From the NCBI RefSeq assembly GCF_000612545.2, contig NZ_CP097800.1, positions 7,432,001 through 7,496,000 on the forward strand: DNA of 64,000 bases. Direction: 5' to 3'. The translations under genes were made by a program, and so were the position numbers. This document shows positions 1-64,000 of this stretch, in pieces (position 1 is the stretch's first letter; every line of letters starts with the position of its first letter). Source of the stretch: Streptomyces sp. PCS3-D2. Lineage in GTDB: Bacteria; Actinomycetota; Actinomycetes; Streptomycetales; Streptomycetaceae. The notes beneath the pieces were generated by a model that ran no database searches, had not been told where the DNA came from, and saw only the letters and a program-made list of their open reading frames with translations.

Positions 1-622
1 CAGTCGGGGCCCGAGCCGGACATCATCGCAAGCGCCGTGTCGCCGGGCGCGCGCATCCTGGAACTGGGCTGTGGCGCAGGGTGCGTGACCCACCCGCTCC
101 TGGAACGGGGTTTCGGGGTGACGGCTGTCGACGAGTCCCAGGAGATGCTCGATCGCGTTCGAGGGGCACGCGCGATACACGGTGCGATCGAGGACCTCGA
201 CCTGGGCGAGTCGTTCGGCCCGGTGACGCTTGCGTCGTTCCTCGTACACGTCGGAGACATCGAAGTGCGGCGCGCGCTGCTGCGCACCTGCTCTCCGGCG
301 CCTCGCGGCGGACGGCTGTGTGCTGATCCAACGGGAGGGCGACGAGGACTGGCACACGAACCTGCCGCGCGAGCGTGTCGATCCCGGAGGTTTCACGGTA
401 CGGATCGTGTCGGCGGAGCCGACTGGCGACGGTGCGAACTCGGTGCACGCGAAGTATGAGTCTCCGGACGCCGTATGGACCCAGACGTTCGTGTCCCGGC
501 CGCTGACCGAAGAGCAGTTCAAGGAGGCTCTCGCAGAGGTGGGCCTGAAGGGAGACAGATACCTCACGCAGGACGGGACATGGGCACTGACGAGCCTCGC
601 GACGTATCCGCCGCGCCCGTGA
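1..622 (+). pseudogene. SAM-dependent methyltransferase, 5'-partial and frameshifted
   Basis: The reading frame is already open at the first base and shows a class I methyltransferase motif I (ILELGCGAG) followed by an acidic motif II region (GVTAVDESQEML), so it would bind S-adenosylmethionine. Around positions 280-300 the homology leaves frame 1 and continues in frame 2 (VLIQREGDEDW onward), ending at 622. One extra base explains the break. The rest of the N-terminus lies outside the window. The substrate cannot be told. It could be a real pseudogene or a base-calling error; other genes nearby are also frameshifted. Confidence 0.7.
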
Positions 623-855
623 AATCCGGTGCCTTGGCTGCGTTGCCCCGTTCGCTGCTCTCCGAAGGCGAACGAGTCAGGGCCAGCACCGCATGAGACA
701 GCCCCTTCGGCGCCGTACCGAACACGGAATCCGTCGATTGAACGGACGTCTCGATCGGGGGATTGCGAGCACTGCCCGGCCTGAGAGCAGAGCCCGGCGG
801 TATACGGGGAAATTCCAGGGGATCAGGCGGCCGCGCGCTGCTACGGTCGGGCGCT

Positions 856-1359
856 ATGAGCTGGCTCCCCGCGAACTTCGTGCATCCCGTCCTGGTCCCA
901 CTGCCAGGCAGTGGTCATCACCTGCGGCCGATCCGGGAGGCGGACACCCCGCTCGACTATCCGGCTGTGATGGGTTCGCGCGAGCGACTGTGGACCATCT
1001 ACGGCCCGGCCTGGGGCTGGCCCGCGGCCACCATGACCTACGAGGCCGACCGGGCCGACCTGTTGCGGCACGAGCAGGAGATCGCCGCACACCAGTCTTT
1101 CAACTACGCACTGTTCGACGCGGCGGAGACGGCTCTGCTCGGCTGTGTCTACATTGACCCACCGGAGAGGATCGGCGCGGACGGCGAGATCTCCTGGTGG
1201 GTGGTGGACGAGCTGGTGGACAGCAAGGTCGAGCAGGCCCTCGACGAACTCGTGCCACAGTGGATCGCCGCAGACTGGCCGTTCGAGCAGCCCCGCTTCC
1301 TCGGCCGAGAGATCTCCTGGCCGGACTGGCTCGCCCTGCCGGAGCACCCCGACGCGTAA
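856..1359 (+). CDS. GNAT-family-like N-acetyltransferase
   Basis: A 167-residue protein starting MSWLPANFVHPV. The section LRPIREADTPLDYPAVM, then a core ending in ALLGCVYIDPP and a WWVVDEL strand, fits a GNAT-type acyltransferase fold, which moves an acetyl group from acetyl-CoA to an amine. The acetyl-CoA loop is not a clean Q/RxxGxG/A, so the family call is moderate and the substrate unknown. The ATG at 856 was chosen over upstream starts because the conserved-looking sequence begins there; no strong ribosome binding site is visible. It is followed by about 470 bases without a gene. Confidence 0.65.
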   Translation: MSWLPANFVHPVLVPLPGSGHHLRPIREADTPLDYPAVMGSRERLWTIYGPAWGWPAATMTYEADRADLLRHEQEIAAHQSFNYALFDAAETALLGCVYIDPPERIGADGEISWWVVDELVDSKVEQALDELVPQWIAADWPFEQPRFLGREISWPDWLALPEHPDA

Positions 1360-1834
1360 GTGGCTGCCGCCGTCCCGATCCTGTGGGGCGCTGGTCGAAC
1401 GGGGACGCCGTTCAGGTGATCGCGGTGGGCTCCGGGCACGCAAGCAGGGGCCTTTTGGCAGGTGGGTACATGTCTACGCCAACGAGTACTCCAGGAGACC
1501 CTGTTGCCGCAGCTCTACGTTGTCGTGGAGGGCGGGTCCGGTCCGGTCACCCCGTGGTGCGGCTGTCTCGCATACCGGTTCGGGAAGGCCGCCGCGTCCC
1601 ACAGCCCATGACGCCGTGGGGATGTGCCCGCCACGAGGCCCCTCAGCGCTGCACGCGGCTCCGCCGAGCGTGACGGCCGGCCCGCCGTTCGCGGGTGGCG
1701 CTCCGCCGATCTGGTCGCTTGCCGCGTCATGATTCTGCTCGTTGCCCCACAGCTCGTTGCCCCACAGAACGGCCGATGAGTTCGCGGCTCGCGGCCAGTC
1801 CAAGCTCGCGACACCCCAAGAAAGGACCACCATC
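1360..1834. other. Intergenic stretch without a convincing gene
   Basis: No open frame here has the codon pattern of the neighbours. The only structure seen is a short direct repeat near 1739-1768, where the phrase CTCGTTGCCCCACAG occurs twice in tandem. A clear Shine-Dalgarno-like AAAGGA lies at 1821-1826 and serves the next gene. Confidence 0.5.
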
Positions 1835-2440
1835 ATGTCGGAGCTTCTCGTCGACTTCATCACCTCCCTCGACGGCCACGCATCGGGAGAAGGATGGCCT
1901 GGGTTCTGGGGCCTTGAGGGGCCGGAATACCTCGCATGGCTCGGTGAGCAGCCCGAGGCCACCTACCTGATGGGAGCGAACACCTACCGCCTGATGTCAG
2001 GCTTCGCCGCGGGCGAGGTCCCGAACGGCCAAGACGGGTTCAGGCCCGAAGAAGAGGCGTCCGTCGACGCGCTCACGCAAGCGTCCAAGGTGGTGTTCTC
2101 CTCCTCGCTCAAGGAGCCACTGACGTGGGCCAACTCCGCGCTCGTCCGCGACGACGCCGTCGAGGCGGTCCGCGCCATGAAGTCGAGCGGCTCGGGGCTC
2201 CTCAGCACCATCGGCAGCCTCAGCCTGTCCCGCTCCCTGCTACGAGCCGGACTCGTCGACCGCTTCCGGGTGGTGATGTTTCCGGTGATCACCGGGGCCA
2301 CGGGCGAAGAACGCATTTATGACGGCTATCCGGACGTTGCCCTGGAGATGATCGAGCACCGCACCTTCGACGGCCGCATCCAGCTGGTCGAGTACAGGCC
2401 CCGGGTGCTCGAGCACCCGCCGCTCGGCGCTCCTGCGTGA
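1835..2440 (+). CDS. Dihydrofolate-reductase-fold (RibD C-terminal-like) protein
   Basis: A 201-residue protein starting MSELLVDFITSLDGHASG, the typical first strand and loop of the RibD-C/DHFR superfamily. The YLMGANTYRLM stretch and the late GLVDRFRVVMFPVITG segment are the other hallmarks of the family. Members are NADPH-dependent reductases of uncertain substrate and are common as multiple paralogues in Streptomyces. The ATG at 1835 is preceded at good distance by AAAGGA, which settles the start. It looks intact. A role in folate or riboflavin synthesis cannot be claimed from sequence. Confidence 0.85.
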   Translation: MSELLVDFITSLDGHASGEGWPGFWGLEGPEYLAWLGEQPEATYLMGANTYRLMSGFAAGEVPNGQDGFRPEEEASVDALTQASKVVFSSSLKEPLTWANSALVRDDAVEAVRAMKSSGSGLLSTIGSLSLSRSLLRAGLVDRFRVVMFPVITGATGEERIYDGYPDVALEMIEHRTFDGRIQLVEYRPRVLEHPPLGAPA

Positions 2441-2614
2441 CCGGGCCGCGGCGGCCGGGGGAACGCAGCCGCGCCTACGGCCTCCGGAGGATGGACCAGC
2501 CGTTCTGACGAGATCGGGACACCTTCGGTTCCTCCGGTATGCGGCCGGTACAGGTGTTGCCCGTGACTGCGGTGTGGCGGATGCTGGCCCGAGCCTGGGA
2601 ATCGGGGGGAATCC

Positions 2615-5600
2615 ATGGCCGCGGTACGCGGGAGCGGAGTGCTCGACGCCTCGCAGGTACGGATCAGGGGCGCTGACGGCGAGGTCGTGGGCGCCGGATT
2701 CCTCGTCGCTCCGGACCTGGTGTGCACCTGCGCCCACGTCATCGGCCAAGCCCGCGGGCCGGCCCACGTGGGCGACCCTGCCACAGGGCCCGTGGTCCTT
2801 GACTTCCCGCTGGTCGAGGGCCGGCCCGCGGCCCGGGCGGGCGTGGTGTCCTGGCGCCACGCCGGCCAGGACGTCGCGCTCCTGCGGCTGGACGCACCCG
2901 TGGCGGGGACACGCCCGGCACCGCTCGTCGACGGCACCTCGGTCTGGGGCCACACGTTCCGCGCGCTGGGCTACCCGTACGGAGCCGACCAGGGCATCTG
3001 GGCATCCGGGGTGCTACGGGCCGGGCAGGGCTCCGGCTGGGTGCAGATGGAGGTCCGTGGGAGCGGTCCGACCATCGTGGGCGGGTTCAGCGGATCGCCC
3101 GTCTGGGACGACACCCAGGACGGCGTGGTCGGCATGACGGTTGCCGCACACCAGGGCGACCGCACCGCCTACCTGTTGCCCTCCGCCGACCTGGTCGACG
3201 GGCGGACGCTGCGCCCGCGCTGCCCGTTCCAGGGGCTGGCACCCTTCGCCGAAGACGGGGCGGAGTTCTTCCACGGACGCGACGACGACACCCGGCGGGT
3301 TTTCCGGGCGGTGTCGCGACGACCGGTCACCCTGGTCGTCGGCCCCTCGGGATGCGGTAAGTCTTCGCTGGTCAGAGCCGGAGTGCTGCCGAAGGCGCGA
3401 GGTGCGGGGATGGACGTCTCCGCAGTGCGCGCGGTACCCGGCGTACCGGCCGCCGCGGTGCTGGCCAGGGCCCTGACCGACCTGCTCGATCCCGCACCCG
3501 GTGAGGTGGAACGGCTCGCCCGGACGGAGAAACTGGCCCGGCTGTTGGAGGCGGGCCGTGACGTACCGGCCGAGCTACGGTCCCGGCTGCTGGCCCGGCC
3601 CGGCGCCGCGCCCGCCGGGCACCTGCTCTTCGTGGACCAGCTGGAGGAGTATGCGGTCGGCGCCCCCGAAGACGCCCGGGAGCTGTTCCGGCTGCTGGCC
3701 GCCCTCGCGGGCCGGGAAGGCGCCACACTGCTGCGGGTGGTGGCCACCGGGCGCCTGGGCTCGCTGGAGGCCCTGGTGACCCCGGAGACATCCGAACTGG
3801 CCGGAGAGGCCGTCGAGTTCCTCGCGCCCTTGGCTGGTGAAGCCCTGGAGCGCGCGGTGACCGCGCCCGTCGACGCCGAGCCCGGTCTGTGGTTCGAGCC
3901 CGGACTGCCCCAGCGGATCGTCGCGGACGCCGCCGACGCACCGGGGCGGATGACCCTGGTGCAGTTCGCGCTCACCCAACTGTGGGAACGCCGCAGCCGC
4001 TCGATGCTGACGCATGCCGTCTACGACGAACTGGGCGGTGTCGCGGGCGCCCTGGTCGGGTACGCCGACGAGAGTCTCGAGTCCCTGACGGATCGGGAGC
4101 GCCGCTCCGCACGACGGCTGTTGGTCCAGCTGGCCCGGCCCGAAGGAGACGGCTTCGTACGCAGGCCCACCCGAATCGGCGATCTGCCACCCGAACTCGT
4201 CCCGGTCGCACGGGAACTGGCGACGGGCAAGCTCGTCGTCCTCTCCCCGGCCCCGGACGGCTCCGGTGAGATCGTCGACCTCGCGCACGAAGCCCTCACC
4301 CGACTGTGGCTGCAACTGAACAGGTGGCTCACTGACACCCGCGAGTTCCGCACCTGGCAGGAGCAGTTGCGCACCGATCTGCGGCGCTGGGAGGCCCATG
4401 GGCGTGAGGCCGCCCGGCTGCTCGGCGGCACCGAGCTGGCGGAGGCACAGCGGCGCCTCGCCGACCATCCGGACGACACCACTGCCGAGGAGACCGACTA
4501 CGTCCGGCTGAGCACCCGGGCCGCCCGGCGCGGCGCCCGGATTCGACGCGCCGCCGTGGCCACGCTCGCCGCCCTGACCTGCCTCGCGGCGATCTTCGCC
4601 CTCCTCGCCTGGCAGGGGCTGCGGCGCACCGAGGACCAACTGCGCGTCCAGGCGGCCGGCCTGCTCGCCCTGGCGGCTGACGACATGCCGGGCCGCGAAC
4701 CGGCCACCGCGCTGCAACTCGCGCTCGCCGCCAGGAGCACCAAACGGACCACCAAGACCGCCGAGGCACTGCTGCGGCAGTACGTACGCCAGCCGGACCT
4801 CCTGCACTCCTACCCCTCCGTCTGGGAGGGGAACGTCAGCGGCATGGACGCCACCCCCGACGGCCGGACCCTGGTGGTTGCCGCCCGGCCCCTCGGGGGC
4901 GGCGACCGGTACGTGTTCACCCTGGTCACCGGGGCGCTCGACGGCCGGATCCGGACCCGGAGGCTGGGCGGAGAAGTGCAGGCACGGTACGAGAGCGCCA
5001 TCAGTCCCGACGGCCGCCTGTTCGCCGTGTCCTCGCCCGATGCGATACGGCTGTGGCGCCTCGACAGCCCGGACCACCCCGAGACGCTCCCGCTCCCCGT
5101 CCGTGAGCTGCCTGATGGCGCGGGCAGTTCCGTCGACTTCAGCTCGGACGGAACCCGCCTGCTGCGCACCCTCACCGACCACACGATGGAGTGCTACAAC
5201 GGGACCCGGCCTTGCGTGGCCGCGTTCGCCGACGCGTGGGAGGTGCCCTCCGGCCGGCGCCTGACCGTCGCCGCCGACCTGCTGCCCCGGACCCGTGTGG
5301 GGGAGGTCGCCTTCACCGGCGACGCCGATACCGTGGTCATGGGCATCTCCGACCCCAAGGCCCCGCAGCAGCTGACGGTCAAGGACCTCGCCAGCGGCCG
5401 GACGCTCTACACCGCGGGACCCTCCCCCGACGCAGCCGACGGGACGTTCGAACTCAAGGCGGGCGGCGAACTCGCCTTCTGGACCGAAGGAGGCCGGGCC
5501 TACAGCCGCCCGCTGGGCCGTACCCCAGGGGCGGTCACAGAACTGCCCTCGCTCGCGTCCCAGCAACGGGGGACGGAAGCATCAGGAGTCTACGAGCAGT

Positions 5601-6889
5601 ACGGGCCCGGGCTTGGCTATGAGGAGAGCACCCCGGGCGGTTACGCCGACACCGGCCTGCTCGATCTCGGCACGGGGCGGTACTTCACGGCCCGCCTTCC
5701 CAACCCCGGCGACGTTCAGGGCGCGCGCGGGGTTCTCGCCGTGGCGCCGGGCCCGGGAGACGGGATCGTGGTGCTGGTCCCCGTCGGGAACTCGCTCCTG
5801 GTGGTGGGCGCCGACTCCGTCGGCACCGCACGGTTCCAGGGCGGGGACACGTCCGACGGGGAGTACGCCCTGGCCCCGGACCGGGGGACGATCGCGCGCC
5901 TGACGCGCGACTCCCTCCAGGTACTGGACGCCGCCCGGACACACCACCGGTCCGTGGCCCTGACGTCGGACAAGGACGGCACTCGGGTCAGCTGGACCGC
6001 CGACGGCCGGTGGATCGTGGTCTGGCAGCGCGACGACGGCCTCTTCCGTGCCTACTGGACCGCGGATCTCGGCCGGAGCGTGGATCTGCCACGGCTCCTC
6101 AAGAAGGACGTCGTCGTCGACAGCCTCGTCGGCCTCCAGGGATCGGAGGTCGCGCTCCTCGGGTCGGACGGTACGGTGGCCCGCCTGGACGCGGCGACCG
6201 GAGAGGTCCTCACCCCCGCCTTCTCCGCCCAGGAGGACCCCGAAGACGCCGACCGCATGAGGGACATGTGGGGGGAGGGCCGGATCGTACCCAGACCGGG
6301 GCATCCGGGCCAGGTCGCCGTCGTCAGCCGGGCGGGCACCACGAACGGGGAGATCGGCCTGTGGGACCTGCGCACGCAGAAGCGCTTCGCCGCGCCGCTG
6401 CACGGCCTGGCGGTCGGCACGACGAGCACGACAATGCACTGGCACGGGGACACGATGGTCTTCAGCGCCGACGGGACCCGGCTGGCCGTGCTGCAGGGCG
6501 ACGGCCGGGTTCCTGTCTGGGACGTCGATGCCGGCAGGCAGCTGCCCGGCTCCGTCACGGTGCCCACCCTGACCAACCTGGTCGGCTTCGGGCCGGACGG
6601 CACCCTTTTGACCTGGAACGCCAAGACCCTCACCGTCCACGACCCAGAGCGGGGAACCGCCGTCACCGTCGAGGTGAAGCAGGCCTACGGCATAGAGGTC
6701 AACACGGCGACGGCCGCGGTCACGGCGGACGGCCGGCTGCTGCTCGAGGACGGGGAGCGGGCCCGCGTGCTGGACCTGCGGCCCGACGTCCAGTTCCGGG
6801 CGCTGTGCGCCGCCGCGGCACGCGACTACACCCAGGCCGAGCGGAAGCTGCTCCCGGACGGCACCCCCTCACACGCACCCTGCACCTGA
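2615..6889 (+). CDS. Trypsin-like protease / STAND NTPase / beta-propeller conflict protein
   Basis: A 1424-residue multidomain protein. Residues about 10-190 are a trypsin-like protease with a complete triad: His41 in CTCAHV, Asp86 in GQDVALLRLD and Ser159 in GGFSGSPVW. A STAND-type NTPase follows, with Walker A GPSGCGKSS at about 242-250 and Walker B LLFVDQLEE at about 336-344. A hydrophobic helix at about 646-668 is a likely membrane span. The remaining 750 residues carry repeated D-G-R/T strand motifs of a WD40-like propeller, probably the sensor. Such proteases are thought to be switched on when the propeller senses a trigger and the NTPase oligomerises. A GGGGGG run upstream supports the ATG. 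The next gene is its usual partner type. Confidence 0.9.
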   Translation: MAAVRGSGVLDASQVRIRGADGEVVGAGFLVAPDLVCTCAHVIGQARGPAHVGDPATGPVVLDFPLVEGRPAARAGVVSWRHAGQDVALLRLDAPVAGTRPAPLVDGTSVWGHTFRALGYPYGADQGIWASGVLRAGQGSGWVQMEVRGSGPTIVGGFSGSPVWDDTQDGVVGMTVAAHQGDRTAYLLPSADLVDGRTLRPRCPFQGLAPFAEDGAEFFHGRDDDTRRVFRAVSRRPVTLVVGPSGCGKSSLVRAGVLPKARGAGMDVSAVRAVPGVPAAAVLARALTDLLDPAPGEVERLARTEKLARLLEAGRDVPAELRSRLLARPGAAPAGHLLFVDQLEEYAVGAPEDARELFRLLAALAGREGATLLRVVATGRLGSLEALVTPETSELAGEAVEFLAPLAGEALERAVTAPVDAEPGLWFEPGLPQRIVADAADAPGRMTLVQFALTQLWERRSRSMLTHAVYDELGGVAGALVGYADESLESLTDRERRSARRLLVQLARPEGDGFVRRPTRIGDLPPELVPVARELATGKLVVLSPAPDGSGEIVDLAHEALTRLWLQLNRWLTDTREFRTWQEQLRTDLRRWEAHGREAARLLGGTELAEAQRRLADHPDDTTAEETDYVRLSTRAARRGARIRRAAVATLAALTCLAAIFALLAWQGLRRTEDQLRVQAAGLLALAADDMPGREPATALQLALAARSTKRTTKTAEALLRQYVRQPDLLHSYPSVWEGNVSGMDATPDGRTLVVAARPLGGGDRYVFTLVTGALDGRIRTRRLGGEVQARYESAISPDGRLFAVSSPDAIRLWRLDSPDHPETLPLPVRELPDGAGSSVDFSSDGTRLLRTLTDHTMECYNGTRPCVAAFADAWEVPSGRRLTVAADLLPRTRVGEVAFTGDADTVVMGISDPKAPQQLTVKDLASGRTLYTAGPSPDAADGTFELKAGGELAFWTEGGRAYSRPLGRTPGAVTELPSLASQQRGTEASGVYEQYGPGLGYEESTPGGYADTGLLDLGTGRYFTARLPNPGDVQGARGVLAVAPGPGDGIVVLVPVGNSLLVVGADSVGTARFQGGDTSDGEYALAPDRGTIARLTRDSLQVLDAARTHHRSVALTSDKDGTRVSWTADGRWIVVWQRDDGLFRAYWTADLGRSVDLPRLLKKDVVVDSLVGLQGSEVALLGSDGTVARLDAATGEVLTPAFSAQEDPEDADRMRDMWGEGRIVPRPGHPGQVAVVSRAGTTNGEIGLWDLRTQKRFAAPLHGLAVGTTSTTMHWHGDTMVFSADGTRLAVLQGDGRVPVWDVDAGRQLPGSVTVPTLTNLVGFGPDGTLLTWNAKTLTVHDPERGTAVTVEVKQAYGIEVNTATAAVTADGRLLLEDGERARVLDLRPDVQFRALCAAAARDYTQAERKLLPDGTPSHAPCT

Positions 6890-6966
6890 CTCGGGCATGC
6901 CACGATTCTGTAACCGGTCACCCGAACGGCGGGCCCGTCCACCGGTCCCGCCCGCACCATTCCTTC

Positions 6967-7338
6967 ATGACCAGTACCGAGGACATCAGCGAGACCATCG
7001 GCCTGGAGGACGCGTCCACCGTCCGTTTCCTCCTTTCGGGGCCCGCCACGGCGGCTCCGACGCCCGGTGAGGGCCTCGGCCCCGTCGTCCCCGTCGGAAG
7101 ACGGGCCGACGCGGTCGCCGCCTTCGCCACCGACGCGTTGCGCTCCACCCTGAAGCCGCTGGGGGCCCTCGTCCGCGAGGTCCACTCCGCCATGACCTCG
7201 GTGCCCGTGCCCCCCACCGAAGTCACCGTCACCTTCGGCCTCCAGCTCACCCAGGACCTCCAACTGGGCATCGTCAACGGCAACAACCAGGCACACCTGA
7301 CCGTCACGGCCAGCTGGACGCCGCCGGCGGCCGGCTGA
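6967..7338 (+). CDS. Trypsin-co-occurring (Trypco1-type) small protein
   Basis: A 123-residue protein beginning MTSTEDISETIGL. The second half, with EVTVTFGLQLTQDLQLGIVNG followed by HLTVTASW, matches what I recall of the Trypco1 family, small proteins found next to trypsin-STAND genes; the wording of the match is from memory. It lies 77 bases after the STAND gene on the same strand and is probably co-transcribed. Its likely role is as an adaptor, effector or protease substrate of the upstream protein, which is inference. No strong ribosome binding site is visible before the ATG. A hairpin follows downstream. Confidence 0.8.
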   Translation: MTSTEDISETIGLEDASTVRFLLSGPATAAPTPGEGLGPVVPVGRRADAVAAFATDALRSTLKPLGALVREVHSAMTSVPVPPTEVTVTFGLQLTQDLQLGIVNGNNQAHLTVTASWTPPAAG

Positions 7339-7481
7339 CCGTCCGCGAGGCGCACACGCCCGCCCGCCCGGCCGGCCGGGGCAGGCGGTCGGCGGCTCGG
7401 GCGCCCCGGGCCGCCATGACGGCGGCCAGGTCGCCCCTCCGGACCGCGCCCGCCGAGGCTTGGGGGCCGGCGGATACGCAG

Positions 7482-7513
7482 GGCCCGCCCGATCCGACGA
7501 TCGGGCGGGGCCT
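7482..7513. terminator. Hairpin terminator after the trypsin-STAND/Trypco1 pair
   Basis: An inverted repeat of about 12 bp, GGCCCGCCCGAT against ATCGGGCGGGGCC, with a six-base loop and a single bulged base. There is no T tract, which is usual for actinomycete terminators. It could serve both the rightward pair and the leftward acetyltransferase gene that ends at 7783. Confidence 0.55.
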
Positions 7514-7782
7514 CGCTCGTACGAGCCCTCAGATGAATCACGAAATCCCGCCGTAACGTCCAGGACCACGAACGCCGCCCGCGCAACTCCGAAGCCCATC
7601 TGACCTGGGCACACAACACACTCAGGCCCCGGCATTCGGTGTGCAAGGGGCCCCGCGCTGCATGGTCGAAGAACTAGCCTGTAGCGAAGAGTTGAGCCGG
7701 AGCGGTGAGACACCGCCGACGTCTGCACCGCCCCCGGCACGCTGCCGGTCCAGAATCGTCGTCTGGGCACTCAGACCGTCAG

Positions 7783-8322
7783 TCACTCAGACGGCGTGCC
7801 CGCGGACCACACGCCGAGCCACTGCTCGGCGCCGTAGTCCTCGAACCGCTCCACCTCGGTGAACCCCAGCTTCGCCGCGACCCGTATCGAGGCCTCGTTG
7901 GCGGTCTGGGTGGAGAGCACCACCGGCTCGCCGGTATGCGCGTCGGTGAACCAGTCAAGCGCAGCCGCGCATGCCTCGGTGGCGTACCCGTGTCCCCACG
8001 CCTGCGGCAGGAACATGTAGCCGAGCTCTGGCTCCCCGCCTTCCGGACGGATGTGACCCTTGCGCTCCGGGTCGCGCCGATCGAGCGTGACCATGCCGAT
8101 CGTTGCTCCGTCAAGCTCGACCACGAAGAAGCCGAAGCGCTGCCCGGGCACCTCTGGCATTGCGCGCTCAACCTCGTCACGCGGCCGAGCGCCACCGACA
8201 TAGGTGCCCACTTCTGGTGAGGCAGCCAGGTCGATCAGCGGCGCACGGTCCCGGGCCTCAGACTTGCGGAGCACGAGCCGCGCGGTCTTGATCGGGGCGG
8301 GTGGCCAGGCGACGGGGTGCAC
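7783..8322 (-). CDS. GNAT-family N-acetyltransferase (RimJ/RimL type)
   Basis: A 179-residue protein with the RimJ/RimL layout: KTARLVLRKSEARD near the N-terminus, a middle ATIGMVTLDRRD strand, GEPELGYMFLPQAWGHGYATEA with the acetyl-CoA loop, and the C-terminal NEASIRVAAKLGFTEVERF. It probably acetylates an N-terminal or small-molecule amine. I chose the GTG at 8322 because GGAGGGG sits six bases upstream of it; the frame stays open further upstream but that part is low-complexity and unlike the family. It is convergent with the STAND/Trypco1 pair. Confidence 0.88.
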   Translation of the reverse strand: MHPVAWPPAPIKTARLVLRKSEARDRAPLIDLAASPEVGTYVGGARPRDEVERAMPEVPGQRFGFFVVELDGATIGMVTLDRRDPERKGHIRPEGGEPELGYMFLPQAWGHGYATEACAAALDWFTDAHTGEPVVLSTQTANEASIRVAAKLGFTEVERFEDYGAEQWLGVWSAGTPSE

Positions 8323-8444
8323 TGCGATCCCCTCCGACGTGGAACGGCTCCTGACTCTCTCGGCCACACAGCTCAACCTCGTATGACCATGCGAGGGGGC
8401 GACGACTTCTGACGTCACCGCACACCGAGACGCGATCCCACAGG

Positions 8445-8931
8445 ATGCCGGTTGCGCGGGCGCTGGAGGCTGCGGCGGAGCTGGGGCTGGAGTACACCGA
8501 GCAGGTGCAGCAGGCTGGACAGGCGGCCTGGGATCAAGATCCGCGCACATCAGGGCGGCGCCGGGTGAACTTGATGGCTGTCTTCGATCACACGGCGCTC
8601 GTTTCCCTCTACCAGGCCGACCCGTTCTTCACCGGCCTGTACAACGAGTCCTGCCGGGGAACCGGGCGGGTCCGGCCCCGTCCGTCCTGGCCGCCGAGCG
8701 CACTGTGCCTGGTGCCGGCTCCCATGCCGCGCGCCTGCGGTTCGCCGAGACCGTGCCCTTTATCACGACCCACGCCCTGGACGCCGGCTCCTGGCTGACC
8801 ACCGAATGGACGGTGACGCATCCGGCAGCCATCGCCTGGCAGGGGGCGAAAACCGGGGAGCTGGTGACCGTGCGCTCGCTGACGCCGAGGCGTACGAAGG
8901 CACCGGAGTCTACCCGCTCAACCCGAGCTAG
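8445..8931 (+). pseudogene. Degraded antitoxin-like / PIN-like gene pair
   Basis: From 8445 a frame encodes a short helical segment (VARALEAAAELGLEYTEQ) and runs into MAVFDHTALVSLY at 8574, which resembles the start of a PIN-fold nuclease with its first acidic residue. The homologous reading then shifts frame near 8670-8690 (continuing LAAERTVPGAG, then HALDAGSW) and again near 8884 (AEAYEGTGVYPLNPS), ending in TAG at 8929-8931. The stop codon overlaps the TA used by the next mobile element. With two shifts the product is dead. The toxin-antitoxin reading is inference. Confidence 0.5.
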
Positions 8932-9029
8932 TGCTGTGACCGCATAGGTTCGCCGGGTTGCGGTTGGCGCTCGTGGTGGCTGGGCCGGTTGGATGTCGGG
9001 AGACGTTCAACGCAGTGTCGGGAGGCGTG

Positions 9030-10151
9030 GTGGCAGAGCCGGTCAAGGTCCGCAGACTGACCGATCAGGAGGGCCAGCAGTTACGGCGGATCGTGCGGCG
9101 GGGCAGTACCAGCTCGGTGCGCTACCGGCGGGCGATGATGTTGCTGGCCTCTGCTGGCGGCAACCGGGTGCCGGTCATCGCCCGGCTGGTGCAGGCCGAC
9201 GAGGACACTGTGCGGGACGTGATCCACCGTTTCAACGAGATCGGCTTGGCCTGTCTGGACCCTCGCTGGGCGGGAGGCCGTCTCCGCCTGCTCTGTCCTG
9301 ACGACGAGGACTTCGTCATCAAGACGGCCACCACTCGCCCGGCCAAGCTCGGCCAGCCCTTCACCCGCTGGTCGATCCGCAAACTGCTCGCCTACCTCCG
9401 TCGAGTTCATGGCCGGGTGATCTGCATCGGGCGCGAGGCCCTGCGCTGCCTGCTCGCCCGACGCGGCGTCACCTTCCAGCGCACCAGGACATGGAAGGAG
9501 TCCACCGACCCCGAGCGGGACGCCAAGCTCGACCGGATCGAGCATGTCCTGGAACGCTTCCCCGACCGGACGTTCGCGTTCGACGAGTTCGGCCCGCTCG
9601 GCATCCGTCCCACCGGCGGCAGCTGCTGGGCCGAACAGAGCCGCCCCGACCGCCTGCCGGCCACCTACCACCGCACCCACGGCGTGACCTACTTCCACGG
9701 CTGCTACTCGGTGGGCGACGACACACTGTGGGGTGTCAACCGCCGCCGCAAGGGCGCCGCGAACAGCCTGGCCGCGCTCCGGTCGATCCGCGAGGCCCGT
9801 CCCGACGGCGCCCCGATCTACGTGATCCTGGACAACCTGTCCGCCCACAAGGGCGCCAAGATCCGCCAGTGGGCCAGGCGCAACAACGTCGAGCTGTGCT
9901 TCACCCCGACCAACGCCTCCTGGGCCAACCCCATCGAGGCGCACTTCGGACCGCTGAGGCAGTTCACCCTCGCTAACTCCCACCACCCGAACCATACGGT
10001 CCAGACTCGCGCGCTGCACGGCTACCTGCCTTGGCGCAACGCCAACGCCCGCCAACCCGACGTCCTGGCCGCCAAACGCAGGGAAAGCGCCCGCATCCGC
10101 AGCGAAAAGGGCATCCGCTGGGGCGGACGCCCCCTTCAAGCCGCAGCTTGA
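9030..10151 (+). CDS. IS630-family transposase
   Basis: An intact DDE transposase of about 373 residues from GTG 9030, preceded closely by GGAGG at 9021-9025; TTG 8958 would add 24 residues. An N-terminal helix-turn-helix part (MLLASAGGNRVPVIARLV onward) precedes the catalytic core, with the first Asp in FAFDEFGPLG, the second in YVILDNLSAHKG and the Glu in NPIEAHFGPL. It would cut and paste the surrounding element into TA sites. A second, truncated and frameshifted copy lies at 40704-41663. This copy looks active. Confidence 0.92.
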   Translation: MAEPVKVRRLTDQEGQQLRRIVRRGSTSSVRYRRAMMLLASAGGNRVPVIARLVQADEDTVRDVIHRFNEIGLACLDPRWAGGRLRLLCPDDEDFVIKTATTRPAKLGQPFTRWSIRKLLAYLRRVHGRVICIGREALRCLLARRGVTFQRTRTWKESTDPERDAKLDRIEHVLERFPDRTFAFDEFGPLGIRPTGGSCWAEQSRPDRLPATYHRTHGVTYFHGCYSVGDDTLWGVNRRRKGAANSLAALRSIREARPDGAPIYVILDNLSAHKGAKIRQWARRNNVELCFTPTNASWANPIEAHFGPLRQFTLANSHHPNHTVQTRALHGYLPWRNANARQPDVLAAKRRESARIRSEKGIRWGGRPLQAAA

Positions 10152-10183
10152 CCGAATCCGGCTAAACCTGTGCGTTCACAGCA
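10152..10183. repeat. Internal IS630 end overlapping the phosphatase gene
   Basis: Read on the minus strand this begins TGCTGTGAACGCACAGGTTT, an imperfect copy of the outer terminal repeat with a few substitutions and a one-base insertion. It lies immediately after the transposase stop, where an ordinary IS630 would end. No TA follows it. It also encodes the last residues (about PAVNAQV) and stop of the phosphatase gene on the minus strand. Confidence 0.6.
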
Positions 10184-10974
10184 GGGCTGCGGATCATCGA
10201 CATCAGCAGCCCATGGGTCTCGGCGTCAGCGGCCACTACAAGCCCCCGGCCTGCCTGACCGACAGGGGCGCCGTCGATGCCGGTGACTACGCAGCCGGCA
10301 GCCCGGCACAGAGCGATGCCGGCGGCGAAATGCACGCTCCCGGACAGGTCGCCGCCGTCAGTGACGTACGCGGCGCGCTTGCCGGCCGCGACCCAGGCCA
10401 ACGCCAGCGTCGTGGACACGACCCGCGGCCGGAACCGCTCGACGAACTCAGGGTGGGCCAGCAGGTCCACGGCTCGGAATCCGGGCGCGCTCGGGAACGG
10501 CGGATCCAGGTTGACGTCCACCAGCCGGGTGGCGGGCGTGGGTGCCAGTTGCTCATCGATCCCGTCGTGCCGCACCCAGGCGGTCTCGCCGTCGGTGAAG
10601 AAGACCTCGCCGCTGGACGGGTCGGCCACCGCCGCCGCCCCGTCGCGCAGCGCCACGTTGACGGCCACCAGCATGTTGCCGACGGCGTAGTTCAGCGTGC
10701 CGCACAAAGGATCCACCAACCACTGGCGCACAGTGTCGGCCGCACCCTGCTGCCCACCTTCCTCCCCGAGAACCGCGTCATCGGGCCGAGCAGCACGGAT
10801 GACGCCGAGGATCGTCTCCTCGGCCTCCACGTCGGCTGCGGTGGCGAAGTCACCGGCGCCCTTGTCAATGCGGGTGAGCCGCTGGCCGTACATGTTGCGC
10901 ACCACGTCCGCGCCGGCACGTGCCCCAGCTATCGCAACCTCAGCATCGTCCGAACTCGCGTATGAGTTGATCAC
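10162..10974 (-). CDS. Inositol monophosphatase-family protein
   Basis: A 270-residue protein with the metal-binding motifs of the family: a GDFATAADVEAE motif, EE in VLGEEGGQQG, WLVDPLCGTLNYA, and the late GGDLSGSVHFAAGIALC. Family members hydrolyse phosphate from inositol phosphate, histidinol phosphate or related small molecules with Mg2+. The final codons and stop lie inside an IS630 end, so the natural C-terminus was probably replaced on insertion, but only slightly. The start is a GTG at 10974 with a weak ribosome binding site. The gene lies between two IS630 ends and may be carried by them. Confidence 0.85.
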   Translation of the reverse strand: MINSYASSDDAEVAIAGARAGADVVRNMYGQRLTRIDKGAGDFATAADVEAEETILGVIRAARPDDAVLGEEGGQQGAADTVRQWLVDPLCGTLNYAVGNMLVAVNVALRDGAAAVADPSSGEVFFTDGETAWVRHDGIDEQLAPTPATRLVDVNLDPPFPSAPGFRAVDLLAHPEFVERFRPRVVSTTLALAWVAAGKRAAYVTDGGDLSGSVHFAAGIALCRAAGCVVTGIDGAPVGQAGRGLVVAADAETHGLLMSMIRSPAVNAQV

Positions 10975-11003
10975 GCCGTGCAGAATATCGGGGCGAAGCC
11001 ACC

Positions 11004-11032
11004 AACCCGGCGAACCTATGCGGTCACAGCAC
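11004..11032. repeat. Outer right IS630 terminal inverted repeat
   Basis: This is the exact reverse complement of the left end at 8931-8959, and it is followed by TA. The same end sequence also starts the truncated IS630 copy at 40704, so it is the authentic left-end sequence of this family present in inverted orientation. Confidence 0.75.
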
Positions 11033-13016
11033 TAGCCGGGACGCGGCGCCTGCCTCAGCAGGCTCTGGCAGCATTCCTCGCCGCGGCTGCAGGCAGTGCA
11101 TTGGTCAGCGCGGCGCGCAGCTGTTCGTCCTCGCGGATCATCGCGTGGTCGGACCCGTAGACGACCAGGCGGCGGTCCCGGGCCGTCAGCGCGGTCAGCT
11201 GGTAGTGCTGCTCTGGCGTCAGGGTGGTGGAGCCGAGCCCCGCAGGGCGTCGCTGGCGCCCTTGAGGTCGGCGCCGGTCTCGGCCGAGTGCAGCGCCGCC
11301 TCGGCGAGCCGGGTGCGGTCGAGGCTGGTCGGATCGGCGACGGCGAGCAGTCCGAGGACGGCGGACGGCGCTTGGGCCGGGTCCTCGAGGAGAGTGTGGA
11401 GCCGGTCGGTGAGCGGGCGCCCGTCCGGGCCGAGTACGGCGATCTCGCGGGCGGCGCGGGCGGTCGTCCAGTGTGACCACTGCTGGCCTTCGCTCCTGTC
11501 GAAGACCGAGGCCAGCACAGGGACGGTTCCGGATGCCTCCCCGGTGATGCGCCACAGGGCGAGCACCAGGGCGAGGTCGGTGTCGATCTCCGCCGTGGTG
11601 TCGCGGTCGGTGGTGCGGGCGAGCGCCGTTCGCAGGGCGGGGGCGATGCGGGCGGCGGCCGGGCCGAGGTCGGCCAAGGCGTTGGAGGCCTCGACGCGGC
11701 CGCGGACACCAGTGGCGAGCGCCGCCTCGGCGGCGAAACAGCGGCCTGGTTTCATTGGTCAGTCCGTGCAGTGCCTGGGCCACGAGCAGCTTGTCGGCGT
11801 CGGCCCGCAGGGCTGTGGCGGCCTGCTCGCGCTGCTCCGGCCCAAGGCCGGCGGCGACGGAGGCGATGGCGGTGGCAGCGTAGTGGAACCGAGGCAGGAT
11901 GGCGCAGAGTTCGGGCAGCGCCCGGGCGGCCTGGGGCCCCACAGCCTGAGCAGGTGGACCAGCCCGGCGGTGTCGTTGTGGTCGGCGTTCGCCGGGCAAC
12001 CGCAGTCCTTGCGTCCCTCGGGTCCCTCCAGCGCCTTGGCGGCCAGGCGAGCGCGGACCGCGGCGAGCAGTTCCGGGTCGAACGGGAAAGGCACATGGGC
12101 CGGGGCGGAGGACCCGGTGGTGCACTGCATGGCGTGCGGGCTTCGGCCGAGAGCCCGGGCTGGCAGCGGGGCGACGGTCTGAGGTGCCACCAGGACGAGT
12201 GCGGCGGCCCTGGTCGGACGCCTCGTCGTCCGGTTGCGCGGCGAGTTCGGCGAGGAGGGGCACGGCCTCGGCGGCGGCCGGGCCGATCTTGCCCAGTAGC
12301 TGGGCGGCCGTGCGGTCGGCGGCGAGTGGGGCGATGGCGGGGATCAGCCGTTTGCGGGGCGCTGCGGGACAGCATGCAGGCGCGGTCGGCCGCCCACAGC
12401 GCCTCGGCCCGCACATCCGGGCGCTTGTCGCGCAGCGCGGTGTCGAGGAGAGTGAGGGCGCTGTCGCGGTCGGCGTCGGTGTCCCGCCTCAGGAGAAGCT
12501 CGACGATGGCGCTCAGCGGTTCCCAGTGCTCCTCCGCGTAGCCGGTTGCGGCCGTCGCGTGGGCGGGCAACAGGCCGAGGGCGGCGTCATGGGGCGATGC
12601 GAGCCACGGCTCCTGGGGGCCCAGGGCGGCGAACAGGGCGGCCAAGCGCAGCGGTGCGGGCGTGTCCGGGCCGAGCAGGGCGAGGCTCTCGGCGACGGCG
12701 CCTGCACGGTCCAGCCGGCTGTACGCGGTGAGGAGCTCAGCCCGGACGACGGGCTCGGTCTCGGCGGTCAAGCGGGTCCGGACAGCGGGCAGGGCAATGC
12801 CCGTGTCTCCGGTGTGGCCGACCGGCCGGCTGGCCGCTTGCCGGACGGCGGCGTCCTCATCGGCCAGCAGCGGTATGAGCAGCGGCAGCTGGGTGGTGAC
12901 GGCGGCGCGGTGCCTGGATCGACGTGGTGCTCGTCCTCGCTCTCGGCGAGGCAGCCGAGCAGCCGCAGCGCGTCGACGGTCTGCCGGCCGCAAGCGGCGA
13001 TGCGGGCGAGGTAGTA

Positions 13017-14350
13017 CTGCAACCGCATGTGGGGGTCCTGGCCTCGGCGTTGGTAGTGGCATCGGCGGGCTCGGGCCTGGCTGCGGCGTCGGAAGTGTGA
13101 CCAGTGCAGACGGTGCTCGTTGCTGTGGCAGCGGGGCGTGACGACAACGTGCCCGATCATCCGGCGGATTTCCGGGACGCTGAGGGGTATGAGGTCTTGC
13201 TCGTCGTCCCCGCTGCCCCTTTTGCGGCTTCCGCGGCGCGAGTGGCGGTCAGGTAGGCGAGGGCGGCCATCGCGAGGGTGATGTGCCGGTACCAGGCTCG
13301 GTAGAGGCGGACCTGGTAGTGGTCCAGGCCGCACTCGCCCTTGGCGATCTGGAAGCACTCCTCCACCTGCCACCTCGCGCCTGCGGTCCTGACCAGGTCT
13401 TTCAGTCGGGCCGTGGCGGGACCGTAGCAGACGTAGTAGGCGATCTCGCTGGGGTCGCTGATGCAGCGGCGGGCCAGGACCCAGTGCCCGAAACCGTCCT
13501 CCCACTGCGGGCGGATCGCGATCCGGGCCCAGTCGTAGAACCGCTGGCCGTGCGCGCCCGCACCGGCGGAGATCCGTTTCCATGCCTGCCGGGGCATGGC
13601 GGTGATCAGGTCCCGGACCTCGGTGTCCGTGCCGCCGGTGGTGGTCACGGTGTCGTTGACCTTGGTGGCCAGCACGTAGGCGACGTGTCGCTCCTCCAGC
13701 CAGGCCCGTAGGTGCTTGACCTGGCCGTATGCCTCATCCGCGGTGACCCAGGCGAAGGGGACGCGTGCGTCGATCGCGCGTTGCAGCATCCACTTGAAGT
13801 GCTCGATCTTCGTGGCGAAGGGCACCTCGTCGCCGATACCGGCGGCCCGGCACCGTTCCCGGTCATCGGTCCAGGAGACGGGGACGTACAGTTCGCGGTC
13901 GATCAAGGCCCGGCCCGTGGCGGAGGCGTAGGCCAGGAACGTGCCGATCTGGCAGTTTTCCGTGCGTCCGGCCGTGCCGGAGTACTGCCTTTGGAACCCG
14001 GCGGACTTGACGCCCTTCTTCAGGAAGCCGGTGTCGTCCCCGATCAGGACCGCGTCCTTGCTGCCGATCGTCTCGACGACGAAGTCACGCACGTCGTCGC
14101 GGACCGCATTCTCGTCCCAGTCGGCGAAGTTCAGCAGCCGCTGGAAACCGTCCGGGCGACGCTGGCCGGCCTGCTCGGCCAGCGTCCACCCGTTCTTCCT
14201 TTCCAGCGGCGCGAGCAACGTGCTCAGGTAGTCCAGAGCCCGTTCACGAGGCTCCGACCTGCCAAAACGCCCCGCGAACCGGGCATGAAGCCCGACTATC
14301 CCCTCGGACCAGTCCTCGATCTGCGCGACCGTCAGCGATTCATCACACAG
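13017..14350 (-). pseudogene. IS701-family transposase, frameshifted near the C-terminus
   Basis: The frame is open from about 14350 (LTVAQIEDWSEGIVGLHARF) and contains VLIGDDTGFLKKG, AFAWVTADEAYG-like and RWQVEECFQIAKGECGLDHY segments, which hold the expected acidic residues of the DDE core. No ATG or GTG lies at the conserved N-terminus; CTG at 14350 or a TTG at 14218 are the only nearby starts. Near 13215 the homology shifts frame (DDEQDLIPLSVPEIRRM) and reads to the end of the IS and on into the host gene, so the IS supplies no stop codon of its own here. Confidence 0.75.
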
Positions 14351-14399
14351 TCAGCCCAACGACCAAGGCGACGACCAGTCACACCACATGCGGTTGCAG
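13017..14399 (-). mobile_element. IS701-type insertion sequence
   Basis: A 1383-bp element with 16-bp perfect terminal inverted repeats (CTGCAACCGCATGTGG at the left, its complement at the right). It is flanked by a 5-bp duplication, TAGTA, at 13012-13016 and 14400-14404. It sits inside the HEAT-repeat gene, and precise removal rejoins that reading frame. One transposase gene is inside. Confidence 0.85.
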
Positions 14400-14608
14400 T
14401 AGTAGGGGGCGGCGTCGGCGCTGGTCGCGTACACGGTGCCCTGGTGCACGATCGAGCTGTACAGCTCCTCCAGTGCGTCCTCGGCGTCCTCGCCGCCTTC
14501 GGCGAAGGTGCGCAGCAAGTCGGGCAGGTCTTCGGCGGGGCCGTAGGCGTGGTTCACGGTGGCCCAGGGGTGGGCGTCGAGCCCGGCGAGGGCGGTGGGG
14601 AGCTCCAT

Positions 14609-15123
14609 GGCCGTGAACTTCGCAGGACCTCTGACATGTGCCGAGGGCCCGAGGAGTGAGGCGGACACCCGGAGGTGGACAGGGGAGTCCGCTCGCCAGG
14701 CAGCCGCCAGATCGGTGGGTTCACGCCAATGTGGCTTGAGTACGCCCGGCGCACCAGGGGGCGCAAAGGGCGCACCATCTGTTGTCGATCTGTGCTCTAC
14801 GTCACACGCGCCGATAGTGTCGCGGCGAACTTCCAATGGGCAAAGAGAACGGCAGTCCTCCGGCGGCACAGCGTTAACGCAGGTCAAGCTGAGGCTGTCA
14901 AGTCAAATGGGGCAGCAGCACTCAGGGGAGGGCAACTCTGTACGTCTGTGCGAGTTCTGAGTGACCGATGGGTAACAGCCGGCTAAAACTTTTTGGTCAA
15001 CGGCCGTCTCCACGAACGGGCCACTTAGCCCGCTTTGCTGTTCCACGAGAGCAACCGCACTCGGAGCGCCGCCCGGGGAAACGGCACTCACCCCCCTTCA
15101 AGCATGAATAGGACCACCACCCT
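14609..15123. other. Intergenic stretch upstream of the sigma-factor operon
   Basis: About 515 bases between the divergent HEAT pseudogene and the small gene at 15124. No gene is seen. The stretch around 14980-15000 (AAAACTTTTTGG) is unusually AT-rich for this DNA and could hold promoter elements for the rightward operon, but no clear -35/-10 pair is evident. Confidence 0.4.
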
Positions 15124-15309
15124 GTGATGAACCACGACGTGGCCAGCCTGGCGCTGGCCCTGGCCGCCGCCGGACGGGCCTTCGCTCCCGACGCGCGGGC
15201 CCTGCTGCGGCGGCTCCTGGGTGCCGGCGTCCGAGTGGGAGCAGCAAGCCTGGTCGAGAAGCGGGAAGCGGCTCGCCCCGAGGCGCTGGACGAAGGGAGC
15301 CGGTCGTGA
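15124..15309 (+). CDS. Small helical protein preceding a sigma factor
   Basis: A 61-residue Ala/Arg/Leu-rich protein (MMNHDVASLALALAAAG) predicted to be helical. The start is GTG 15124 or ATG 15127. Its stop overlaps the GTG start of the sigma-factor gene by four bases, so the two are probably translationally coupled. I do not recognise a family. Position suggests a regulator or partner of the sigma factor; that is inference only. Confidence 0.55.
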   Translation: MMNHDVASLALALAAAGRAFAPDARALLRRLLGAGVRVGAASLVEKREAARPEALDEGSRS

Positions 15310-15911
15310 CGGAGCAGCCCCCAGCCGACTCGGCCGGTACACGCGAACCCAGCCAGATCATGCCCAACGCCTACTGGGCCTTCCTCGCCCTCCACCACAA
15401 GCCCTACCTGGAGTACGCCCGGGTGCTGCTGGGGAACGAGGAGGAGGCCGCCGACGCTGTCCACGCCACCTTCGTCCACCTCGCCGCGATATGGGCGCAC
15501 CTGACGATGCAGCCCAACATGGCTGCCTACGCGTGGGCGCAGCACAAACTGCTCGTCGCCGACGAGCTCATCATCAGCGGCCGTGAACCGGCTGCAAGTG
15601 CGACGATGGCGTTCGACCGCGCCACCCGCGCCGCGACCTCCGCGGTCCTTCGCGACTTTCGCGAACAGTTCCGGGCGCAGATGGACGAGCTTGAGAACAG
15701 CATCGGTCTGTATGCGGCGATGGACCGGCTTCCGGAGCGGCAGTTCGATGTCATGGTCTTGTGCTACGCCCTGAAGTACACCACCAAGCAGAGCGCCGAC
15801 ACGATGGGCATCACGCCTGCCACTGTCCGCACCCTGCGCTGCAGCGCACGCCGCAGGATCGCCAAGGAAATGGGCCTGGACATCGAACTGGGCATCGAAG
15901 ATGAGGAGTGA
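15306..15911 (+). CDS. ECF-like sigma-70 family RNA polymerase sigma factor
   Basis: A 201-residue protein. Region 2 is seen at about residues 33-60 (YLEYARVLLGNEEEAADAVH) and region 4 near the C-terminus (RLPERQFDVMVLCYALKYTT, then an ITPATVRTLRCSARRRI helix-turn-helix). It should direct RNA polymerase to a specific promoter set. No classic anti-sigma gene with a membrane span is adjacent; instead overlapping genes of unknown function lie on both sides (15124 and 15901). The GTG start at 15306 overlaps the previous stop. Confidence 0.85.
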   Translation: MTEQPPADSAGTREPSQIMPNAYWAFLALHHKPYLEYARVLLGNEEEAADAVHATFVHLAAIWAHLTMQPNMAAYAWAQHKLLVADELIISGREPAASATMAFDRATRAATSAVLRDFREQFRAQMDELENSIGLYAAMDRLPERQFDVMVLCYALKYTTKQSADTMGITPATVRTLRCSARRRIAKEMGLDIELGIEDEE

Positions 15912-16647
15912 TGAGTCCGTGCCCTACACCCCCCGCGCCGTTGACGACCTGCTGGCCCGCGCCAGGGTCTTCCAGGACGACTACACGCCCGCTCACCTCG
16001 AAGCAGCCCGCGAACGCCTGATAAGCCACCTCACCGAGGCGCGCTGGGGCCACATCCTGGCCGGCGGCCCCACCGTTCCCCCCGCCCCGGCCAGCCGGCC
16101 GACAGCCCTGCACGAACAGGCTGCCCACCAGCTGTGGGCCCTGTCCCAGAACGTCATCACCGACACCGAGGCCGCCGACCACATCGCCCGCTTCCAGGAC
16201 GCCCGTGATCCCGGCGGCGCCCTCGCCTTCGCCTGCCTCCTGGACCTCGCCCACGTCGAGGACGGCGCCCAGTTCTGGTGGCAGTTCGCCGCCGGAGCCG
16301 GCAACCCCACCGGCGCCCTGTGCCTCTACCTCCTCCACCTGCGCCGCGGTGAAATGCGCGATGCCAGCCACTGGGCCAGCCAGATTGGCCAGCTCGAAGA
16401 AGCCGACGACGGCGACATCACGCACTACCGGCCGGTGACCCACGAACAGACCCACCCCACCGCCCCCGCCGCCGGCATCACCATGCGCTATGAGACCCGC
16501 ACCGCCCCCGACGACATCTCCGTCTCCGACGAAGCCGTCAAGGACACCGTCGAACAACTCGGCATGGACCGGCACGAGGAACTGGGACGCATCCTCACCC
16601 CCACCGCAGAACTCGCGAAACAGGTCGAGGAACTCGCCACACACTGA
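15901..16647 (+). CDS. Unknown protein encoded with the sigma factor
   Basis: A 248-residue, Ala-rich, mostly helical protein. A middle section (GNPTGALCLYLLHLRRGE) recalls Sel1/TPR-like helical repeats, while the C-terminus (DEAVKDTVEQLGMDRHEELG) is acidic. It overlaps the sigma gene by 11 bases if ATG 15901 is used; GTG 15919, with AGGAG at 15903-15907, is a good alternative start. I do not recognise the family. It may set the activity of the sigma factor, which is inference from gene order. Confidence 0.7.
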   Translation: MRSDESVPYTPRAVDDLLARARVFQDDYTPAHLEAARERLISHLTEARWGHILAGGPTVPPAPASRPTALHEQAAHQLWALSQNVITDTEAADHIARFQDARDPGGALAFACLLDLAHVEDGAQFWWQFAAGAGNPTGALCLYLLHLRRGEMRDASHWASQIGQLEEADDGDITHYRPVTHEQTHPTAPAAGITMRYETRTAPDDISVSDEAVKDTVEQLGMDRHEELGRILTPTAELAKQVEELATH

Positions 16648-16721
16648 CCGCGACGGACCCGGCCGCGTCGCCCGAGCGGCGGCGCGGCCGACCACGGCCA
16701 CGACACGCGGTTCACACTGCC

Positions 16722-17730
16722 ACCACAGGTCCACGTCCGCCGGGGCGGCGCCGGTCTGCGAGGACCACAACCACACCGGCGGGGCCTCCCTGCCCTTCGA
16801 GAGGTGCTCCACCTTCAAACGGACCAGAGCGCCCTCCACGATGGGGAGTTCACCCTCGTGTTCCAGCCAGGCCGAGCAGTGGGTCAGTCTCGAGTGGACC
16901 CGGTCCCACGCCTGGACCTCGGCCTTGCCGTAGTTCACCGTGTCGGTGGCCGTGGTGATGGCCGGTTCGGGTCAGGTCTCGGACTTGGCGAAGTGGAACT
17001 CCGGGTCGTCTTTGGGCGGCCGGCCGTTGACGCCGTGCACCCTCGGGGGTTTCGACAGACGCATCACCCGGTCGCTGCGGATCCGTCCGACCAGCTCAAC
17101 CGGCAGATCCCGCAGCACCCAGGCCAGGCGGGTGACGTCGTAGCCAGCGTCCATGACGATCGTGATGTCCGGGTCACCGGGCGTCCACTGGCCGGCCACG
17201 GCCCTCAGGTGGGCGGAGGTGACCGCGGTCGCGTCGTCCTCAGGCCCGGGCCGGACTACGTCCAGGATCGATGTCCACGACGTAGCACCGGGCTCCAGGA
17301 CCGCGACGAAGGAGTACGGCCAGCCCGGGATGAACTGCGACGCGGACTTCGCCCGACCATGGACATGGCAGAACAGCCGGTCCGCCGAGCACGGCGCGTC
17401 CGACCGCAGCCACGGCGACACATCCACCGCCAGCACGAGACGGCTGCCATCGAAGCGCGGCAGATGCATGTCGGCCAGCAGGGACCGCAACCTGTCGACG
17501 TCGATCCGGCCGTGGTTGAGGGCTCCGTACAACGCTCCGTGCCCACGACGATGCTCGGGCACCAGCGTCAGATCCACGGGTGAGAGCACCGGCCCATCGA
17601 CACACAGCAGTGCGTCCGTCAGCTCGAACAACGCGTCACGCCGGGCAGTCAGACACTCATAGAACTCAGCTCGGAAGCGTGATGCTTCCGCGAACGCTTC
17701 CCGCCGGACATCGTGGTGCAGCAGACTCAC
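16722..17730 (-). pseudogene. DDE-type transposase remnant (nonsense and 3' truncation)
   Basis: Reads from about GTG 17730 (VSLLHHDVRREAFAEASRFR) through LVLAVDVSPWLRSD and DITIVMDAGYD, a transposase type common in Streptomyces. An in-frame TGA near 16969-16971 replaces the Trp expected in ET(W)PEPAITT; the same frame continues afterwards (NYGKAEVQAWDRVHSRLTH) and stops matching at about 16722 after DVDLWWQ. A different fragment of the same family, from the 3' part, is at 41664-42190. It is inactive. Confidence 0.75.
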
Positions 17731-17891
17731 CCTCCCGGCCTTCGTCGTGGGAACGTGTATTCCTTGGTCGGAGCACATGATCAGGCGAAGGCCGCCCCCA
17801 CGTCCGGCGAATACCCAGGTGAGCGAACCCGTTCGAGACCCCGTTCGGGATCGTGGCACCATGTACGCCATGACGACCAACCGAAAGGTCC

Positions 17892-18290
17892 ATGCCGCGT
17901 AGACGGCCAGGACGCATCCGGGCCGGAATCCCGGACCAGCAGCAGTCACGGCACTCAAGGCCGGCCATCGACCGCCTCTCACCGCGAGTGCTGTCCGAAA
18001 TCATTCGCCTTGAACGCACGCGGAACTACCTCCAGCCGGGAGATACCAGGGCGGCCTTGCGCCTGTGGAAGGACTACGTCCACCGCCCCGCACGCGAGCT
18101 CTGGCACGACGCCGAGTTCGGCAACGTGCACTGGCACTGTTGCGGCAACCCCCTCGAAGGCCGTGCCCTACTGGACGGCGTGATCCGAGCAATGTCGCCT
18201 CGCGGAGCCCGCGAACTCCGCAAGATCATCGAACAGCTTGACGCTTTCATGGCCCGGCTGCCTACCCAGCCACAGACCACCGAAGATTAA
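17892..18290 (+). CDS. Hypothetical protein of 132 residues
   Basis: A basic N-terminus (MPRRRPGRIRAGIPD) is followed by RLSPRVLSEIIRLERTRNYL, then Trp-, His- and Cys-containing text (RELWHDAEFGNVHWHCCGNP) and a helical C-terminus with a GARELRKIIEQLDAFMARL segment. GAAAGG lies just before the ATG. The balanced composition and the ribosome binding site argue for a real gene. No family is recognised. Confidence 0.6.
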   Translation: MPRRRPGRIRAGIPDQQQSRHSRPAIDRLSPRVLSEIIRLERTRNYLQPGDTRAALRLWKDYVHRPARELWHDAEFGNVHWHCCGNPLEGRALLDGVIRAMSPRGARELRKIIEQLDAFMARLPTQPQTTED

Positions 18291-18686
18291 GAACGAGATG
18301 AGTGCATGTCCCGTCTCATGAGATCTTGCAGGGGCACAGCCGTTGAGCTGCGGGGTGACGGCTTCAACCGCGACCTACTGAGGGCAGCGACGAGGCGTTG
18401 CGAAGACGCGTGGGCGGTGCGGTTGGCGCGGCTCATGGATCATGGCGAGGGTGATGCCACCTGCATAGGACCTTGTCAGGTTGGCGAGACGCTGACGGCC
18501 GGTTTCGCATTGAAGATGGCCGTTTCCTGGTCGGAGGCCGCAGCAGTGGACGTGCTCAGGAAGAGGGGCGCCGCTGACGATCCTGAAGCTCACCGCGGGC
18601 GGTCGACCAAACGATCTCGAACTCATCGGCCGACAACAACTGCGGGTCGTGCCCTTCCCACTCAGAGAGGGGCGGTTCCGCGGTAA
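18291..18686. other. Mobile-element debris without an intact gene
   Basis: Short, frame-broken echoes of transposase are visible on the minus strand (for example GGITLAMIHEPRQPHRP and, in another frame, DPQLLSADEFEIVWSTARGE). No continuous gene can be built. The stretch ends at the TAA flank of the IS5 element that starts at 18687. Confidence 0.4.
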
Positions 18687-18799
18687 GAGGCTGTTGTCTT
18701 TCCGAGTTTGATGACGGCGTTTTCGCTGGTCAGGGGTAGTGGTGGCGTCCGTGTGGGAGTGATGGATCGTTGTTTTCGTCGCTCTCGTGGAGGTCGCGG

Positions 18800-19348
18800 A
18801 TGCCGTCGGTTGTCGGACTGCTGGAACAGCACGAGCTTGCCGCCCGTCGTCGCGTGGACGGGCTGCGCGAGGAAGCCGACCGGATCCAGGCCGAGCTCGC
18901 GGCGGCCGAGCAGGAGTGGCTGGAGTGGACGATCGCCCGTGAGCGTGTGGGTGCCGTGCTGTCCGCGCCGGGCGGGTGTCCGGCCGACGCGGTGGCCGCC
19001 GAACGACCGGGCGGTGCCGGGACGGATGCCGGGGTGCAGGCGTCCGTGCCGGTGGCGGCGAAGGCGAAGTCGCAGGTTCCGGTGTGGCGCGAGGGGCTGG
19101 CCGTGACGGCATTGTCGGCGGACTATCAGCGCATCCTGGCCGCGCTCGCGGACCGGGTCCGTCTCGGTCAGGGCCCGCTGACCTGCCAGGAGATGGCCTC
19201 CGCCTTCGGCATGGAGACGGTGCCGGCCAAGGTGGAGGCCCTGCGGTCGAAGGCGAAACGCCTGGTCGCGCGGGGCTGGCTGGCCGAACCTGCACCGGGC
19301 CGGTTCACGCTCGCGCGGAGCGTGAGCGGGTCAGGCGGCGGGTCATGA
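18800..19348 (+). CDS. IS5-linked coiled-coil / winged-helix protein
   Basis: A 182-residue protein. Residues 1-50 are a charged coiled coil (ELAARRRVDGLREEADRIQA), then an Ala/Pro-rich linker, then a helical C-terminal domain (SADYQRILAALADRVRLG, later EALRSKAKRLVARGWL and GRFTLAR) that looks like a winged helix with a GR(F)-type wing. GGAGG lies seven bases before the ATG. It lies wholly inside the IS ends. A protein of the same design but low identity accompanies another IS5 at 28903-29301, so it is probably a transposition helper or regulator; this is inference. Confidence 0.7.
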   Translation: MPSVVGLLEQHELAARRRVDGLREEADRIQAELAAAEQEWLEWTIARERVGAVLSAPGGCPADAVAAERPGGAGTDAGVQASVPVAAKAKSQVPVWREGLAVTALSADYQRILAALADRVRLGQGPLTCQEMASAFGMETVPAKVEALRSKAKRLVARGWLAEPAPGRFTLARSVSGSGGGS

Positions 19349-20096
19349 TCATGGTCATCGACCAGTAGATCATCGCCTCGGCGCTGGTGGTGCGGCGTTC
19401 GTAGTCGCGTGCCAGGCGGCGGCTTCGCATCAGGTGGGCGAAGAGCCGCTCGACGATCCACCGCTTGGGCAGCACCACGAAGCCGCGCCTGTCGTCGCTG
19501 CGCTTGACGATCGCCAGGACCAGGGCGAGCGTGGCCAGGCAGTGCTCGACGAGGCTGCCGGTGTAGCCGCCGTCGGCCCAGACGAGTTCCAGCCGGTGGT
19601 GGGCATCGGCCGCCCGCTCAAGCAGCACCTTCGCGGCGGCGCGGTCGCCGATGTCCGCGCTCGTGACCATCACGCCCAGCAGCAGGCCGAGGGTGTCGAC
19701 CACGACATGCCGCTTGCGCCCGTTGATCAGCTTCCCGCCGTCGAACCCGCGGCTGTCGGCGCCGACCACGGCGTCCGCCTTGACCGACTGCGAGTCGATC
19801 ACGCCGGCCGTCGGCTCCGCATCCCGACCCGCCTCCTGGCGGACCCGGCCACGCAGCCGGTCATGAAACTCCTGGACCAGCACGTGGTCGCGCCAGCGGC
19901 GGAAGAATGCATAGACCCGGTCCCACGGCGGGAAGTCGCCGGGCATCGCCCGCCACTTGATCCCGTTGTCCACGAGATAGCGGATCGCGTCCAGTATCGC
20001 CCGGTGGCAGTACGCCTCCGGCTGCCCGCCGCGGCCGCGCATCCAGCCCGGCACCGGCAACAGTGGCCGGACCACGGCCCACTCCGCGTCCGTCAT
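19305..20096 (-). CDS. IS5-family transposase
   Basis: A 263-residue DDE transposase from ATG 20096 (MTDAEWAVVRPLLPVPGW). The catalytic residues sit in GVIDSQSVK, WADGGYTG and RWIVERLFAHL. The frame is open further upstream but that part is not transposase-like. The gene ends 44 bases inside the convergent accessory gene. It looks intact and may be active. Confidence 0.9.
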   Translation of the reverse strand: MTDAEWAVVRPLLPVPGWMRGRGGQPEAYCHRAILDAIRYLVDNGIKWRAMPGDFPPWDRVYAFFRRWRDHVLVQEFHDRLRGRVRQEAGRDAEPTAGVIDSQSVKADAVVGADSRGFDGGKLINGRKRHVVVDTLGLLLGVMVTSADIGDRAAAKVLLERAADAHHRLELVWADGGYTGSLVEHCLATLALVLAIVKRSDDRRGFVVLPKRWIVERLFAHLMRSRRLARDYERRTTSAEAMIYWSMTMIMTRRLTRSRSARA

Positions 20097-20515
20097 GTCC
20101 GAGGGATACCGCCGAACACGCTCCGGATGATCGGCCGCATTCCCGAACCTGTGAGCGACACAATCACACGACGGTGCAGCCGAGTTGGACTTCACCGGCG
20201 TGAGCACGTACAACTGCGGCAACAGGGTCTCCTGGATCTCGGTTGGCTTCGCAACCCCGAGCTACCAAGAGGCCCTGCCTTCATGCCCGCGGCCAGCCGC
20301 GATCACCCGATCGAGACTCCCGTTCGACGCCCACCCCTCAAGATCGGAACGACAACAGCTACTAATGACCAGCTCCGGCCCTGCCTCGGCCGGGAGTCAG
20401 TTTTACCCGCCGCCCTGCGGGGCCTTCCCCAGCGCTAGCCCGGGCCAACTACTGAGGTTGAACTCGTGGAGTTGTAGGGGCTGACGGCTCGTCGTCCCTG
20501 CGGTATCACCGGAGC

Positions 20516-20889
20516 ATGCGGTATCCACAAGGGGGCGGGCTGACCGCAGAACGACAGCAGTTCCGCCAGGAGTTACGGCTGAAGGCGGCCGAGCGGTTCG
20601 CCCAGGGCGAGGCGAGCTCGTTGATCGCCAAGGACCTGCGCGTCAGCGTCCGCTCCGTGCAGCGACGGCGGCAGATGTGGGACGAGGGCGGCCCACGGGC
20701 TCTGCGGTCACAGGGGCCGGCGTCACTGCCGAGGCTGAGCGAGGAGCAGTTCGCCCAGCTGGAGGCGGAGCTGGCCAAGGGGCCGGCCGCGCACGGCTGG
20801 GAGGACCAGCGGTGGACGCTCGCGCGGATCAAGACGGTGATCGGCCGACGCTTTCATCTGACCTACACCATCCAGGGCGTGCGGAAACT
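20516..20889 (+). pseudogene. N-terminal fragment of an IS630-type transposase
   Basis: From ATG 20516 a helix-turn-helix region is seen (KAAERFAQGEASSLIAKDLR, then SVRSVQRRRQMWDEGGPRAL) and a second DNA-binding part ending in TLARIKTVIGRRFHLTYTIQ. After about 20889 the sequence switches abruptly to an unrelated toxin-like tail. No catalytic domain remains. This is a different IS630 subtype from that at 9030. Confidence 0.7.
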
Positions 20890-21009
20890 ATCCCGCCGGG
20901 AATGGGTCAGGTCATCAAGCCTGACGGGTCGATCGTGGAACCGACGCACGTCCGCATGGTCCCGAAACCCGACGGAACGCACAAAACAGCCTTCCCCATA
21001 GTGAAATGA
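20890..21009 (+). pseudogene. C-terminal tail of a probable polymorphic toxin
   Basis: About 38 residues (PGMGQVIKPDGSIVEPTHVR, then DGTHKTAFPIVK and a stop at 21009) resemble the end of a secreted polymorphic-toxin tip. Everything upstream has been replaced by the IS630 fragment. The broken gene that follows after 18 bases looks like a matching immunity gene, as is usual for toxin/immunity pairs. The toxin class cannot be told from so short a piece. Confidence 0.45.
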
Positions 21010-21027
21010 AATGACGGTGGAACACGC

Positions 21028-21499
21028 ATGCGGATGTCTCTCACGCCTCCTGCGGCGGAACTGCCGGCCGACCTGCTGGACATCGAACTCTCCGAGGACT
21101 ACGAGTCGCTGGCCATGGACGCGTGCCAGCTGCTTTCCGACACCGATGCGCTGTTCGTCGTCTCCGGGTTCGGCCAGGAGGAGTGGCCGGTCAGCATCTC
21201 GTACGATCTCTCCTCGGTGATCGAGCAGCTCCCCGTGGCGATCGACGCTCTGCGCTCGGGCCTCCTCGCCGAGATCGACCTGTACGGGCAGGGGATCGAG
21301 CCTGACCTTCGTACCCGCGGGGGACGCGACGGAGATCCGATGCACCTCGGGCACGGCATGGCGTCCGGATCCCGACCGGGAGGTCCTGTCACGTGCGGAA
21401 GCACTGGAGCTTCTCACCGGTCTGGCCCGTGATTTCGGGGCAGCCCTACGGCGGGCCGCTCCCGAGGTCGCGCTCCGTACGCCCTTCGCGAAGTGGTAG
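21028..21499 (+). pseudogene. Putative immunity protein, frameshifted
   Basis: Starts at ATG 21028 (MRMSLTPPAAELPADLLDIE) with an acidic, soluble text (DALFVVSGFGQEEWPVSIS). Near 21300-21320 the sensible reading changes frame (LTFVPAGDATEIRCTSGTAW, then ELLTGLARDFGAALRR) and ends at TAG 21497-21499. Size, acidity and its position just after a toxin tail suggest an immunity protein. One base change in length would restore it. Confidence 0.5.
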
Positions 21500-21747
21500 C
21501 CACGCGGGGCGAATGGGACTGATGTCGTCATGCTGTTCAGGGCGCTGTACAGAGCGGCGAGGGAGTCAGGCATCGCAGCCCCCGGCGCGCACCAGCTCAC
21601 ACGCGGCCGCGCGCTCAATGTCCGTTGAGAATGCTCAACCTCTCCCGCGAGAGGGCATCGCTGTCCTGTCTCAGCGGTCCTGTCGCACCGGACCCGACGA
21701 TCGGCCAGGGGCCGGAGGCCTCTTCCGGACCCGGACGCCAACCTGTA
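21500..21747. other. Short stretch without a recognisable gene
   Basis: Lies between the broken immunity gene and an IS5 fragment. No frame shows consistent coding character. It is likely debris from insertion events. Confidence 0.35.
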
Positions 21748-22053
21748 TCGGCGGGCCTTCTCACGGACCTGGCAGCGCAGGAGCTCGTGGATGACCTGGT
21801 CCGTTCCGTCGTCCCGCCAAGCGGCGAAGTAGTAATACGTCGCGCTCTTGGGCGGCAGGTCGTGCGGGAGGTAGGCCCACTGGCAGCCGGTCCGGCCCTG
21901 GTAGAGGATCGCGTTCACGATCTCCCGCATCGCATAGGCGCCCGGGTGGCCGCTGACCGGGCGGTGCCGGTCCTTCCACGCCGTGATCACCGGCTCGATC
22001 AACGCCCACTGCCCGTCCGACAAGTCACTCGGGTACGGCTTGCGTTCAGTCAC
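21748..22053 (-). pseudogene. 5' fragment of an IS5-family transposase
   Basis: From ATG 22053 (MTERKPYPSDLSDGQWALIE) to about LRCQVREKARR the text closely parallels the N-terminal third of the transposase at 29298-30161. It then stops matching at about 21748, before any catalytic residue. It is a truncated relic; the 200 bases upstream probably include its degraded terminal repeat. Confidence 0.75.
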
Positions 22054-22260
22054 CTCATCACATCAACAGATCAGAGACCGGGAGCCAGCCGATTCAGCCC
22101 GCACCCACACCATCAGGCGACACCAGAACCACCCGAAGACTCACGAACCGCCCTCTCACAACGCGCTCGCAGCCAGCGGGCCGGGCTTTGGAACACTTGA
22201 TGGGGGTGCACCTGGCGCGCGAGCGGCAACCGTGTCCTGTGCAGGCAGGTTGCCGAGGGC

Positions 22261-22497
22261 ATGAACGACGAGAACGTCATCACCATCGAGATCCGGGTCC
22301 ACGAGCCAGCCGCCGTCCAAGCCGCCCAGCGGATCTCGGAGCTGTTCCTCTCCAGCGGCCCGTGCCGGCCGCGCCGCACCCCGAGCGAGGCCGAGATGCA
22401 GGTGCTGGTGTACGCGGACGTCCACCGCAGCCCGGACGGGGGCGGCTACCTCGAACCTGAGGAGCGGGCGGAGGGCGCAGGCGCGTTTCTGCGGTGA
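22261..22497 (+). CDS. Small hypothetical protein
   Basis: A 78-residue protein (MNDENVITIEIRVHEPAAVQ, then AAQRISELFLSSGPC). A beta strand then helix pattern and balanced codon use suggest a real gene. The ribosome binding site is weak. I do not recognise a function. Confidence 0.5.
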   Translation: MNDENVITIEIRVHEPAAVQAAQRISELFLSSGPCRPRRTPSEAEMQVLVYADVHRSPDGGGYLEPEERAEGAGAFLR

Positions 22498-22572
22498 ACC
22501 CGCTCCCCCGCCGGAGTGTGAGCCCCCGACCTCGTTCGGCCCGGCGGCCGGTGACGCGCTGTCACCGAGCTC

Positions 22573-22901
22573 ATGATCAAGAACTTGCGTCGGGGCCTCA
22601 TGACCGCCACCCTCGCCTTCGCTGTTCTCGCGCCCGCCTCCCCCGCACAGGCGACGAGGTCACCCTCATGGACGGGATCACCGTGCTGCCGGTCGCGGAC
22701 GAGATCCGCGAGGGCTACCAGCGGGAGCTGTACCCGCACTGGAAGGACGACGACAAGAACGGCTGCACCGCCCGCAACGACGTCCACATCGCCAAGGCCA
22801 TCGAGGCACCGACCGTCGGTGCCGGTTGCGTGCTGACCGGAGGGGTGTGGAACTCCTACTACGACGACGTCCTCCAGGTGGGGCTGGATGGGCAGACCTA
22901 G
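22573..22901 (+). pseudogene. Secreted HNH endonuclease (DUF1524-like), N-terminal fragment
   Basis: A signal peptide (MIKNLRRGLMTATLAFAVLA, then PASPAQA) is followed after a frame change near 22651 by EIREGYQRELYPHWKDDDKN, CTARNDVHIAKAIEAPTVG and GGVWNSYYDD, the start of the secreted GmrSD/DUF1524-type HNH nuclease family. The catalytic part is missing. A matching C-terminal piece occurs at 24299-24565, beyond the ankyrin-HEAT gene, so one nuclease gene was split and its core lost. Confidence 0.65.
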
Positions 22902-22936
22902 ACTGAGCTGCGGGAACACGGCGGGGGAGTGAAGTC

Positions 22937-24205
22937 ATGGATGTCGGTGGGCGCGTGAGCGGTGTGGTGAAGGCTTCGCTGATCGCCGCTGCTCGGGCTG
23001 GGGACACGTTCCTTGTGAAGCAGCTTCTGGAGGACGACGGGGACGACGGGGACTACGACGAGCGGACCGCCGCGTTCGCTGTGGCTGTCCAGGCGTTCCA
23101 CGGTGACGTCGCTGAACTGCTACTCGCGGGTGGGGCGGATGCCAGCAAGTGCGCGCCGGACGAGCTGCTGCCCCTGCGCGAGGCGGTTGATTCGGGTTCG
23201 CCCGCGCTGGTCGACGCCCTTCTGACCCACAGCATCCGGGACAGGTACGCGGCGTCCGAGCTGATGGAGATGCGGGATCTCGCGAGCAGTTGGCACGAGG
23301 CGGGGGCCGAAACCGAACTGCGGCGCCGCACCGGATCCCAAGACGATCTTGTCTATACCCGAGTCCAGGACGATGAGTACTACACAGTCGGCGAGCTCAC
23401 TCTCGGCGGAATGACCGTGCGAGACGGGCACGGGGCGATCCTCACGCGCCTGGAGGAACTGCTCGGCATCCGTACCTCGTGCGAGGAACTCATCACACGC
23501 GCCTTGGACCGCGACAAGGACCACGCAGCGTGGGGACGGGCCGCGATTGTGCTGTCTCACCGACGTGAGCAGGAGACCTGGACGGCCGCCGAGACCTTGC
23601 GCGCTGATGCGGACCCGTCCCGCCGGTTGTTCGGTGCCGAGCTCATGCGGCTGATCGAGCTCTTCGCTGACAGCCACGCGGAAGAGTTCTGCGTTCTCGC
23701 CGTGGCCGCCCTCACCGACTGGTCGGCAGAGGAGATGGACGACGTCGTTCTCGCAGAGGTGCTGCACGGCCTCTATTCGTCCGCCGGACCACGTGCCGAA
23801 GCGGCCCTCCTGGCACAGGTCGGCCACCACGACGCCGGCGTCCGGCGAGCGGTGGCCGCCGGGCTCGGCACGCGCTCGGACTCCACATACCTGTCCGACG
23901 AAGCTCGTGAGGGACTCCTGGTGCTGATGAGCGACCCTGACACAGACGTACGGATCGCGGCTTGCCTCAGTGTTGGCGCGGTCGGGAACGTCGATCTCGC
24001 GCTGACCGATGCCATGGGCGCTCTCCTCGACCACCCGGAGCGCCGGGTCCAGCTTGTTGCGGTCTACGGTCTCGCACTCCACAACGACGAGCGGTGCGTG
24101 GAAGGGGCAGACCGTTTGGGCCAGCCGCGGCCAGGCTTCCACAATGAGGAGATGGCCTGCCTCGACGCGGCGTGGCGGTATCGATGGCGCCGCGACGACA
24201 ACTGA
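22937..24205 (+). CDS. Ankyrin-repeat / HEAT-repeat protein
   Basis: A 422-residue intact protein. Residues about 10-95 carry ankyrin-type helices (ASLIAAARAGDTFLVKQLLE, then VAVQAFHGDVAELLLAGGAD). Residues about 190-420 carry HEAT-type helical repeats (such as EALLAQVGHHDAGVRRAV and LLVLMSDPDTDVRIAACLS). Both are protein-binding scaffolds; no enzyme domain is seen. GGGGGAG precedes the ATG at good distance. It lies between the two halves of a broken nuclease gene, so it was probably brought in by insertion. Confidence 0.85.
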   Translation: MDVGGRVSGVVKASLIAAARAGDTFLVKQLLEDDGDDGDYDERTAAFAVAVQAFHGDVAELLLAGGADASKCAPDELLPLREAVDSGSPALVDALLTHSIRDRYAASELMEMRDLASSWHEAGAETELRRRTGSQDDLVYTRVQDDEYYTVGELTLGGMTVRDGHGAILTRLEELLGIRTSCEELITRALDRDKDHAAWGRAAIVLSHRREQETWTAAETLRADADPSRRLFGAELMRLIELFADSHAEEFCVLAVAALTDWSAEEMDDVVLAEVLHGLYSSAGPRAEAALLAQVGHHDAGVRRAVAAGLGTRSDSTYLSDEAREGLLVLMSDPDTDVRIAACLSVGAVGNVDLALTDAMGALLDHPERRVQLVAVYGLALHNDERCVEGADRLGQPRPGFHNEEMACLDAAWRYRWRRDDN

Positions 24206-24298
24206 CGTCAGCCTGCCCCTGCTGTCAGGTGCTTCGGAGCCAGGAATGCCGCACGGCTCGAATAGCGCTCCCCGCCAGCTGGGGCTTCGGCGTGGACG

Positions 24299-24565
24299 GC
24301 GGCGCGGCGTGAGGCGTACGCGAACGACCAGGGTCAGGCGGCTTCCCTGGTGGCGGTGACGGCCCGCTCGAACCGGTCGAAGGCGGACCAGGATCCGGCG
24401 GAGTGGTTGCCGCCGTCCGCGGACGCGCTGCGCCGGTACGGCGCGGAGTGGACCGCGACGAAGCTCCGTTGGGGCCTCGCGGTTGACGCGGCTGAGCGGG
24501 ACCGGCTGCTCGACGTCGCGGCCGGCTGCGGCGGCACGGACGTGGAGTTCACCCGAGCACCGTAA
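24299..24565 (+). pseudogene. Secreted HNH endonuclease, C-terminal fragment
   Basis: AARREAYANDQGQAASLVAV, NRSKADQDPAEWLPP and a DAAERDRLLDVAAGC segment match the C-terminal part of DUF1524-type secreted HNH nucleases, including the Asn of the HNH motif region (YAND). There is no start codon or N-terminus. It pairs with the fragment at 22573-22901. Confidence 0.65.
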
Positions 24566-24567
24566 GA

Positions 24568-24714
24568 ATCCCCTCCACCAAGGACCCGAAAGGCGTCGTC
24601 AAGACGAGCCCCCTGGTGATGGGCAAGCCCTACGAAGGCCTGATCGGTACCCGCAAGGTCACCTTCACTGCCGGGCGCCAAGGCTGGTGGAACCACACCA
24701 GCCTCAACAAGTAG
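24568..24714 (+). pseudogene. Tail of an unidentified gene
   Basis: Right after the nuclease stop, one frame reads VRIPSTKDPKGVVKTSPLVM, then GKPYEGLIGTRKVTFTAG and ends WWNHTSLNK at TAG 24714. It looks like a genuine C-terminus but lacks a start and a recognisable family. Confidence 0.35.
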
Positions 24715-24841
24715 CAGCCCCATACATCGGGCGCTGCAATGCGTGGCGGCCGTCAGGTCTTCGGCGCCTTGACCGCGGCTCGCCATGCCGTCACTGGATA
24801 ACCAGCGACCACCCGCGCGGCCCCTCCGGTGGAAAGCTGGC

Positions 24842-25305
24842 GGGGCCGTGTGGGGGCACCGCTACGCCACCGGGGTGATCGACGCAGAAACGCATGAGCG
24901 GATCGACGTGCTGCCCGACCGCACGGCCGACACGCTGCAAGCGTGGCTGCGCGGGCATCCGGGCATCGAGGTTGTCTGCCGAGACGGCTCCACGACCTGC
25001 GCCGAGGCCATCCGCCGCGCCCTGCCCGGCGCGGTCCAAGTCGCCGACCGGTGGCACCTGTGGCACAACCTGTGCGAAGCTGCCCTGGCCGAGGTGAAAG
25101 CACACATCATCTGCTGGGCCGCCGTTCTGGACACGCCCCTCTACAACGGGCCCCGCGCGCAGACGACCCTGGAACGCTGGCACCAGGTCCACAACCTGCT
25201 CGGACAGGGCGTGGGCCTGCTCGAATGCGCCCGCCGACTGCAGCTGGCCCTGAACACCGTCAAACGCTACGCGCGGGCCGAGAGGCCCGAGCGGATGCTC
25301 CGGGA
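24842..25305 (+). pseudogene. ISL3-family transposase fragment
   Basis: GHRYATGVIDAETHERIDVL, then DTLQAWLRGHPGIEVVCRDG and ALPGAVQVADRWHLWHNL are typical of the DDE core of ISL3 transposases, with two of the catalytic acids. The N-terminal zinc-binding part is missing and the C-terminus is cut by the IS3 element at about 25308. Confidence 0.8.
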
Positions 25306-25331
25306 CCTTGACCCGGAATCTTGGACACGGG

Positions 25332-26236
25332 CTATGCGGCTTGGGCCAGGGTAGTTGATGTTGTGTCGAGTGCTGTCTCGTAGGCGATGGGACTGCGTTG
25401 TCCGAGGCGGGAGTGACGGCGTCGGGTGGTGTAGCGGTGCAGCCAGCGGAACGCGTCGAGGCGGGCCTCGCGTTCGCTGGACCAGTGCTTTCGGCCTTGA
25501 AGCGTTTCTCGTTTGAAGGTCGCGTTGAAGGACTCGGCGAGCGCGTTGTCCGCCGAGCTGCCGATCGCGCTCATGGACTGGCGGACGCCGGCCCGGCGGC
25601 AGGCGTCAGCGAAGGTCCGGCTGGTGTACTGACCAGGCCCCGTGGTCGGTGTGCATGACCGCCCCGGCGAGGCTGCCGCGGGTGCGTTCGGCGGCGGCCA
25701 GGGCGTCGGTGACGAGGTCGGTGCGCATGTGGTCCGCGATCGCCCAGCCGGCCAGGCGGCGTGATGCGAGGTCGATGACGGTGGCCAGATTGAGGAACTT
25801 CCCGCCGTCGAGGGGGAGATAGGTGATGTCGCCGACGTACTTCGTGTTCGGCTCGCTCGCCGTGAAGTCGCGGCCGATGAGGTCCGGGGGCCTTCGCTGC
25901 CGCCGGGTCCGCAACAGTGGTGCGTTGCCTGCGGCGCAAGCGCACGCCCGTCAGGCCGGCACCCCGCATCACCCGCGCGATCCGCCTGTGGTTGACACGC
26001 TCGCCCGCCTCGCGGAGCTCGGCCGTGATCCTGGGGACGCCGTAAGTGCCGTCCGACTCGCAGTGCACGGCCCGTATTCGCGCGGCGAGGCGGGCGTCAG
26101 CCACCTGCCGGGCGGCCCGGTCCGCGGCTGTCCGACGCCAGTAGCAGAAGCTGGAGCGGGCGATGCCCAGGATGGTGCACAGCCGCTTCACGCCGTAACG
26201 GCGCTGATGGTCGGCGACGAACTGGAAGCGGTTCAC
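25332..26236 (-). pseudogene. IS3 transposase OrfB, frameshifted
   Basis: Starts at GTG 26236 overlapping the OrfA stop (GTGA), as usual for IS3. An HTH_21-like part (RYGVKRLCTILGIARSSFCY) leads to a core split across frames: NTKYVGDITYLPLDGGKFLN with the first Asp, then HTDHGAW, then NALAESFNATFKRE with the Glu. Shifts occur near 25880 and 25625. A full transposase could only be made by correction or slippage, so it is probably inactive. Confidence 0.8.
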
Positions 26237-26538
26237 CAGCGCGTCTCCCCGGCGAAATACTTCGCCGCTTTGCGCAGGATCTCGCGCTCTTCCTCCAGCT
26301 CGCGGACCTTCTTGCGCAGAGCGGCGTTCTCGGCCTCCAACGGTGTCGGCGGCTCGGTCGGCACCTCCGCCCGGCGCCCCCGCGGCCGGCTCGCACCAGC
26401 GGCACGGACCCAGTTCCGCAGGGTCTCGGGGTTGATCCCCAGATCGGCGGCGACCTGCCTGATCGTCGCCTCGGGCCGCGACTGGTACAGCGCGACCGCG
26501 TCCGCCTTGAACTGCGGCGGATAGTTATTCATGACCAC
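26233..26538 (-). CDS. IS3 transposase OrfA
   Basis: A 101-residue protein with a helix-turn-helix (YPPQFKADAVALYQSRPEAT, then IRQVAADLGINPETLRNWVR) and a C-terminal leucine-zipper-type coiled coil (AENAALRKKVRELEEEREIL). OrfA binds the IS ends and normally joins with OrfB by frameshifting. It is intact, but its OrfB partner is broken. Confidence 0.88.
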   Translation of the reverse strand: MVMNNYPPQFKADAVALYQSRPEATIRQVAADLGINPETLRNWVRAAGASRPRGRRAEVPTEPPTPLEAENAALRKKVRELEEEREILRKAAKYFAGETRW

Positions 26539-26589
26539 GAGATGTCCGTTCTCAGATCCTCAGGATCCAGTGTCTCGTGTGTCCAGGAT

Positions 26590-26807
26590 CAAGGGTCAAG
26601 GCCCACCGCGCGCTGAACTCGGTGCTGCACACGATCGCCGTCTGCCAGATCCGCGACGGTGGGCGCGGGCAGGACTACTACCTCCGCAAGAGCAGTGAGG
26701 GGAAGACGCCTTCGGAGGCCCGCCGGGCCCTCGAGCGACGCCTGTCCAACGTGATCTACCGGATCATGAAACGAGATCAGCGGAACCACCTCGCTCATGC
26801 CGCTTGA
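26590..26807 (+). pseudogene. IS110-family transposase C-terminal fragment
   Basis: KAHRALNSVLHTIAVCQIRD, then YYLRKSSEGKTPSEARRALE and RRLSNVIYRIM match the C-terminal Tnp_20-type domain of IS110/IS116 transposases. The N-terminal RuvC-like half is absent. It was cut by the IS3 insertion. Confidence 0.7.
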
Positions 26808-26939
26808 CACACAGAGGCGCTATCAGGTCATGTTCCACCCGGCCGGAGCCCTGGAGCCGGGCCCCGGCAGTCGGACAGATCAAGGCAAGGACAGTCCAGC
26901 AGGACGTCAGGCAGTGACTGGGTCACGACCACCAGGGAC

Positions 26940-27062
26940 CCGCATATCACTATGACTTTCAGTGATCGTGGAGATCGTCGACTTGGACACCTCAGCGCCG
27001 TAGACCACGGCCAGGTGAGCCGATATCCGCTTGGCGATGACGGTTGGCCATGCCCTTGACAT
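26940..27062 (-). pseudogene. IS256-family transposase fragment
   Basis: A stretch of about 30 residues (AKRISAHLAVVYGAEVSKST, then ISTITE) is the helix-turn-helix region of a mutator-type transposase, close to HLAEVYGAEVSRQTISTITD of the intact copy at 38911. Nothing else of the gene remains. Confidence 0.6.
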
Positions 27063-27098
27063 CTCAGTCTCCAAGATCCCCGACCTCTTCACCCGCGA

Positions 27099-28109
27099 TC
27101 AGCTCTGCGTCTCCTCGCGGCGTCCCATAGCGGCTGCATCGGGTACGACGAGCAACTTGCCGGTGGTACGCCGGGCCTCCAGATCGCTGTGGGCCTGGGC
27201 GGCCTCGGACAATGCGTAGCGGCCCGTTACGGTGACCTCAAGCGCCTTCGAGCGCACCCACTCGAACACATCGGCGGCCCGTCGGAGCAGTTCGGACCGA
27301 TCGGCGATGAAGTCCCCGAGGCTGGGCCGGATCAGGGTCAGCGAACCGCCGTGGGCGAGCCGAATCGGATCAAACGGCGGCACGGCACCACTTGCCGCGC
27401 CGAAGAGCACGAGATGGCCGCGGGTTCGCAGGCTGGCGAGGCTCGCATCGAAGGTGTGCGCGCCGACGCCGTCGAAGACAACCGGCAGTCCCTGACCGCC
27501 GTTGAGTCGCCTCACCTCAGCTGCGAGATCGTCAACTGCGGAGGAAAGGATCACCTCAGCGGCCCCGGCACGCTTCGCCAGCTCGGCCTTCGCCGTGGTC
27601 GACGTCGTGCCGATCACCCTGCCGCCGAGATGGGTGACGAGCTGGGTCAAGAGCAGCCCCATGCCACCAGCAGCCGCATGCACGAGCACCGTGTCGCCCC
27701 CCTGCACCGGGTAGGCGTCCTTGACGAGATAGTGCGCGGTCATGCCTTGGAGGAGCACGGCGGCGGCTGTTTCGAAGCCGATATCGTCGGGCAGCGGCAC
27801 CAGCAGGGAGGAGTCCACAACGGCCTGCTCGGCATACGTGCCGGGTATCTCCACCCAGCCGACCCGGTCCCCGACTGCGACGTGAGCGACGCCGGGTCCG
27901 ACTTCGACGACCGTGCCGGCGCCCTCAGTGCCCGGGGTGAAGGGCAGCGGGAGGCTGTACCGGCCTTCGCGGTGGTAGACGTCGAGGAAGTTGACCCCGG
28001 ATGCGGCGACCTCCACGAGCGCCTCGCCCGGACCCGGCCGCGGCTGGTCCACCTTGGCCTCCTGCAGCACCTCGGGGCCGCCCACTTCGTACACCTGAAT
28101 CGCCCTCAT
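27099..28109 (-). CDS. Quinone oxidoreductase (zinc-independent MDR family)
   Basis: A 336-residue medium-chain dehydrogenase/reductase. The N-terminal catalytic domain starts MRAIQVYEVGGPEVLQ with GVNFLDVYHREGRY, and the Rossmann domain has VLVHAAAGGMGLLLTQLVTHLG for NADPH. The catalytic-zinc cysteines of alcohol dehydrogenases are absent, so an NADPH:quinone reductase-like role is most likely. GGAGGG lies just before the ATG at 28109. It is one of the few intact non-mobile genes in this zone, between an IS256 relic and a Tn3 relic. Confidence 0.92.
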   Translation of the reverse strand: MRAIQVYEVGGPEVLQEAKVDQPRPGPGEALVEVAASGVNFLDVYHREGRYSLPLPFTPGTEGAGTVVEVGPGVAHVAVGDRVGWVEIPGTYAEQAVVDSSLLVPLPDDIGFETAAAVLLQGMTAHYLVKDAYPVQGGDTVLVHAAAGGMGLLLTQLVTHLGGRVIGTTSTTAKAELAKRAGAAEVILSSAVDDLAAEVRRLNGGQGLPVVFDGVGAHTFDASLASLRTRGHLVLFGAASGAVPPFDPIRLAHGGSLTLIRPSLGDFIADRSELLRRAADVFEWVRSKALEVTVTGRYALSEAAQAHSDLEARRTTGKLLVVPDAAAMGRREETQS

Positions 28110-28127
28110 GACCCTCCAATTAACGGC

Positions 28128-28560
28128 TCATCCACCACCAACCCCGTTGATGGCGATCCGATTCCCGGCAAGCAGACCAGCCCGCCACCCCCGCCGAGAG
28201 CTGAGACGCCTGCTTTGCACCCGGGTCGGGGACAGGAGACCGAGGTCGTCAAGGGCCGGCGAATGCACCACCCGCCGCTTCCGCACCGCCGTACGGCCCC
28301 CCACAACCGGCGTAGCCTCCGGCAGCTCCACCATGCGGCGCACGAAATCGACCACCGCCTCCGGATGCTCCTCCGGCCTCGGGAACCAGCCCATCCGCTG
28401 GTACGACTTCAACGCCAGCAGCAGGGCCAGTTGATCTCCATCCGTATCCAACCGCTACGCCGCCCACGCCGCCTCGTGCCGCGCCGGCACGAAGAACAGA
28501 TGCAGCTCATGTGCACTGACCAGCCGCTTGAAACTCGGACACGCAGTCCGCTCGGCAGCC
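28128..28560 (-). pseudogene. Tn3-type transposase N-terminal (DUF4158-like) fragment
   Basis: One frame reads FKRLVSAHELHLFFVPARHE, an in-frame TAG, then LDTDGDQLALLLALKSYQRM and GWFPRPEEHPEAVVDFVRRM, which matches the N-terminal domain of Tn3 transposases. A stop codon and loss of the C-terminal catalytic part make it dead. It starts 18 bases upstream of the quinone reductase gene. Confidence 0.6.
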
Positions 28561-28628
28561 AACGACGTTCCAGGTACCCGCGCCGCATCGTGCCGCCCGA
28601 GATCATGCCGCGAGGCAGAAGGCCCTTA

Positions 28629-28892
28629 GAGGTCGTTTTCAGATAATTTGCGTCGCCTCTGGCGCCCCACCTCAGTCCTGGCGCCTCTTGCGTCTCACTT
28701 TCAGGAGCGTCGACCTGGGTTGAATAGATGGAATCAGCGCCTCTTGGGATGAGACAGACTCTCTGGGACAGGACAGGCATTACGGTTCTCCCAGGCGCCT
28801 CGTTCGACACGCGAACACCTCGATACTCGCCTGTGCTGCCTGGCAGCAGGCCCGAATGGGGAGAGACGGGCTTCGTCGATGAAAACGACCTC
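28629..28892. mobile_element. 264-bp MITE-like element
   Basis: Perfect 12-base terminal inverted repeats (GAGGTCGTTTTC at the left, GAAAACGACCTC at the right) and TTA on both sides (28626-28628, 28893-28895). No gene fits inside. The end sequence equals the left end of the IS5 element starting at 30258, so it is probably a non-autonomous derivative moved by an IS5-type transposase. Confidence 0.65.
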
Positions 28893-28902
28893 TTAGAGGA
28901 CG

Positions 28903-29301
28903 TTAAGTCCGTTTCTGGTAGCGGCCTCGTCCGGGCTGGGTGAGGAAGCCTTGGCGGGTGAGGCGTCCGAGGCGGCTGCGGGTGATGTTGACGGATGCCT
29001 CGTCGGTGGGCATGTCGAGGAGTTCGTGCAGCTCACGGGCTCGGAAGACCTGGTCGGGGTGCTGGTTGAAGGCGTTCACGATGGCCTGGTAGGCGGTGTT
29101 CGTCTCGGGTGGGCCTGGGTCACCTCCAGCGGGTGCAAGTTCGGCGATGACCTTGGCGGTGGTGGCCAGGTCCGCGAGTCGCGCTTCGGCCTCGGCCAGG
29201 GCGGCGGTCAAGTGCTGGATCTGGTCGCGTAGTTCAGCGGCCCGGGCGGTGGTCTCGTCGTGCTGGGCCTGGAGGCCTGCCAGGAGCTCGGCGACGTTCA
29301 C
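28903..29301 (-). CDS. IS5-linked coiled-coil / winged-helix protein
   Basis: A 132-residue protein from GTG 29301. Residues 1-55 are a coiled coil (LLAGLQAQHDETTARAAELR, then QIQHLTAALAEAEARLADLA); residues 70-132 are a probable winged helix (YQAIVNAFNQHPDQVFRARE, then SRLGRLTRQGFLTQPGRGRY). Its start overlaps the transposase stop as GTGA, so the two are translationally coupled, and its stop lies seven bases inside the IS end. It has the same design as the gene at 18800-19348. Confidence 0.75.
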   Translation of the reverse strand: MNVAELLAGLQAQHDETTARAAELRDQIQHLTAALAEAEARLADLATTAKVIAELAPAGGDPGPPETNTAYQAIVNAFNQHPDQVFRARELHELLDMPTDEASVNITRSRLGRLTRQGFLTQPGRGRYQKRT

Positions 29302-30161
29302 GCGGCCAGCCCGAGGGTGTCGCGCCAGGCCGGAGACGGTGTGGTGAGGCGGCGGGCCATGTTCGCGATCGAGGCCCAGTAGACGCGTGAGGCGGAGTTG
29401 TCGGGCCGGTGGTCGTACTCACGGGCGAGGCGGCGGTGCAGCATCAACGTGCCGTTGACCTGCTCCACGATCCACCGCTTGGGCTGCGGAATGAAGCCTT
29501 TGCCCTGGTCAGCGGGGTTTCGGCGGACGATCTCGACGTCGATGTCCAGCAGTGCGCCGTGGATGAGGACCTCGTCCTTGAAGCCCTGGTCCACCAGGGC
29601 TTTCTCCAGGCGGTTGCCGCACCGCTCGGCGGCCTGGTCGAGCAGGGCGGTGCCGGCGGCGTTGTCATGGGCGGAGGCGTCCAGCACAACAACGCCGATG
29701 ACCAGCCCCAGGACGTCGACGGCCAGTCCCCGCTTGCGGCCCGACATCCTCTTGTGCGCGTCCAGCCCCGTCGTGGTCTTCGGGACACCCGCCGCGGCGC
29801 GGACGGACTGGGTGTCGATGATCACGAGGGACGGGTCCTCTAATCGGCGGGCTCTCTCCCTCACCTGGCAGCGCAGGAGTTCCTGGATGCGCTGGTCGAG
29901 GCCGTCCTGGCGCCACAGCGTGAAGTAGTAGAACACCGCCGACCAGGCCGGCAGGTCATGCGGCAGGTAGCGCCACTGGCAGCCCGTCCGGTTCTGGTAG
30001 AAGATCGCGTTCACGACTTCCCGCAGGTCGCAGGACCCGGGATCACCGGTCGCCGACCGTGCCACCCGGTCCTGCTTCCAGGCCGCGATCATCGGCTGGA
30101 TCAACGCCCACTGCTCGTCCGATAAGTCGCTGGGGTACGGCTTTCTCTCCATGGCCCGCAT
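29298..30161 (-). CDS. IS5-family transposase
   Basis: A 287-residue intact DDE transposase (ERKPYPSDLSDEQWALIQPM at the N-terminus). The catalytic acids are in LVIIDTQSVR, EKALVDQGFKD and RWIVEQVNGTL. ATG 30161 or 30152 may be used. It probably also recognises the ends of related relics such as that at 21748-22053. Confidence 0.9.
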   Translation of the reverse strand: MRAMERKPYPSDLSDEQWALIQPMIAAWKQDRVARSATGDPGSCDLREVVNAIFYQNRTGCQWRYLPHDLPAWSAVFYYFTLWRQDGLDQRIQELLRCQVRERARRLEDPSLVIIDTQSVRAAAGVPKTTTGLDAHKRMSGRKRGLAVDVLGLVIGVVVLDASAHDNAAGTALLDQAAERCGNRLEKALVDQGFKDEVLIHGALLDIDVEIVRRNPADQGKGFIPQPKRWIVEQVNGTLMLHRRLAREYDHRPDNSASRVYWASIANMARRLTTPSPAWRDTLGLAA

Positions 30162-30257
30162 CTCAGCATGGACATGTCTAGCAGGTGTCCGGCATGGCGA
30201 TCAGTACCACGATCGAGCGATCACGAACCGAGGAAGAACGGACTTAACGTCCTCTTA

Positions 30258-31192
30258 GAGGTCGTTTTCGTCCGATGTTTCATCCTGAGATGAGCTGTTT
30301 GGTGGGCTTCTTCGGGTCGCGCCAGGAAATGGTGTTCTCGCTGGTGAGGCGGCGGGCCGTGAGGTGGGTCATGGCGATGTGGACGATGGCTTCGGAGCGC
30401 GGGGGCAAGGCTTCGTAGTCGCGGGCAAGGCGTCGGTGGAGCATGAGCCAGCCGTAGGTATGGGGGTGAATCCCCTGGTCCCGGGCTTGCGGATGGTGAT
30501 CTCCATGTCGATGCCGAGTGGGGCGGCGCTCAGCGAGGTGCCGGCGGTAACCGCCGTCGCCCCACAGCTTGCGGATCGCAGGGTGTTCGGCGGCGACCTG
30601 GTCCAGGAGTCGGGTGCCGGCTACGGAGTCCTGCACGCTCGCCGCGGTGACCAGCACGGCGAGGAGCAGGCCGAGCATGTCGGTGACGATGCTTCGCTTC
30701 CTGCCGACGATCTTCTTGCCGGCGTCGATGCCCTGGCTGCGGGCGGGGGCGCTGGTGGACGTCTTGACGCTCTGCGCGTCGATCACGCAGGCCGTCGGCT
30801 CCGCGTCCCGCTCGTCCTTCTCTAGCAGAAGCTGCCGGAGCAGGCCGTTGAGCTGGGCGAACACACCCTCGTCCGCCCATTTGGCGAAGTAGCCGTAGAC
30901 CGTGTTCCAGTGCGGGAAGTCGTGCGGGAGGTAGCGCCACTGGACCCCGGTGCGGTCGACATACAAGATCGCGTCCATGATGTCGCGCAGGTCGTGCTCG
31001 GGCGGCCGGCCGAAGTCCAGGGCCCGGCCGCGGCGCTCGAAACGCCACGCGACCAGGACCGGCTCTATCAACTCCCAGCGGGCATTGGACAGATCACTCG
31101 GATACGGACGTCGCTTCGGCATGCTTCCGGCGTACCGCGCCGGACCGAATGCGCCCAGGCGCACACCCGCGAAGCTGGAAGCACACGACCTC
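30258..31192 (-). mobile_element. IS5-type element (right end uncertain)
   Basis: The left end GAGGTCGTTTTCGTCC follows the shared TTA at 30255-30257 and equals the MITE end for 12 bases. The best candidate right end is 31192 (complement GAGGTCGTGTGCTTCC, matching 12 of 16). No TTA follows there, so the right border may have been altered or may lie a little further out. Confidence 0.5.
30280..31122 (-). pseudogene. IS5-family transposase lacking the catalytic Glu region
   Basis: From ATG 31122 (MPKRRPYPSDLSNARWELIE) with ACVIDAQSVK and LWGDGGYRRHLAE, holding two of the three acids. After LAE the frame becomes nonsense (RRPTRHRHGD); the true text (SAAPLGIDMEITIRKPGTRG) lies in another frame. 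A deletion then removes the KRWxVE segment before TYGWLMLHRRLARDYE. The frame stays open only by chance, so the protein is almost surely inactive. Confidence 0.75.
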
Positions 31193-31329
31193 GGAGAACG
31201 GTCATCCTGGGATGAGACAGGAACACGTGGCCTTTCGCCCCATTAGCCACCCCACCCGTCCCCGCAGGCGTCGATCGCCGCCGCAACCTCACCTGCACCG
31301 CAACCTCGCCGACCGCGTGCGGGAGAAGG

Positions 31330-32259
31330 CTACGGTCAGGACGCGATCGCCGCCGAGAGGGGCCGCAGCCCCTCCACGGTCAGCCGGGAGATCCGGCGCA
31401 ATCGGCACCCCGTAAACGGGCAGTACCGCCCCTTCGCGGCCCAGGCCCGCGCCGATGACCGCCAGCCCCGGCCCCAACCGCGAAAGATCAGCCGGAATCC
31501 CGAGCTGCGGGCCGCGGTCCAGGCCGGGCTGGACAGCTGTGGAGCCCGGAGCAGATCTGCGAGGCTCTGCGGGCGCAGCTCCCGAACCGGCCGGAGATGC
31601 ACGTGGTCCACGAAACCGTCTATCAGGCCCTCTACGTGCAAGGACGCGGCGAACTGCGGCGGGAGCTCGCCGGAGCCCTGCGGACCGGACGAGCCCGCCG
31701 CAAGCCTCACCGCCAGACCCAGCAGCACGGCCCCGCTGCGCCGAGCCGATGGTCATGATCAGCGAGCGTCCCGCTGAGGCGGAGGACCGGGCGGTGCCCG
31801 GGCACTGGGAAGGCGACCTGATCATCGGCAAGGACAGCGGGTCCGCGATCGGCATCCTCGTCGAGCGCGCCACCCGCTACGTGATGCTCGTGCACCTGCC
31901 GAACGGCCGGGGCGCCGAGCAGGTCCGCGACGCCCTCCAGGAGACTGTCAAGCGGCTGCCCGCCCGCCTGAAACGGTCCCTGGTATGGGATCAAGGCTCG
32001 GAGATGGGCCCGCCATCACGAGTTCACCGTCGCGACCGACGTTCCGGTCTACTTCTGAGCCCCGGCCAGTCCCTGGCAACTCGGCTCGAACGAGAACACG
32101 AACGGCCTGCTCCGCCAGTACTTTCCCACGGGCACCGACCTGGCCGTCCACAGTCGTGCGCACCTCGACGCCGTCGCCGCCCAGCTCAACGGCCGCCCAC
32201 GCAAAACGCTCGGCTGGGAAACCGCAGCCGAGCGCCTGCATAAACTGCTCGCGGCCTGA
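31330..32259 (+). pseudogene. IS30-family transposase, multiply frameshifted
   Basis: Pieces in different frames add up to one IS30 transposase: a helix-turn-helix (YGQDAIAAERGRSPSTVSRE), then [20 protein letters not shown], then [30 protein letters not shown], and the end [20 protein letters not shown] with the last Glu, stopping at 32257-32259. At least three shifts are needed to read it through. No intact ORF remains. Confidence 0.75.
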
Positions 32260-32344
32260 TCAAACCGACCACGTGTTGCGACGCCCCCTAGAAACCGCCA
32301 GCTGGTCCGGGGCCCTTCACGCTGGCGACCGACCGACTACGGCA

Positions 32345-33097
32345 TCACCCGTAGTCCTCGACCAGCTCCGTGACGAATACGAGCAGCGCTTCGGCCCGGT
32401 GGCGGTCCTCCCGCTGGTTCCGCAGGGCGTGTTCGAGTTCCCGGAGCGTGGCGAGGGCCTGGGGCCTGCGGTCTCTCACCTCGTCGAGCAGAGGCGAGGT
32501 GACCAGGTCGAGGCAGCGGCTGAACAGAAGCCGTGTTGCCGGCGCGGGCGGAGCGGGGTCCGGCGCGGCGAAACCACTGGTCAGGTAGCGTACCGGATCC
32601 GTGAGGCTCCAGCCGACGACAGCGCCGTGCTGCACGAGCAGCGCCACATCGGGTGCGATGCCGATGCGGGCTTCCAGCGGCGCGTCCAGTACGTCGAGGT
32701 CGCGCAGGCAGGTGAGTACGTTGTCGCCCGGGCCGCGGCAGAGGTCTGAGGTCACTTCCAGGCGGAAGTCCCGGACCTCGTCCGCGCGGAGACCGCCCGG
32801 GTGTACGGCGGGGAGGTCAGGAACCCGGGCGACGTCCTCGTCGTCCGCTGCCTCGGCTGGTACCCGGAACTCGGCGCCGACCAGTTCCCGGCTCGCCGGA
32901 TCGAAGCGGAGCTCGTCGGGCGTGTCCCACAGCCAGTCCTGACTGCCGAAGGTGGCGAGCTGGAACCGTTCGCGCTCCTTCACGTCCGTGTATGTCGCGA
33001 CGCGCACACGGAAGTCCCGGAAGACGAAGCCGGGTGCGGTCGTCAGCGGTTCACCCGTGACGGTCGCGGTCCAGTCGCCGTCGATGGTGAGTCTCAT
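32345..33097 (-). CDS. Putative immunity protein of the RHS toxin
   Basis: A 250-residue acidic, soluble protein (MRLTIDGDWTATVTGEPLTT, then FRDFRVRVATYTDVKERERF). It starts 14 bases after the RHS toxin gene on the same strand, the usual place for the cognate immunity gene. No signal peptide or membrane span is visible, so it should act in the cytoplasm by binding the toxin tip. I do not recognise the family, and the assignment is by position. Confidence 0.65.
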   Translation of the reverse strand: MRLTIDGDWTATVTGEPLTTAPGFVFRDFRVRVATYTDVKERERFQLATFGSQDWLWDTPDELRFDPASRELVGAEFRVPAEAADDEDVARVPDLPAVHPGGLRADEVRDFRLEVTSDLCRGPGDNVLTCLRDLDVLDAPLEARIGIAPDVALLVQHGAVVGWSLTDPVRYLTSGFAAPDPAPPAPATRLLFSRCLDLVTSPLLDEVRDRRPQALATLRELEHALRNQREDRHRAEALLVFVTELVEDYG

Positions 33098-33110
33098 GCG
33101 GTATCCCGCC

Positions 33111-36100
33111 TCATCGGATCTGTACGGCCGGAGCCATGTAGCCGTTCTTGGCGGGAATCCTGCCCTCCACGATGTCGGTGTGGGTAATCGGGCCGCCAGG
33201 ATCGGTGGGCAGGCCGCCCGTCGCCCTTGCCCCGGAATCGCCTAGGACACCGGACGGACCGTACGCCGTGATCGCATTGCCCGCCCCGGGCGGACCGCCT
33301 GTCGTCACCACGATGTCCTCGCCCTGCCGGAAGATCAGGTTCCCGCTGTTCGCCGTCGAGTGGTACACCGCGTCCGGGTTCTTCAGGATCTCAAGGACCC
33401 GCTCGTCGCTGAAGCCGTGCCCGGTGTCGCCGTGGTAGTTGCCGGCCTTCTTGAACTTGCCGTCCTGTGCCCTTTCGATGACGTCGTTCATGGCCTTGTT
33501 GGCATCTTCCCTCGCCTTGGCGGCCTTCTCTTCCTTCGTGTATTTGGGCATCAGACCCAGCGGGTCCCAGCCGTCCAGGGGGTTGGACACGTACGCGACG
33601 GGGTTCGGGGCGGGGGCCAGGCCGAGGGGGTCAGGAGAGACGTAGCGGCCGGTCTCCGGGTCGTAGTGGCGGAAATGGTTGTAGTGGAGGCCGGTCTCTG
33701 GGTCGTAGTACTGGCCGGGGAAGCGGAGCGGGGTATGGGCGCTGCTGTCGCGGGCCCAGGCGGTGGTTCCCCACAGAGTGGCCCGGGAGCGCCAAGCGAT
33801 GTGGCCAGTCTCGTCGAGCAGTTCGGTGGGCGCGCCGATGAGGTCGGTGGCGATGGCGAAGAACCTGCGGTCGACCTCCTCCTGGCGCTCGTCGGCCGTC
33901 AGGATGCGCTCGGTCTGCGCCAAGGGCACGTCGCCGCGGTGGTCCCAGGTGAGGGCGACTGTGTGGGGCTGGTCCGGCCGGTGGCTGATTTGCTCGCACA
34001 GCGTCAGGCCGTCCCAGGTGAAGCGGACCTCCTCGGCCACGCTTTCTCCGTCCGCCGTCAGCCGCTGCTTGGCCACGCGGCGGCCGAGCGGGTCGAATCG
34101 ATACCTCCAGCGGGTTCCGTCGGGGGTGGTCACAGAGGTGAGGCGGTTCTCCGTATCCCATGTGTAGCGCCAGGTGTCCGGCTTCCGGGAGAGCCGGGTC
34201 TTCTGCCGCAGAGTGACCCTGCCGAGGGCGTCGTACTCGAACCGGACGCCGCCGGCCTGGGTGATGCGGGTACCGGTGTACGTGCGCGGTCCGGTGGCTT
34301 CGCCGCCGGGGTGGCTGGAGGGCCAAGACGCCGAGGTCTGGTTGCCAGCGGTGTCGTACGCGTACCGTTCCGTCCAGCCACGGGCGTGGACGGCCGTGAC
34401 CCGGCCCGCCCGGTCGAGGTCGAAGGTCCTGGTGCCCGACAGTCCGTCCGCTGCGGACGTCAGACGGCCGTCGGCGCGGTAGGCGTAGGCTCGGCTATTG
34501 ACGGAGTGCCCTGCGGCGGTGACGTGCTGCTCGCAGAGCCGTCCGGCCTCGTCCCAGGCCGAGGCCATCGTGATCGCGTCGCCGAAGGCGCGGCTCAGTT
34601 CGCGTCCGGCAGCGTCATGCGTGAAGTCGACGTGGTGGCCGCCGGTGGTGAGGCGACGGGTCCGTCCGTCGGCGCCGTAGGAGTAGGAGGTGACGTGCCC
34701 CGTGGGGGTGGTGCGGCGCGTGCGGCGGCCGGCCGTGTCGTAGGCATAACTGATGGGACGACCGTTGACCATCTCGGTCTTGGTGCGTCCGCGCCGGTCA
34801 TACTGGTAGCGCAGCTCCCCCTCGGGCCCGGATGCTTCCAGCAGGCGTCCGGCCCTGTCGTAGGTGTAGTGCGTCACCCGGCCGTCGACGTCCTTGGTGA
34901 CCGCCTGGCCGAGCAGGTCGCGCTCGAACGCGATGGTCCCGCCAAGCGCGTCGACACGTGCGGCCAGGGCACCCGCGGCGTCCAGCCGGTACGTGAGCGT
35001 ACGGCCGTCGAAGTCCGTCTCGGAGACGACGTTGCCGGCGGCGTCGTAGGAGTACGTCCAGGTCAGCCCGTGCGGATTGGTGACGCGGGTGAGGCGCAGC
35101 GCGGAGTCGTGCTCGAACTCGTAGCGGGCGCCGTCGGGCTCGGTGCGGGAGACGGGCAGATCACAGTGGGTGTATTCGTAGCGCGTGACGCCGCCGGCGG
35201 CGTCGGCGCGGGAGAGCAGGTTGCCCTCGCCGTCGTACGTCCACGATTCGGCCCCGCCGTCGGGGCCGGTGCGCCGGGCGAGTCGCCCGTCGGCATCCCA
35301 CTCCAGGAGGGTGACGCCGCCCACCGGATCGGTGATGCGGACCGGGCGGCCGAGGGCGTCGCGGTCCGTGCGGGTCACGGCGCCGGCCGGGTCGGTGACT
35401 TCGACGGGCAGTCCTGCGGCGTTGCACCGCACGTGGGTCGTGGCCCCATCGGGGTCCGTGAGCGAGGTGAGACGGGCGGCGTGGTCGTAGGTGTAGCGGG
35501 TGGTGGCACCGGCCTGGTCGGTGACCGCGGTGCGGTTGCCGCCCTCGTCGAACTCGTGGAACAGGCGTGAGCCGTCCGGCCCCACCACCTCCACGGGCAG
35601 TCCGAACCGGCCGCGTACGGTGTCCAGCTCACTGCCGTCGGGGCGGACGGCGCGGACGACGCGGCCCTCCTTATCGTAGGAGAACGCAGTCGTGCGGCCG
35701 AGGGGGTCGGTGCGGGACAGCAGGTTGCCGCGCGCATCGTAGGTGAAGCGGGTGGTGTGGCCGAGAGGGTCGGTGAGAGCTAGCAGCTTGCAGCCGGGAC
35801 CGAACAGGTGCCGGGTCGTGTGCCCCTCGGAGGTGGTGACCGTGGTGATGTGCCGGCCCGTCCGCGGATCCGGGTCGGTGTACGACAGGGTGATCTGGAT
35901 ATGGCCCGCCTCGCCGCCCTCCGCGACCACGCGGTCCAGGTCGTCGTAGACGTAGTCGTAGCGACTGCCGTTGGAGTCGGTCCAAGCGATCACCCGGCGG
36001 CGGTCGTCGTACGCGAAGGTGGTGGTGGCGCCGGACGGCTTGGTGACCGTGGTGAGGTCACCGCCCTCGTAGCCGTACGCTATCAGGAGCAGGTCCGCGC

Positions 36101-36824
36101 CGTCCTGGCCTGCTCCGGCCAGGGCCAGGGCGGTGACCAGGCCGTCGGAGACCGACACGTTCATCCGGTGGCCCGCCGAGTGCACCAGGGCCAGCGGCAC
36201 ACCGTCCGCGTCGCGTTCGACGGTGATGGTGTGGCCGTTGCGCTCGCTGATGCCCGATAGCCAGGCTTCGCCGTCACCGCCCGGCTCGCTGCCGAACGGA
36301 CCGGCGAAGTGGAAGACGAGACCGCTGTCGGGGGCGGTAACCGTGTAGTCGCCGCTGCCGTCGCGGGCGAGCAGGGCCCGGCTGTTGCCCTTCCGCGGTC
36401 GGGTGGGCACCTCGGGGACCGGGTGCGCGTAGGGGATCAGCAGCCCCTCGGCGGTGACGTGGACCACGCCGGCCGCGTCGATCTGCAGGCGCTCGTCGAC
36501 GGTGGAGGCCCATGCGGGACCCAGAAAGCGACCGACGGCACAGCCGGACTCAGTGCGGCGGGTAAACAGCAGCGGCAGGATGCCCGGCAGCTCGACGTCC
36601 GTCTGGGGCAGGTACATCCTGCCCGTGGCGAGGTCCACCGGGTCGCCTGCGGCGCTGCGGTCGCCGTCCGGGGTGCTGTGGGTGCCGTCGGGCGCGTCAT
36701 TGGCCAGCTTGCGCAACCGCGCGGCCTCGGCCGCTTCGTCGAGGTGTTTGGCGGTGGTGCCGAGTTTTTTTGAGGGAGCCGAGGCCTTTGGAGCCGATGA
36801 GTTCGGGGATGAGCTTGCCCACAC
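33111..36824 (-). CDS. RHS-repeat polymorphic toxin, main part
   Basis: Over 1200 residues. It begins with a DUF6531-like entry (GDPVDLATGRMYLPQTDVEL), continues with many YD repeats (such as TTFAYDDRRRVIAWTDSNGS and YTYDRAGRLLEASGPEG), and closes the RHS shell with FPGQYYDPETGLHYNHFRHY and the autocleavage-type WDPLGL. The last 140 residues after DPLGLMPK are the toxin tip (AGNYHGDTGHGFSDERVLEI, then NPDAVYHSTANSGNLIFRQG), possibly a BECR-type RNase by look. The N-terminus continues in another frame at 36697-37854; the real junction is at the A7 run. The residues before that junction in this frame are artefact. Confidence 0.88.
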   Translation of the reverse strand: MWASSSPNSSAPKASAPSKKLGTTAKHLDEAAEAARLRKLANDAPDGTHSTPDGDRSAAGDPVDLATGRMYLPQTDVELPGILPLLFTRRTESGCAVGRFLGPAWASTVDERLQIDAAGVVHVTAEGLLIPYAHPVPEVPTRPRKGNSRALLARDGSGDYTVTAPDSGLVFHFAGPFGSEPGGDGEAWLSGISERNGHTITVERDADGVPLALVHSAGHRMNVSVSDGLVTALALAGAGQDGADLLLIAYGYEGGDLTTVTKPSGATTTFAYDDRRRVIAWTDSNGSRYDYVYDDLDRVVAEGGEAGHIQITLSYTDPDPRTGRHITTVTTSEGHTTRHLFGPGCKLLALTDPLGHTTRFTYDARGNLLSRTDPLGRTTAFSYDKEGRVVRAVRPDGSELDTVRGRFGLPVEVVGPDGSRLFHEFDEGGNRTAVTDQAGATTRYTYDHAARLTSLTDPDGATTHVRCNAAGLPVEVTDPAGAVTRTDRDALGRPVRITDPVGGVTLLEWDADGRLARRTGPDGGAESWTYDGEGNLLSRADAAGGVTRYEYTHCDLPVSRTEPDGARYEFEHDSALRLTRVTNPHGLTWTYSYDAAGNVVSETDFDGRTLTYRLDAAGALAARVDALGGTIAFERDLLGQAVTKDVDGRVTHYTYDRAGRLLEASGPEGELRYQYDRRGRTKTEMVNGRPISYAYDTAGRRTRRTTPTGHVTSYSYGADGRTRRLTTGGHHVDFTHDAAGRELSRAFGDAITMASAWDEAGRLCEQHVTAAGHSVNSRAYAYRADGRLTSAADGLSGTRTFDLDRAGRVTAVHARGWTERYAYDTAGNQTSASWPSSHPGGEATGPRTYTGTRITQAGGVRFEYDALGRVTLRQKTRLSRKPDTWRYTWDTENRLTSVTTPDGTRWRYRFDPLGRRVAKQRLTADGESVAEEVRFTWDGLTLCEQISHRPDQPHTVALTWDHRGDVPLAQTERILTADERQEEVDRRFFAIATDLIGAPTELLDETGHIAWRSRATLWGTTAWARDSSAHTPLRFPGQYYDPETGLHYNHFRHYDPETGRYVSPDPLGLAPAPNPVAYVSNPLDGWDPLGLMPKYTKEEKAAKAREDANKAMNDVIERAQDGKFKKAGNYHGDTGHGFSDERVLEILKNPDAVYHSTANSGNLIFRQGEDIVVTTGGPPGAGNAITAYGPSGVLGDSGARATGGLPTDPGGPITHTDIVEGRIPAKNGYMAPAVQIR

Positions 36825-37854
36825 CTTCGGAGGGATCTTTCATGAACTCGTCGAGCATCTGCTTGCCCGCGTCCCAGGGGTCGTTGGCCATGGTGACCAG
36901 CCCGGCGGCCGTCGAGTTCAGGTTCGTGAGGTACTCGGCGGGGTGGGCGAGGTTGTACGGGTCCGTCGGGTTGAGCGCGCGGGCGAAGTTGACGATCCCG
37001 GCGGTGCCCTTGACGACGCCGCCGGCCAGGTGGGTCTTGGCGAGTTCGAGGTAGTCCAGGCCGTCGCCGAGCTGTTGGGTGTACGAGGGCTTGGGCGGGG
37101 CGGCGTCCCGGGCGGTGCGGACGGCCGCGGCGGTGGTGTCGGCGACCTCGTTGCGCTGTTTGCGGGCGTTGTCGAGTTTGTCCTGCGCGGCGGTGGCCAG
37201 TGCTTTGCCCGGGTCGACGAAGTCCTTGGCGTCGACGGGCCGGGGCGGCAGGGGGTCTTCCTTCGCCTCGACCGCGTCCTTGTAGGCGGTGACCTTCTTG
37301 TTGTGGTCGGTGCGGGCGTCGGTGGAGACCTTCTGGGCGTGCTCGTACTCCTCCAGGGCTTCTTTGGCCTTGCCCTGGGCCCATTCGACGGTTTCGGCGA
37401 AACGATTCATGGCTTCGGCGGCCTTACCGAACGCTTCGGCGGCCTTGAACCAGCGCGGGGGTTCCTTGGCGACCGTCTCGCGGAAGGTGTCCGCTGTCTT
37501 GCCCCTCAGCCCTTCGGGCTGCGTCATGGCCTTCAGGCCGTTGCCGACCGACTCGAAGGCCACCTTGAAATCGTCCAGGTGCGAGACCTGGGCGCGGATC
37601 TTGGAGATGCTGCCGTAGATGAGTTTCCTGGGGTCGTCGGTCTGGCCGAGTTCGAGTTCGGAGACGTCGGCGCCGAGCTGGTTGGCGGCCGAGCGGGACG
37701 TGTCGCGGATCCAGTCCCCGGCCTCGTCGAGTCCGACCTCCTCCGCCAGGTCGGCCGTCTTGTCACCGGCCCACTCGATGGCGTCGCCGACCTGCTCGAC
37801 CCCGTGCTCGACCTTGTCCTCGATCGAGTCCGGTACGAAGTCCCGCCAGCCCAT
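36697..37854 (-). CDS. N-terminal secretion/partner part of the RHS toxin
   Basis: Starts at ATG 37854 (MGWRDFVPDSIEDKVEHGVE) and is mostly long helices with a WXG/LXG-like character (PEGLRGKTADTFRETVAKEP, then ALEEYEHAQKVSTDARTDHN), the type of leader that sends actinobacterial toxins to an ESX (type VII) secretion system. After SKGLGSLKK the frame leaves the RHS text; the last 30 residues are artefact. With one A removed from the A7 run the two parts make one 1580-residue protein. Its start overlaps the previous stop (TGATG). Confidence 0.82.
   Translation of the reverse strand: MGWRDFVPDSIEDKVEHGVEQVGDAIEWAGDKTADLAEEVGLDEAGDWIRDTSRSAANQLGADVSELELGQTDDPRKLIYGSISKIRAQVSHLDDFKVAFESVGNGLKAMTQPEGLRGKTADTFRETVAKEPPRWFKAAEAFGKAAEAMNRFAETVEWAQGKAKEALEEYEHAQKVSTDARTDHNKKVTAYKDAVEAKEDPLPPRPVDAKDFVDPGKALATAAQDKLDNARKQRNEVADTTAAAVRTARDAAPPKPSYTQQLGDGLDYLELAKTHLAGGVVKGTAGIVNFARALNPTDPYNLAHPAEYLTNLNSTAAGLVTMANDPWDAGKQMLDEFMKDPSEGVGKLIPELIGSKGLGSLKKTRHHRQTPRRSGRGRAVAQAGQ
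36765..36771 (-). other. A7 run where the RHS reading frame breaks
   Basis: Seven T on the plus strand (seven A in the coding strand) between Leu and the Gly-Thr-Thr of the RHS part. With six A the text reads SLKKLGTTAKHLDEAAEA without a break. This is either a one-base insertion in the genome, a base-calling error, or a slippage site that makes some full-length protein. Confidence 0.8.
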
Positions 37855-38417
37855 CAGCTACCGCCCCCGTTGCCCTTCGTCTGCTCCAGCAGGTCCTTCA
37901 GCGACCCGATCCTGCCGGTGGAGGTCACCGTGTCCTTCGTGTCCGACCAGGTCTCCTTGATGCCCTGTGCGCCCTTCTCGAATGATTCGGCGCTGTAGTC
38001 CGGCTTGTAGACGTCCGCGCTGAAGATGTCGCCCCAGGACTTCTGCTCGATCTCGTCCTCACTGGCGTGCGGATTCCCGTACGCGGCGTTGGCGACGACC
38101 TTGAACGCGCCCTGGACGTACTGGTCCTCTTCCCAGACCGTGCCGGCGGCGATGCCGAGGTTCCCCGCCAGGGCGGAGGCGTTCTGGATCAGGGAGCGCA
38201 CCCCCCACTCCCAGCACTCGCAGAAGTCCTCGAAGTCCTTCGACAAGGCGCCGTGACCGATCTCCATCGCGGTCATCGACAGATTCTCGAAGCCGGCCCC
38301 CTGCGAGGCTCCGGCGGCATCGCCGGTCTCGCGCAGTTCCGCTATCGCCGCCCGCAGCCCCCTCTGCACCATGACGACGGCCTGCGGAGAGACCTCAAGG
38401 TGACCCTCACCGGCCAT
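37854..38417 (-). CDS. ESX/WXG100-like partner protein
   Basis: A 187-residue protein from ATG 38417 (MAGEGHLEVSPQAVVMVQRG). Helical with a WEWG motif in the middle (EDFCECWEWGVRSLIQNASA) and long amphipathic helices, as in the EsxA/WXG100 relatives placed before actinobacterial polymorphic toxins. It overlaps both neighbours by TGATG, so the operon is translationally coupled. It probably chaperones or co-exports the RHS protein. Confidence 0.75.
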   Translation of the reverse strand: MAGEGHLEVSPQAVVMVQRGLRAAIAELRETGDAAGASQGAGFENLSMTAMEIGHGALSKDFEDFCECWEWGVRSLIQNASALAGNLGIAAGTVWEEDQYVQGAFKVVANAAYGNPHASEDEIEQKSWGDIFSADVYKPDYSAESFEKGAQGIKETWSDTKDTVTSTGRIGSLKDLLEQTKGNGGGS

Positions 38418-38842
38418 CAGGCCACCCCCGCCACAGACCCGGACTCGGTTTCGACGTCCACGGCGTACGCGTCGGGGACGATCCCGGCGACGGGCGGAAA
38501 CAGCATCGACCCATCCGGATCCGCAATGTTCACCGCGACCCCGGCAGGGCCGTCCACCTCCGGAACGACCGCATCCACCAGACGCGCACCCAGAATTGCC
38601 AGAAACGGCCACTCCCGGCCCGCTTCCCCCCGGGCCACGGCGAACCGGGCCAGCGCTTTCTCATCCGTGAACGCATAGAACCAGCGAATCCCACCCGAGA
38701 GAGCCGAGATCAACCCGCCCGTGCTATCCACGGAACCATCGGCACGCGGCACCAGCAAGACAGCCCGCCGGAACTCGCCTACCAGACGCCCCGGATCCCC
38801 GGTACCCGCCCGCAAGGCGGCTATCTCTGCGCTCAGTTCCAT
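38417..38842 (-). CDS. SseB-like (type III secretion SseB N-terminal domain) protein
   Basis: A 141-residue protein (MELSAEIAALRAGTGDPGRL, then VGEFRRAVLLVPRADGSVDS and GIRWFYAFTDEKALARFAVA). These strands match the SseB_N-type domain that often heads ESX-linked toxin operons in Streptomyces. It is the first gene of the operon. An IS256 lies only 30 bp upstream of its start, so the native promoter has probably been displaced. Confidence 0.75.
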   Translation of the reverse strand: MELSAEIAALRAGTGDPGRLVGEFRRAVLLVPRADGSVDSTGGLISALSGGIRWFYAFTDEKALARFAVARGEAGREWPFLAILGARLVDAVVPEVDGPAGVAVNIADPDGSMLFPPVAGIVPDAYAVDVETESGSVAGVA

Positions 38843-38871
38843 GCTCTGCGTCTCCTTTCACGGTATTTGCC

Positions 38872-40251
38872 GGGTCTGTCAATCGAACGGTGTAACGACG
38901 GTGGTTGGGGTTACTGACGGGCTGCGGAGAGTCGGCCGTCGAAGGTGATGTCGAAGGCGTTCAGTGCGGTCTTCCAGCGCATGGTCCAGCGGGCCTGGCC
39001 CCTGCCCGTGGGGTCCAGGGACATGATCGCCATGTAGACGCACTTCAGGGCGGCGGTCTCGTTCGGGAAGTGCCCTCGGGCCTTGACCGCCCGCCGGATC
39101 CGCGCGTTCACGGACTCGATCGCGTTCGTGGTGCAGACGATGCGGCGGATCTCGGTGTCGAAGCGGAGGAACGGGGTGAACTCCTCCCACGCGTTCTCCC
39201 AGAGCCGCACGATCGCCGGGTACTTCTTGCCCCAGGTGTCGACGAACTCGGCGAACCGCTCCAGTGCGGCTTCCTCGGTCGGGGCGGTGTAGACGGGCTT
39301 GAGGAGCTTGGCGATCTTGTCCCAGTCCTGGCGGGCGGCATAGCGGAAGGAGTTCCGCAGCAGGTGGACCACGCAGGTCTGCACCGTGGTGCGGGGCCAG
39401 ACGGTCTCGACCGCGTCGGACAGGCCCTTGAGTCCGTCGCAGACGAGCATGAGGACGTCGTTCACGCCGCGGTTCTTGATCTCGGTGAGGATGTGCATCC
39501 AGTGCTTGGCGCCCTCGCCGCCGTCGCCCGCCCACAGCCCGAGAATGTCCCGCCGGCCCTCGGTGGTGACGGCCAGGGCCACATATATGGGCCGGTTGGC
39601 GACGGCGCCATCACGGATCTTCACGTGGATCGCGTCTATGAAGACCACCGGATAGACCGCGTCGAGCGGCCGGTTCTGCCATTCGGCCATGCCGTCCATG
39701 ACCTTGTCGGTGATCGTGGAGATCGTCTGGCGGGAGACCTCGGCGCCATAGACCTCGGCCAGGTGGGCCTGGACCTCGCCCGTGGTCAGGCCCTTCGCGG
39801 ACAAGGAGATGACCATCTCGTCCACACCGGTCAGGCGCTTCTGACGCTTCTTGACGATCTTCGGCTCGAAGGAGCCGTCACGGTCGCGGGGCACGGATAT
39901 CTCCACCGGCCCGACGTCGGTCAGGACGGTCTTGGCGCGGGTGCCGTTGCGGCTGTTGCCGCCGTTCTTTCCGGCCGGGTCGTGCTTGTCATAGCCGAGG
40001 TGGTCGGTGATCTCGCCCTCCAGGGCGGACTCCAGCAGCCGCTTCGTCAGCTGCTGGAGCAGCCCGCCCTCGCCGGTCAGCTGCAGACCCTCGGCCTGAG
40101 CCCGGGAGACCAACTCATCGATCAGACGGTCATCCACCGCCTTCGACGGCTGCGGCTCCAACGGCTCGACGGTCTCGGCCTCGGTCACGTTCTCACTGGT
40201 CATCGATGCATCTTCCTTGATCGGGAGTTACACCGAACGATTTACAGTCCC
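38872..40251 (-). mobile_element. IS256-family insertion sequence
   Basis: A 1380-bp element with 25-base imperfect inverted ends (left GGGTCTGTCAATCGAACGGT, right complement GGGACTGTAAATCGTTCGGT). It is flanked by a perfect 8-bp duplication TATTTGCC at 38864-38871 and 40252-40259, the length known for this family. The clean duplication and intact transposase point to a recent insertion. Confidence 0.92.
38911..40203 (-). CDS. IS256-family (mutator-type) transposase
   Basis: A 430-residue intact transposase. Helix-turn-helix text HLAEVYGAEVSRQTISTITD is followed by the DDE core with AVYPVVFIDAIHVKI, VLMLVCDGLKGL and RRIVCTTNAIESVNARIRRA. It matches the family's usual length. Relics of related genes lie at 26940 and 44843. 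Confidence 0.95.
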   Translation of the reverse strand: MTSENVTEAETVEPLEPQPSKAVDDRLIDELVSRAQAEGLQLTGEGGLLQQLTKRLLESALEGEITDHLGYDKHDPAGKNGGNSRNGTRAKTVLTDVGPVEISVPRDRDGSFEPKIVKKRQKRLTGVDEMVISLSAKGLTTGEVQAHLAEVYGAEVSRQTISTITDKVMDGMAEWQNRPLDAVYPVVFIDAIHVKIRDGAVANRPIYVALAVTTEGRRDILGLWAGDGGEGAKHWMHILTEIKNRGVNDVLMLVCDGLKGLSDAVETVWPRTTVQTCVVHLLRNSFRYAARQDWDKIAKLLKPVYTAPTEEAALERFAEFVDTWGKKYPAIVRLWENAWEEFTPFLRFDTEIRRIVCTTNAIESVNARIRRAVKARGHFPNETAALKCVYMAIMSLDPTGRGQARWTMRWKTALNAFDITFDGRLSAARQ

Positions 40252-40259
40252 TATTTGCC

Positions 40260-40425
40260 ACCCCACGGGGAACATTACCTTGGCAGCCACATCACCTGAT
40301 GAGGGGTCATGGCTGCCTGCTGGGCATTGGCTGGCGCAGTGCCTGGACCGGTGCTCCGGCGGCAGGGCCTGTAAAAGGAACGGCTCTGTCTCGTCATCGG
40401 TGGTAGCGAGGGGTGACGGCCAGTG
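40260..40425. other. Short stretch right of the IS256
   Basis: No gene is seen. It would have been upstream of the RHS operon before the IS256 inserted and so may hold the original promoter region. Confidence 0.35.
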
Positions 40426-40702
40426 CAGGAGAATGCGGCGCTGAAGGAGGTCGAAGCCCGCGTGGCCGTGCATCTGCCTCATGATCCGTTTGGTGCGGGT
40501 GTTCACGCCTTCGGTCCGGCCGTTGTGGTGCGGGAGGGTGAGGCCGGCGTCGACGGCTGCGCGGTCGAGTTCGAGGCCGTTGGTGAAGGCGCGGAGGTAG
40601 GGCAGCTAGGCCGTGCGGACACTCGCGATCCACGCGGTGAGTCTCTTGTCGTTGTCTGCGGCGGGCGTGAGGAAATTTGCGTACTCGCGGACAAATGAGG
40701 CT
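40426..40702 (-). pseudogene. ISL3-family transposase C-terminal fragment
   Basis: ANFLTPAADNDKRLTAWIAS, an in-frame TAG, then AFTNGLELDRAAVDAGLTLP and EGVNTRTKRIMRQMHGHAGF match the end of ISL3 transposases, with the last catalytic Glu. The upstream part is cut by the IS630 insertion at TA 40702-40703. Confidence 0.75.
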
Positions 40703-40703
40703 A

Positions 40704-41663
40704 GTGCTGTGACCGCATAGGTTCGCCGGGTTGCGGTTGGCGCTCGTGTTGGCTGGGCCGGTTGGATGTCGGGAGACGTTGGCCGCAGTGTCGGGAGGCG
40801 TGGTGGCAGAGCCGGTCAAGGTCTGCAGACTGACCGATCAGGAGGGCCAGCAGTTACAGCGGATCGTGCGACGGGGCGGTACGGGCTCGGTGCGCTACCG
40901 ACGGGCGATGATGTTGCTGGCCTCGGCTGGCGGCAACCGGGTGCCGGTCATCGCCCAGCTCGTGGCCGTTGAGGAGGACGCCGTGCGGGACGTCATCCAC
41001 CGCTTCAACGAGATCGGCTTGGCCTGCCTGGGCCCTCGATGGGCGGGAGGCCTCCCCGCCAACTCAGTCCTGACGACGAGGACTTCGTCGTCCAGAGGGC
41101 GACCACCCGCCGGCGAAGCTCGGGCAGCCCTTCACCCGCTGGTCGATCCGCAAACTTGCCGCCTACCTGCGCAAGGTCCACGGCCGGTGATCCGCATCGG
41201 CCGCCAGGCCCTGCGCTGCCTCCTTGCCCGACGCGGCGTCACCTTCCAGCGCACCAAGACGTGGAAGGAATCCACCGACCCCGAGTGTGAGGCCAAGTTC
41301 GAGCGGATCGAGCAGGTACTCGAACGCTTCCCCGACCGGACGTTCGCGTTCGACGAGTTCGGCCCGCTCGGCATACGCCCCACCGGCGGCAGCTGCCGGG
41401 CCCAACAGAGCCGCCCCGACCGCCTGGCGGCCATCTACAAGCGCACGCACGGCGTCACTTACTTCCACGGCTGCTACTCGGTCGGCGACGACACCCTGTG
41501 GGCTGTCAACCGCCGACGCACGGGCACCACGAACGGCCTGGTCGCGCTCCGGTCGATCCGCGCGGCCCGTCCCGACGGCGCTCCGATCTACGTGATCATG
41601 GACAACCTCTCCGCCCACAAGGTCGCCGTGATCCGCCAGTGGGCCAGGCGCAACAACGTCGAG
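40704..41663 (+). pseudogene. Truncated and frameshifted IS630 copy
   Basis: The left end is identical to that at 8931 over the terminal repeat and follows TA at 40702-40703. The transposase (GTG about 40803) closely resembles that at 9030, but a pair of compensating shifts at about 41050-41190 garbles the middle and the gene stops at RRNNVE (41663), before the final Glu. The right end is missing, replaced by another transposase fragment. Confidence 0.8.
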
Positions 41664-42190
41664 CCGGGTGTAGGCGGCGAGGATCAGCCAGGTCCAGCGG
41701 TCGGCCGCCTCGGGGGTGCGTATCTTCGGAGAGGTCCGGCCGAGGGTCTGCTTGAACAGGCGGAAGGTGTGCTCGATGTCGAAACGCCGCAGGTATGCCT
41801 GCCAGAGCCGGTCGACGTCAGCTGCGTCTGCGTCGGTACCGGACCACCACAGCCAGACCGGCTTCGGTGTGGCTCCGCTGGGCAGGTGGTCGATGTCCAG
41901 ACGGATCAGCGTCCCCTCGACGATCGGGAGGGTGCCGTCTGCTCCGGCCCAGGAAGATCGGTGGGTCAGCTTGGGGTGGAGTCGGTCCCAGCATCGGGCG
42001 TTGGCGGTGCCGTATAGGCGCGTGTCGGTGACGGACTCGGCGTCCGGGGTGCCCCAGGTGTCGGGCTGCCCGAAGACGAACTCGCTGCCGTGCCGGGGAG
42101 GGCGCCCCATGATGTGGGGCTGTCGTGGTGGGGCGGCTCTGCGCAGAACACGGTCCGAGCGCATCCGTGCCAGGACCTGGGGGGGGTGCC
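41664..42190 (-). pseudogene. DDE-type transposase, 3' fragment
   Basis: Reads RSDRVLRRAAPPRQPHIMGR, later GTANARCWDRLHPKLTHRSS and RRFDIEHTFRLFKQTLGRTS, the C-terminal half of the same transposase type as at 16722-17730. The N-terminal half is missing. It abuts the IS630 fragment on one side and the IS110 on the other. Confidence 0.7.
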
Positions 42191-42248
42191 TCTATGTCTT
42201 TCGTCAAGGCACCTGTGTCGGGTTTCGGGTGGTTCGGGCTCGCTGAGG

Positions 42249-43466
42249 CTAAGCGGCGAGCTCGACGTCCGTCGGTGTCCGGGATTCGTAGAAGGTGCCG
42301 TCGCGGAGCATGGCGAACAGGACGCTGATGCGTTGGCGGGCGAGGCGGAGGAGGGCCTGGGTGTGGGTTTTGCCGCGTGCTCGTTGCTTGTCGTAGTAGG
42401 CGCGGGAGGCCGGGTCGGCGTTCATGCAGGCGAAGGCGGAGAGAAACATCGCCCGTTTGAGCTGCCGGTTTCCGCCTCGGGGTGCGTGTTCGCCATGGAT
42501 CGAGGTCCCGGACTGCTTCGTGGTGGGGGCGAGGCCGGCGTAGGAGGCGAGGTGGGCGGCGGTGGGGAAGCTGGTGCCGTCGCCGACGGTGACCAGCAGG
42601 ACGGCGGCGGTCCTGACGCCGACGCCGGGCATCGACGTCAGGACCGGGGAAAGAGGGTGAGCCTCCAGCAGGGCGTTGATCTGGGCTTCCATCGCCCGGC
42701 GCTGGGTGTGGACAGCGGCCAGCGAGGCGGCCAGGGAGGGGATGACGATGTCGAGGGTGCCGGTCCCGGGAACGACGACGGTCTGCTCGTCGAGCGCGTT
42801 GAAGACGTCGTCGATCAGCCTGGTGGCCATGCGCGGGGCCTTCGGGCGGATCAGCTCGACGAGTCTGCGGCGTCCGGCCTTGCGCAGGGCGGCTGGGGAT
42901 CCGTAGCGCTCCAGCAGCCAGGTCACGGCCTGGTGGTCCAGGCGCGGGCCCAGGACGCGTTCCAGGCTGGGGTGGAACTGGGTGAGCAGGCCCCGTATCC
43001 GGTTGGAGGTGCGGGTGGCCTCGGCGGCCAGGTCCTGGTCGAAGCCGACGAGCACGGTCAGCTCGGCGGTGATCTGGTCGGTCAGCTCCAGCGAGCGCAG
43101 GGTGTGCGGCATCGTCCGGGCGGCGTCCGCGATGACGGCGGCGTCCTTGGCGTCGGTCTTGGCCTCGCCCGGGTAGAGGTCGGCGATCCGGCGCATCGCC
43201 AGTCCGGGCAGGTAGGCGACCTGGCAGCCCGCGTCGCGGGCGACGGTCAGTGGCAGGGCGCCGATGGAGGCGGGCTGGTCCACGATCACCAGCACGGTGC
43301 CGAACTTCGCGGTCAGCTTGTCGAAGACGGCCCGCAGCTTGGGCTCGCTGTTGGGCAGCTGCTTGTCGAAGACCTTCTTCCCGCCCGGGGTGAGCCCATG
43401 ACCGTGATGGCTGCTCTTGCCGACGTCCAGGCCCAGGAACACGCCCACGTCTTCGATCTCGAACAT
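42249..43466 (-). CDS. IS110-family transposase
   Basis: A 405-residue intact protein from ATG 43466, preceded by GGAAGGGGC. The N-terminal RuvC-like DEDD domain shows VFLGLDVGKSSHHGHG and AKTDAKDAAVIADAARTM; the C-terminal Tnp_20 domain shows TSMPGVGVRTAAVLLVTVGD and ASYAGLAPTTKQSGTSIHG with the candidate catalytic Ser. IS110 transposases work with a structured guide (bridge) RNA from the IS end, so the non-coding flank at about 43467-43620 may encode it. Borders were not resolved. Confidence 0.93.
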   Translation of the reverse strand: MFEIEDVGVFLGLDVGKSSHHGHGLTPGGKKVFDKQLPNSEPKLRAVFDKLTAKFGTVLVIVDQPASIGALPLTVARDAGCQVAYLPGLAMRRIADLYPGEAKTDAKDAAVIADAARTMPHTLRSLELTDQITAELTVLVGFDQDLAAEATRTSNRIRGLLTQFHPSLERVLGPRLDHQAVTWLLERYGSPAALRKAGRRRLVELIRPKAPRMATRLIDDVFNALDEQTVVVPGTGTLDIVIPSLAASLAAVHTQRRAMEAQINALLEAHPLSPVLTSMPGVGVRTAAVLLVTVGDGTSFPTAAHLASYAGLAPTTKQSGTSIHGEHAPRGGNRQLKRAMFLSAFACMNADPASRAYYDKQRARGKTHTQALLRLARQRISVLFAMLRDGTFYESRTPTDVELAA

Positions 43467-43747
43467 CGTGCCCCTTCCCAGGGGGTGTTGACGGTGCCGG
43501 CCTCGGCTCGGGTGTCGTGCTCGCGCATCCACGTTATGCAGACCTGCCGCCCGCGAACTGTCCAGCATTGCGCCGGACCGGACGGTGGCCGGACCTCTGA
43601 TCAGCGTCTCCGACGAACACCCCCGGACCCGGTGACACCACCCCCCAGGTCATGCCTTCGACAGGGGGCAACAGTCATGCCGGGCCCGGAGGCCAGCGGC
43701 CCCATTGCGGAACCGCAGAAAACATAACGGGGCTCGTGGAGCGGGGG

Positions 43748-44056
43748 ATGGGGAAGCAGGACGCTCCCGAGCGAGAGCTGAACGCTTACGAGAAGGTTCT
43801 CGCAGAGGACCGCCGCGTCATGCGCGAGATGTTCCGTGTGAGCATCGGCGGTGCCCATGCCGGGCTCGTCGTAGTGGTCTTCATCGTGGTCTTGTTCGCT
43901 GCCTTTGGCGGCACCGCATGGGTTCTGATCGTTGGCGGAGCTGTTGCGTTCTGGTTCACCGTCGCTCTTGCTGCAACTGTGGGTGGCGGTCGCCGCGGGT
44001 GGACCGCGGTCAAGCGCGCTTACCTCCTGGCTTTCGGCTGGGCCAGCTGGCTGTGA
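43748..44056 (+). CDS. Small membrane protein
   Basis: A 102-residue protein from ATG 43748 (MGKQDAPERELNAYEKVLAE). Two membrane helices follow (AGLVVVVFIVVLFAAF and WVLIVGGAVAFWFTVAL) with a basic end (GGGRRGWTAVKRAYLLAFGW). GGAGCGGGGG precedes the start. No family is recognised. It stands alone between IS sequences. Confidence 0.65.
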   Translation: MGKQDAPERELNAYEKVLAEDRRVMREMFRVSIGGAHAGLVVVVFIVVLFAAFGGTAWVLIVGGAVAFWFTVALAATVGGGRRGWTAVKRAYLLAFGWASWL

Positions 44057-44109
44057 TCGTCGGCGAGGGTACGCTCGACGCGAGCAGGCAGCATCGACGG
44101 CTCCGTCCG

Positions 44110-44836
44110 TCACAGCCATTCTCCGATCGCGGCGACAAGGACGGTGGCTTCGAAGCGGACGGCGAGCTTGTCGAGGCGGGTCGCGACCGCCCGGTGCCTT
44201 TTGAGGCGGTTGATGCCGCGCTCGACCGCATGGCGTTCGCGGTAGTCGACCGGGTCGAAGCGTGGCGGCCGGCCTCCGCGGGAGCCGAGCCTTCGACGGT
44301 TGCGCGCCTGGTCGGCCTTGTCCGGGATGGTGCAGCGGCTCCCGTGGCGGCGCAGGCAGGCGCGGTTCTTGCGGGAGGCGTACGCGTTGTCTGGCCCGCA
44401 CCCGATTGGGGCGGACGCGTGGCCGGCCCGGCCCGATGTGGGGCACGCGGACCTGCTCCAGCACGGGTTCGAGCTGCGGCGAGTCGCCGCGCTGCCCGGC
44501 CGTGATCGCGATCGACATGGGCTTCTGGCCCTGCTCAACCGCCAGGCGCAGCTTGGTGGTGAACCCGCCGCGTGAGCGACCCAGTCCATGATCATCCAGC
44601 TCGGTGAACACACCGCCCGACGGTTCCTTCTGCAGGTCACCCCGCTTGCGGGCCCCGGCCGCATGCTGGTGGGCGCGGCAGGCCGTGGAGTCGACGCTCA
44701 GGTCCCACGTGATCTCCCCCTTCGCGTCGGCCAGGGACTGCAGCCGGGTCATGATCCGGTGCCAGGTGCCGCTCCGCTGCCACCGGCGGAACAGGCCGTA
44801 GATCCGGCTCCTCGGCCCGTACTCGACGGGCATCTC
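44110..44836 (-). pseudogene. IS5-family transposase, 5'-truncated and frameshifted
   Basis: The text starts in mid-gene with PVEYGPRSRIYGLFRRWQRS, continues LSVDSTACRAHQHAAGARKR and FTTKLRLAVEQGQKPMSIAI, then shifts frame near 44430 to ADNAYASRKNRACLRRHGSR and VERGINRLKRHRAVATRLDK, ending at 44110. The N-terminus is lost at the junction with an IS256 fragment. Confidence 0.75.
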
Positions 44837-44842
44837 CCGTCA

Positions 44843-45261
44843 CGGAGCGTGAGGCCGTGGGTGGACAGGGAGAGGGCCATCTCGTCCACGCCGGTCAGCT
44901 GGCTCTGCCGTTTCTTGACGATCTGCGGCTCGAAGCTGCCCGCCCGGTTCCTGGGGACGTCAGTCTCGACCGGACCGGCCTCGGTGGCCACGGTCTTCGA
45001 GCGAGTGCCGTTGCGTGTGTTGCCCGCCCCGGTCTTCTCGTGCTTCTCGTGCCCGAGGTGATCGGTGATCTCGCCCTCGCGAGCGGATTCGATGATCGTC
45101 TTCGTGAGTTGCTGCGACAGGCCACCTTGTCGGGTCAGCCTGATCCCGTCGGTTTTGGCCCGGTCCACCAGCTGGCTGATCAGCGGGTCGTCCAGAGCGT
45201 CCGGCGCCTCGGCGGGCTTCATTCCGTCCACGGCCTCAGCCGCGATCGTCACGTCTGTCAT
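44843..45261 (-). pseudogene. IS256-family transposase N-terminal fragment
   Basis: From ATG 45261 (MTDVTIAAEAVDGMKPAEAP) with QQLTKTIIESAREGEITDHL and FEPQIVKKRQSQLTGVDEMA, parallel to the first 140 residues of the transposase at 38911. It stops at about 44845. The catalytic domain is absent. Confidence 0.8.
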
Positions 45262-45537
45262 CAGGTGTCACTTCCCGTTCGAAGATCCACCGTTGACGGT
45301 ACGGATCCTCGCGCGTCCTGCTCCGTCGGAACGGTTGGGGGTTTGGGGAGGTGTTGGGGGTTTTGCTGGAGTCGTCTGTGGGGTTTTCGTGTCGGGTGTC
45401 GACCGTTGATTGGCTCGGTTTCGTTCAGGAGTTGATGTCATGGTTGGGGTTGGGTGGTTTCGGTTGGGGGAGTGTGCTGATCGGGTGTGGTGGGGCGGTG
45501 TGGTGACAGCGTTGTCATCTCGTTAAGGGTTCACTTC

Positions 45538-45600
45538 TTGACGGCGGTGTGTGGGGGCGCGTTGACTGCGTCCACTTTGGCCGTAAGGACACGGCCCTGT
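45538..45600 (+). promoter_or_regulatory. Putative promoter of the sugar-binding protein gene
   Basis: TTGACG at 45538 and TTGACT at 45561 both look like -35 boxes; TTGACT is followed about 16-17 bases later by TAAGGA. GGGAGG at 45603-45608 then precedes the GTG start. The exact start point cannot be told. Confidence 0.35.
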
Positions 45601-45616
45601 TAGGGAGGCTCACCTC

Positions 45617-46711
45617 GTGAACGTGTATTTGGGGCGTGCCCCCGTTGCTTTGGCTGTCGCGGCGTTTGCTGTCACGCTTACCGCCTGCGGTACCACGGAT
45701 GGCGCCGCTGATGCCGGGAGTAGTGATGCGGTCAGGATCGGTCTGCTGCTGCCCGAGAACGAGACTGCGCGGTACGAGAAGTTCGACAAGCCGCTGATGG
45801 AGAAGAAGGTTGCCCTGCTGACCCTCGGCAAGGGCAGGGTCTTCTACGCCAACGCGGCGGGGGATGCGGCCAGGCAGAGTGCCCAGGCCGACGAGATGAT
45901 CAAGGACAAGGTCGACGTTCTGGTCATCGACGCGGTGGACTCCAAGGCGATCGCGGGCGCGGTGGTGAAGGCCAAGGAGGCCGGCATCGCCGTGGTCGCT
46001 TACGACCGCTTGGCCGAGGGCCCCATTGACGCGTATACGTCCTTCGATAACGAGGACGTCGGCCGCGTCCAGGGCAAGGCCCTGCTCGCGGCCCTGGGTG
46101 ATCGGGCCAGGACCGGCAGGATCGTCATGATGAACGGCGCGGTCACCGACCCCAACGCTGCCAGCTTCAAGGCCGGTGCCCGCTCCGTCTTGGACGGCAA
46201 GGTCAACGTCGGTAAGGAGTACGACACCGTCGAGTGGAAGCCGGAGAACGCAGGTACCAACATGGCGGCCGCGCTTTCCGCGCTCGGCAAGGACAGGATC
46301 GTCGGTGTCTACTCCGCCAACGACGGCATGGCCGGCGGTATCATCACCGCCCTCAAGGCCGCCGGCGTGTCCCCGCTGCCCCCGGTCACCGGTCAGGACG
46401 CCGAACTCGCAGGCGTGCGGCGCATCGTGGCGGGCGAGCAGTACATGACTGTCTACAAGCCCTACGCCCGCGAGGCCGAGGCCGCCGCTGAACTCGCCGT
46501 CCTCCTCGCCCGGGGAGAGAAGATCGACGGGATCATCAACCAGGTGGTCAGCAGTCCGACCGCCAAGCGCATCCCGGCCGTCCTCATCCCCGGCACATCG
46601 GTGACCCGTGACAACATCCGCGCCACCGTGGTCCTCGACGGTGTCTACACCATCGACGAGATCTGCACCGACGCCCTCAAGGCCACCTGCGAGGAGATCG
46701 GCCTGAGGTAA
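45617..46711 (+). CDS. Sugar ABC transporter substrate-binding lipoprotein (xylose/ribose type)
   Basis: A 364-residue lipoprotein. The signal peptide ends in the lipobox LTAC with Cys24. The mature part is a type 1 periplasmic binding fold: IGLLLPENETARYEKFDKPL, VDVLVIDAVDSKAIAGAVVK and VVAYDRLAEGPIDAYTSFDN are typical of XylF-type sugar receptors. It should capture a sugar outside the cell for an ABC importer. No permease or ATPase gene lies beside it, so it is an orphan receptor. The GTG start is set by GGGAGG. A hairpin follows at once. Confidence 0.9.
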   Translation: MNVYLGRAPVALAVAAFAVTLTACGTTDGAADAGSSDAVRIGLLLPENETARYEKFDKPLMEKKVALLTLGKGRVFYANAAGDAARQSAQADEMIKDKVDVLVIDAVDSKAIAGAVVKAKEAGIAVVAYDRLAEGPIDAYTSFDNEDVGRVQGKALLAALGDRARTGRIVMMNGAVTDPNAASFKAGARSVLDGKVNVGKEYDTVEWKPENAGTNMAAALSALGKDRIVGVYSANDGMAGGIITALKAAGVSPLPPVTGQDAELAGVRRIVAGEQYMTVYKPYAREAEAAAELAVLLARGEKIDGIINQVVSSPTAKRIPAVLIPGTSVTRDNIRATVVLDGVYTIDEICTDALKATCEEIGLR

Positions 46712-46715
46712 CACC

Positions 46716-46746
46716 CGCCCGCCCGTGGGAGGGACACGGGCAGGCG
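46716..46746 (+). terminator. Hairpin terminator
   Basis: Stem CGCCCGCCCGTG against CACGGGCAGGCG with one mismatch and a seven-base loop, starting four bases after the stop of the sugar-binding gene. No T tract follows. Confidence 0.65.
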
Positions 46747-48075
46747 CACCCCGGCGGAGGAACCGGCGGCGGCACACGAGGCACACAGGCGACAGAACCC
46801 CACCGCCCACCCCGCACCACCCCCCGCGCCTCCGCACGCTTCGCGCACCCGTACTCCCCGTGTGTTCGTGCGGCTGGCAGGACCAACCCGCCAACCCGCC
46901 AACCCGCCAACCCGCCGGCCCGCCGGCGCCGTTCGGGCACGCGCCGCGCACCCGGCCCGGGCGGGCCCGGGTGGGTGTGTCGGGTGCTCCTGCCGGCCGG
47001 CGGTCCCTGCCCGCAGGTGGGGCCGGCCAAGCCGGCGTACGGCACCGCATCGCGGCGGTCGGGCAGGCCGCCCCGCCCCCGCCGCGTCTTCTGCCTCACC
47101 CCTGCCTCGTTTTCGGCTGCGCCTCCGCCTCGGCCTGGCTTCGGCCGTGCCCGCGGTCGCGGGGCCGGGGGTGCCGGCGCTGGTGAGGTGCCCTTGTCGT
47201 GGTCGATTCGTCGGCTGGGCCTGAGGCGTGGTGTCGTCCGCTGTCGGCCCGGGGGGTGGGGGGTGGGGGAGTGGGGCCGGTGCTGGCCTTGGCGTCTTGC
47301 GTCCAGCCTGGGCGTAGTGGCGCCGGGTTCCGTGGTGCGTGGTGTCGGTGGGATTGTCGGCTGTGTGTTCGTGTTGGCTCGGCCGTATGCCGTTTGTGGT
47401 GTCGGGGGTTTTGTGGTGTGCCGCCCGGTGTGGCAGGGGCCCGGGTGTGGTGGTTCCGGGCCGTTCTGCTCTGCCGGTCCCGGGCGTGGCCCCCGTCCGT
47501 CCGTGGGTCTCCGGCGTCGGCCCGTCGGCGTGTTGTCCGGCCGGACGGGGTGCCGGGACGTGCCCTGCTCGGTAGTAACCTCCGTACTGTCTCGGGTGTC
47601 GGGGCCGCTGGTTTCGGCGGGTGGGTCAGGGTGGTCGCTGGCGGAGTCGGCCTGCCTGCGTATCGGGTTTCCGTTGTGCCGGTGCGTCGCCACACCGCTC
47701 GGGGCGCTGCCGCGGTGGGCGGGGGGTGGGGTGCATCTGCTGCGGGCGGCGTCGGTGCGCCGAGACTGCTCGCGGCGCTCCCCGGCGTCGCCCACGGCCG
47801 CACCGGCGGGTATGCCGGTCGGGAGCTGCACGGCAGCGCGCCGGTCCGGCGGCACCGGCCACCAACCCCCCCCGCCCGTTTACCAGCCTCCTGCCCGTCC
47901 ATCAGATCCCGTCCGTGCGCCGCGCCGAGCCGGGACGCGCCACGCCACGCGGCGCCGGGGTGATCGCCCCGCCCGGCCCTGGTCCCGGCCCCGGCCCTGG
48001 CCCTGGTCCCGGCCCTGGTTCTGGTCCTGGCCCTGGTTCTGGTTCTGGTTCGGGATCGGCGCTGTGATGCCCGCC

Positions 48076-48181
48076 GGCTGCCCTCGTACCGGCGGCCCTC
48101 GTACCGGCTGCCCTCGTACCGGCTGCCCTCGTACCGGCTGCCCCCGTGCCGGCTGCCCTCGTGCCGGCGGTCTCCGTACTG
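48076..48181. repeat. 15-bp tandem repeat array
   Basis: About seven copies of a 15-bp unit, CTGCCCTCGTACCGG, with a few substitutions. It is not part of a recognisable gene. Confidence 0.7.
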
Positions 48182-48469
48182 GCCGGTGTGAGCGACCTCA
48201 CCGCCGCCCCGCGCGACCGCGTGCCTGCCCGTTCTCCGGCCGTCCGCCGGCCGGCGCACCCGTGAAGGAACCCGTACGGCCTGCCCCCGCCCGTTCCGCG
48301 GCGCTGTAGTCCCGCAGGGCCTGCGGCGACTGTTGAGAATCCCTCGGGAACTCACGGAAACCCGCACGCGCCCGGCAGCGGCACACCGGCCGGCCCGGAG
48401 CGACCCCCGGCGGTGACGCACGCCATGCCACCCCTCGCCGCACCCCCCACCCAACACCCCCAAATGCGG

Positions 48470-48520
48470 ACATATAACTTATATATCGCATTCAACTGGT
48501 TTGTTTTCATATGCCTTATG
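48470..48520 (+). promoter_or_regulatory. AT-rich island, probable promoter region
   Basis: ATATAACTTATATATCGC and GTTTGTTTTCATATGCC make this about the most AT-rich patch in the window. It lies 140-190 bp upstream of the PIG-L gene and is a likely promoter or binding site for a nucleoid or regulatory protein. No consensus -35/-10 pair is assigned. Confidence 0.4.
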
Positions 48521-48655
48521 AGGGTGTGTCAGTGGAAAACCTGCCGGGCATAATCGGCCCCGGTCGTCTCCGGAAGTGCTCGAGCCGTCGGGGCCCCGAC
48601 CCCCTCCGCCCTTCGGCGCACCCCCGCACCGGACCGACCCCCAAGGCGCCCGCAG

Positions 48656-50824
48656 ATGTCCCTGGCCAGCCGCACCCGCACCGCGGCCCTGCTCGCCGTG
48701 CTCACCGCCGGCGCCGCCGGGATCACCACCTGGGCCTACGGATACACCAGCACTCCCCGGCCCGCGGCCCCCCACACCCTCCAGCGCCCCAGTGTGACCC
48801 AGGGCACGGTCCTCCAGGTCGTCGCGCACCCCGACGACGATCTCTTCTTCATGAACCCCGACCTCAGCCGCTCCATATCCACCGGCGTCAAGGTCACCAC
48901 CGTCTACCTGACCGCCGGCGAGTCCGACGGCAGGAACGAAGCCCACAGCCCCCACCTGCAGGACCCCACCCGCCCCGCTGACCGTGCCGCCTACGCCGAA
49001 GCCCGCCAGAACGGCATACGCGCCGCCTACGCCGAGATGGCCACCGGCCGCCGCACCAGCGCCTGGCAGCGCACCCTGGTACCCACCACCGGCGGCGGCA
49101 GCGCCGAGATCGACATCCTCCTGGACCGTCCCGAAGTCAACCTGGTGTGGATGCAGATGCGCGAAGCCCGCAGCATCTCCGGTGACAACCCCGACAGCCT
49201 GCGCGGCCTGTGGGACGGCACGATCCCCGCCCTCGGCTCCCAACTCGCCTCCGGCACCCCCGTCACCACCCCCTTCTCCTACACCAGGGAACAGGCCGTC
49301 CAGGCCATCGCGAACGTCTTCGCGCTCTACCGGCCCACCACCATCCGCACCCAGGACCCCACCCCCGGCCGCACCCGGCCCGCCGGCGCCTTCCTCGACC
49401 ACCAGGACCACATGTACGGGGCCCGCTTCGTACAGGCCGCCACCGAACGCTACGCCGCCTCCACCGGCCGGCCGCACTTCTCCGTCCAGAACTATGTGAG
49501 CTACCCCAACAGCTCCCTGCCCCCCACCCTCGACGCGAAGGCCGCCGAGGAGAAACTCGGCTACCTCAAGACCTACGCCTGGAGCGACCACCAGGACTGG
49601 TGCGGCAGCCCCGCCGGCTGCGGCGACCGCAAGACCGCGACACGTCCCACCGGCGCCGGATGGAACCAGACCATCCGCTACAGCCGCGGCGAGAGCACCA
49701 CCTGGATGACCGAAGGCACCCCCGGCCGGCTCTACGCCTTCGCCGCCCTGGACGGCCAGATGGCCTACTGGACCCGCCCCACCCCCGACGCCGACTGGCA
49801 GGGCCCCCGCTTCCTGCCCGCCACCGCACCCGGCACCACCATCGACCCCGGCGTGTCCACCACCCGCCTGCCCGACGGCCGCATCGCCGTCTTCGCCACC
49901 CGCACCACCCTGGGCAGCACCCCCCAGGACTACCGGCGCGAAGCCGTCTACGCCCTCCAAAACACCCCCGACACCGCCTTCGGCCCCTGGCACAGCCTCG
50001 CCACCCCCGACACCACCGCCGCTGCCGACATCATCGCCACCGGCGCACCGACCGCCACCGCGGACGCCACCGGCCGCATCACCGTCTACATGCGCGACTC
50101 CCGCCGCACCCTGCACACCCGCACCCAGCCCGCCCCCGACACCGCCTTCGGCCCCTGGCAGTCCCTGGGCGGCACCGGTCTGCAAGGCGACCCGGTCACC
50201 GCTACCGACAGCGCCGGACGCCGCCACGTGTACGCGGCCACCGACCGCACCGTCCTGGCCTGGACCCAACCCGCCCCCGGCGCCCCGCTCGCCGGACCCT
50301 TCCCCACCGGCCTGCCCGCCACCACCGGTGTCCTGTCCGCGACACCACACGACGACGGCATCCTCCTCACCTTCCGCCGCCCCTCCACCGGCACCGTCAC
50401 CACCACCCTGGCCACCACCACCGGTGCCGCCCCCTCCTTCTCCCCACCCGCCGAAGCGGGCGCCGAAGGCGGCTACGGCGCCGTCGCCGCCGCCGGCCAC
50501 CTCCTCGCCGGCCGCGCCGCCACCGGCACCGCCGCCGTCACCCTCCCCGGCCAAGCGCCCCTCTGGCCCGAGTCCCAGATGCTCTACACCGGCGCCCCGG
50601 CCGCCATGACCGCACCCGACGGCACCGGTCTGGCCGCCGCCCTCGGCCTGGACGCCGACCTGCACCTGACCACCACGCCCCCGCCCACCCCCACCCCCAC
50701 CCCCACCCCCACCCCCACCCCCACCCCCACTCCCACTCCGGTCCCCGGCGGACCCGCACCGTCCGTGCCCTGGCACCGCGCCGTCACCCCCACCGCCGTC
50801 GCCCAGGCCGTCCGCCACGAATAA
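48656..50824 (+). CDS. Secreted PIG-L-family deacetylase with a lectin-like C-terminal part
   Basis: A 722-residue exported protein. An N-terminal membrane/signal helix (ALLAVLTAGAAGITTWAYGY) leads to the PIG-L/LmbE domain with AHPDDD (His58, Asp60-62) and the distal zinc ligands FLDHQDHMY (His249, His252). Such enzymes remove acetyl groups from N-acetylglucosamine-like sugars. Residues about 345-680 hold repeats (AFGPWHSLATPDTT and AFGPWQSLGGTGLQ) of a propeller-like sugar-binding fold. A Thr-Pro run at about 680-700 follows. It likely acts on cell-surface or environmental glycans. The ribosome binding site is weak. Confidence 0.88.
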   Translation: MSLASRTRTAALLAVLTAGAAGITTWAYGYTSTPRPAAPHTLQRPSVTQGTVLQVVAHPDDDLFFMNPDLSRSISTGVKVTTVYLTAGESDGRNEAHSPHLQDPTRPADRAAYAEARQNGIRAAYAEMATGRRTSAWQRTLVPTTGGGSAEIDILLDRPEVNLVWMQMREARSISGDNPDSLRGLWDGTIPALGSQLASGTPVTTPFSYTREQAVQAIANVFALYRPTTIRTQDPTPGRTRPAGAFLDHQDHMYGARFVQAATERYAASTGRPHFSVQNYVSYPNSSLPPTLDAKAAEEKLGYLKTYAWSDHQDWCGSPAGCGDRKTATRPTGAGWNQTIRYSRGESTTWMTEGTPGRLYAFAALDGQMAYWTRPTPDADWQGPRFLPATAPGTTIDPGVSTTRLPDGRIAVFATRTTLGSTPQDYRREAVYALQNTPDTAFGPWHSLATPDTTAAADIIATGAPTATADATGRITVYMRDSRRTLHTRTQPAPDTAFGPWQSLGGTGLQGDPVTATDSAGRRHVYAATDRTVLAWTQPAPGAPLAGPFPTGLPATTGVLSATPHDDGILLTFRRPSTGTVTTTLATTTGAAPSFSPPAEAGAEGGYGAVAAAGHLLAGRAATGTAAVTLPGQAPLWPESQMLYTGAPAAMTAPDGTGLAAALGLDADLHLTTTPPPTPTPTPTPTPTPTPTPTPVPGGPAPSVPWHRAVTPTAVAQAVRHE

Positions 50825-51781
50825 CCACCCCGCGCGAGCGACGATGACCACCCCGGGCCACCCCGGCCGTCCTCGCCATTGCTGCCGTCCGAGGCGGCCC
50901 GCTCGACCACCTCGGGTCAGATCGCGGCGGCCGGCCTTCGCCCCCCACCTGCCCGGCCCGCCTCACCTGCCCTGCCCGCCTCACCTGCCCTGCCCGCCTC
51001 ACCTGCCCGGCTTGCCCGGCCTTGGCCACCGGCGACCGGGGCCGCCGTGACCGCTTCCCGCACCACCCGCCTGCGCCCCACGCACGACGGTGCCCCTGCG
51101 CCGCCCCGCCCTCACCACCCTCCCCGCCACCGCCGCGGCCCGCACCGCCGCCTGCCCTGAGGACACCGTCCCGGCCCGGGAGTACCCGAGACTCTCCGGC
51201 CCCTGAACGACCTCTCCGCCGCCCCGCCCAGGGCCGCACCACCCCCGCCCCTCACCTGCCCCGCCCCCGGCCTCGACCGCCTCGCCGCCCCCCCGGCCCG
51301 GCGCGCCTGCACCGAAGCCCCTCGCCTCCCCTTGCCGTCCCCACTGGCCTGCCTCGCGGCCGAGAGCGGTACGCGGTACACCGGGCCAGAGCCCCGCGCC
51401 CGGCCGCCACCGCCCCGCCCAGACACAGAAGCAGCCGCAGGCGCGGCCCAGGACGCGGGCGCAGACGCCGTCCCGCCGGAAGCACCTCCGCCACCCCGCC
51501 CCGGAACAAGCACAAGCACCGTTCGGCCCCATCTCTCAGCCCCCAGTCCCAGCCCCCAGTCCCAGCCCCCAGCCCCCAGCCCCAGCCCCCAGCCCCAGCC
51601 CCAGCCCCAGTCCCAGCCCCAGCCCGAGCCGCAGCCGCAGGCGCAGCGGGTGGTGGCCGCCGCATAGGCGCCTGCGCTGCCGCCCCGCCCCGGGACGTGT
51701 CCGCCCCCGCCCCGCCAGACGTCCGCCCCGGGGAACCTCCACACCGCCCCCGACTGCCGGGGGGCCTGCGTGTCTGCTCTC
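50825..51781. other. About 950 bases without a convincing gene
   Basis: Between the convergent PIG-L and glycosidase genes. Open frames are low-complexity. A direct repeat with unit CCTCACCTGCCCTGCCCG (four copies) lies near 50935-51010, and CCCAG-rich hexamers lie near 51540-51625. I see no gene. Confidence 0.5.
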
Positions 51782-53170
51782 CTACCGCTGCAGCGGAGGG
51801 GCCGCCATCCCGCCGGCTTCGAGCGCCACCAGCGACAGCAGCACGATCGATGCCGTCCACGCCAGTGGTGCCACCGACGCCGGCCGGCCCTCCTTGTCCA
51901 CCTTTTCCGGCAGCTCTCCCAGCGCGTTCCGTTTCGACAGCACCCACTCCAGCACCGGCCCCGCCTTCGCCGGCCGGCCCTCCGCGGCCCACGCCAGCGC
52001 GAAGAACGCCGTACTGGGCGTCCACGCCACGGGCCCCCACGGAGCCCCCGGGTCATCACCCGGGGTCAGCCCCCCGTTGGGCAGCAGCAGCGCCCGATAG
52101 GTCGCATCCAGCGCCGCCGGCACACCCGCGGCCGCCGTATTGAACGGCGGCGCCATGAACGCCACCGCACTGTCACGCCCGTGCCGCCCGTCGACGGTCC
52201 GCTGATAGCCCAGCGGCAGGAACCGCTTCGCGATCCCCGCCGACAGTCGCCTCGCCGCCCGCGCCCACCGCACCGCATCCTGCGGCCGGCCCGCCTCCCG
52301 CGCCAGGTCCGCTGACGCGTTCAGCCCGGCCAGCAACGGAGCCGCCGTACCGATGTTCGCCGTGGCCGTCATCAACTCCCAGTAGTCCGCGGACGCCGGG
52401 GGCAGCCCGTCCGCCGCCAGTGAACCCGCCGCACGGTCGGCCGCCCTGACGATCATCGGATACAGGGCCATCAGCCGCTCCCGACGCCCCTGCGCCGGCG
52501 CCGCCCGATACCACTGCCACGCCGCCCACGGCACCCAGCCGTTGGCATCGAGCTGCCACCGCCGGCCGTCCGGCGGACCCGAACCGTCCAGCTTCGTACG
52601 CGCCTCCCAGCTGCCGTCCGCACGCTGGGTGGCGGCACTGTGCCGCAGGATCCGGAAGGCCTCCGCGTCATGCCCGGTGTGTGCGAACGCGGCACACGCG
52701 AAACTCGAATCCCGGGGCCACGCATACATCCAGCCCGGACTCCACCCCGCCGCCATCGCCCCGTTCGGCCGCAACAGCGCCCGCATCGCCAACAGTGCCC
52801 GCCCGGCCGCCGCCCGCTCGGCCGCGGACCTGCCCGGAATCCGCCCGGAGGCCAGCCAGGCCCGGCTCTGCCCGATCTGCCGCAACGCCCGCCCGTCCCC
52901 GGCCGCGACCACCACCGACGCCGACCGCCCCTCCGGCAGATACAACCACCGCCCCGACGCCAGCCGCAGCACATTACTGCCCTCCACATACCGGGCACCG
53001 GCGGCCCGCGCGGCCGAAACCCCCTCGGCGGCAGCCACATTGGACAGCACACCCACGGTGGGAGCCGTGAACCGCGACAGCGGCGCATGACCCCCCGCAC
53101 CACACACCGGGAAAGCCGTACCCGCGAGCGCCGCCGCGACCACCGCCCAGCAGCCAAGGACACCGGGCAC
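51782..53170 (-). CDS. Secreted glycoside hydrolase, GH15-like
   Basis: A 462-residue protein. The GTG at 53170 was chosen because GGAGGG lies eight bases upstream and the following residues form a signal peptide (VLGCWAVVAAALAGTAFPVC). The mature part has (alpha/alpha)6-barrel text: GWSPGWMYAWPRDSSFACAA, WEARTKLDGSG, YWELMTATANIGTAAPLLAG and WGPVAWTPSTAFFALAWA, as in GH15 glucoamylase-like enzymes. It would cleave an alpha-glucan or similar sugar outside the cell; substrate unknown. It diverges from the membrane protein gene at 53461. Confidence 0.8.
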   Translation of the reverse strand: MPGVLGCWAVVAAALAGTAFPVCGAGGHAPLSRFTAPTVGVLSNVAAAEGVSAARAAGARYVEGSNVLRLASGRWLYLPEGRSASVVVAAGDGRALRQIGQSRAWLASGRIPGRSAAERAAAGRALLAMRALLRPNGAMAAGWSPGWMYAWPRDSSFACAAFAHTGHDAEAFRILRHSAATQRADGSWEARTKLDGSGPPDGRRWQLDANGWVPWAAWQWYRAAPAQGRRERLMALYPMIVRAADRAAGSLAADGLPPASADYWELMTATANIGTAAPLLAGLNASADLAREAGRPQDAVRWARAARRLSAGIAKRFLPLGYQRTVDGRHGRDSAVAFMAPPFNTAAAGVPAALDATYRALLLPNGGLTPGDDPGAPWGPVAWTPSTAFFALAWAAEGRPAKAGPVLEWVLSKRNALGELPEKVDKEGRPASVAPLAWTASIVLLSLVALEAGGMAAPPLQR

Positions 53171-53460
53171 CGCCACTCCCTCCGCCACACCCACGCCCCG
53201 CACACCCACGCCCCGCACACCACGCCCCCGCACACCGGGCGCACCACCCCGCCCCTGCGGCCCATCCTCGAAGACCACCACCCGCCCCGCCACCACAACC
53301 CCGCCGCCCGGGTGAGCAGCCCGCACCCCACCCGCCCCGCCCGGATGCCGCACACGGCAAACCGTGCACATCATGGGTGTTCGCGGGCCGTGTGATCACC
53401 ACAGCCGGCGGGGCGCACCGGCCGCCCCTCCCGAGGGGCCCCACTGCGAAGGGGAGGCCC

Positions 53461-55047
53461 ATGAGCACCGTGGCGGCCGAGGACGAGGAAGAACACCTGC
53501 CCCCCTCCTCCCGCACCGGCCCAAGAACCCACTCCCACCCCCACCCGCTCCGACGCGTCGCCCTGCCCGCCGCCGCGACCCTCCTCGCCGCCGCCGGAGC
53601 CCTCGTCGCTGTCGGATGCTTCCTCGGCCTCTACACCCGCCCCGCCTCCGACGACTGGTGCGCCGCCTGGAAAACCCGCGACCTGGGCATCCTCGGTATC
53701 ACCGCCGACTTCTACACCACCCAGAACGGCCGCATCACCAACGCCTTCCTCAGCGGCCTCCTCTACAGCGGCGGACCGGCCGGCACCAAAATCCTCCCCA
53801 CCCTCATCACCGTCCTGCTCACCGCCGCCCTGGTCCTCCTCGGCCGCCGCCTCCTGCACGCCCTCGGCCGCACCCCACCCCTGCTGCTCCTGACCGCCTG
53901 CGCCCTGACCCTCCAGGCCCTCCTCTACTACGCGGGCACCCGCAGCTACCAGGTCCTGCTGTGGGCACCCGCCACCATCTCCCACACCCTGCCCGGCGTC
54001 ATCGGCCTGTGGGCCCTCCTGCTGGCCCTGGCCACCATCAACCACCCCCGCCGCGCCGTCCGCACCGCCGGCCTCACCGGCGCCCTCCTCATCGGCTTCG
54101 CCCTCGGCACCCTCAGCGAACCCTTCGCCCTCGTCAGCGGCCTGACCGCCACCCTGACCGCCCTGCTGTGCCTGCCCCGCCTACGCCTGACCACCACCTG
54201 GCGCCCCGTCACCTGGTGCCTGTTGTGGTGCACCGGCCTCCTGTGCGGCCTCACCGTCCTCTACACCTCCCCCGGCGCCCGCTGGCGTCGCGCCCAACAG
54301 CCGGAGAAAGAACCACTGCTCTCCGCGAGCGGACTACGGGCCACCTACGAGGACTGGCTGCGCATGTGGGACACCGTCACCGGCCAGTGGGCCTACCTCG
54401 CCGCCGCGGCCGCCGGCCTCCTCCTGGGCCTGGCCGCCGCCACCCTCCGCACCCCCCGACCCCGCCCCTCACCCCCGCCCTCATCCCCGTCCTCATCCCC
54501 GCCCCTGATCCCGCCGCCGCCCGGGCGGGCGACACGGGCCGCCCTGCTCCTGCTCCCCCTGCCCGTGGTCATCCTGGGATCGTTCGCCGTCGCGGTCGGC
54601 CTGCGCAGCGGATACGGGCCCACCGGCTGGACGTACGCCCGTACCTGGACGAGCTACCTGCTACCCATGGAACTGGCCCTGTGCGGCTACGGAGTCCTGC
54701 TCGGCGCCTGGGCCGGCCCCCGCCTGGCCGCCCGCCGCCACCCCACCAGCCCCGGCACCCCGGCAGCCGCCGTCACCGCCGCGCTCTGCCTCACCCTGGC
54801 CCCCCTGGCCTCCCTCGTCCCCGCCCTCCAGCAACTCACCACCACCACGGTGGCCCGCTCCATCGCCTGGGACGCCCAGAACGCCCGCATCCGCACCGCC
54901 GCGGCACAAGGCGCCACGGACATCGGCTACCGCCCGCTGCCCATCGCCAGCCTCGCCGAACCCTTCTTCACCACCGCCTACAGCCGGGACTGGGTCGCCG
55001 CCTGTGTCTCCCGCTGGTACGGCATCGACCGCATCCACCGCCGCTGA
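53461..55047 (+). CDS. Multi-pass membrane protein (DUF6056-like)
   Basis: A 528-residue protein with about ten membrane helices (such as TLLAAAGALVAVGCFLGLY and LLIGFALGTLSEPFALVSGL). The first outer loop ASDDWCAAWKTRDLGILGIT with GRITNAF resembles DUF6056/glycosyltransferase-type membrane proteins that use lipid-linked sugars; that function is inference. GGGGAGG precedes ATG 53461. A Pro/Ser-rich cytoplasmic linker lies near residue 345. It is divergent from the secreted glycosidase gene. Confidence 0.8.
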   Translation: MSTVAAEDEEEHLPPSSRTGPRTHSHPHPLRRVALPAAATLLAAAGALVAVGCFLGLYTRPASDDWCAAWKTRDLGILGITADFYTTQNGRITNAFLSGLLYSGGPAGTKILPTLITVLLTAALVLLGRRLLHALGRTPPLLLLTACALTLQALLYYAGTRSYQVLLWAPATISHTLPGVIGLWALLLALATINHPRRAVRTAGLTGALLIGFALGTLSEPFALVSGLTATLTALLCLPRLRLTTTWRPVTWCLLWCTGLLCGLTVLYTSPGARWRRAQQPEKEPLLSASGLRATYEDWLRMWDTVTGQWAYLAAAAAGLLLGLAAATLRTPRPRPSPPPSSPSSSPPLIPPPPGRATRAALLLLPLPVVILGSFAVAVGLRSGYGPTGWTYARTWTSYLLPMELALCGYGVLLGAWAGPRLAARRHPTSPGTPAAAVTAALCLTLAPLASLVPALQQLTTTTVARSIAWDAQNARIRTAAAQGATDIGYRPLPIASLAEPFFTTAYSRDWVAACVSRWYGIDRIHRR

Positions 55048-55280
55048 CCCCCCCCACCACACACACCAGCCCCCGCCCGGCCCGCTCGACGCACACCGGC
55101 CGGGCCCGGAGGGCAGACCACCCCCACCGCGGACTCCTCCCGCCGTCCGGCCCACACAGCCCCTCCAAGACACCGCCGGCGCCCCCTGCCCCTGCCGCGC
55201 ACCACGAGCGGGTCCGGCAGCAGGCCCGCCCGCCCGGGACCGGCCCGCACCTCGCCGCGAGACCCGCCCCGGTGGCCGGG

Positions 55281-55493
55281 TCAGGCCTCGCGGTCCATCA
55301 CCCGGCGGGCCGCCTCGGCCTCCGCCGCCGGCGGCGACAACTCGTCGAGGGTGTCGAGCTCGTCGTCCGAACCCAGCTCCTCCTCCCACGCGGCCGCCAG
55401 CCGCTCCTGCTCCTCGCGCGGCCTGCCCGCCACGGCCTCCCGCCGCAGCGGCTCCAAAGCCGCCAGGAAACGCCCGACCGCGTCCGCCGTCAT
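55281..55493 (-). CDS. Small acidic protein
   Basis: A 70-residue, strongly acidic helical protein (MTADAVGRFLAALEPLRREA, then ELGSDDELDTLDELSPPAAE). Codon use fits the genome. No family is recognised. Confidence 0.55.
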   Translation of the reverse strand: MTADAVGRFLAALEPLRREAVAGRPREEQERLAAAWEEELGSDDELDTLDELSPPAAEAEAARRVMDREA

Positions 55494-55731
55494 GCCGTAC
55501 TCCTACACATCGTGGGACAGGGGGAGAACGCGCCGCCCGCCGGGCCGCGCCCGGCCCAGCATCGCCAACCGGCCCCCCGCCACCAGCCCGACACGGCACG
55601 CCGCCACCCGAATGCACCCGCACCCACCCACCTGCGCACGACTGCGGGGTGCCACGGCCCGCCCGGCCGTGACACCCCGCCCCCGGGCGGCCGGCGGTCA
55701 CCGTCCCCGTCGGGGCGACCGCCGACCGGGA

Positions 55732-56214
55732 TCAGCCGCGGTGCTGGTGCCCGCGACGGCCCCAGGACTCGGTGTCGACGACACCGCCGCGGTGGTCGCG
55801 CAGAGTGGCGGTGTCGCGGTCGTCCCAGATCTGGCGGGTGCGGCCCTGGTAGAGGTCGTGGCGGCTGTCGCGGCCCCGTCCGGTGTGGACCTTGACGGCG
55901 GAGCGGCCCTCCAGACGGAAGTCGGGGAAGCGGTAGCGGTTGCCCTGCTGGTCGGTGAGGGTGTAGCCGCGGAGGTTGACGCCGCTCCGGCCGGTGTTCC
56001 TGATCTCGACCCATTCACGGTTCAGGGCGCGGTTGGAACGGTCGCCCCGAACCGGGTTGTCGTGGCTGACGTCGCCGATGACGAGGGCGGAGTGACGGCC
56101 GTGGTGGTCGCGGCGGTGGTCGTCCGCCGCGGCGGGCACGGCGGCGGCTCCGGCAAGGGTGCCGGCCGCCAGGACAACGGCGAGGACACGGCGGATGGCG
56201 GGGGAAGCGGACAT
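55732..56214 (-). CDS. Secreted lamin-tail-domain protein
   Basis: A 160-residue protein. The signal peptide (VLAVVLAAGTLAGAAAVPAA) ends at AADD. The rest is an immunoglobulin-like lamin tail domain: REWVEIRNTGRSGVNLRGYT, FPDFRLEGRSAVKVHTGRG and RQIWDDRDTATLRDHRGGVV. In bacteria these domains bind or display on the surface. It is secreted and has no enzyme motif. The start at 56214 begins the signal peptide. Confidence 0.88.
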   Translation of the reverse strand: MSASPAIRRVLAVVLAAGTLAGAAAVPAAADDHRRDHHGRHSALVIGDVSHDNPVRGDRSNRALNREWVEIRNTGRSGVNLRGYTLTDQQGNRYRFPDFRLEGRSAVKVHTGRGRDSRHDLYQGRTRQIWDDRDTATLRDHRGGVVDTESWGRRGHQHRG

Positions 56215-56661
56215 GGAGGAAGAACCCCTTCGACGTCGACGAACGGCCCCGACCGGCACCAGCACACACGGACACGAATACGCATACGGGTGCTGCCGGT
56301 CTGGCCTGAAACAAATCCCGGCGCTGGCCGAGGAGTCACACTCTGGCCCCCGGCGCCCCCCGGACACCGCCCGCCCGACCCCCGTTTCCCAATCCGGATA
56401 TGTCCGTAACCCTCCCTTGTATCGGGCAACCGTCAAGCCCCGATTGACGCCCCGAACACGACAGCTCGCCACCCGCCGTGACACGCCTGCGCAGCAGCCC
56501 CCCCACCGCCCAAGCCCCGGCACCCGCCACGACCCACACCCCTACGCCGAACGGGTGCACGGCCCTGTAACAGCCACCCCCGCCACTCCTTCGCACACGC
56601 CTACGGAAACGGTCCAGGCGTACGAGAAAACACCCCGCCACCCCCGCCCCGCCGACACGCC

Positions 56662-57645
56662 CTACGGCGCCGTCGCCCCCCAGTACTTCCTGACCAACTC
56701 ATACGAACCGACCCGGTCACGCAGGTCGTAGACAGGCGTGGTCAGCATCAACTCGTCCGCCCCGGTCTCACCCGCCAGGTGCGCGAGCCGCTCCACCACC
56801 ACCCCCGGCGCCCCGACCGCCTGCTGCGCACGGAAACCGTCCAGCGCCTGCCGCTCCTGCTCGGTGAACGGATGGACCGCCGCCTGCGCCGGCGTGGGGA
56901 ACGGCACCTCGCTCAGCCCCTTCAACAGCCCGGCCTTGACGACGTTCATCGGACCCGCCCGCCACACCGCCTCCTCCTGCGTCGGCGCACACACCGTCTC
57001 CACACACAGCAGCACCCGGGGCCGCTCGCACCAGCGCGACGGGGTGAACGCCGCCCGGTAACCCTCCACGGCCGTAAGGGTGTTGTCCGGGCGAATGTGA
57101 TGCGCGATCGCCACCGGCAGACCGAGCGCCGCGGCGAGAGAGGCCCCCGCGACACTGGAAGCCAGCAGCCACGGCTCCGGCAGCGGCCCGAGCGCGACCT
57201 CCTCCACCAGGAACGACAAGATCGCGGCCACGTCGTCGCGGTACTCCGCGTCCGACGCCGGCCCCGCCCCACGGCGAAGCGCCCGCGCGACACCCTCGTC
57301 GAACGTGCCCGGACCACGCCCGACACCCAGATCGATACGGTCCTCATGCAAGGCGGCCAGCGTCCCAAACTGTTCCGCCAGCATGATCGGCGCGTGGTTG
57401 GGGGCCAGCACCCCGCCCGAACCGAGACGGATCACCGAGGTCGAGGCAGCCGCGTGCGCCGTCAGCACGACCGGCGGGAACGCGCCGATCGCGGGGGAGT
57501 GGTGATGCTCCGCGTACCACAGACGGCGATAACCCAGCCGCTCCACCTCCTGAGCGAAAGCCGCGGTGTCCCGCAGGGTGTCCACGGCGCGGGTGCCCGT
57601 CTGCACCATCGCGACTTCCAACGCTGAAAGAGGTATGTCGAGCAT
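56662..57645 (-). CDS. LLM-class flavin-dependent oxidoreductase
   Basis: A 327-residue luciferase-like monooxygenase. It begins MLDIPLSALEVAMVQTGTRA and has GYRRLWYAEHHHSPAIGAFP, SVIRLGSGGVLAPNHAPIML and DRIDLGVGRGPGTFDEGVA, all diagnostic of the F420/FMN-dependent family. It probably oxidises a small organic molecule. ATG 57645 starts the conserved strand; the frame is open upstream but not family-like. Confidence 0.92.
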   Translation of the reverse strand: MLDIPLSALEVAMVQTGTRAVDTLRDTAAFAQEVERLGYRRLWYAEHHHSPAIGAFPPVVLTAHAAASTSVIRLGSGGVLAPNHAPIMLAEQFGTLAALHEDRIDLGVGRGPGTFDEGVARALRRGAGPASDAEYRDDVAAILSFLVEEVALGPLPEPWLLASSVAGASLAAALGLPVAIAHHIRPDNTLTAVEGYRAAFTPSRWCERPRVLLCVETVCAPTQEEAVWRAGPMNVVKAGLLKGLSEVPFPTPAQAAVHPFTEQERQALDGFRAQQAVGAPGVVVERLAHLAGETGADELMLTTPVYDLRDRVGSYELVRKYWGATAP

Positions 57646-57769
57646 CCCGTCAGCATAGGGATCACCCTCCCCGACAACGCCCCCGATGATCGTTTTCGCG
57701 CCACCCCGGACGGCCACACCCGTCGGCCGGATCCCCCAAGCTCTCCAAATAACCCGCATGCGAGAAAAC

Positions 57770-57784
57770 GTCAAGCCCCGAATT
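57770..57784 (+). promoter_or_regulatory. Shared upstream motif GTCAAGCCCCGAAT (copy 2)
   Basis: GTCAAGCCCCGAATT lies 174 bp before the first repeat-protein gene. The same core occurs at 59083-59097 before the second one and, with one change, at 56432-56445. CGAGA precedes the two repeat-gene copies within a few bases. A shared control site is inferred. Confidence 0.45.
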
Positions 57785-57957
57785 ATCGGAACATGACCGC
57801 CGCCACAGTGAATGGGCTTACTGGTTACGCGGCCCCACCGGAAAGCCAGAAAGTCGGAAAGCCGGAGAGGCCGTGGACGCGATGGAAGCAACCCCACATC
57901 GCGGAGGCCGCGAAATGACGGGCCCTTTCAGGGCCCAATTCCGATCAGGAGAAAACC

Positions 57958-58824
57958 ATGAACCGTAAGTTCGAGACGTCCCAGCCCCGCCGCAAGCGCC
58001 GAGGTTTCCGCCTCGCGACCGCCGTGGCGGCCGCCGCCATCGCCGGCGGGATCCTCATCCCCTCGACCTCCGCGATGGCGGCCCCCACCACATCGGTGGA
58101 AAGCGTCGTCAGCCACAGCAAGCACGACCACAAGAAGCACGACGGCAACCACCACGGCAAGAAGAAGAAGCGCAACAAGGGCGGCAACACCCAGGGCGGT
58201 ACGCAGGGTGGCGGTAACGGGAACACCCAGGGCGGTACGCAGGGTGGCGGTAACGGGAACACCCAGGGCGGTACGCAGGGTGGCGGTAACGGGAACACCC
58301 AGGGCGGTACGCAGGGTGGCGGCAATGGGAACACCCAGGGCGGTACGCAGGGTGGCGGCAATGGGAACACCCAGGGCGGTACGCAGGGTGGCGGTAATGG
58401 GAACACCCAGGGCGGTACGCAGGGTGGCGGTAATGGGAACACCCAGGGCGGTACGCAGGGTGGCGGTAATGGGAACACCCAGGGCGGTACGCAGGGTGGC
58501 GGTAATGGGAACACCCAGGGCGGTACGCAGGGTGGCGGTAATGGGAACACCCAGGGCGGTACGCAGGGTGGCGGTAATGGGAACACCCAGGGCGGTACGC
58601 AGGGTGGCGGTAATGGGAACACCCAGGGCGGTACGCAGGGTGGCGGTAATGGGAACACCCAGGGCGGTACGCAGGGTGGCGGTAATGGGAACACCCAGGG
58701 CGGTACGCAGGGTGGCGGTAATGGGAACACCCAGGGCGGTACGCAGGGTGGCGGTAATGGGAACACCCAGGGCGGTACGCAGGGTGGCGGTAATGGGAAC
58801 ACCCAGGGCGGTACGCAGGGCTGA
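57958..58824 (+). CDS. Secreted Gly/Gln/Asn/Thr 12-residue-repeat protein A
   Basis: A 288-residue exported protein. The signal peptide (RLATAVAAAAIAGGILIPST then SAMA-AP) is followed by a short His/Lys-rich segment (SKHDHKKHDGNHHGKKKKRN) and about 17 tandem copies of a 12-residue unit NTQGGTQGGGNG, to the last residue. There is no anchor, Cys or other domain. Such regular polar repeats could form a beta solenoid or amyloid-like fibre at the cell surface; this is inference. AGGAG precedes ATG 57958. A paralogue starts at 59246. Confidence 0.8.
   Translation: MNRKFETSQPRRKRRGFRLATAVAAAAIAGGILIPSTSAMAAPTTSVESVVSHSKHDHKKHDGNHHGKKKKRNKGGNTQGGTQGGGNGNTQGGTQGGGNGNTQGGTQGGGNGNTQGGTQGGGNGNTQGGTQGGGNGNTQGGTQGGGNGNTQGGTQGGGNGNTQGGTQGGGNGNTQGGTQGGGNGNTQGGTQGGGNGNTQGGTQGGGNGNTQGGTQGGGNGNTQGGTQGGGNGNTQGGTQGGGNGNTQGGTQGGGNGNTQGGTQGGGNGNTQGGTQGGGNGNTQGGTQG
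58191..58820 (+). repeat. 36-bp in-frame tandem repeats, about 17.5 copies
   Basis: A 36-base unit beginning AACACCCAGGGCGGTACGCA. Copies differ only at two or three synonymous positions near the unit end (GGTAACGGG, GGCAATGGG, GGTAATGGG), which shows very recent expansion or homogenisation. There are no unique spacers, so it is not a CRISPR. Confidence 0.95.
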
Positions 58825-58842
58825 CCAAGCCAGCCGAAAGAC

Positions 58843-58879
58843 GCACCACCTCGCAGAGGCTCTCTCTGCGAGGTGGTGC
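58843..58879 (+). terminator. Perfect hairpin terminator after repeat protein A
   Basis: A 16-bp perfect stem GCACCACCTCGCAGAG against its complement with a five-base loop, 19 bases after the stop codon. It shares the core CCTCGCAGAG with the hairpin after the second repeat gene. Confidence 0.85.
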
Positions 58880-58886
58880 CGTCCCC

Positions 58887-58934
58887 TTCAGCCGTTGCCC
58901 GCCCCGACCCACGTCGGGGCGGGCAACGGCTGAA
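58887..58934 (+). terminator. Second perfect 22-bp hairpin
   Basis: TTCAGCCGTTGCCCGCCCCG and beyond pairs perfectly over 22 bases with 58913-58934 across a four-base loop (CCAC). It directly follows the first hairpin. A tandem terminator is the simplest reading; it might also stabilise the mRNA end. Confidence 0.7.
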
Positions 58935-59082
58935 CCCGTACCAGGCCCCGAAACCCAGCCCGACGGGCGAGGAAGCACCGCCGAGCGCGGCCCGGTCCAC
59001 CCCGCAGCTGCCCCCAGGCACACCATGGGCCACCAGCCCCCACCGCCAGGCGCCACACGACCACCCACCCTCATACGAGATT

Positions 59083-59097
59083 GTCAAGCCCCGAATC
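59083..59097 (+). promoter_or_regulatory. Shared upstream motif GTCAAGCCCCGAAT (copy 3)
   Basis: GTCAAGCCCCGAATC, with ACGAGA just before it, lies 149 bp before the second repeat-protein gene, about the same distance as the copy before the first one. Confidence 0.45.
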
Positions 59098-59245
59098 TCC
59101 GTCGCTTTCTCCCCGCGCCCGAAAACGGCAATCTGGAGACAGATAAACCGATCGGCCAGTAAACGGAACCGAGGCACCTGGCAAGCCGAATCCCCGGCTC
59201 GCAGAAAAACTCGGAATCCGGGTCGACCATTCAAAGGAGATTTAA

Positions 59246-60343
59246 ATGTCGAGGAAGAAGCGCGTCGCCAACATTGCCGGTCTGTCCTGTGTCACCGCGA
59301 TACTCGCCGGAACGGCGGGAGTGACATTCGCTTCCCAGGCTTCCGCACTTTCGACCGCAGCCCCGGCGGCGGCGGTGTGCAGCCTGAAGAACGGCGAGAT
59401 CCGCGGCAAGGGCTTCGCCCTCAAGCAGACCTACGACGTCAAGCGCAACGGGAAGACCATCGCCCGCGCCGCCACCGGACCGAAGGGCGACATCCGGGTC
59501 GAAATCACCGGCAGCGGTCCGGTCTCCGTAGGCACGGTCCGATGCACCCCGACCGGATCCGCCTCCACGAAGGCCGACATCGCAGTGGCAACAGCACGAG
59601 GCACAGCCGCAGCCCAGCAGGCAGCGCGAGGCGGAGCCTCCAAGGCGCAGGCAGCCGCCATCGGTCGAAAGGCAGCGGCTTCGGAAGCGAAGAAGCTCGG
59701 GCTGGCGCCCTCCGTGGTGAACCAGGTGACCAACAACGTAACGAACATCGTCAACAACACGATCATCGGCGGTTCGAACAACACCATTGGTGGCACCCAG
59801 ATCGGTAATGGCAACACCCAGGGTGGTACGCAGGGCGCCGGTAATGGCAACACTCAGGGTGGAACCCAGGGTGGCGGCAATGGCAACACTCAGGGCGGTA
59901 CGCAGGGTGGTGGCACCGGGAACACTCAGGGTGGAACCCAGGGTGGCGGCACCGGGAACACTCAGGGTGGAACCCAGGGTGGCGGCAATGGCAACACTCA
60001 GGGTGGTACGCAGGGTGGTGGCACCGGGAACACTCAGGGTGGTACGCAGGGTGGTGGCACCGGGAACACTCAGGGTGGTACGCAGGGTGGTGGCACCGGG
60101 AACACTCAGGGTGGTACGCAGGGTGGTGGCACCGGGAACACTCAGGGTGGTACGCAGGGTGGTGGCACCGGGAACACGCAGGGTGGTACGCAGGGTGGTG
60201 GCACCGGGAACACGCAGGGTGGAACCCAGGGTGGTGGCACCGGGAACACTCAGGGTGGAACCCAGGGTGGCGGTAACGGCAACACCCAGGGCGGAACCCA
60301 GGGTGGCGGTAACGGCAACACCCAGGGCGGAACCCAGGGCTGA
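59246..60343 (+). CDS. Secreted Gly/Gln/Asn/Thr 12-residue-repeat protein B
   Basis: A 365-residue exported protein. The signal peptide (IAGLSCVTAILAGTAGVTFA) is followed by a unique domain of about 100 residues (KNGEIRGKGFALKQTYDVKR, VEITGSGPVSVGTVRCTPTG; two Cys), an Ala-rich helix (AAAIGRKAAASEAKKLGLAP), an Asn/Thr/Ile stretch (QVTNNVTNIVNNTIIGGSNN) and about 14 copies of the same 12-residue repeat as protein A. GGAG precedes ATG 59246. It probably works with protein A as a surface or matrix protein. Confidence 0.82.
   Translation: MSRKKRVANIAGLSCVTAILAGTAGVTFASQASALSTAAPAAAVCSLKNGEIRGKGFALKQTYDVKRNGKTIARAATGPKGDIRVEITGSGPVSVGTVRCTPTGSASTKADIAVATARGTAAAQQAARGGASKAQAAAIGRKAAASEAKKLGLAPSVVNQVTNNVTNIVNNTIIGGSNNTIGGTQIGNGNTQGGTQGAGNGNTQGGTQGGGNGNTQGGTQGGGTGNTQGGTQGGGTGNTQGGTQGGGNGNTQGGTQGGGTGNTQGGTQGGGTGNTQGGTQGGGTGNTQGGTQGGGTGNTQGGTQGGGTGNTQGGTQGGGTGNTQGGTQGGGTGNTQGGTQGGGNGNTQGGTQGGGNGNTQGGTQG
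59813..60340 (+). repeat. 36-bp in-frame tandem repeats, about 14.7 copies
   Basis: The same protein unit as in the first array, but with more variety at DNA level: GGTGGTACG, GGTGGAACC and GGCGGAACC forms, and GGCACC (Gly-Thr) replacing AAT/AAC (Asn) in many copies. The array is older or less homogenised than the first one. Confidence 0.95.
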
Positions 60344-60371
60344 CCAGCAGACCAGCGGCCGGTGGTCGAGT

Positions 60372-60408
60372 GCGACTCCTCGCAGAGGCAACCTCTGCGA
60401 GGAGTCGC
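60372..60408 (+). terminator. Perfect hairpin terminator after repeat protein B
   Basis: A 17-bp perfect stem GCGACTCCTCGCAGAGG with a three-base loop, 29 bases after the stop. Its core CCTCGCAGAG matches the hairpin after protein A. Confidence 0.85.
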
Positions 60409-61609
60409 CGTATGTGCGGCGCGGGCTCAGGCACCGCCCGCGCCGGCGGGTGTCGGCCGGGCGGTGTCGGGTAGGTGCCTGGTGCGGGGTGCGGTCCTGG
60501 CCCTCATGGCTGCGACGGGGGCCGTACCTCGCCCGCTTCCCCTCCCGCCCACACCGCCAGTCCGCCTGTCCGGTTCGGGTACTCGACGCGGTGCCGGGTG
60601 CTACGCGGAGATCACTGAGGGGACCACAATGCGTGTCTCGTCGGCCCCGGAACCCGTGCTGCGCCTGCCGACCGGTTCCGAGAGCTCGTCCGGTGCGGGC
60701 GACGCCCTTGCGGGCAGCGCCGCAGTCGCGAGGCGGCCGGAGGCGAGAGCGCTGCCCCACACGCTGTGGTCGCAATCAGTGCGCCTCGGCGGCGAAGACC
60801 GGCAGCCGGCCGATCTCCAGCGCCCCGGGCGGGGGCCGCGGCGTCCCGTAGAGGGGGGCGGGGCCCGGTCGTCGCCGGCACCGGATCGGGGTAGAGCCTG
60901 CCGCCCGCAGCGCCGCGCTCCGGTCGGGACGACGGACCTCGCGGCCCGCGCCGGTGTCCGCTCGCGGTGATGGCCGGGGTCGCCTCCAGCGTCTTCGCCG
61001 AACCCGCAGACGGCCGTGTTTGCCCGTACACCTCCGCGTACGGGCGCGGGGCGCAGGCCCGGTTCAGGACAGGACCATCGTCCGCACCCGCCGGGGGAAT
61101 TGTGCGCCGCAGACGGTGCCCAGGAACGGCAGACGAGGCAGTCGGAGCGCTGCCCGCAGGCGGCCACGGAGCCGGCGCCGGCGCCCCGCCGGCCCGTTCC
61201 GTGGGCGTGCTGACTTCCCGGGAGTTTTCGCCCGCCCGCTCCGCCGCCCGAATCGCCCGCACCCGCCACGGCCGACAGGCCTCCCGGGCGCGTCCCGGGC
61301 GGACCCCGGGCCCACTTGTCCTGTCCCGTCCGGTCCCCGTCCCTTCCCCTCCCCTTCCTGCCCCTGTCCGGCGGACGGCCGGACGGGTACGCGCCATTGA
61401 CAGGACCTGCGGGACGTGCGAAAAAGGCCGAAGACCCCAGGTCCGAGGCCGCGCGATGTCCGTTTCTCCGCTGCCCGGCGCCGCCACCGCAGACGCCGCC
61501 CGGGACGACAGTCCGCGGGGTCCACCCCGCCGCGATCGGCGCCACGTCGGTGCGACCGGCCGCGACCGACCCACCTGAAACACGACGATCGGACCCCGAC
61601 TTGACCCTC
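60409..61609. other. 1.2-kb stretch without a convincing gene
   Basis: Several long frames exist on both strands but their translations are Arg/Pro/Gly-rich and family-free. I see no RNA gene or repeat of note. Confidence 0.45.
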
Positions 61610-62152
61610 ATGCCCGGATCCCGCGTGCCCGGCCGGACCTGGACGGTCCGGCTCACCGGCCACGCCGATCACAGCGCCTCCGTCACCTGCAGCACCGAAG
61701 CCTGCCGGATGCCGCCCCGTTCGAAGGACACCGCGGCCCTGAAACGGTTCGCCGCCGAGCACGTCCGGGCCCACGCCCGGTTGGCGACCGTCCGGCCCAA
61801 CGCCGCGTGCGCCTGCCGGGCCGCGCAGTGCGCCTTCCACGAGGCCCGCACCCAGTGCACCGGCTCCGCCCTCCTGGTCCTGGTCCACAACCCGGCCGTG
61901 GGACAGGTCTGGACGCTCGCCGAGATCTGCCAGTCCTGCGCGCCGCTCATCGCGCACACCGCCATCCTCGGCAGTGCCCGACCGCCGGCCCGCCAGGCCC
62001 CGCCCGCGGCCGCAGTCCCCACTCCGGCCACCGCACCGGCTGCGTCCCCCCTGCCCGTGGCAGGCGGGTTCTCCTCACCGCAGGCTGCCCCGGAGGCCCC
62101 TGCTGTCCGCCGCCGCCCGCGCCGTCCCATGCGCCCGCGCCGCACCGCCTGA
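61610..62152 (+). CDS. Cys-rich putative zinc-binding protein
   Basis: A 180-residue protein from ATG 61610 (MPGSRVPGRTWTVRLTGHAD). Cys/His clusters VTCSTEACR, CACRAAQCAFHEARTQC and ICQSCAP suggest metal binding. The text HADHSASVTCS and VWTLAEICQSCAPLIAH looks conserved from memory of Streptomyces proteins of unknown function. The C-terminal 50 residues are a Pro/Ala/Arg-rich tail. Function unknown. Confidence 0.6.
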   Translation: MPGSRVPGRTWTVRLTGHADHSASVTCSTEACRMPPRSKDTAALKRFAAEHVRAHARLATVRPNAACACRAAQCAFHEARTQCTGSALLVLVHNPAVGQVWTLAEICQSCAPLIAHTAILGSARPPARQAPPAAAVPTPATAPAASPLPVAGGFSSPQAAPEAPAVRRRPRRPMRPRRTA

Positions 62153-62907
62153 CCGCCCGACCGCCCGTGGCTGCGCCGGGTGTTCCCCGATGGCGGTCGT
62201 CGGCGACAGAGGCCAAGGCGGGGACGGCCCCCGCCGCACGGAGGGCGGCCAGCGCGGCAGGAGCGGCACCGCAAGCCCGCAAGCCCGCAAGTTCGGGAGC
62301 CGGACGGCCCGGCGGAAGCCGATCGGCTCGATCACGCCGACCTCGTGGCTCCCGTTGGGCCGTTCGCCCCCTTCCTCCTCGGGCGGAGTGACACGCACCT
62401 CCACCTCGAGGGTGATGCGCAGGACGGCAAGCCGGACGACGGGCTGGCCGATGTCCCGCAGCAGACCGCCGCCCCGGCGAGGCGGGTGTCCAGGCCGAGT
62501 TCCTCGGCGCGGCCGCGGCGGACGGACGCGCCCATGCCGTCGCGGAACACCGGAGCCGCGGCGCGGACCGGACCCTGACGGAGGAGAAGACGCGGGACAG
62601 GACGGGGGAGAAGGAGGGAAAAAGGGGGAGAGGAGGTGAGAGAAGGGGAGAGAAAGGGGGGTGCGGTTCCCCTCCTCGGACTGGAGGCCTCCGGCGGACT
62701 GCCCCCGATGGGCCGCGAAGCCCGCCGGAACCCCCTCGCCGGCCGCCTCAACTCGTCCCGGGCCGCCGCCCCGCGCCGCCCGGGGCCTGCTCGCCGTCGC
62801 GCACGCCGCCGCCCGCTACTGTCGGCGCACCCCTGCTGGGCGACCCCGGTGACTGCTGAGCCCGCCCGGTTGACCCTGACCCTGGGGGAGAGGGGAGCGT
62901 AGCGGCC
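62153..62907. other. About 750 bases without a convincing gene
   Basis: Frames here look like shadows. A purine-rich patch (GGAAAAAGGGGGAGAGGAGG near 62615-62660) stands out. The promoter of the MerR-type gene must lie toward the right end. Confidence 0.45.
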
Positions 62908-63732
62908 ATGGAGGAAGAAGCACTGCTCAGCATCGGCGCGTTCGCCCGCCGGGCGCGGCTGTCGCACAAGGCCCTGCGGCTGTACGACCGCCACGGCCTG
63001 CTGCCGCCCGACCACGTCGACGCCGTCACCGGATACCGGTACTACCGGGAGAGCCGGCTCGCCGCCGCCCGGCTGATCGTGCGGCTGCGCGGGCTGGACA
63101 TGCCGCTGGCCGACGTCGGCGCGGTCCTGGCCGCCCCCGCCCCGGAGGCGGCCCGGCTGGTGGCCGAGTACTGGGACGGCGTCGAGCGCCGCCACGCGGC
63201 ACAGCGCGAGCTGGCGGCGCACCTCCGTATCCACCTGCTCGGAGGCGAAGGGAGTACGGACATGTACGAGATCAAGGAGCGTGAGGTGCCGCAGCAGCTG
63301 GTCCTCACGGAACAGCGGCACATCACCCCGGAAGAGCTGCCCGACTGGATCCCCGCGGCCCTGGGCCGACTGGCTCAGGTGGCACACGCGCACGGTGGCT
63401 TCTTCGGCCACCCGTTCGTCATCTACCACGGGGAGGTCAATGAGGACAGCGACGGCCCCGTCGAGCTCTGCGTGCCGGTGGACCCGGCCCGCGCCGGCCT
63501 GCTCCCGGCGGCCTCCCGCACCGAACCGGCCCACACCCAGGCCTACACCCGCCTCACCAAGGCGCAGACGGCCTACCCGCAGATCCTCTCCGCCTACGAC
63601 GCGGTCTACGCCTGGGCGCAGCGCGAGGCCCGCACCACGGCGGCTGCGCCCCGCGAGGTCTACTTCGCGGACTGGTCCGGGATCGGCCCGGCCGACCCGG
63701 CCTGCGACATCGCCGTCCCCCTGGCCGGCTGA
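62908..63732 (+). CDS. MerR-family regulator with a GyrI-like effector domain
   Basis: A 274-residue protein. Residues 1-70 are a MerR winged helix (LLSIGAFARRARLSHKALRL then YDRHGLLPPDHVDAVTGYRY), followed by a dimer helix, and a GyrI/effector-binding domain from about residue 118 (MYEIKEREVPQQLVLTEQRH) to the end. This is the BltR/Mta-type layout: binding a small lipophilic or drug-like ligand switches a target promoter on. No efflux gene is adjacent within the window, so the target is unknown. A GGGGAG lies 14 bases before the ATG. Confidence 0.9.
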   Translation: MEEEALLSIGAFARRARLSHKALRLYDRHGLLPPDHVDAVTGYRYYRESRLAAARLIVRLRGLDMPLADVGAVLAAPAPEAARLVAEYWDGVERRHAAQRELAAHLRIHLLGGEGSTDMYEIKEREVPQQLVLTEQRHITPEELPDWIPAALGRLAQVAHAHGGFFGHPFVIYHGEVNEDSDGPVELCVPVDPARAGLLPAASRTEPAHTQAYTRLTKAQTAYPQILSAYDAVYAWAQREARTTAAAPREVYFADWSGIGPADPACDIAVPLAG

Positions 63733-64000
63733 CCGCCCGGCCGCGGACCCTGGGCCGGGGCCGATCCACCGCGCTCCCGGCCCGCGTCCACCGACTCCTG
63801 CGGGAGGAGCCGGGCAGGCAGCGACGCCTCCCGGCCCGACTTCGGCCCCGTGCCACGCCCCGCGCCCACCGGTCCTGCTGTCCCGGCCCCCGTACCAGGG
63901 CAGCCGCAGGGGCGCCGCAGATGCCAGGCGCCAGGAGCCGCGCGGCCTGTCACGCGCCTGTGACAGTCGGCGGACAGCTCCATGAAGTCAGACAGCCAGC
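63733..64000. other. Right end of the window, no gene seen
   Basis: No coding frame with family likeness. A gene may begin beyond the window edge. Confidence 0.4.

Follow-up and report, generated by a model that had tools for sequence, protein, structure and literature searches.

What does the small Trypco1-type gene behind a large trypsin-STAND gene in Streptomyces sp. PCS3-D2 do for its neighbor, and do the two genes belong together at all? We examined the pair in a stretch of 64,000 nucleotides (the window), at 7.432–7.496 Mb on a 7.51 Mb contig of the 7.63 Mb genome. Trypco1 received its name from Kaur et al. (2020, PMC7159879), who noted it as a frequent neighbor of trypsin genes in VMAP systems; the passages of that paper that treat it give no mechanism. 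A tested role for Trypco1 was not found in the literature searched; the open PMC literature likewise yielded no description of a trypsin-nSTAND1 and Trypco1 pairing, of the downstream order or of a swap, and no papers on the CU044_2847 family by name.

Domains and predicted topology of the two proteins

The large gene (Table 1) is intact over its full length, with zero internal stops. A sequence-only reading had described its product as a trypsin-STAND-propeller protein with a His/Asp/Ser triad at residues 41, 86, and 159 and Walker A and B motifs, and this description holds: Pfam places Trypsin_2 and nSTAND1 domains in the protein, and propeller-type matches, scoring under the curated cut-offs, in its C-terminal half. 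The triad residues stand in the contexts CAHV (H41), GQDVAL (D86), and GFSGSP (S159), which together with the domain match identify a trypsin-like (S1/Trypsin_2) peptidase. The nSTAND1 match is near full-length (profile positions 1–378 of 379) and contains Walker A (GPSGCGKS, from aa 243) and a Walker B-like motif (LLFVDQ, from aa 337), as befits an nSTAND1 NTPase. The triad is no chance pattern, since histidine, aspartate, and serine occupy the three columns in 51 of 52 trypsin-nSTAND1 proteins labeled by script as Trypco1-paired, a count that still includes loci fetched twice. An Arg-type P1 specificity was considered and dropped; the residue six positions ahead of the serine, itself a positional guess, is Thr in the window protein, and relatives mostly have Ala, Arg, or Pro there. 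Apart from weak matches, the genome has one other strong nSTAND1 gene, which appears HTH-led when its sequence is inspected by eye and in which trypsin was not found.

Table 1. Features of the trypsin-nSTAND1 and Trypco1 locus, with positions in the window unless a locus is named
Feature	Position	Strand	Details
Two-gene cassette common to the window and Streptomyces cirratus (L233)	2507..7346	+	blastn 87.2%, 4844 aligned bases
Trypsin – nSTAND1 NTPase – predicted transmembrane helix – beta-propeller protein	2615..6889	+	1424 aa
Trypsin_2 peptidase domain	2690..3136	+	aa 26-174, with H41, D86, S159; Pfam E 9.5e-14
nSTAND1 NTPase domain	3224..4411	+	aa 204-599; Pfam E 6.9e-81
Predicted transmembrane helix	4550..4618	+	aa ~646-668, Arg-rich N-terminal side; Kyte-Doolittle 19-residue window up to 2.42
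Beta-propeller region	4775..6886	+	aa ~721-1424; predicted outside; fastest-evolving part
Intergenic motif GCCACGATnnnGTAAC	6899..6914	+	seen by eye; kept in several relatives
Trypco1 protein	6967..7338	+	123 aa; subfamily usually accompanying trypsin-VMAP
Own-genome trypsin-VMAP gene	L229:8991-11144	-	near 2.567 Mb

The predicted transmembrane helix lies between the NTPase and the propeller, and a corresponding segment is present in 66 of 67 distinct trypsin-nSTAND1 open reading frames of at least 1100 aa. Net positive charge is higher on its N-terminal side in 65 of these 66 proteins and equal on both sides in the remaining one. Under the positive-inside rule, the more positive side of a membrane helix is cytoplasmic, and based on hydropathy and charge the trypsin and NTPase are therefore probably cytoplasmic, with the propeller outside the cell. 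The sensor would thus be a receptor rather than a cytosolic sensor. PknD-type receptor kinases have the arrangement predicted here, a cytoplasmic enzyme, one helix, and an outside propeller; PknD is a kinase whereas the window protein is a protease and NTPase, and we claim no relationship between the two.

Mean identity to the window protein is 39–42% in the propeller as against 66–69% in nSTAND1 and trypsin (20 rows, in which one two-gene locus was entered twice and one truncated protein counts as zero in the propeller), and omega between the window and S. cirratus is 0.29–0.36 in the propeller, as compared with 0.17 in trypsin and 0.15 in nSTAND1. Such variability fits the sensor role earlier proposed for the propeller, although its location would be outside the cell. 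Of 21 aligned clade rows, 18, 19, 20, and 20 retain cysteines 860, 867, 1398, and 1423, respectively; as the pairs 860/867 and 1398/1423 they are weakly suggestive of disulfides formed outside, cysteines of the inner half also being conserved.

The small protein matches Pfam Trypco1 (PF19493; E 9.2e-17, 61.9 bits against a cut-off of 24.6) and the NCBIfam CU044_2847 family (E 5e-14). Family searches found no further family match and no enzyme domain, and no PDB relative of Trypco1 had an E below 0.3. The gene is under constraint in comparisons with both S. cirratus (dN/dS 0.058/0.281) and Streptomyces sp. NBC_00158 plasmid L043 (0.079/0.315). It is the one Trypco1 of the PCS3-D2 genome, in which Trypco2 was not found. 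A trypsin open reading frame lies near Trypco2 in 19 of 25 loci (L327–L351), and the Trypco2 helix and LEFxVEL pattern resemble Trypco1. Treating the two as a single family was not accepted, a profile comparison giving a suggestive P of 0.004 and a probability of just 8%.

A 77 bp gap (6890–6966) separates the large and small genes, which share the + strand. Within it, GCCACGATnnnGTAAC recurs in several relatives despite differing gap length and is absent from others (12 sequences compared); it may serve the small gene as a promoter or operator, perhaps giving it a transcript of its own.

The usual setting of Trypco1 and the reversed cassette

Trypco1 matches occur in 143 of 200 sampled family genomes. 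From these we drew on 80 fetched regions, chosen not at random but 40 each from a ranking by likeness to the window protein and from one by the Pfam model, and searched them with iterative trypsin, nSTAND1, Trypco1, and propeller profiles that started from the window proteins. A trypsin gene lies immediately 3' of Trypco1 on the same strand in 69 of the 81 Trypco1 hits, at center distances of ~0.3–0.65 kb, the regions spanning at most 19 kb; of the other 12, seven had no regional trypsin hit and five had trypsin elsewhere. Pfam analysis of ten neighbor proteins identified eight trypsin-VMAP-C partners and one trypsin-NACHT partner (L111), the tenth being an AAA protein encoded one gene over and not a partner.

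A second, named set, with some loci in common with the first, comprised the best 80 of 121 relatives of the small protein, nearly all from Streptomyces. A trypsin gene adjoins Trypco1 in 75 of these 80 loci, with Trypco1 directly upstream in 68. The order Trypco1 then trypsin-VMAP accounts for 65 of the 80, and in two Trypco1 precedes a trypsin open reading frame without a visible VMAP-C or nSTAND1 domain. Trypsin-nSTAND1 stands upstream of Trypco1 in eight, one of which also has a downstream copy, and no trypsin was found in five, one cut by a contig end. At 39 of the 80 loci, Trypco1 and the trypsin open reading frame are in frame with just one stop codon between them, and the likely trypsin start lies one codon later. 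The small gene of the window also adjoins a trypsin-domain gene, and its downstream position is the reverse of the usual order. The expectation of the sequence-only reading that such small genes are enriched beside trypsin-STAND genes thus had a mixed outcome: enrichment is strong beside trypsin genes generally, including trypsin-nSTAND1 (the downstream trypsin frame also holds nSTAND1 in 19 of the 81 regional hits), but the closest relatives of the window's small protein, in the best 80 of 121, mostly adjoin trypsin-VMAP.

The pairing in the window is nevertheless a conserved one, and the small co-directional partner first proposed for this locus was recovered with its Trypco1 assignment intact. 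Excluding copies fetched twice, the order trypsin-nSTAND1 then Trypco1 was found in 11 distinct loci including the window, the others being those of Streptomyces sp. NBC_01276, L192, S. cirratus, Streptomyces sp. GESEQ-35, S. canus, S. caniscabiei, S. alfalfae, S. fumigatiscleroticus, S. griseoflavus, and S. gelaticus. The GESEQ-35 locus has the arrangement STAND-Trypco1-STAND. Between window positions 1–20000 and the 18.4 kb S. cirratus locus, blastn found no match other than the two-gene block. Plasmid L043 (NZ_CP108162.1) matches only window positions 6843–7345; its matching segment (L043:9001-9504) retains the final 47 bases of the large gene, followed by the gap and the complete, intact small gene, and no trypsin gene was found in the 18.5 kb fetched. 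The small gene there adjoins a convergent gene with HEAT-repeat matches, and we infer that L043 carries a decayed cassette. Both the S. cirratus and the L043 matches stop just 3' of the small gene. These cassette edges and the 11 loci of the same order rule out a chance adjacency of two unrelated genes; the large and small genes moved as one block and probably constitute a mobile two-gene module.

Other arrangements and mobile elements were observed in passing. The L188 locus (= L234) is a STAND-Trypco1-STAND tandem, which could represent an intermediate in the shift of Trypco1 from upstream to downstream. Trypco1 is also downstream in other trypsin clades (L214, L223), in which tandem arrays occur as well (L213, L218). 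Close to the cassette, the window contains two genes for transposases of the DDE_3 and DDE_5 types (8958–10151, +; 13157–14218, -), and in S. canus most of the first has an 80.6% identical counterpart (L235:3302-4393) just 5' of the cassette.

Trypco1 pairing is frequent among trypsin-nSTAND1 genes and is not obligatory. In the 40 regions around the nearest of these genes, taken from the top of the match list from 393 genus genomes, Trypco1 was present in 23 (15 upstream, 5 downstream, and 3 mixed) and was not found in 17, including the nearest by sequence, L184. One of three plasmid trypsin-nSTAND1 loci opened had Trypco1 and two did not. Neither Trypco1 nor trypsin occurred beside any of 14 nSTAND1 genes lacking trypsin, controls picked partly by annotation from the first 60 of 125 plasmid records and imperfectly matched to the test set (plasmids and stretches of at most 12.6 kb vs. 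genomes and stretches of up to 19.5 kb). In the fetched flanks of clade members L184, L185, L187, L189, L225, L191, and L226, the last two being shortened, Trypco1 was not found, nor was it in those of clade neighbors L194 and L207. At least one Trypco1 was present somewhere in 12 of 12 genomes searched, compared with the proportion given above for the family sample. The protease may not need Trypco1, as 22 of 23 trypsin-nSTAND1 proteins labeled unpaired retain an intact triad. Trypco1-less proteins are interspersed with Trypco1-bearing ones in the trypsin tree, also between members of the window clade, so repeated loss or repeated gain has to be assumed.

Discordant trees and the origin of the partner

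Distances between Trypco1 proteins correlate with those between their trypsins (r = 0.747, 159 distinct pairs), and the correlation rises to 0.934 when the window clade is left out (148 pairs; best of 500 permutations 0.111). Restricted to nSTAND1 pairs, r is 0.313 with the window clade (48 pairs) and 0.825 without it (37 pairs), and the clade on its own gives 0.669 (11 pairs; best permutation 0.540). In each of the two paired-sequence trees, all 11 clade members group together (support 0.971 and 0.991). Their sister group in the Trypco1 tree comprises 35 sequences, all paired with a trypsin open reading frame that lacks nSTAND1 (node support 0.799); in the trypsin tree it is one trypsin-nSTAND1 protein (low node support of 0.424) within a larger trypsin-nSTAND1 group. 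Discordance of this kind is the pattern expected if the clade's ancestor had its Trypco1 replaced. The best reading of these trees is a partner swap, by which the clade combines an nSTAND1-type trypsin with a VMAP-type Trypco1 in the downstream position, and the Trypco1 of the window is probably not the ancestral partner of the large gene. To account for the Trypco1-less relatives between clade members, subsequent losses have to be added, or else multiple gains from a single source.

With which domain Trypco1 travels is clearest in the VMAP systems, where its distances follow trypsin (partial r 0.893, 104 pairs) and not VMAP-C (-0.123). In 37 nSTAND1 pairs they are no better matched to trypsin (r = 0.755) than to the NTPase (0.776), and similar values hold for the 11 swap-clade pairs (0.738 and 0.778). 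The alternative that Trypco1 tracks the STAND NTPase is left undecided by these nSTAND1-pair distances and is disfavored by its presence beside 0 of 14 control genes, by the VMAP contexts, and by the single NACHT context. Because neighboring genes are inherited together, matched trees are no proof of contact, and this co-inheritance accounts for part of the match. We give somewhat less than an even chance to the fuller proposal that protease and Trypco1 form an exchangeable cassette, in which the receptor-protease lost its own Trypco1 and recruited a VMAP-type one and in which protease–Trypco1 contact is the functional unit.

Known systems and the possible role of Trypco1

Several described systems resemble parts of the locus. 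The trypsin-VMAP MoxR-vWA ternary systems of Kaur et al. (2020), as far as described in the sections concerned, share with it the Trypco1 family, the kind of trypsin, and side-by-side actinobacterial genes, whereas the regulator in the window is nSTAND1 with a transmembrane segment and a propeller, and Trypco1 is downstream. Pfam found no VMAP-C domain in the large protein, which separates it from the MoxR-vWA-VMAP ternary systems; the genome has two VMAP-C matches, near 1.51 and 2.57 Mb. The N-terminal-peptidase STAND proteins of Kaur et al. (2021, PMC8195603) similarly combine trypsin, a STAND NTPase (including nSTAND1), and a C-terminal sensor, and the relevant passages treat FGS-type C-terminal domains and mention neither a transmembrane propeller nor a Trypco1 partner; the term "trypco" does not occur in the text of that paper.

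By analogy, the closest tested precedent is the set of AVAST and HamMAB protease pairs, whose genetic logic is that of the window pair. According to the pertinent sections of Tuck et al. (2025, PMC12799240), trypsin forms a fusion there with HamA, an AVAST protein, or LmuA, and this protease cleaves its partner after isoleucine; the partner has a gene of its own, typically upstream, the trees of the two match, and pairs transfer between systems. AVAST type 1 and HamMAB resemble the window pair in the N-terminal trypsin fusion, in encoding the partner separately, in the agreement of the trees, and in movement between systems, but the partner in those systems is an MBL nuclease (42 kDa HamM, ~45.8 kDa Avs1a) rather than a 123-aa Trypco1 protein. 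In PADLOC only the trypsin part of the large protein matched, weakly, to RT-Protease_XI (E 3e-6) and Avs1b (E 1e-4), and the small protein had no match. The Avs1b match is partial (aa 22–122 against positions 16–107 of 1924), the AVAST type 1 profile score is 18.1 bits against a cut-off of 1500, and the partner is Trypco1 and no MBL nuclease; the locus is thus not an AVAST type 1 system.

The sequence-only reading did not include the predicted transmembrane helix, the cassette as a unit, or the unusual pairing with its reversed order. With these added, we consider it rather likely that the locus is a mobile receptor-protease module, in which an outside ligand throws an NTPase switch, trypsin is activated, and the protease acts on or through Trypco1. 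The large protein would span the membrane once and bind its ligand with the propeller; the nSTAND1 NTPase inside, probably by clustering, would then turn on the N-terminal protease. Trypco1 would be a dedicated partner of the protease domain and not of the NTPase, taken over from a trypsin-VMAP system in the window clade and now encoded downstream of its partner. A defense function of the cassette is presumed.

How the activated protease would use Trypco1 admits several answers, and since Trypco1 shows no enzyme domain an adaptor or inhibitor is kept beside a substrate. By analogy with the AVAST and Hachiman protease-substrate pairs, Trypco1 may quite possibly be the substrate of the protease, although the odds fall short of even. 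It is less probable that Trypco1 is a cofactor or adaptor, presenting other substrates or tethering the protease to a complex. Its switching between regulator classes would suit such a role, and Trypco1 is called an adapter domain in a passage of PMC10907252, but no observation here calls for a third protein and the block common to the window and S. cirratus contains no third gene.

We regard as unlikely that Trypco1 is an inhibitor or pro-domain that silences the protease, antitoxin-like, until the receptor fires and releases it. The usual upstream position, by which Trypco1 is made first, and the one-stop-codon spacing seen in about half of the best 80 of 121 loci, which favors 1:1 production, agree with silencing, as does the small protein's having family matches to Trypco1/CU044_2847 alone. 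Yet Trypco1 is downstream in the window clade, behind the 77 bp gap in the window itself, and an essential antidote, unless supplied in trans, fits poorly with the seven clade members and two neighbors without it in their flanks. Very improbable, finally, is the idea that the window Trypco1 serves a trypsin-VMAP protein elsewhere: it belongs to the VMAP-associated subfamily, and PCS3-D2 has a single Trypco1 and one trypsin-VMAP gene (L229) in whose 19 kb of fetched surroundings no Trypco1 was found, but adjacency to the trypsin-STAND gene is kept in all 11 loci, both genes moved as one block, and the L229 trypsin, disfavored as a client, lies in a distant part of the tree away from the trypsins paired with this subfamily.

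For the receptor-protease module, the predicted outside sensor leads us to expect ligands at the cell surface, such as phage adsorption, envelope damage, or neighbors. The role of Trypco1 is directly testable with the swap clade, the sister trypsin-nSTAND1 proteins with upstream Trypco1, and the Trypco1-less relatives. If the module is as proposed, it would be a bacterial receptor that converts an outside signal into intracellular proteolysis, and its clade would be a natural partner-swap experiment.
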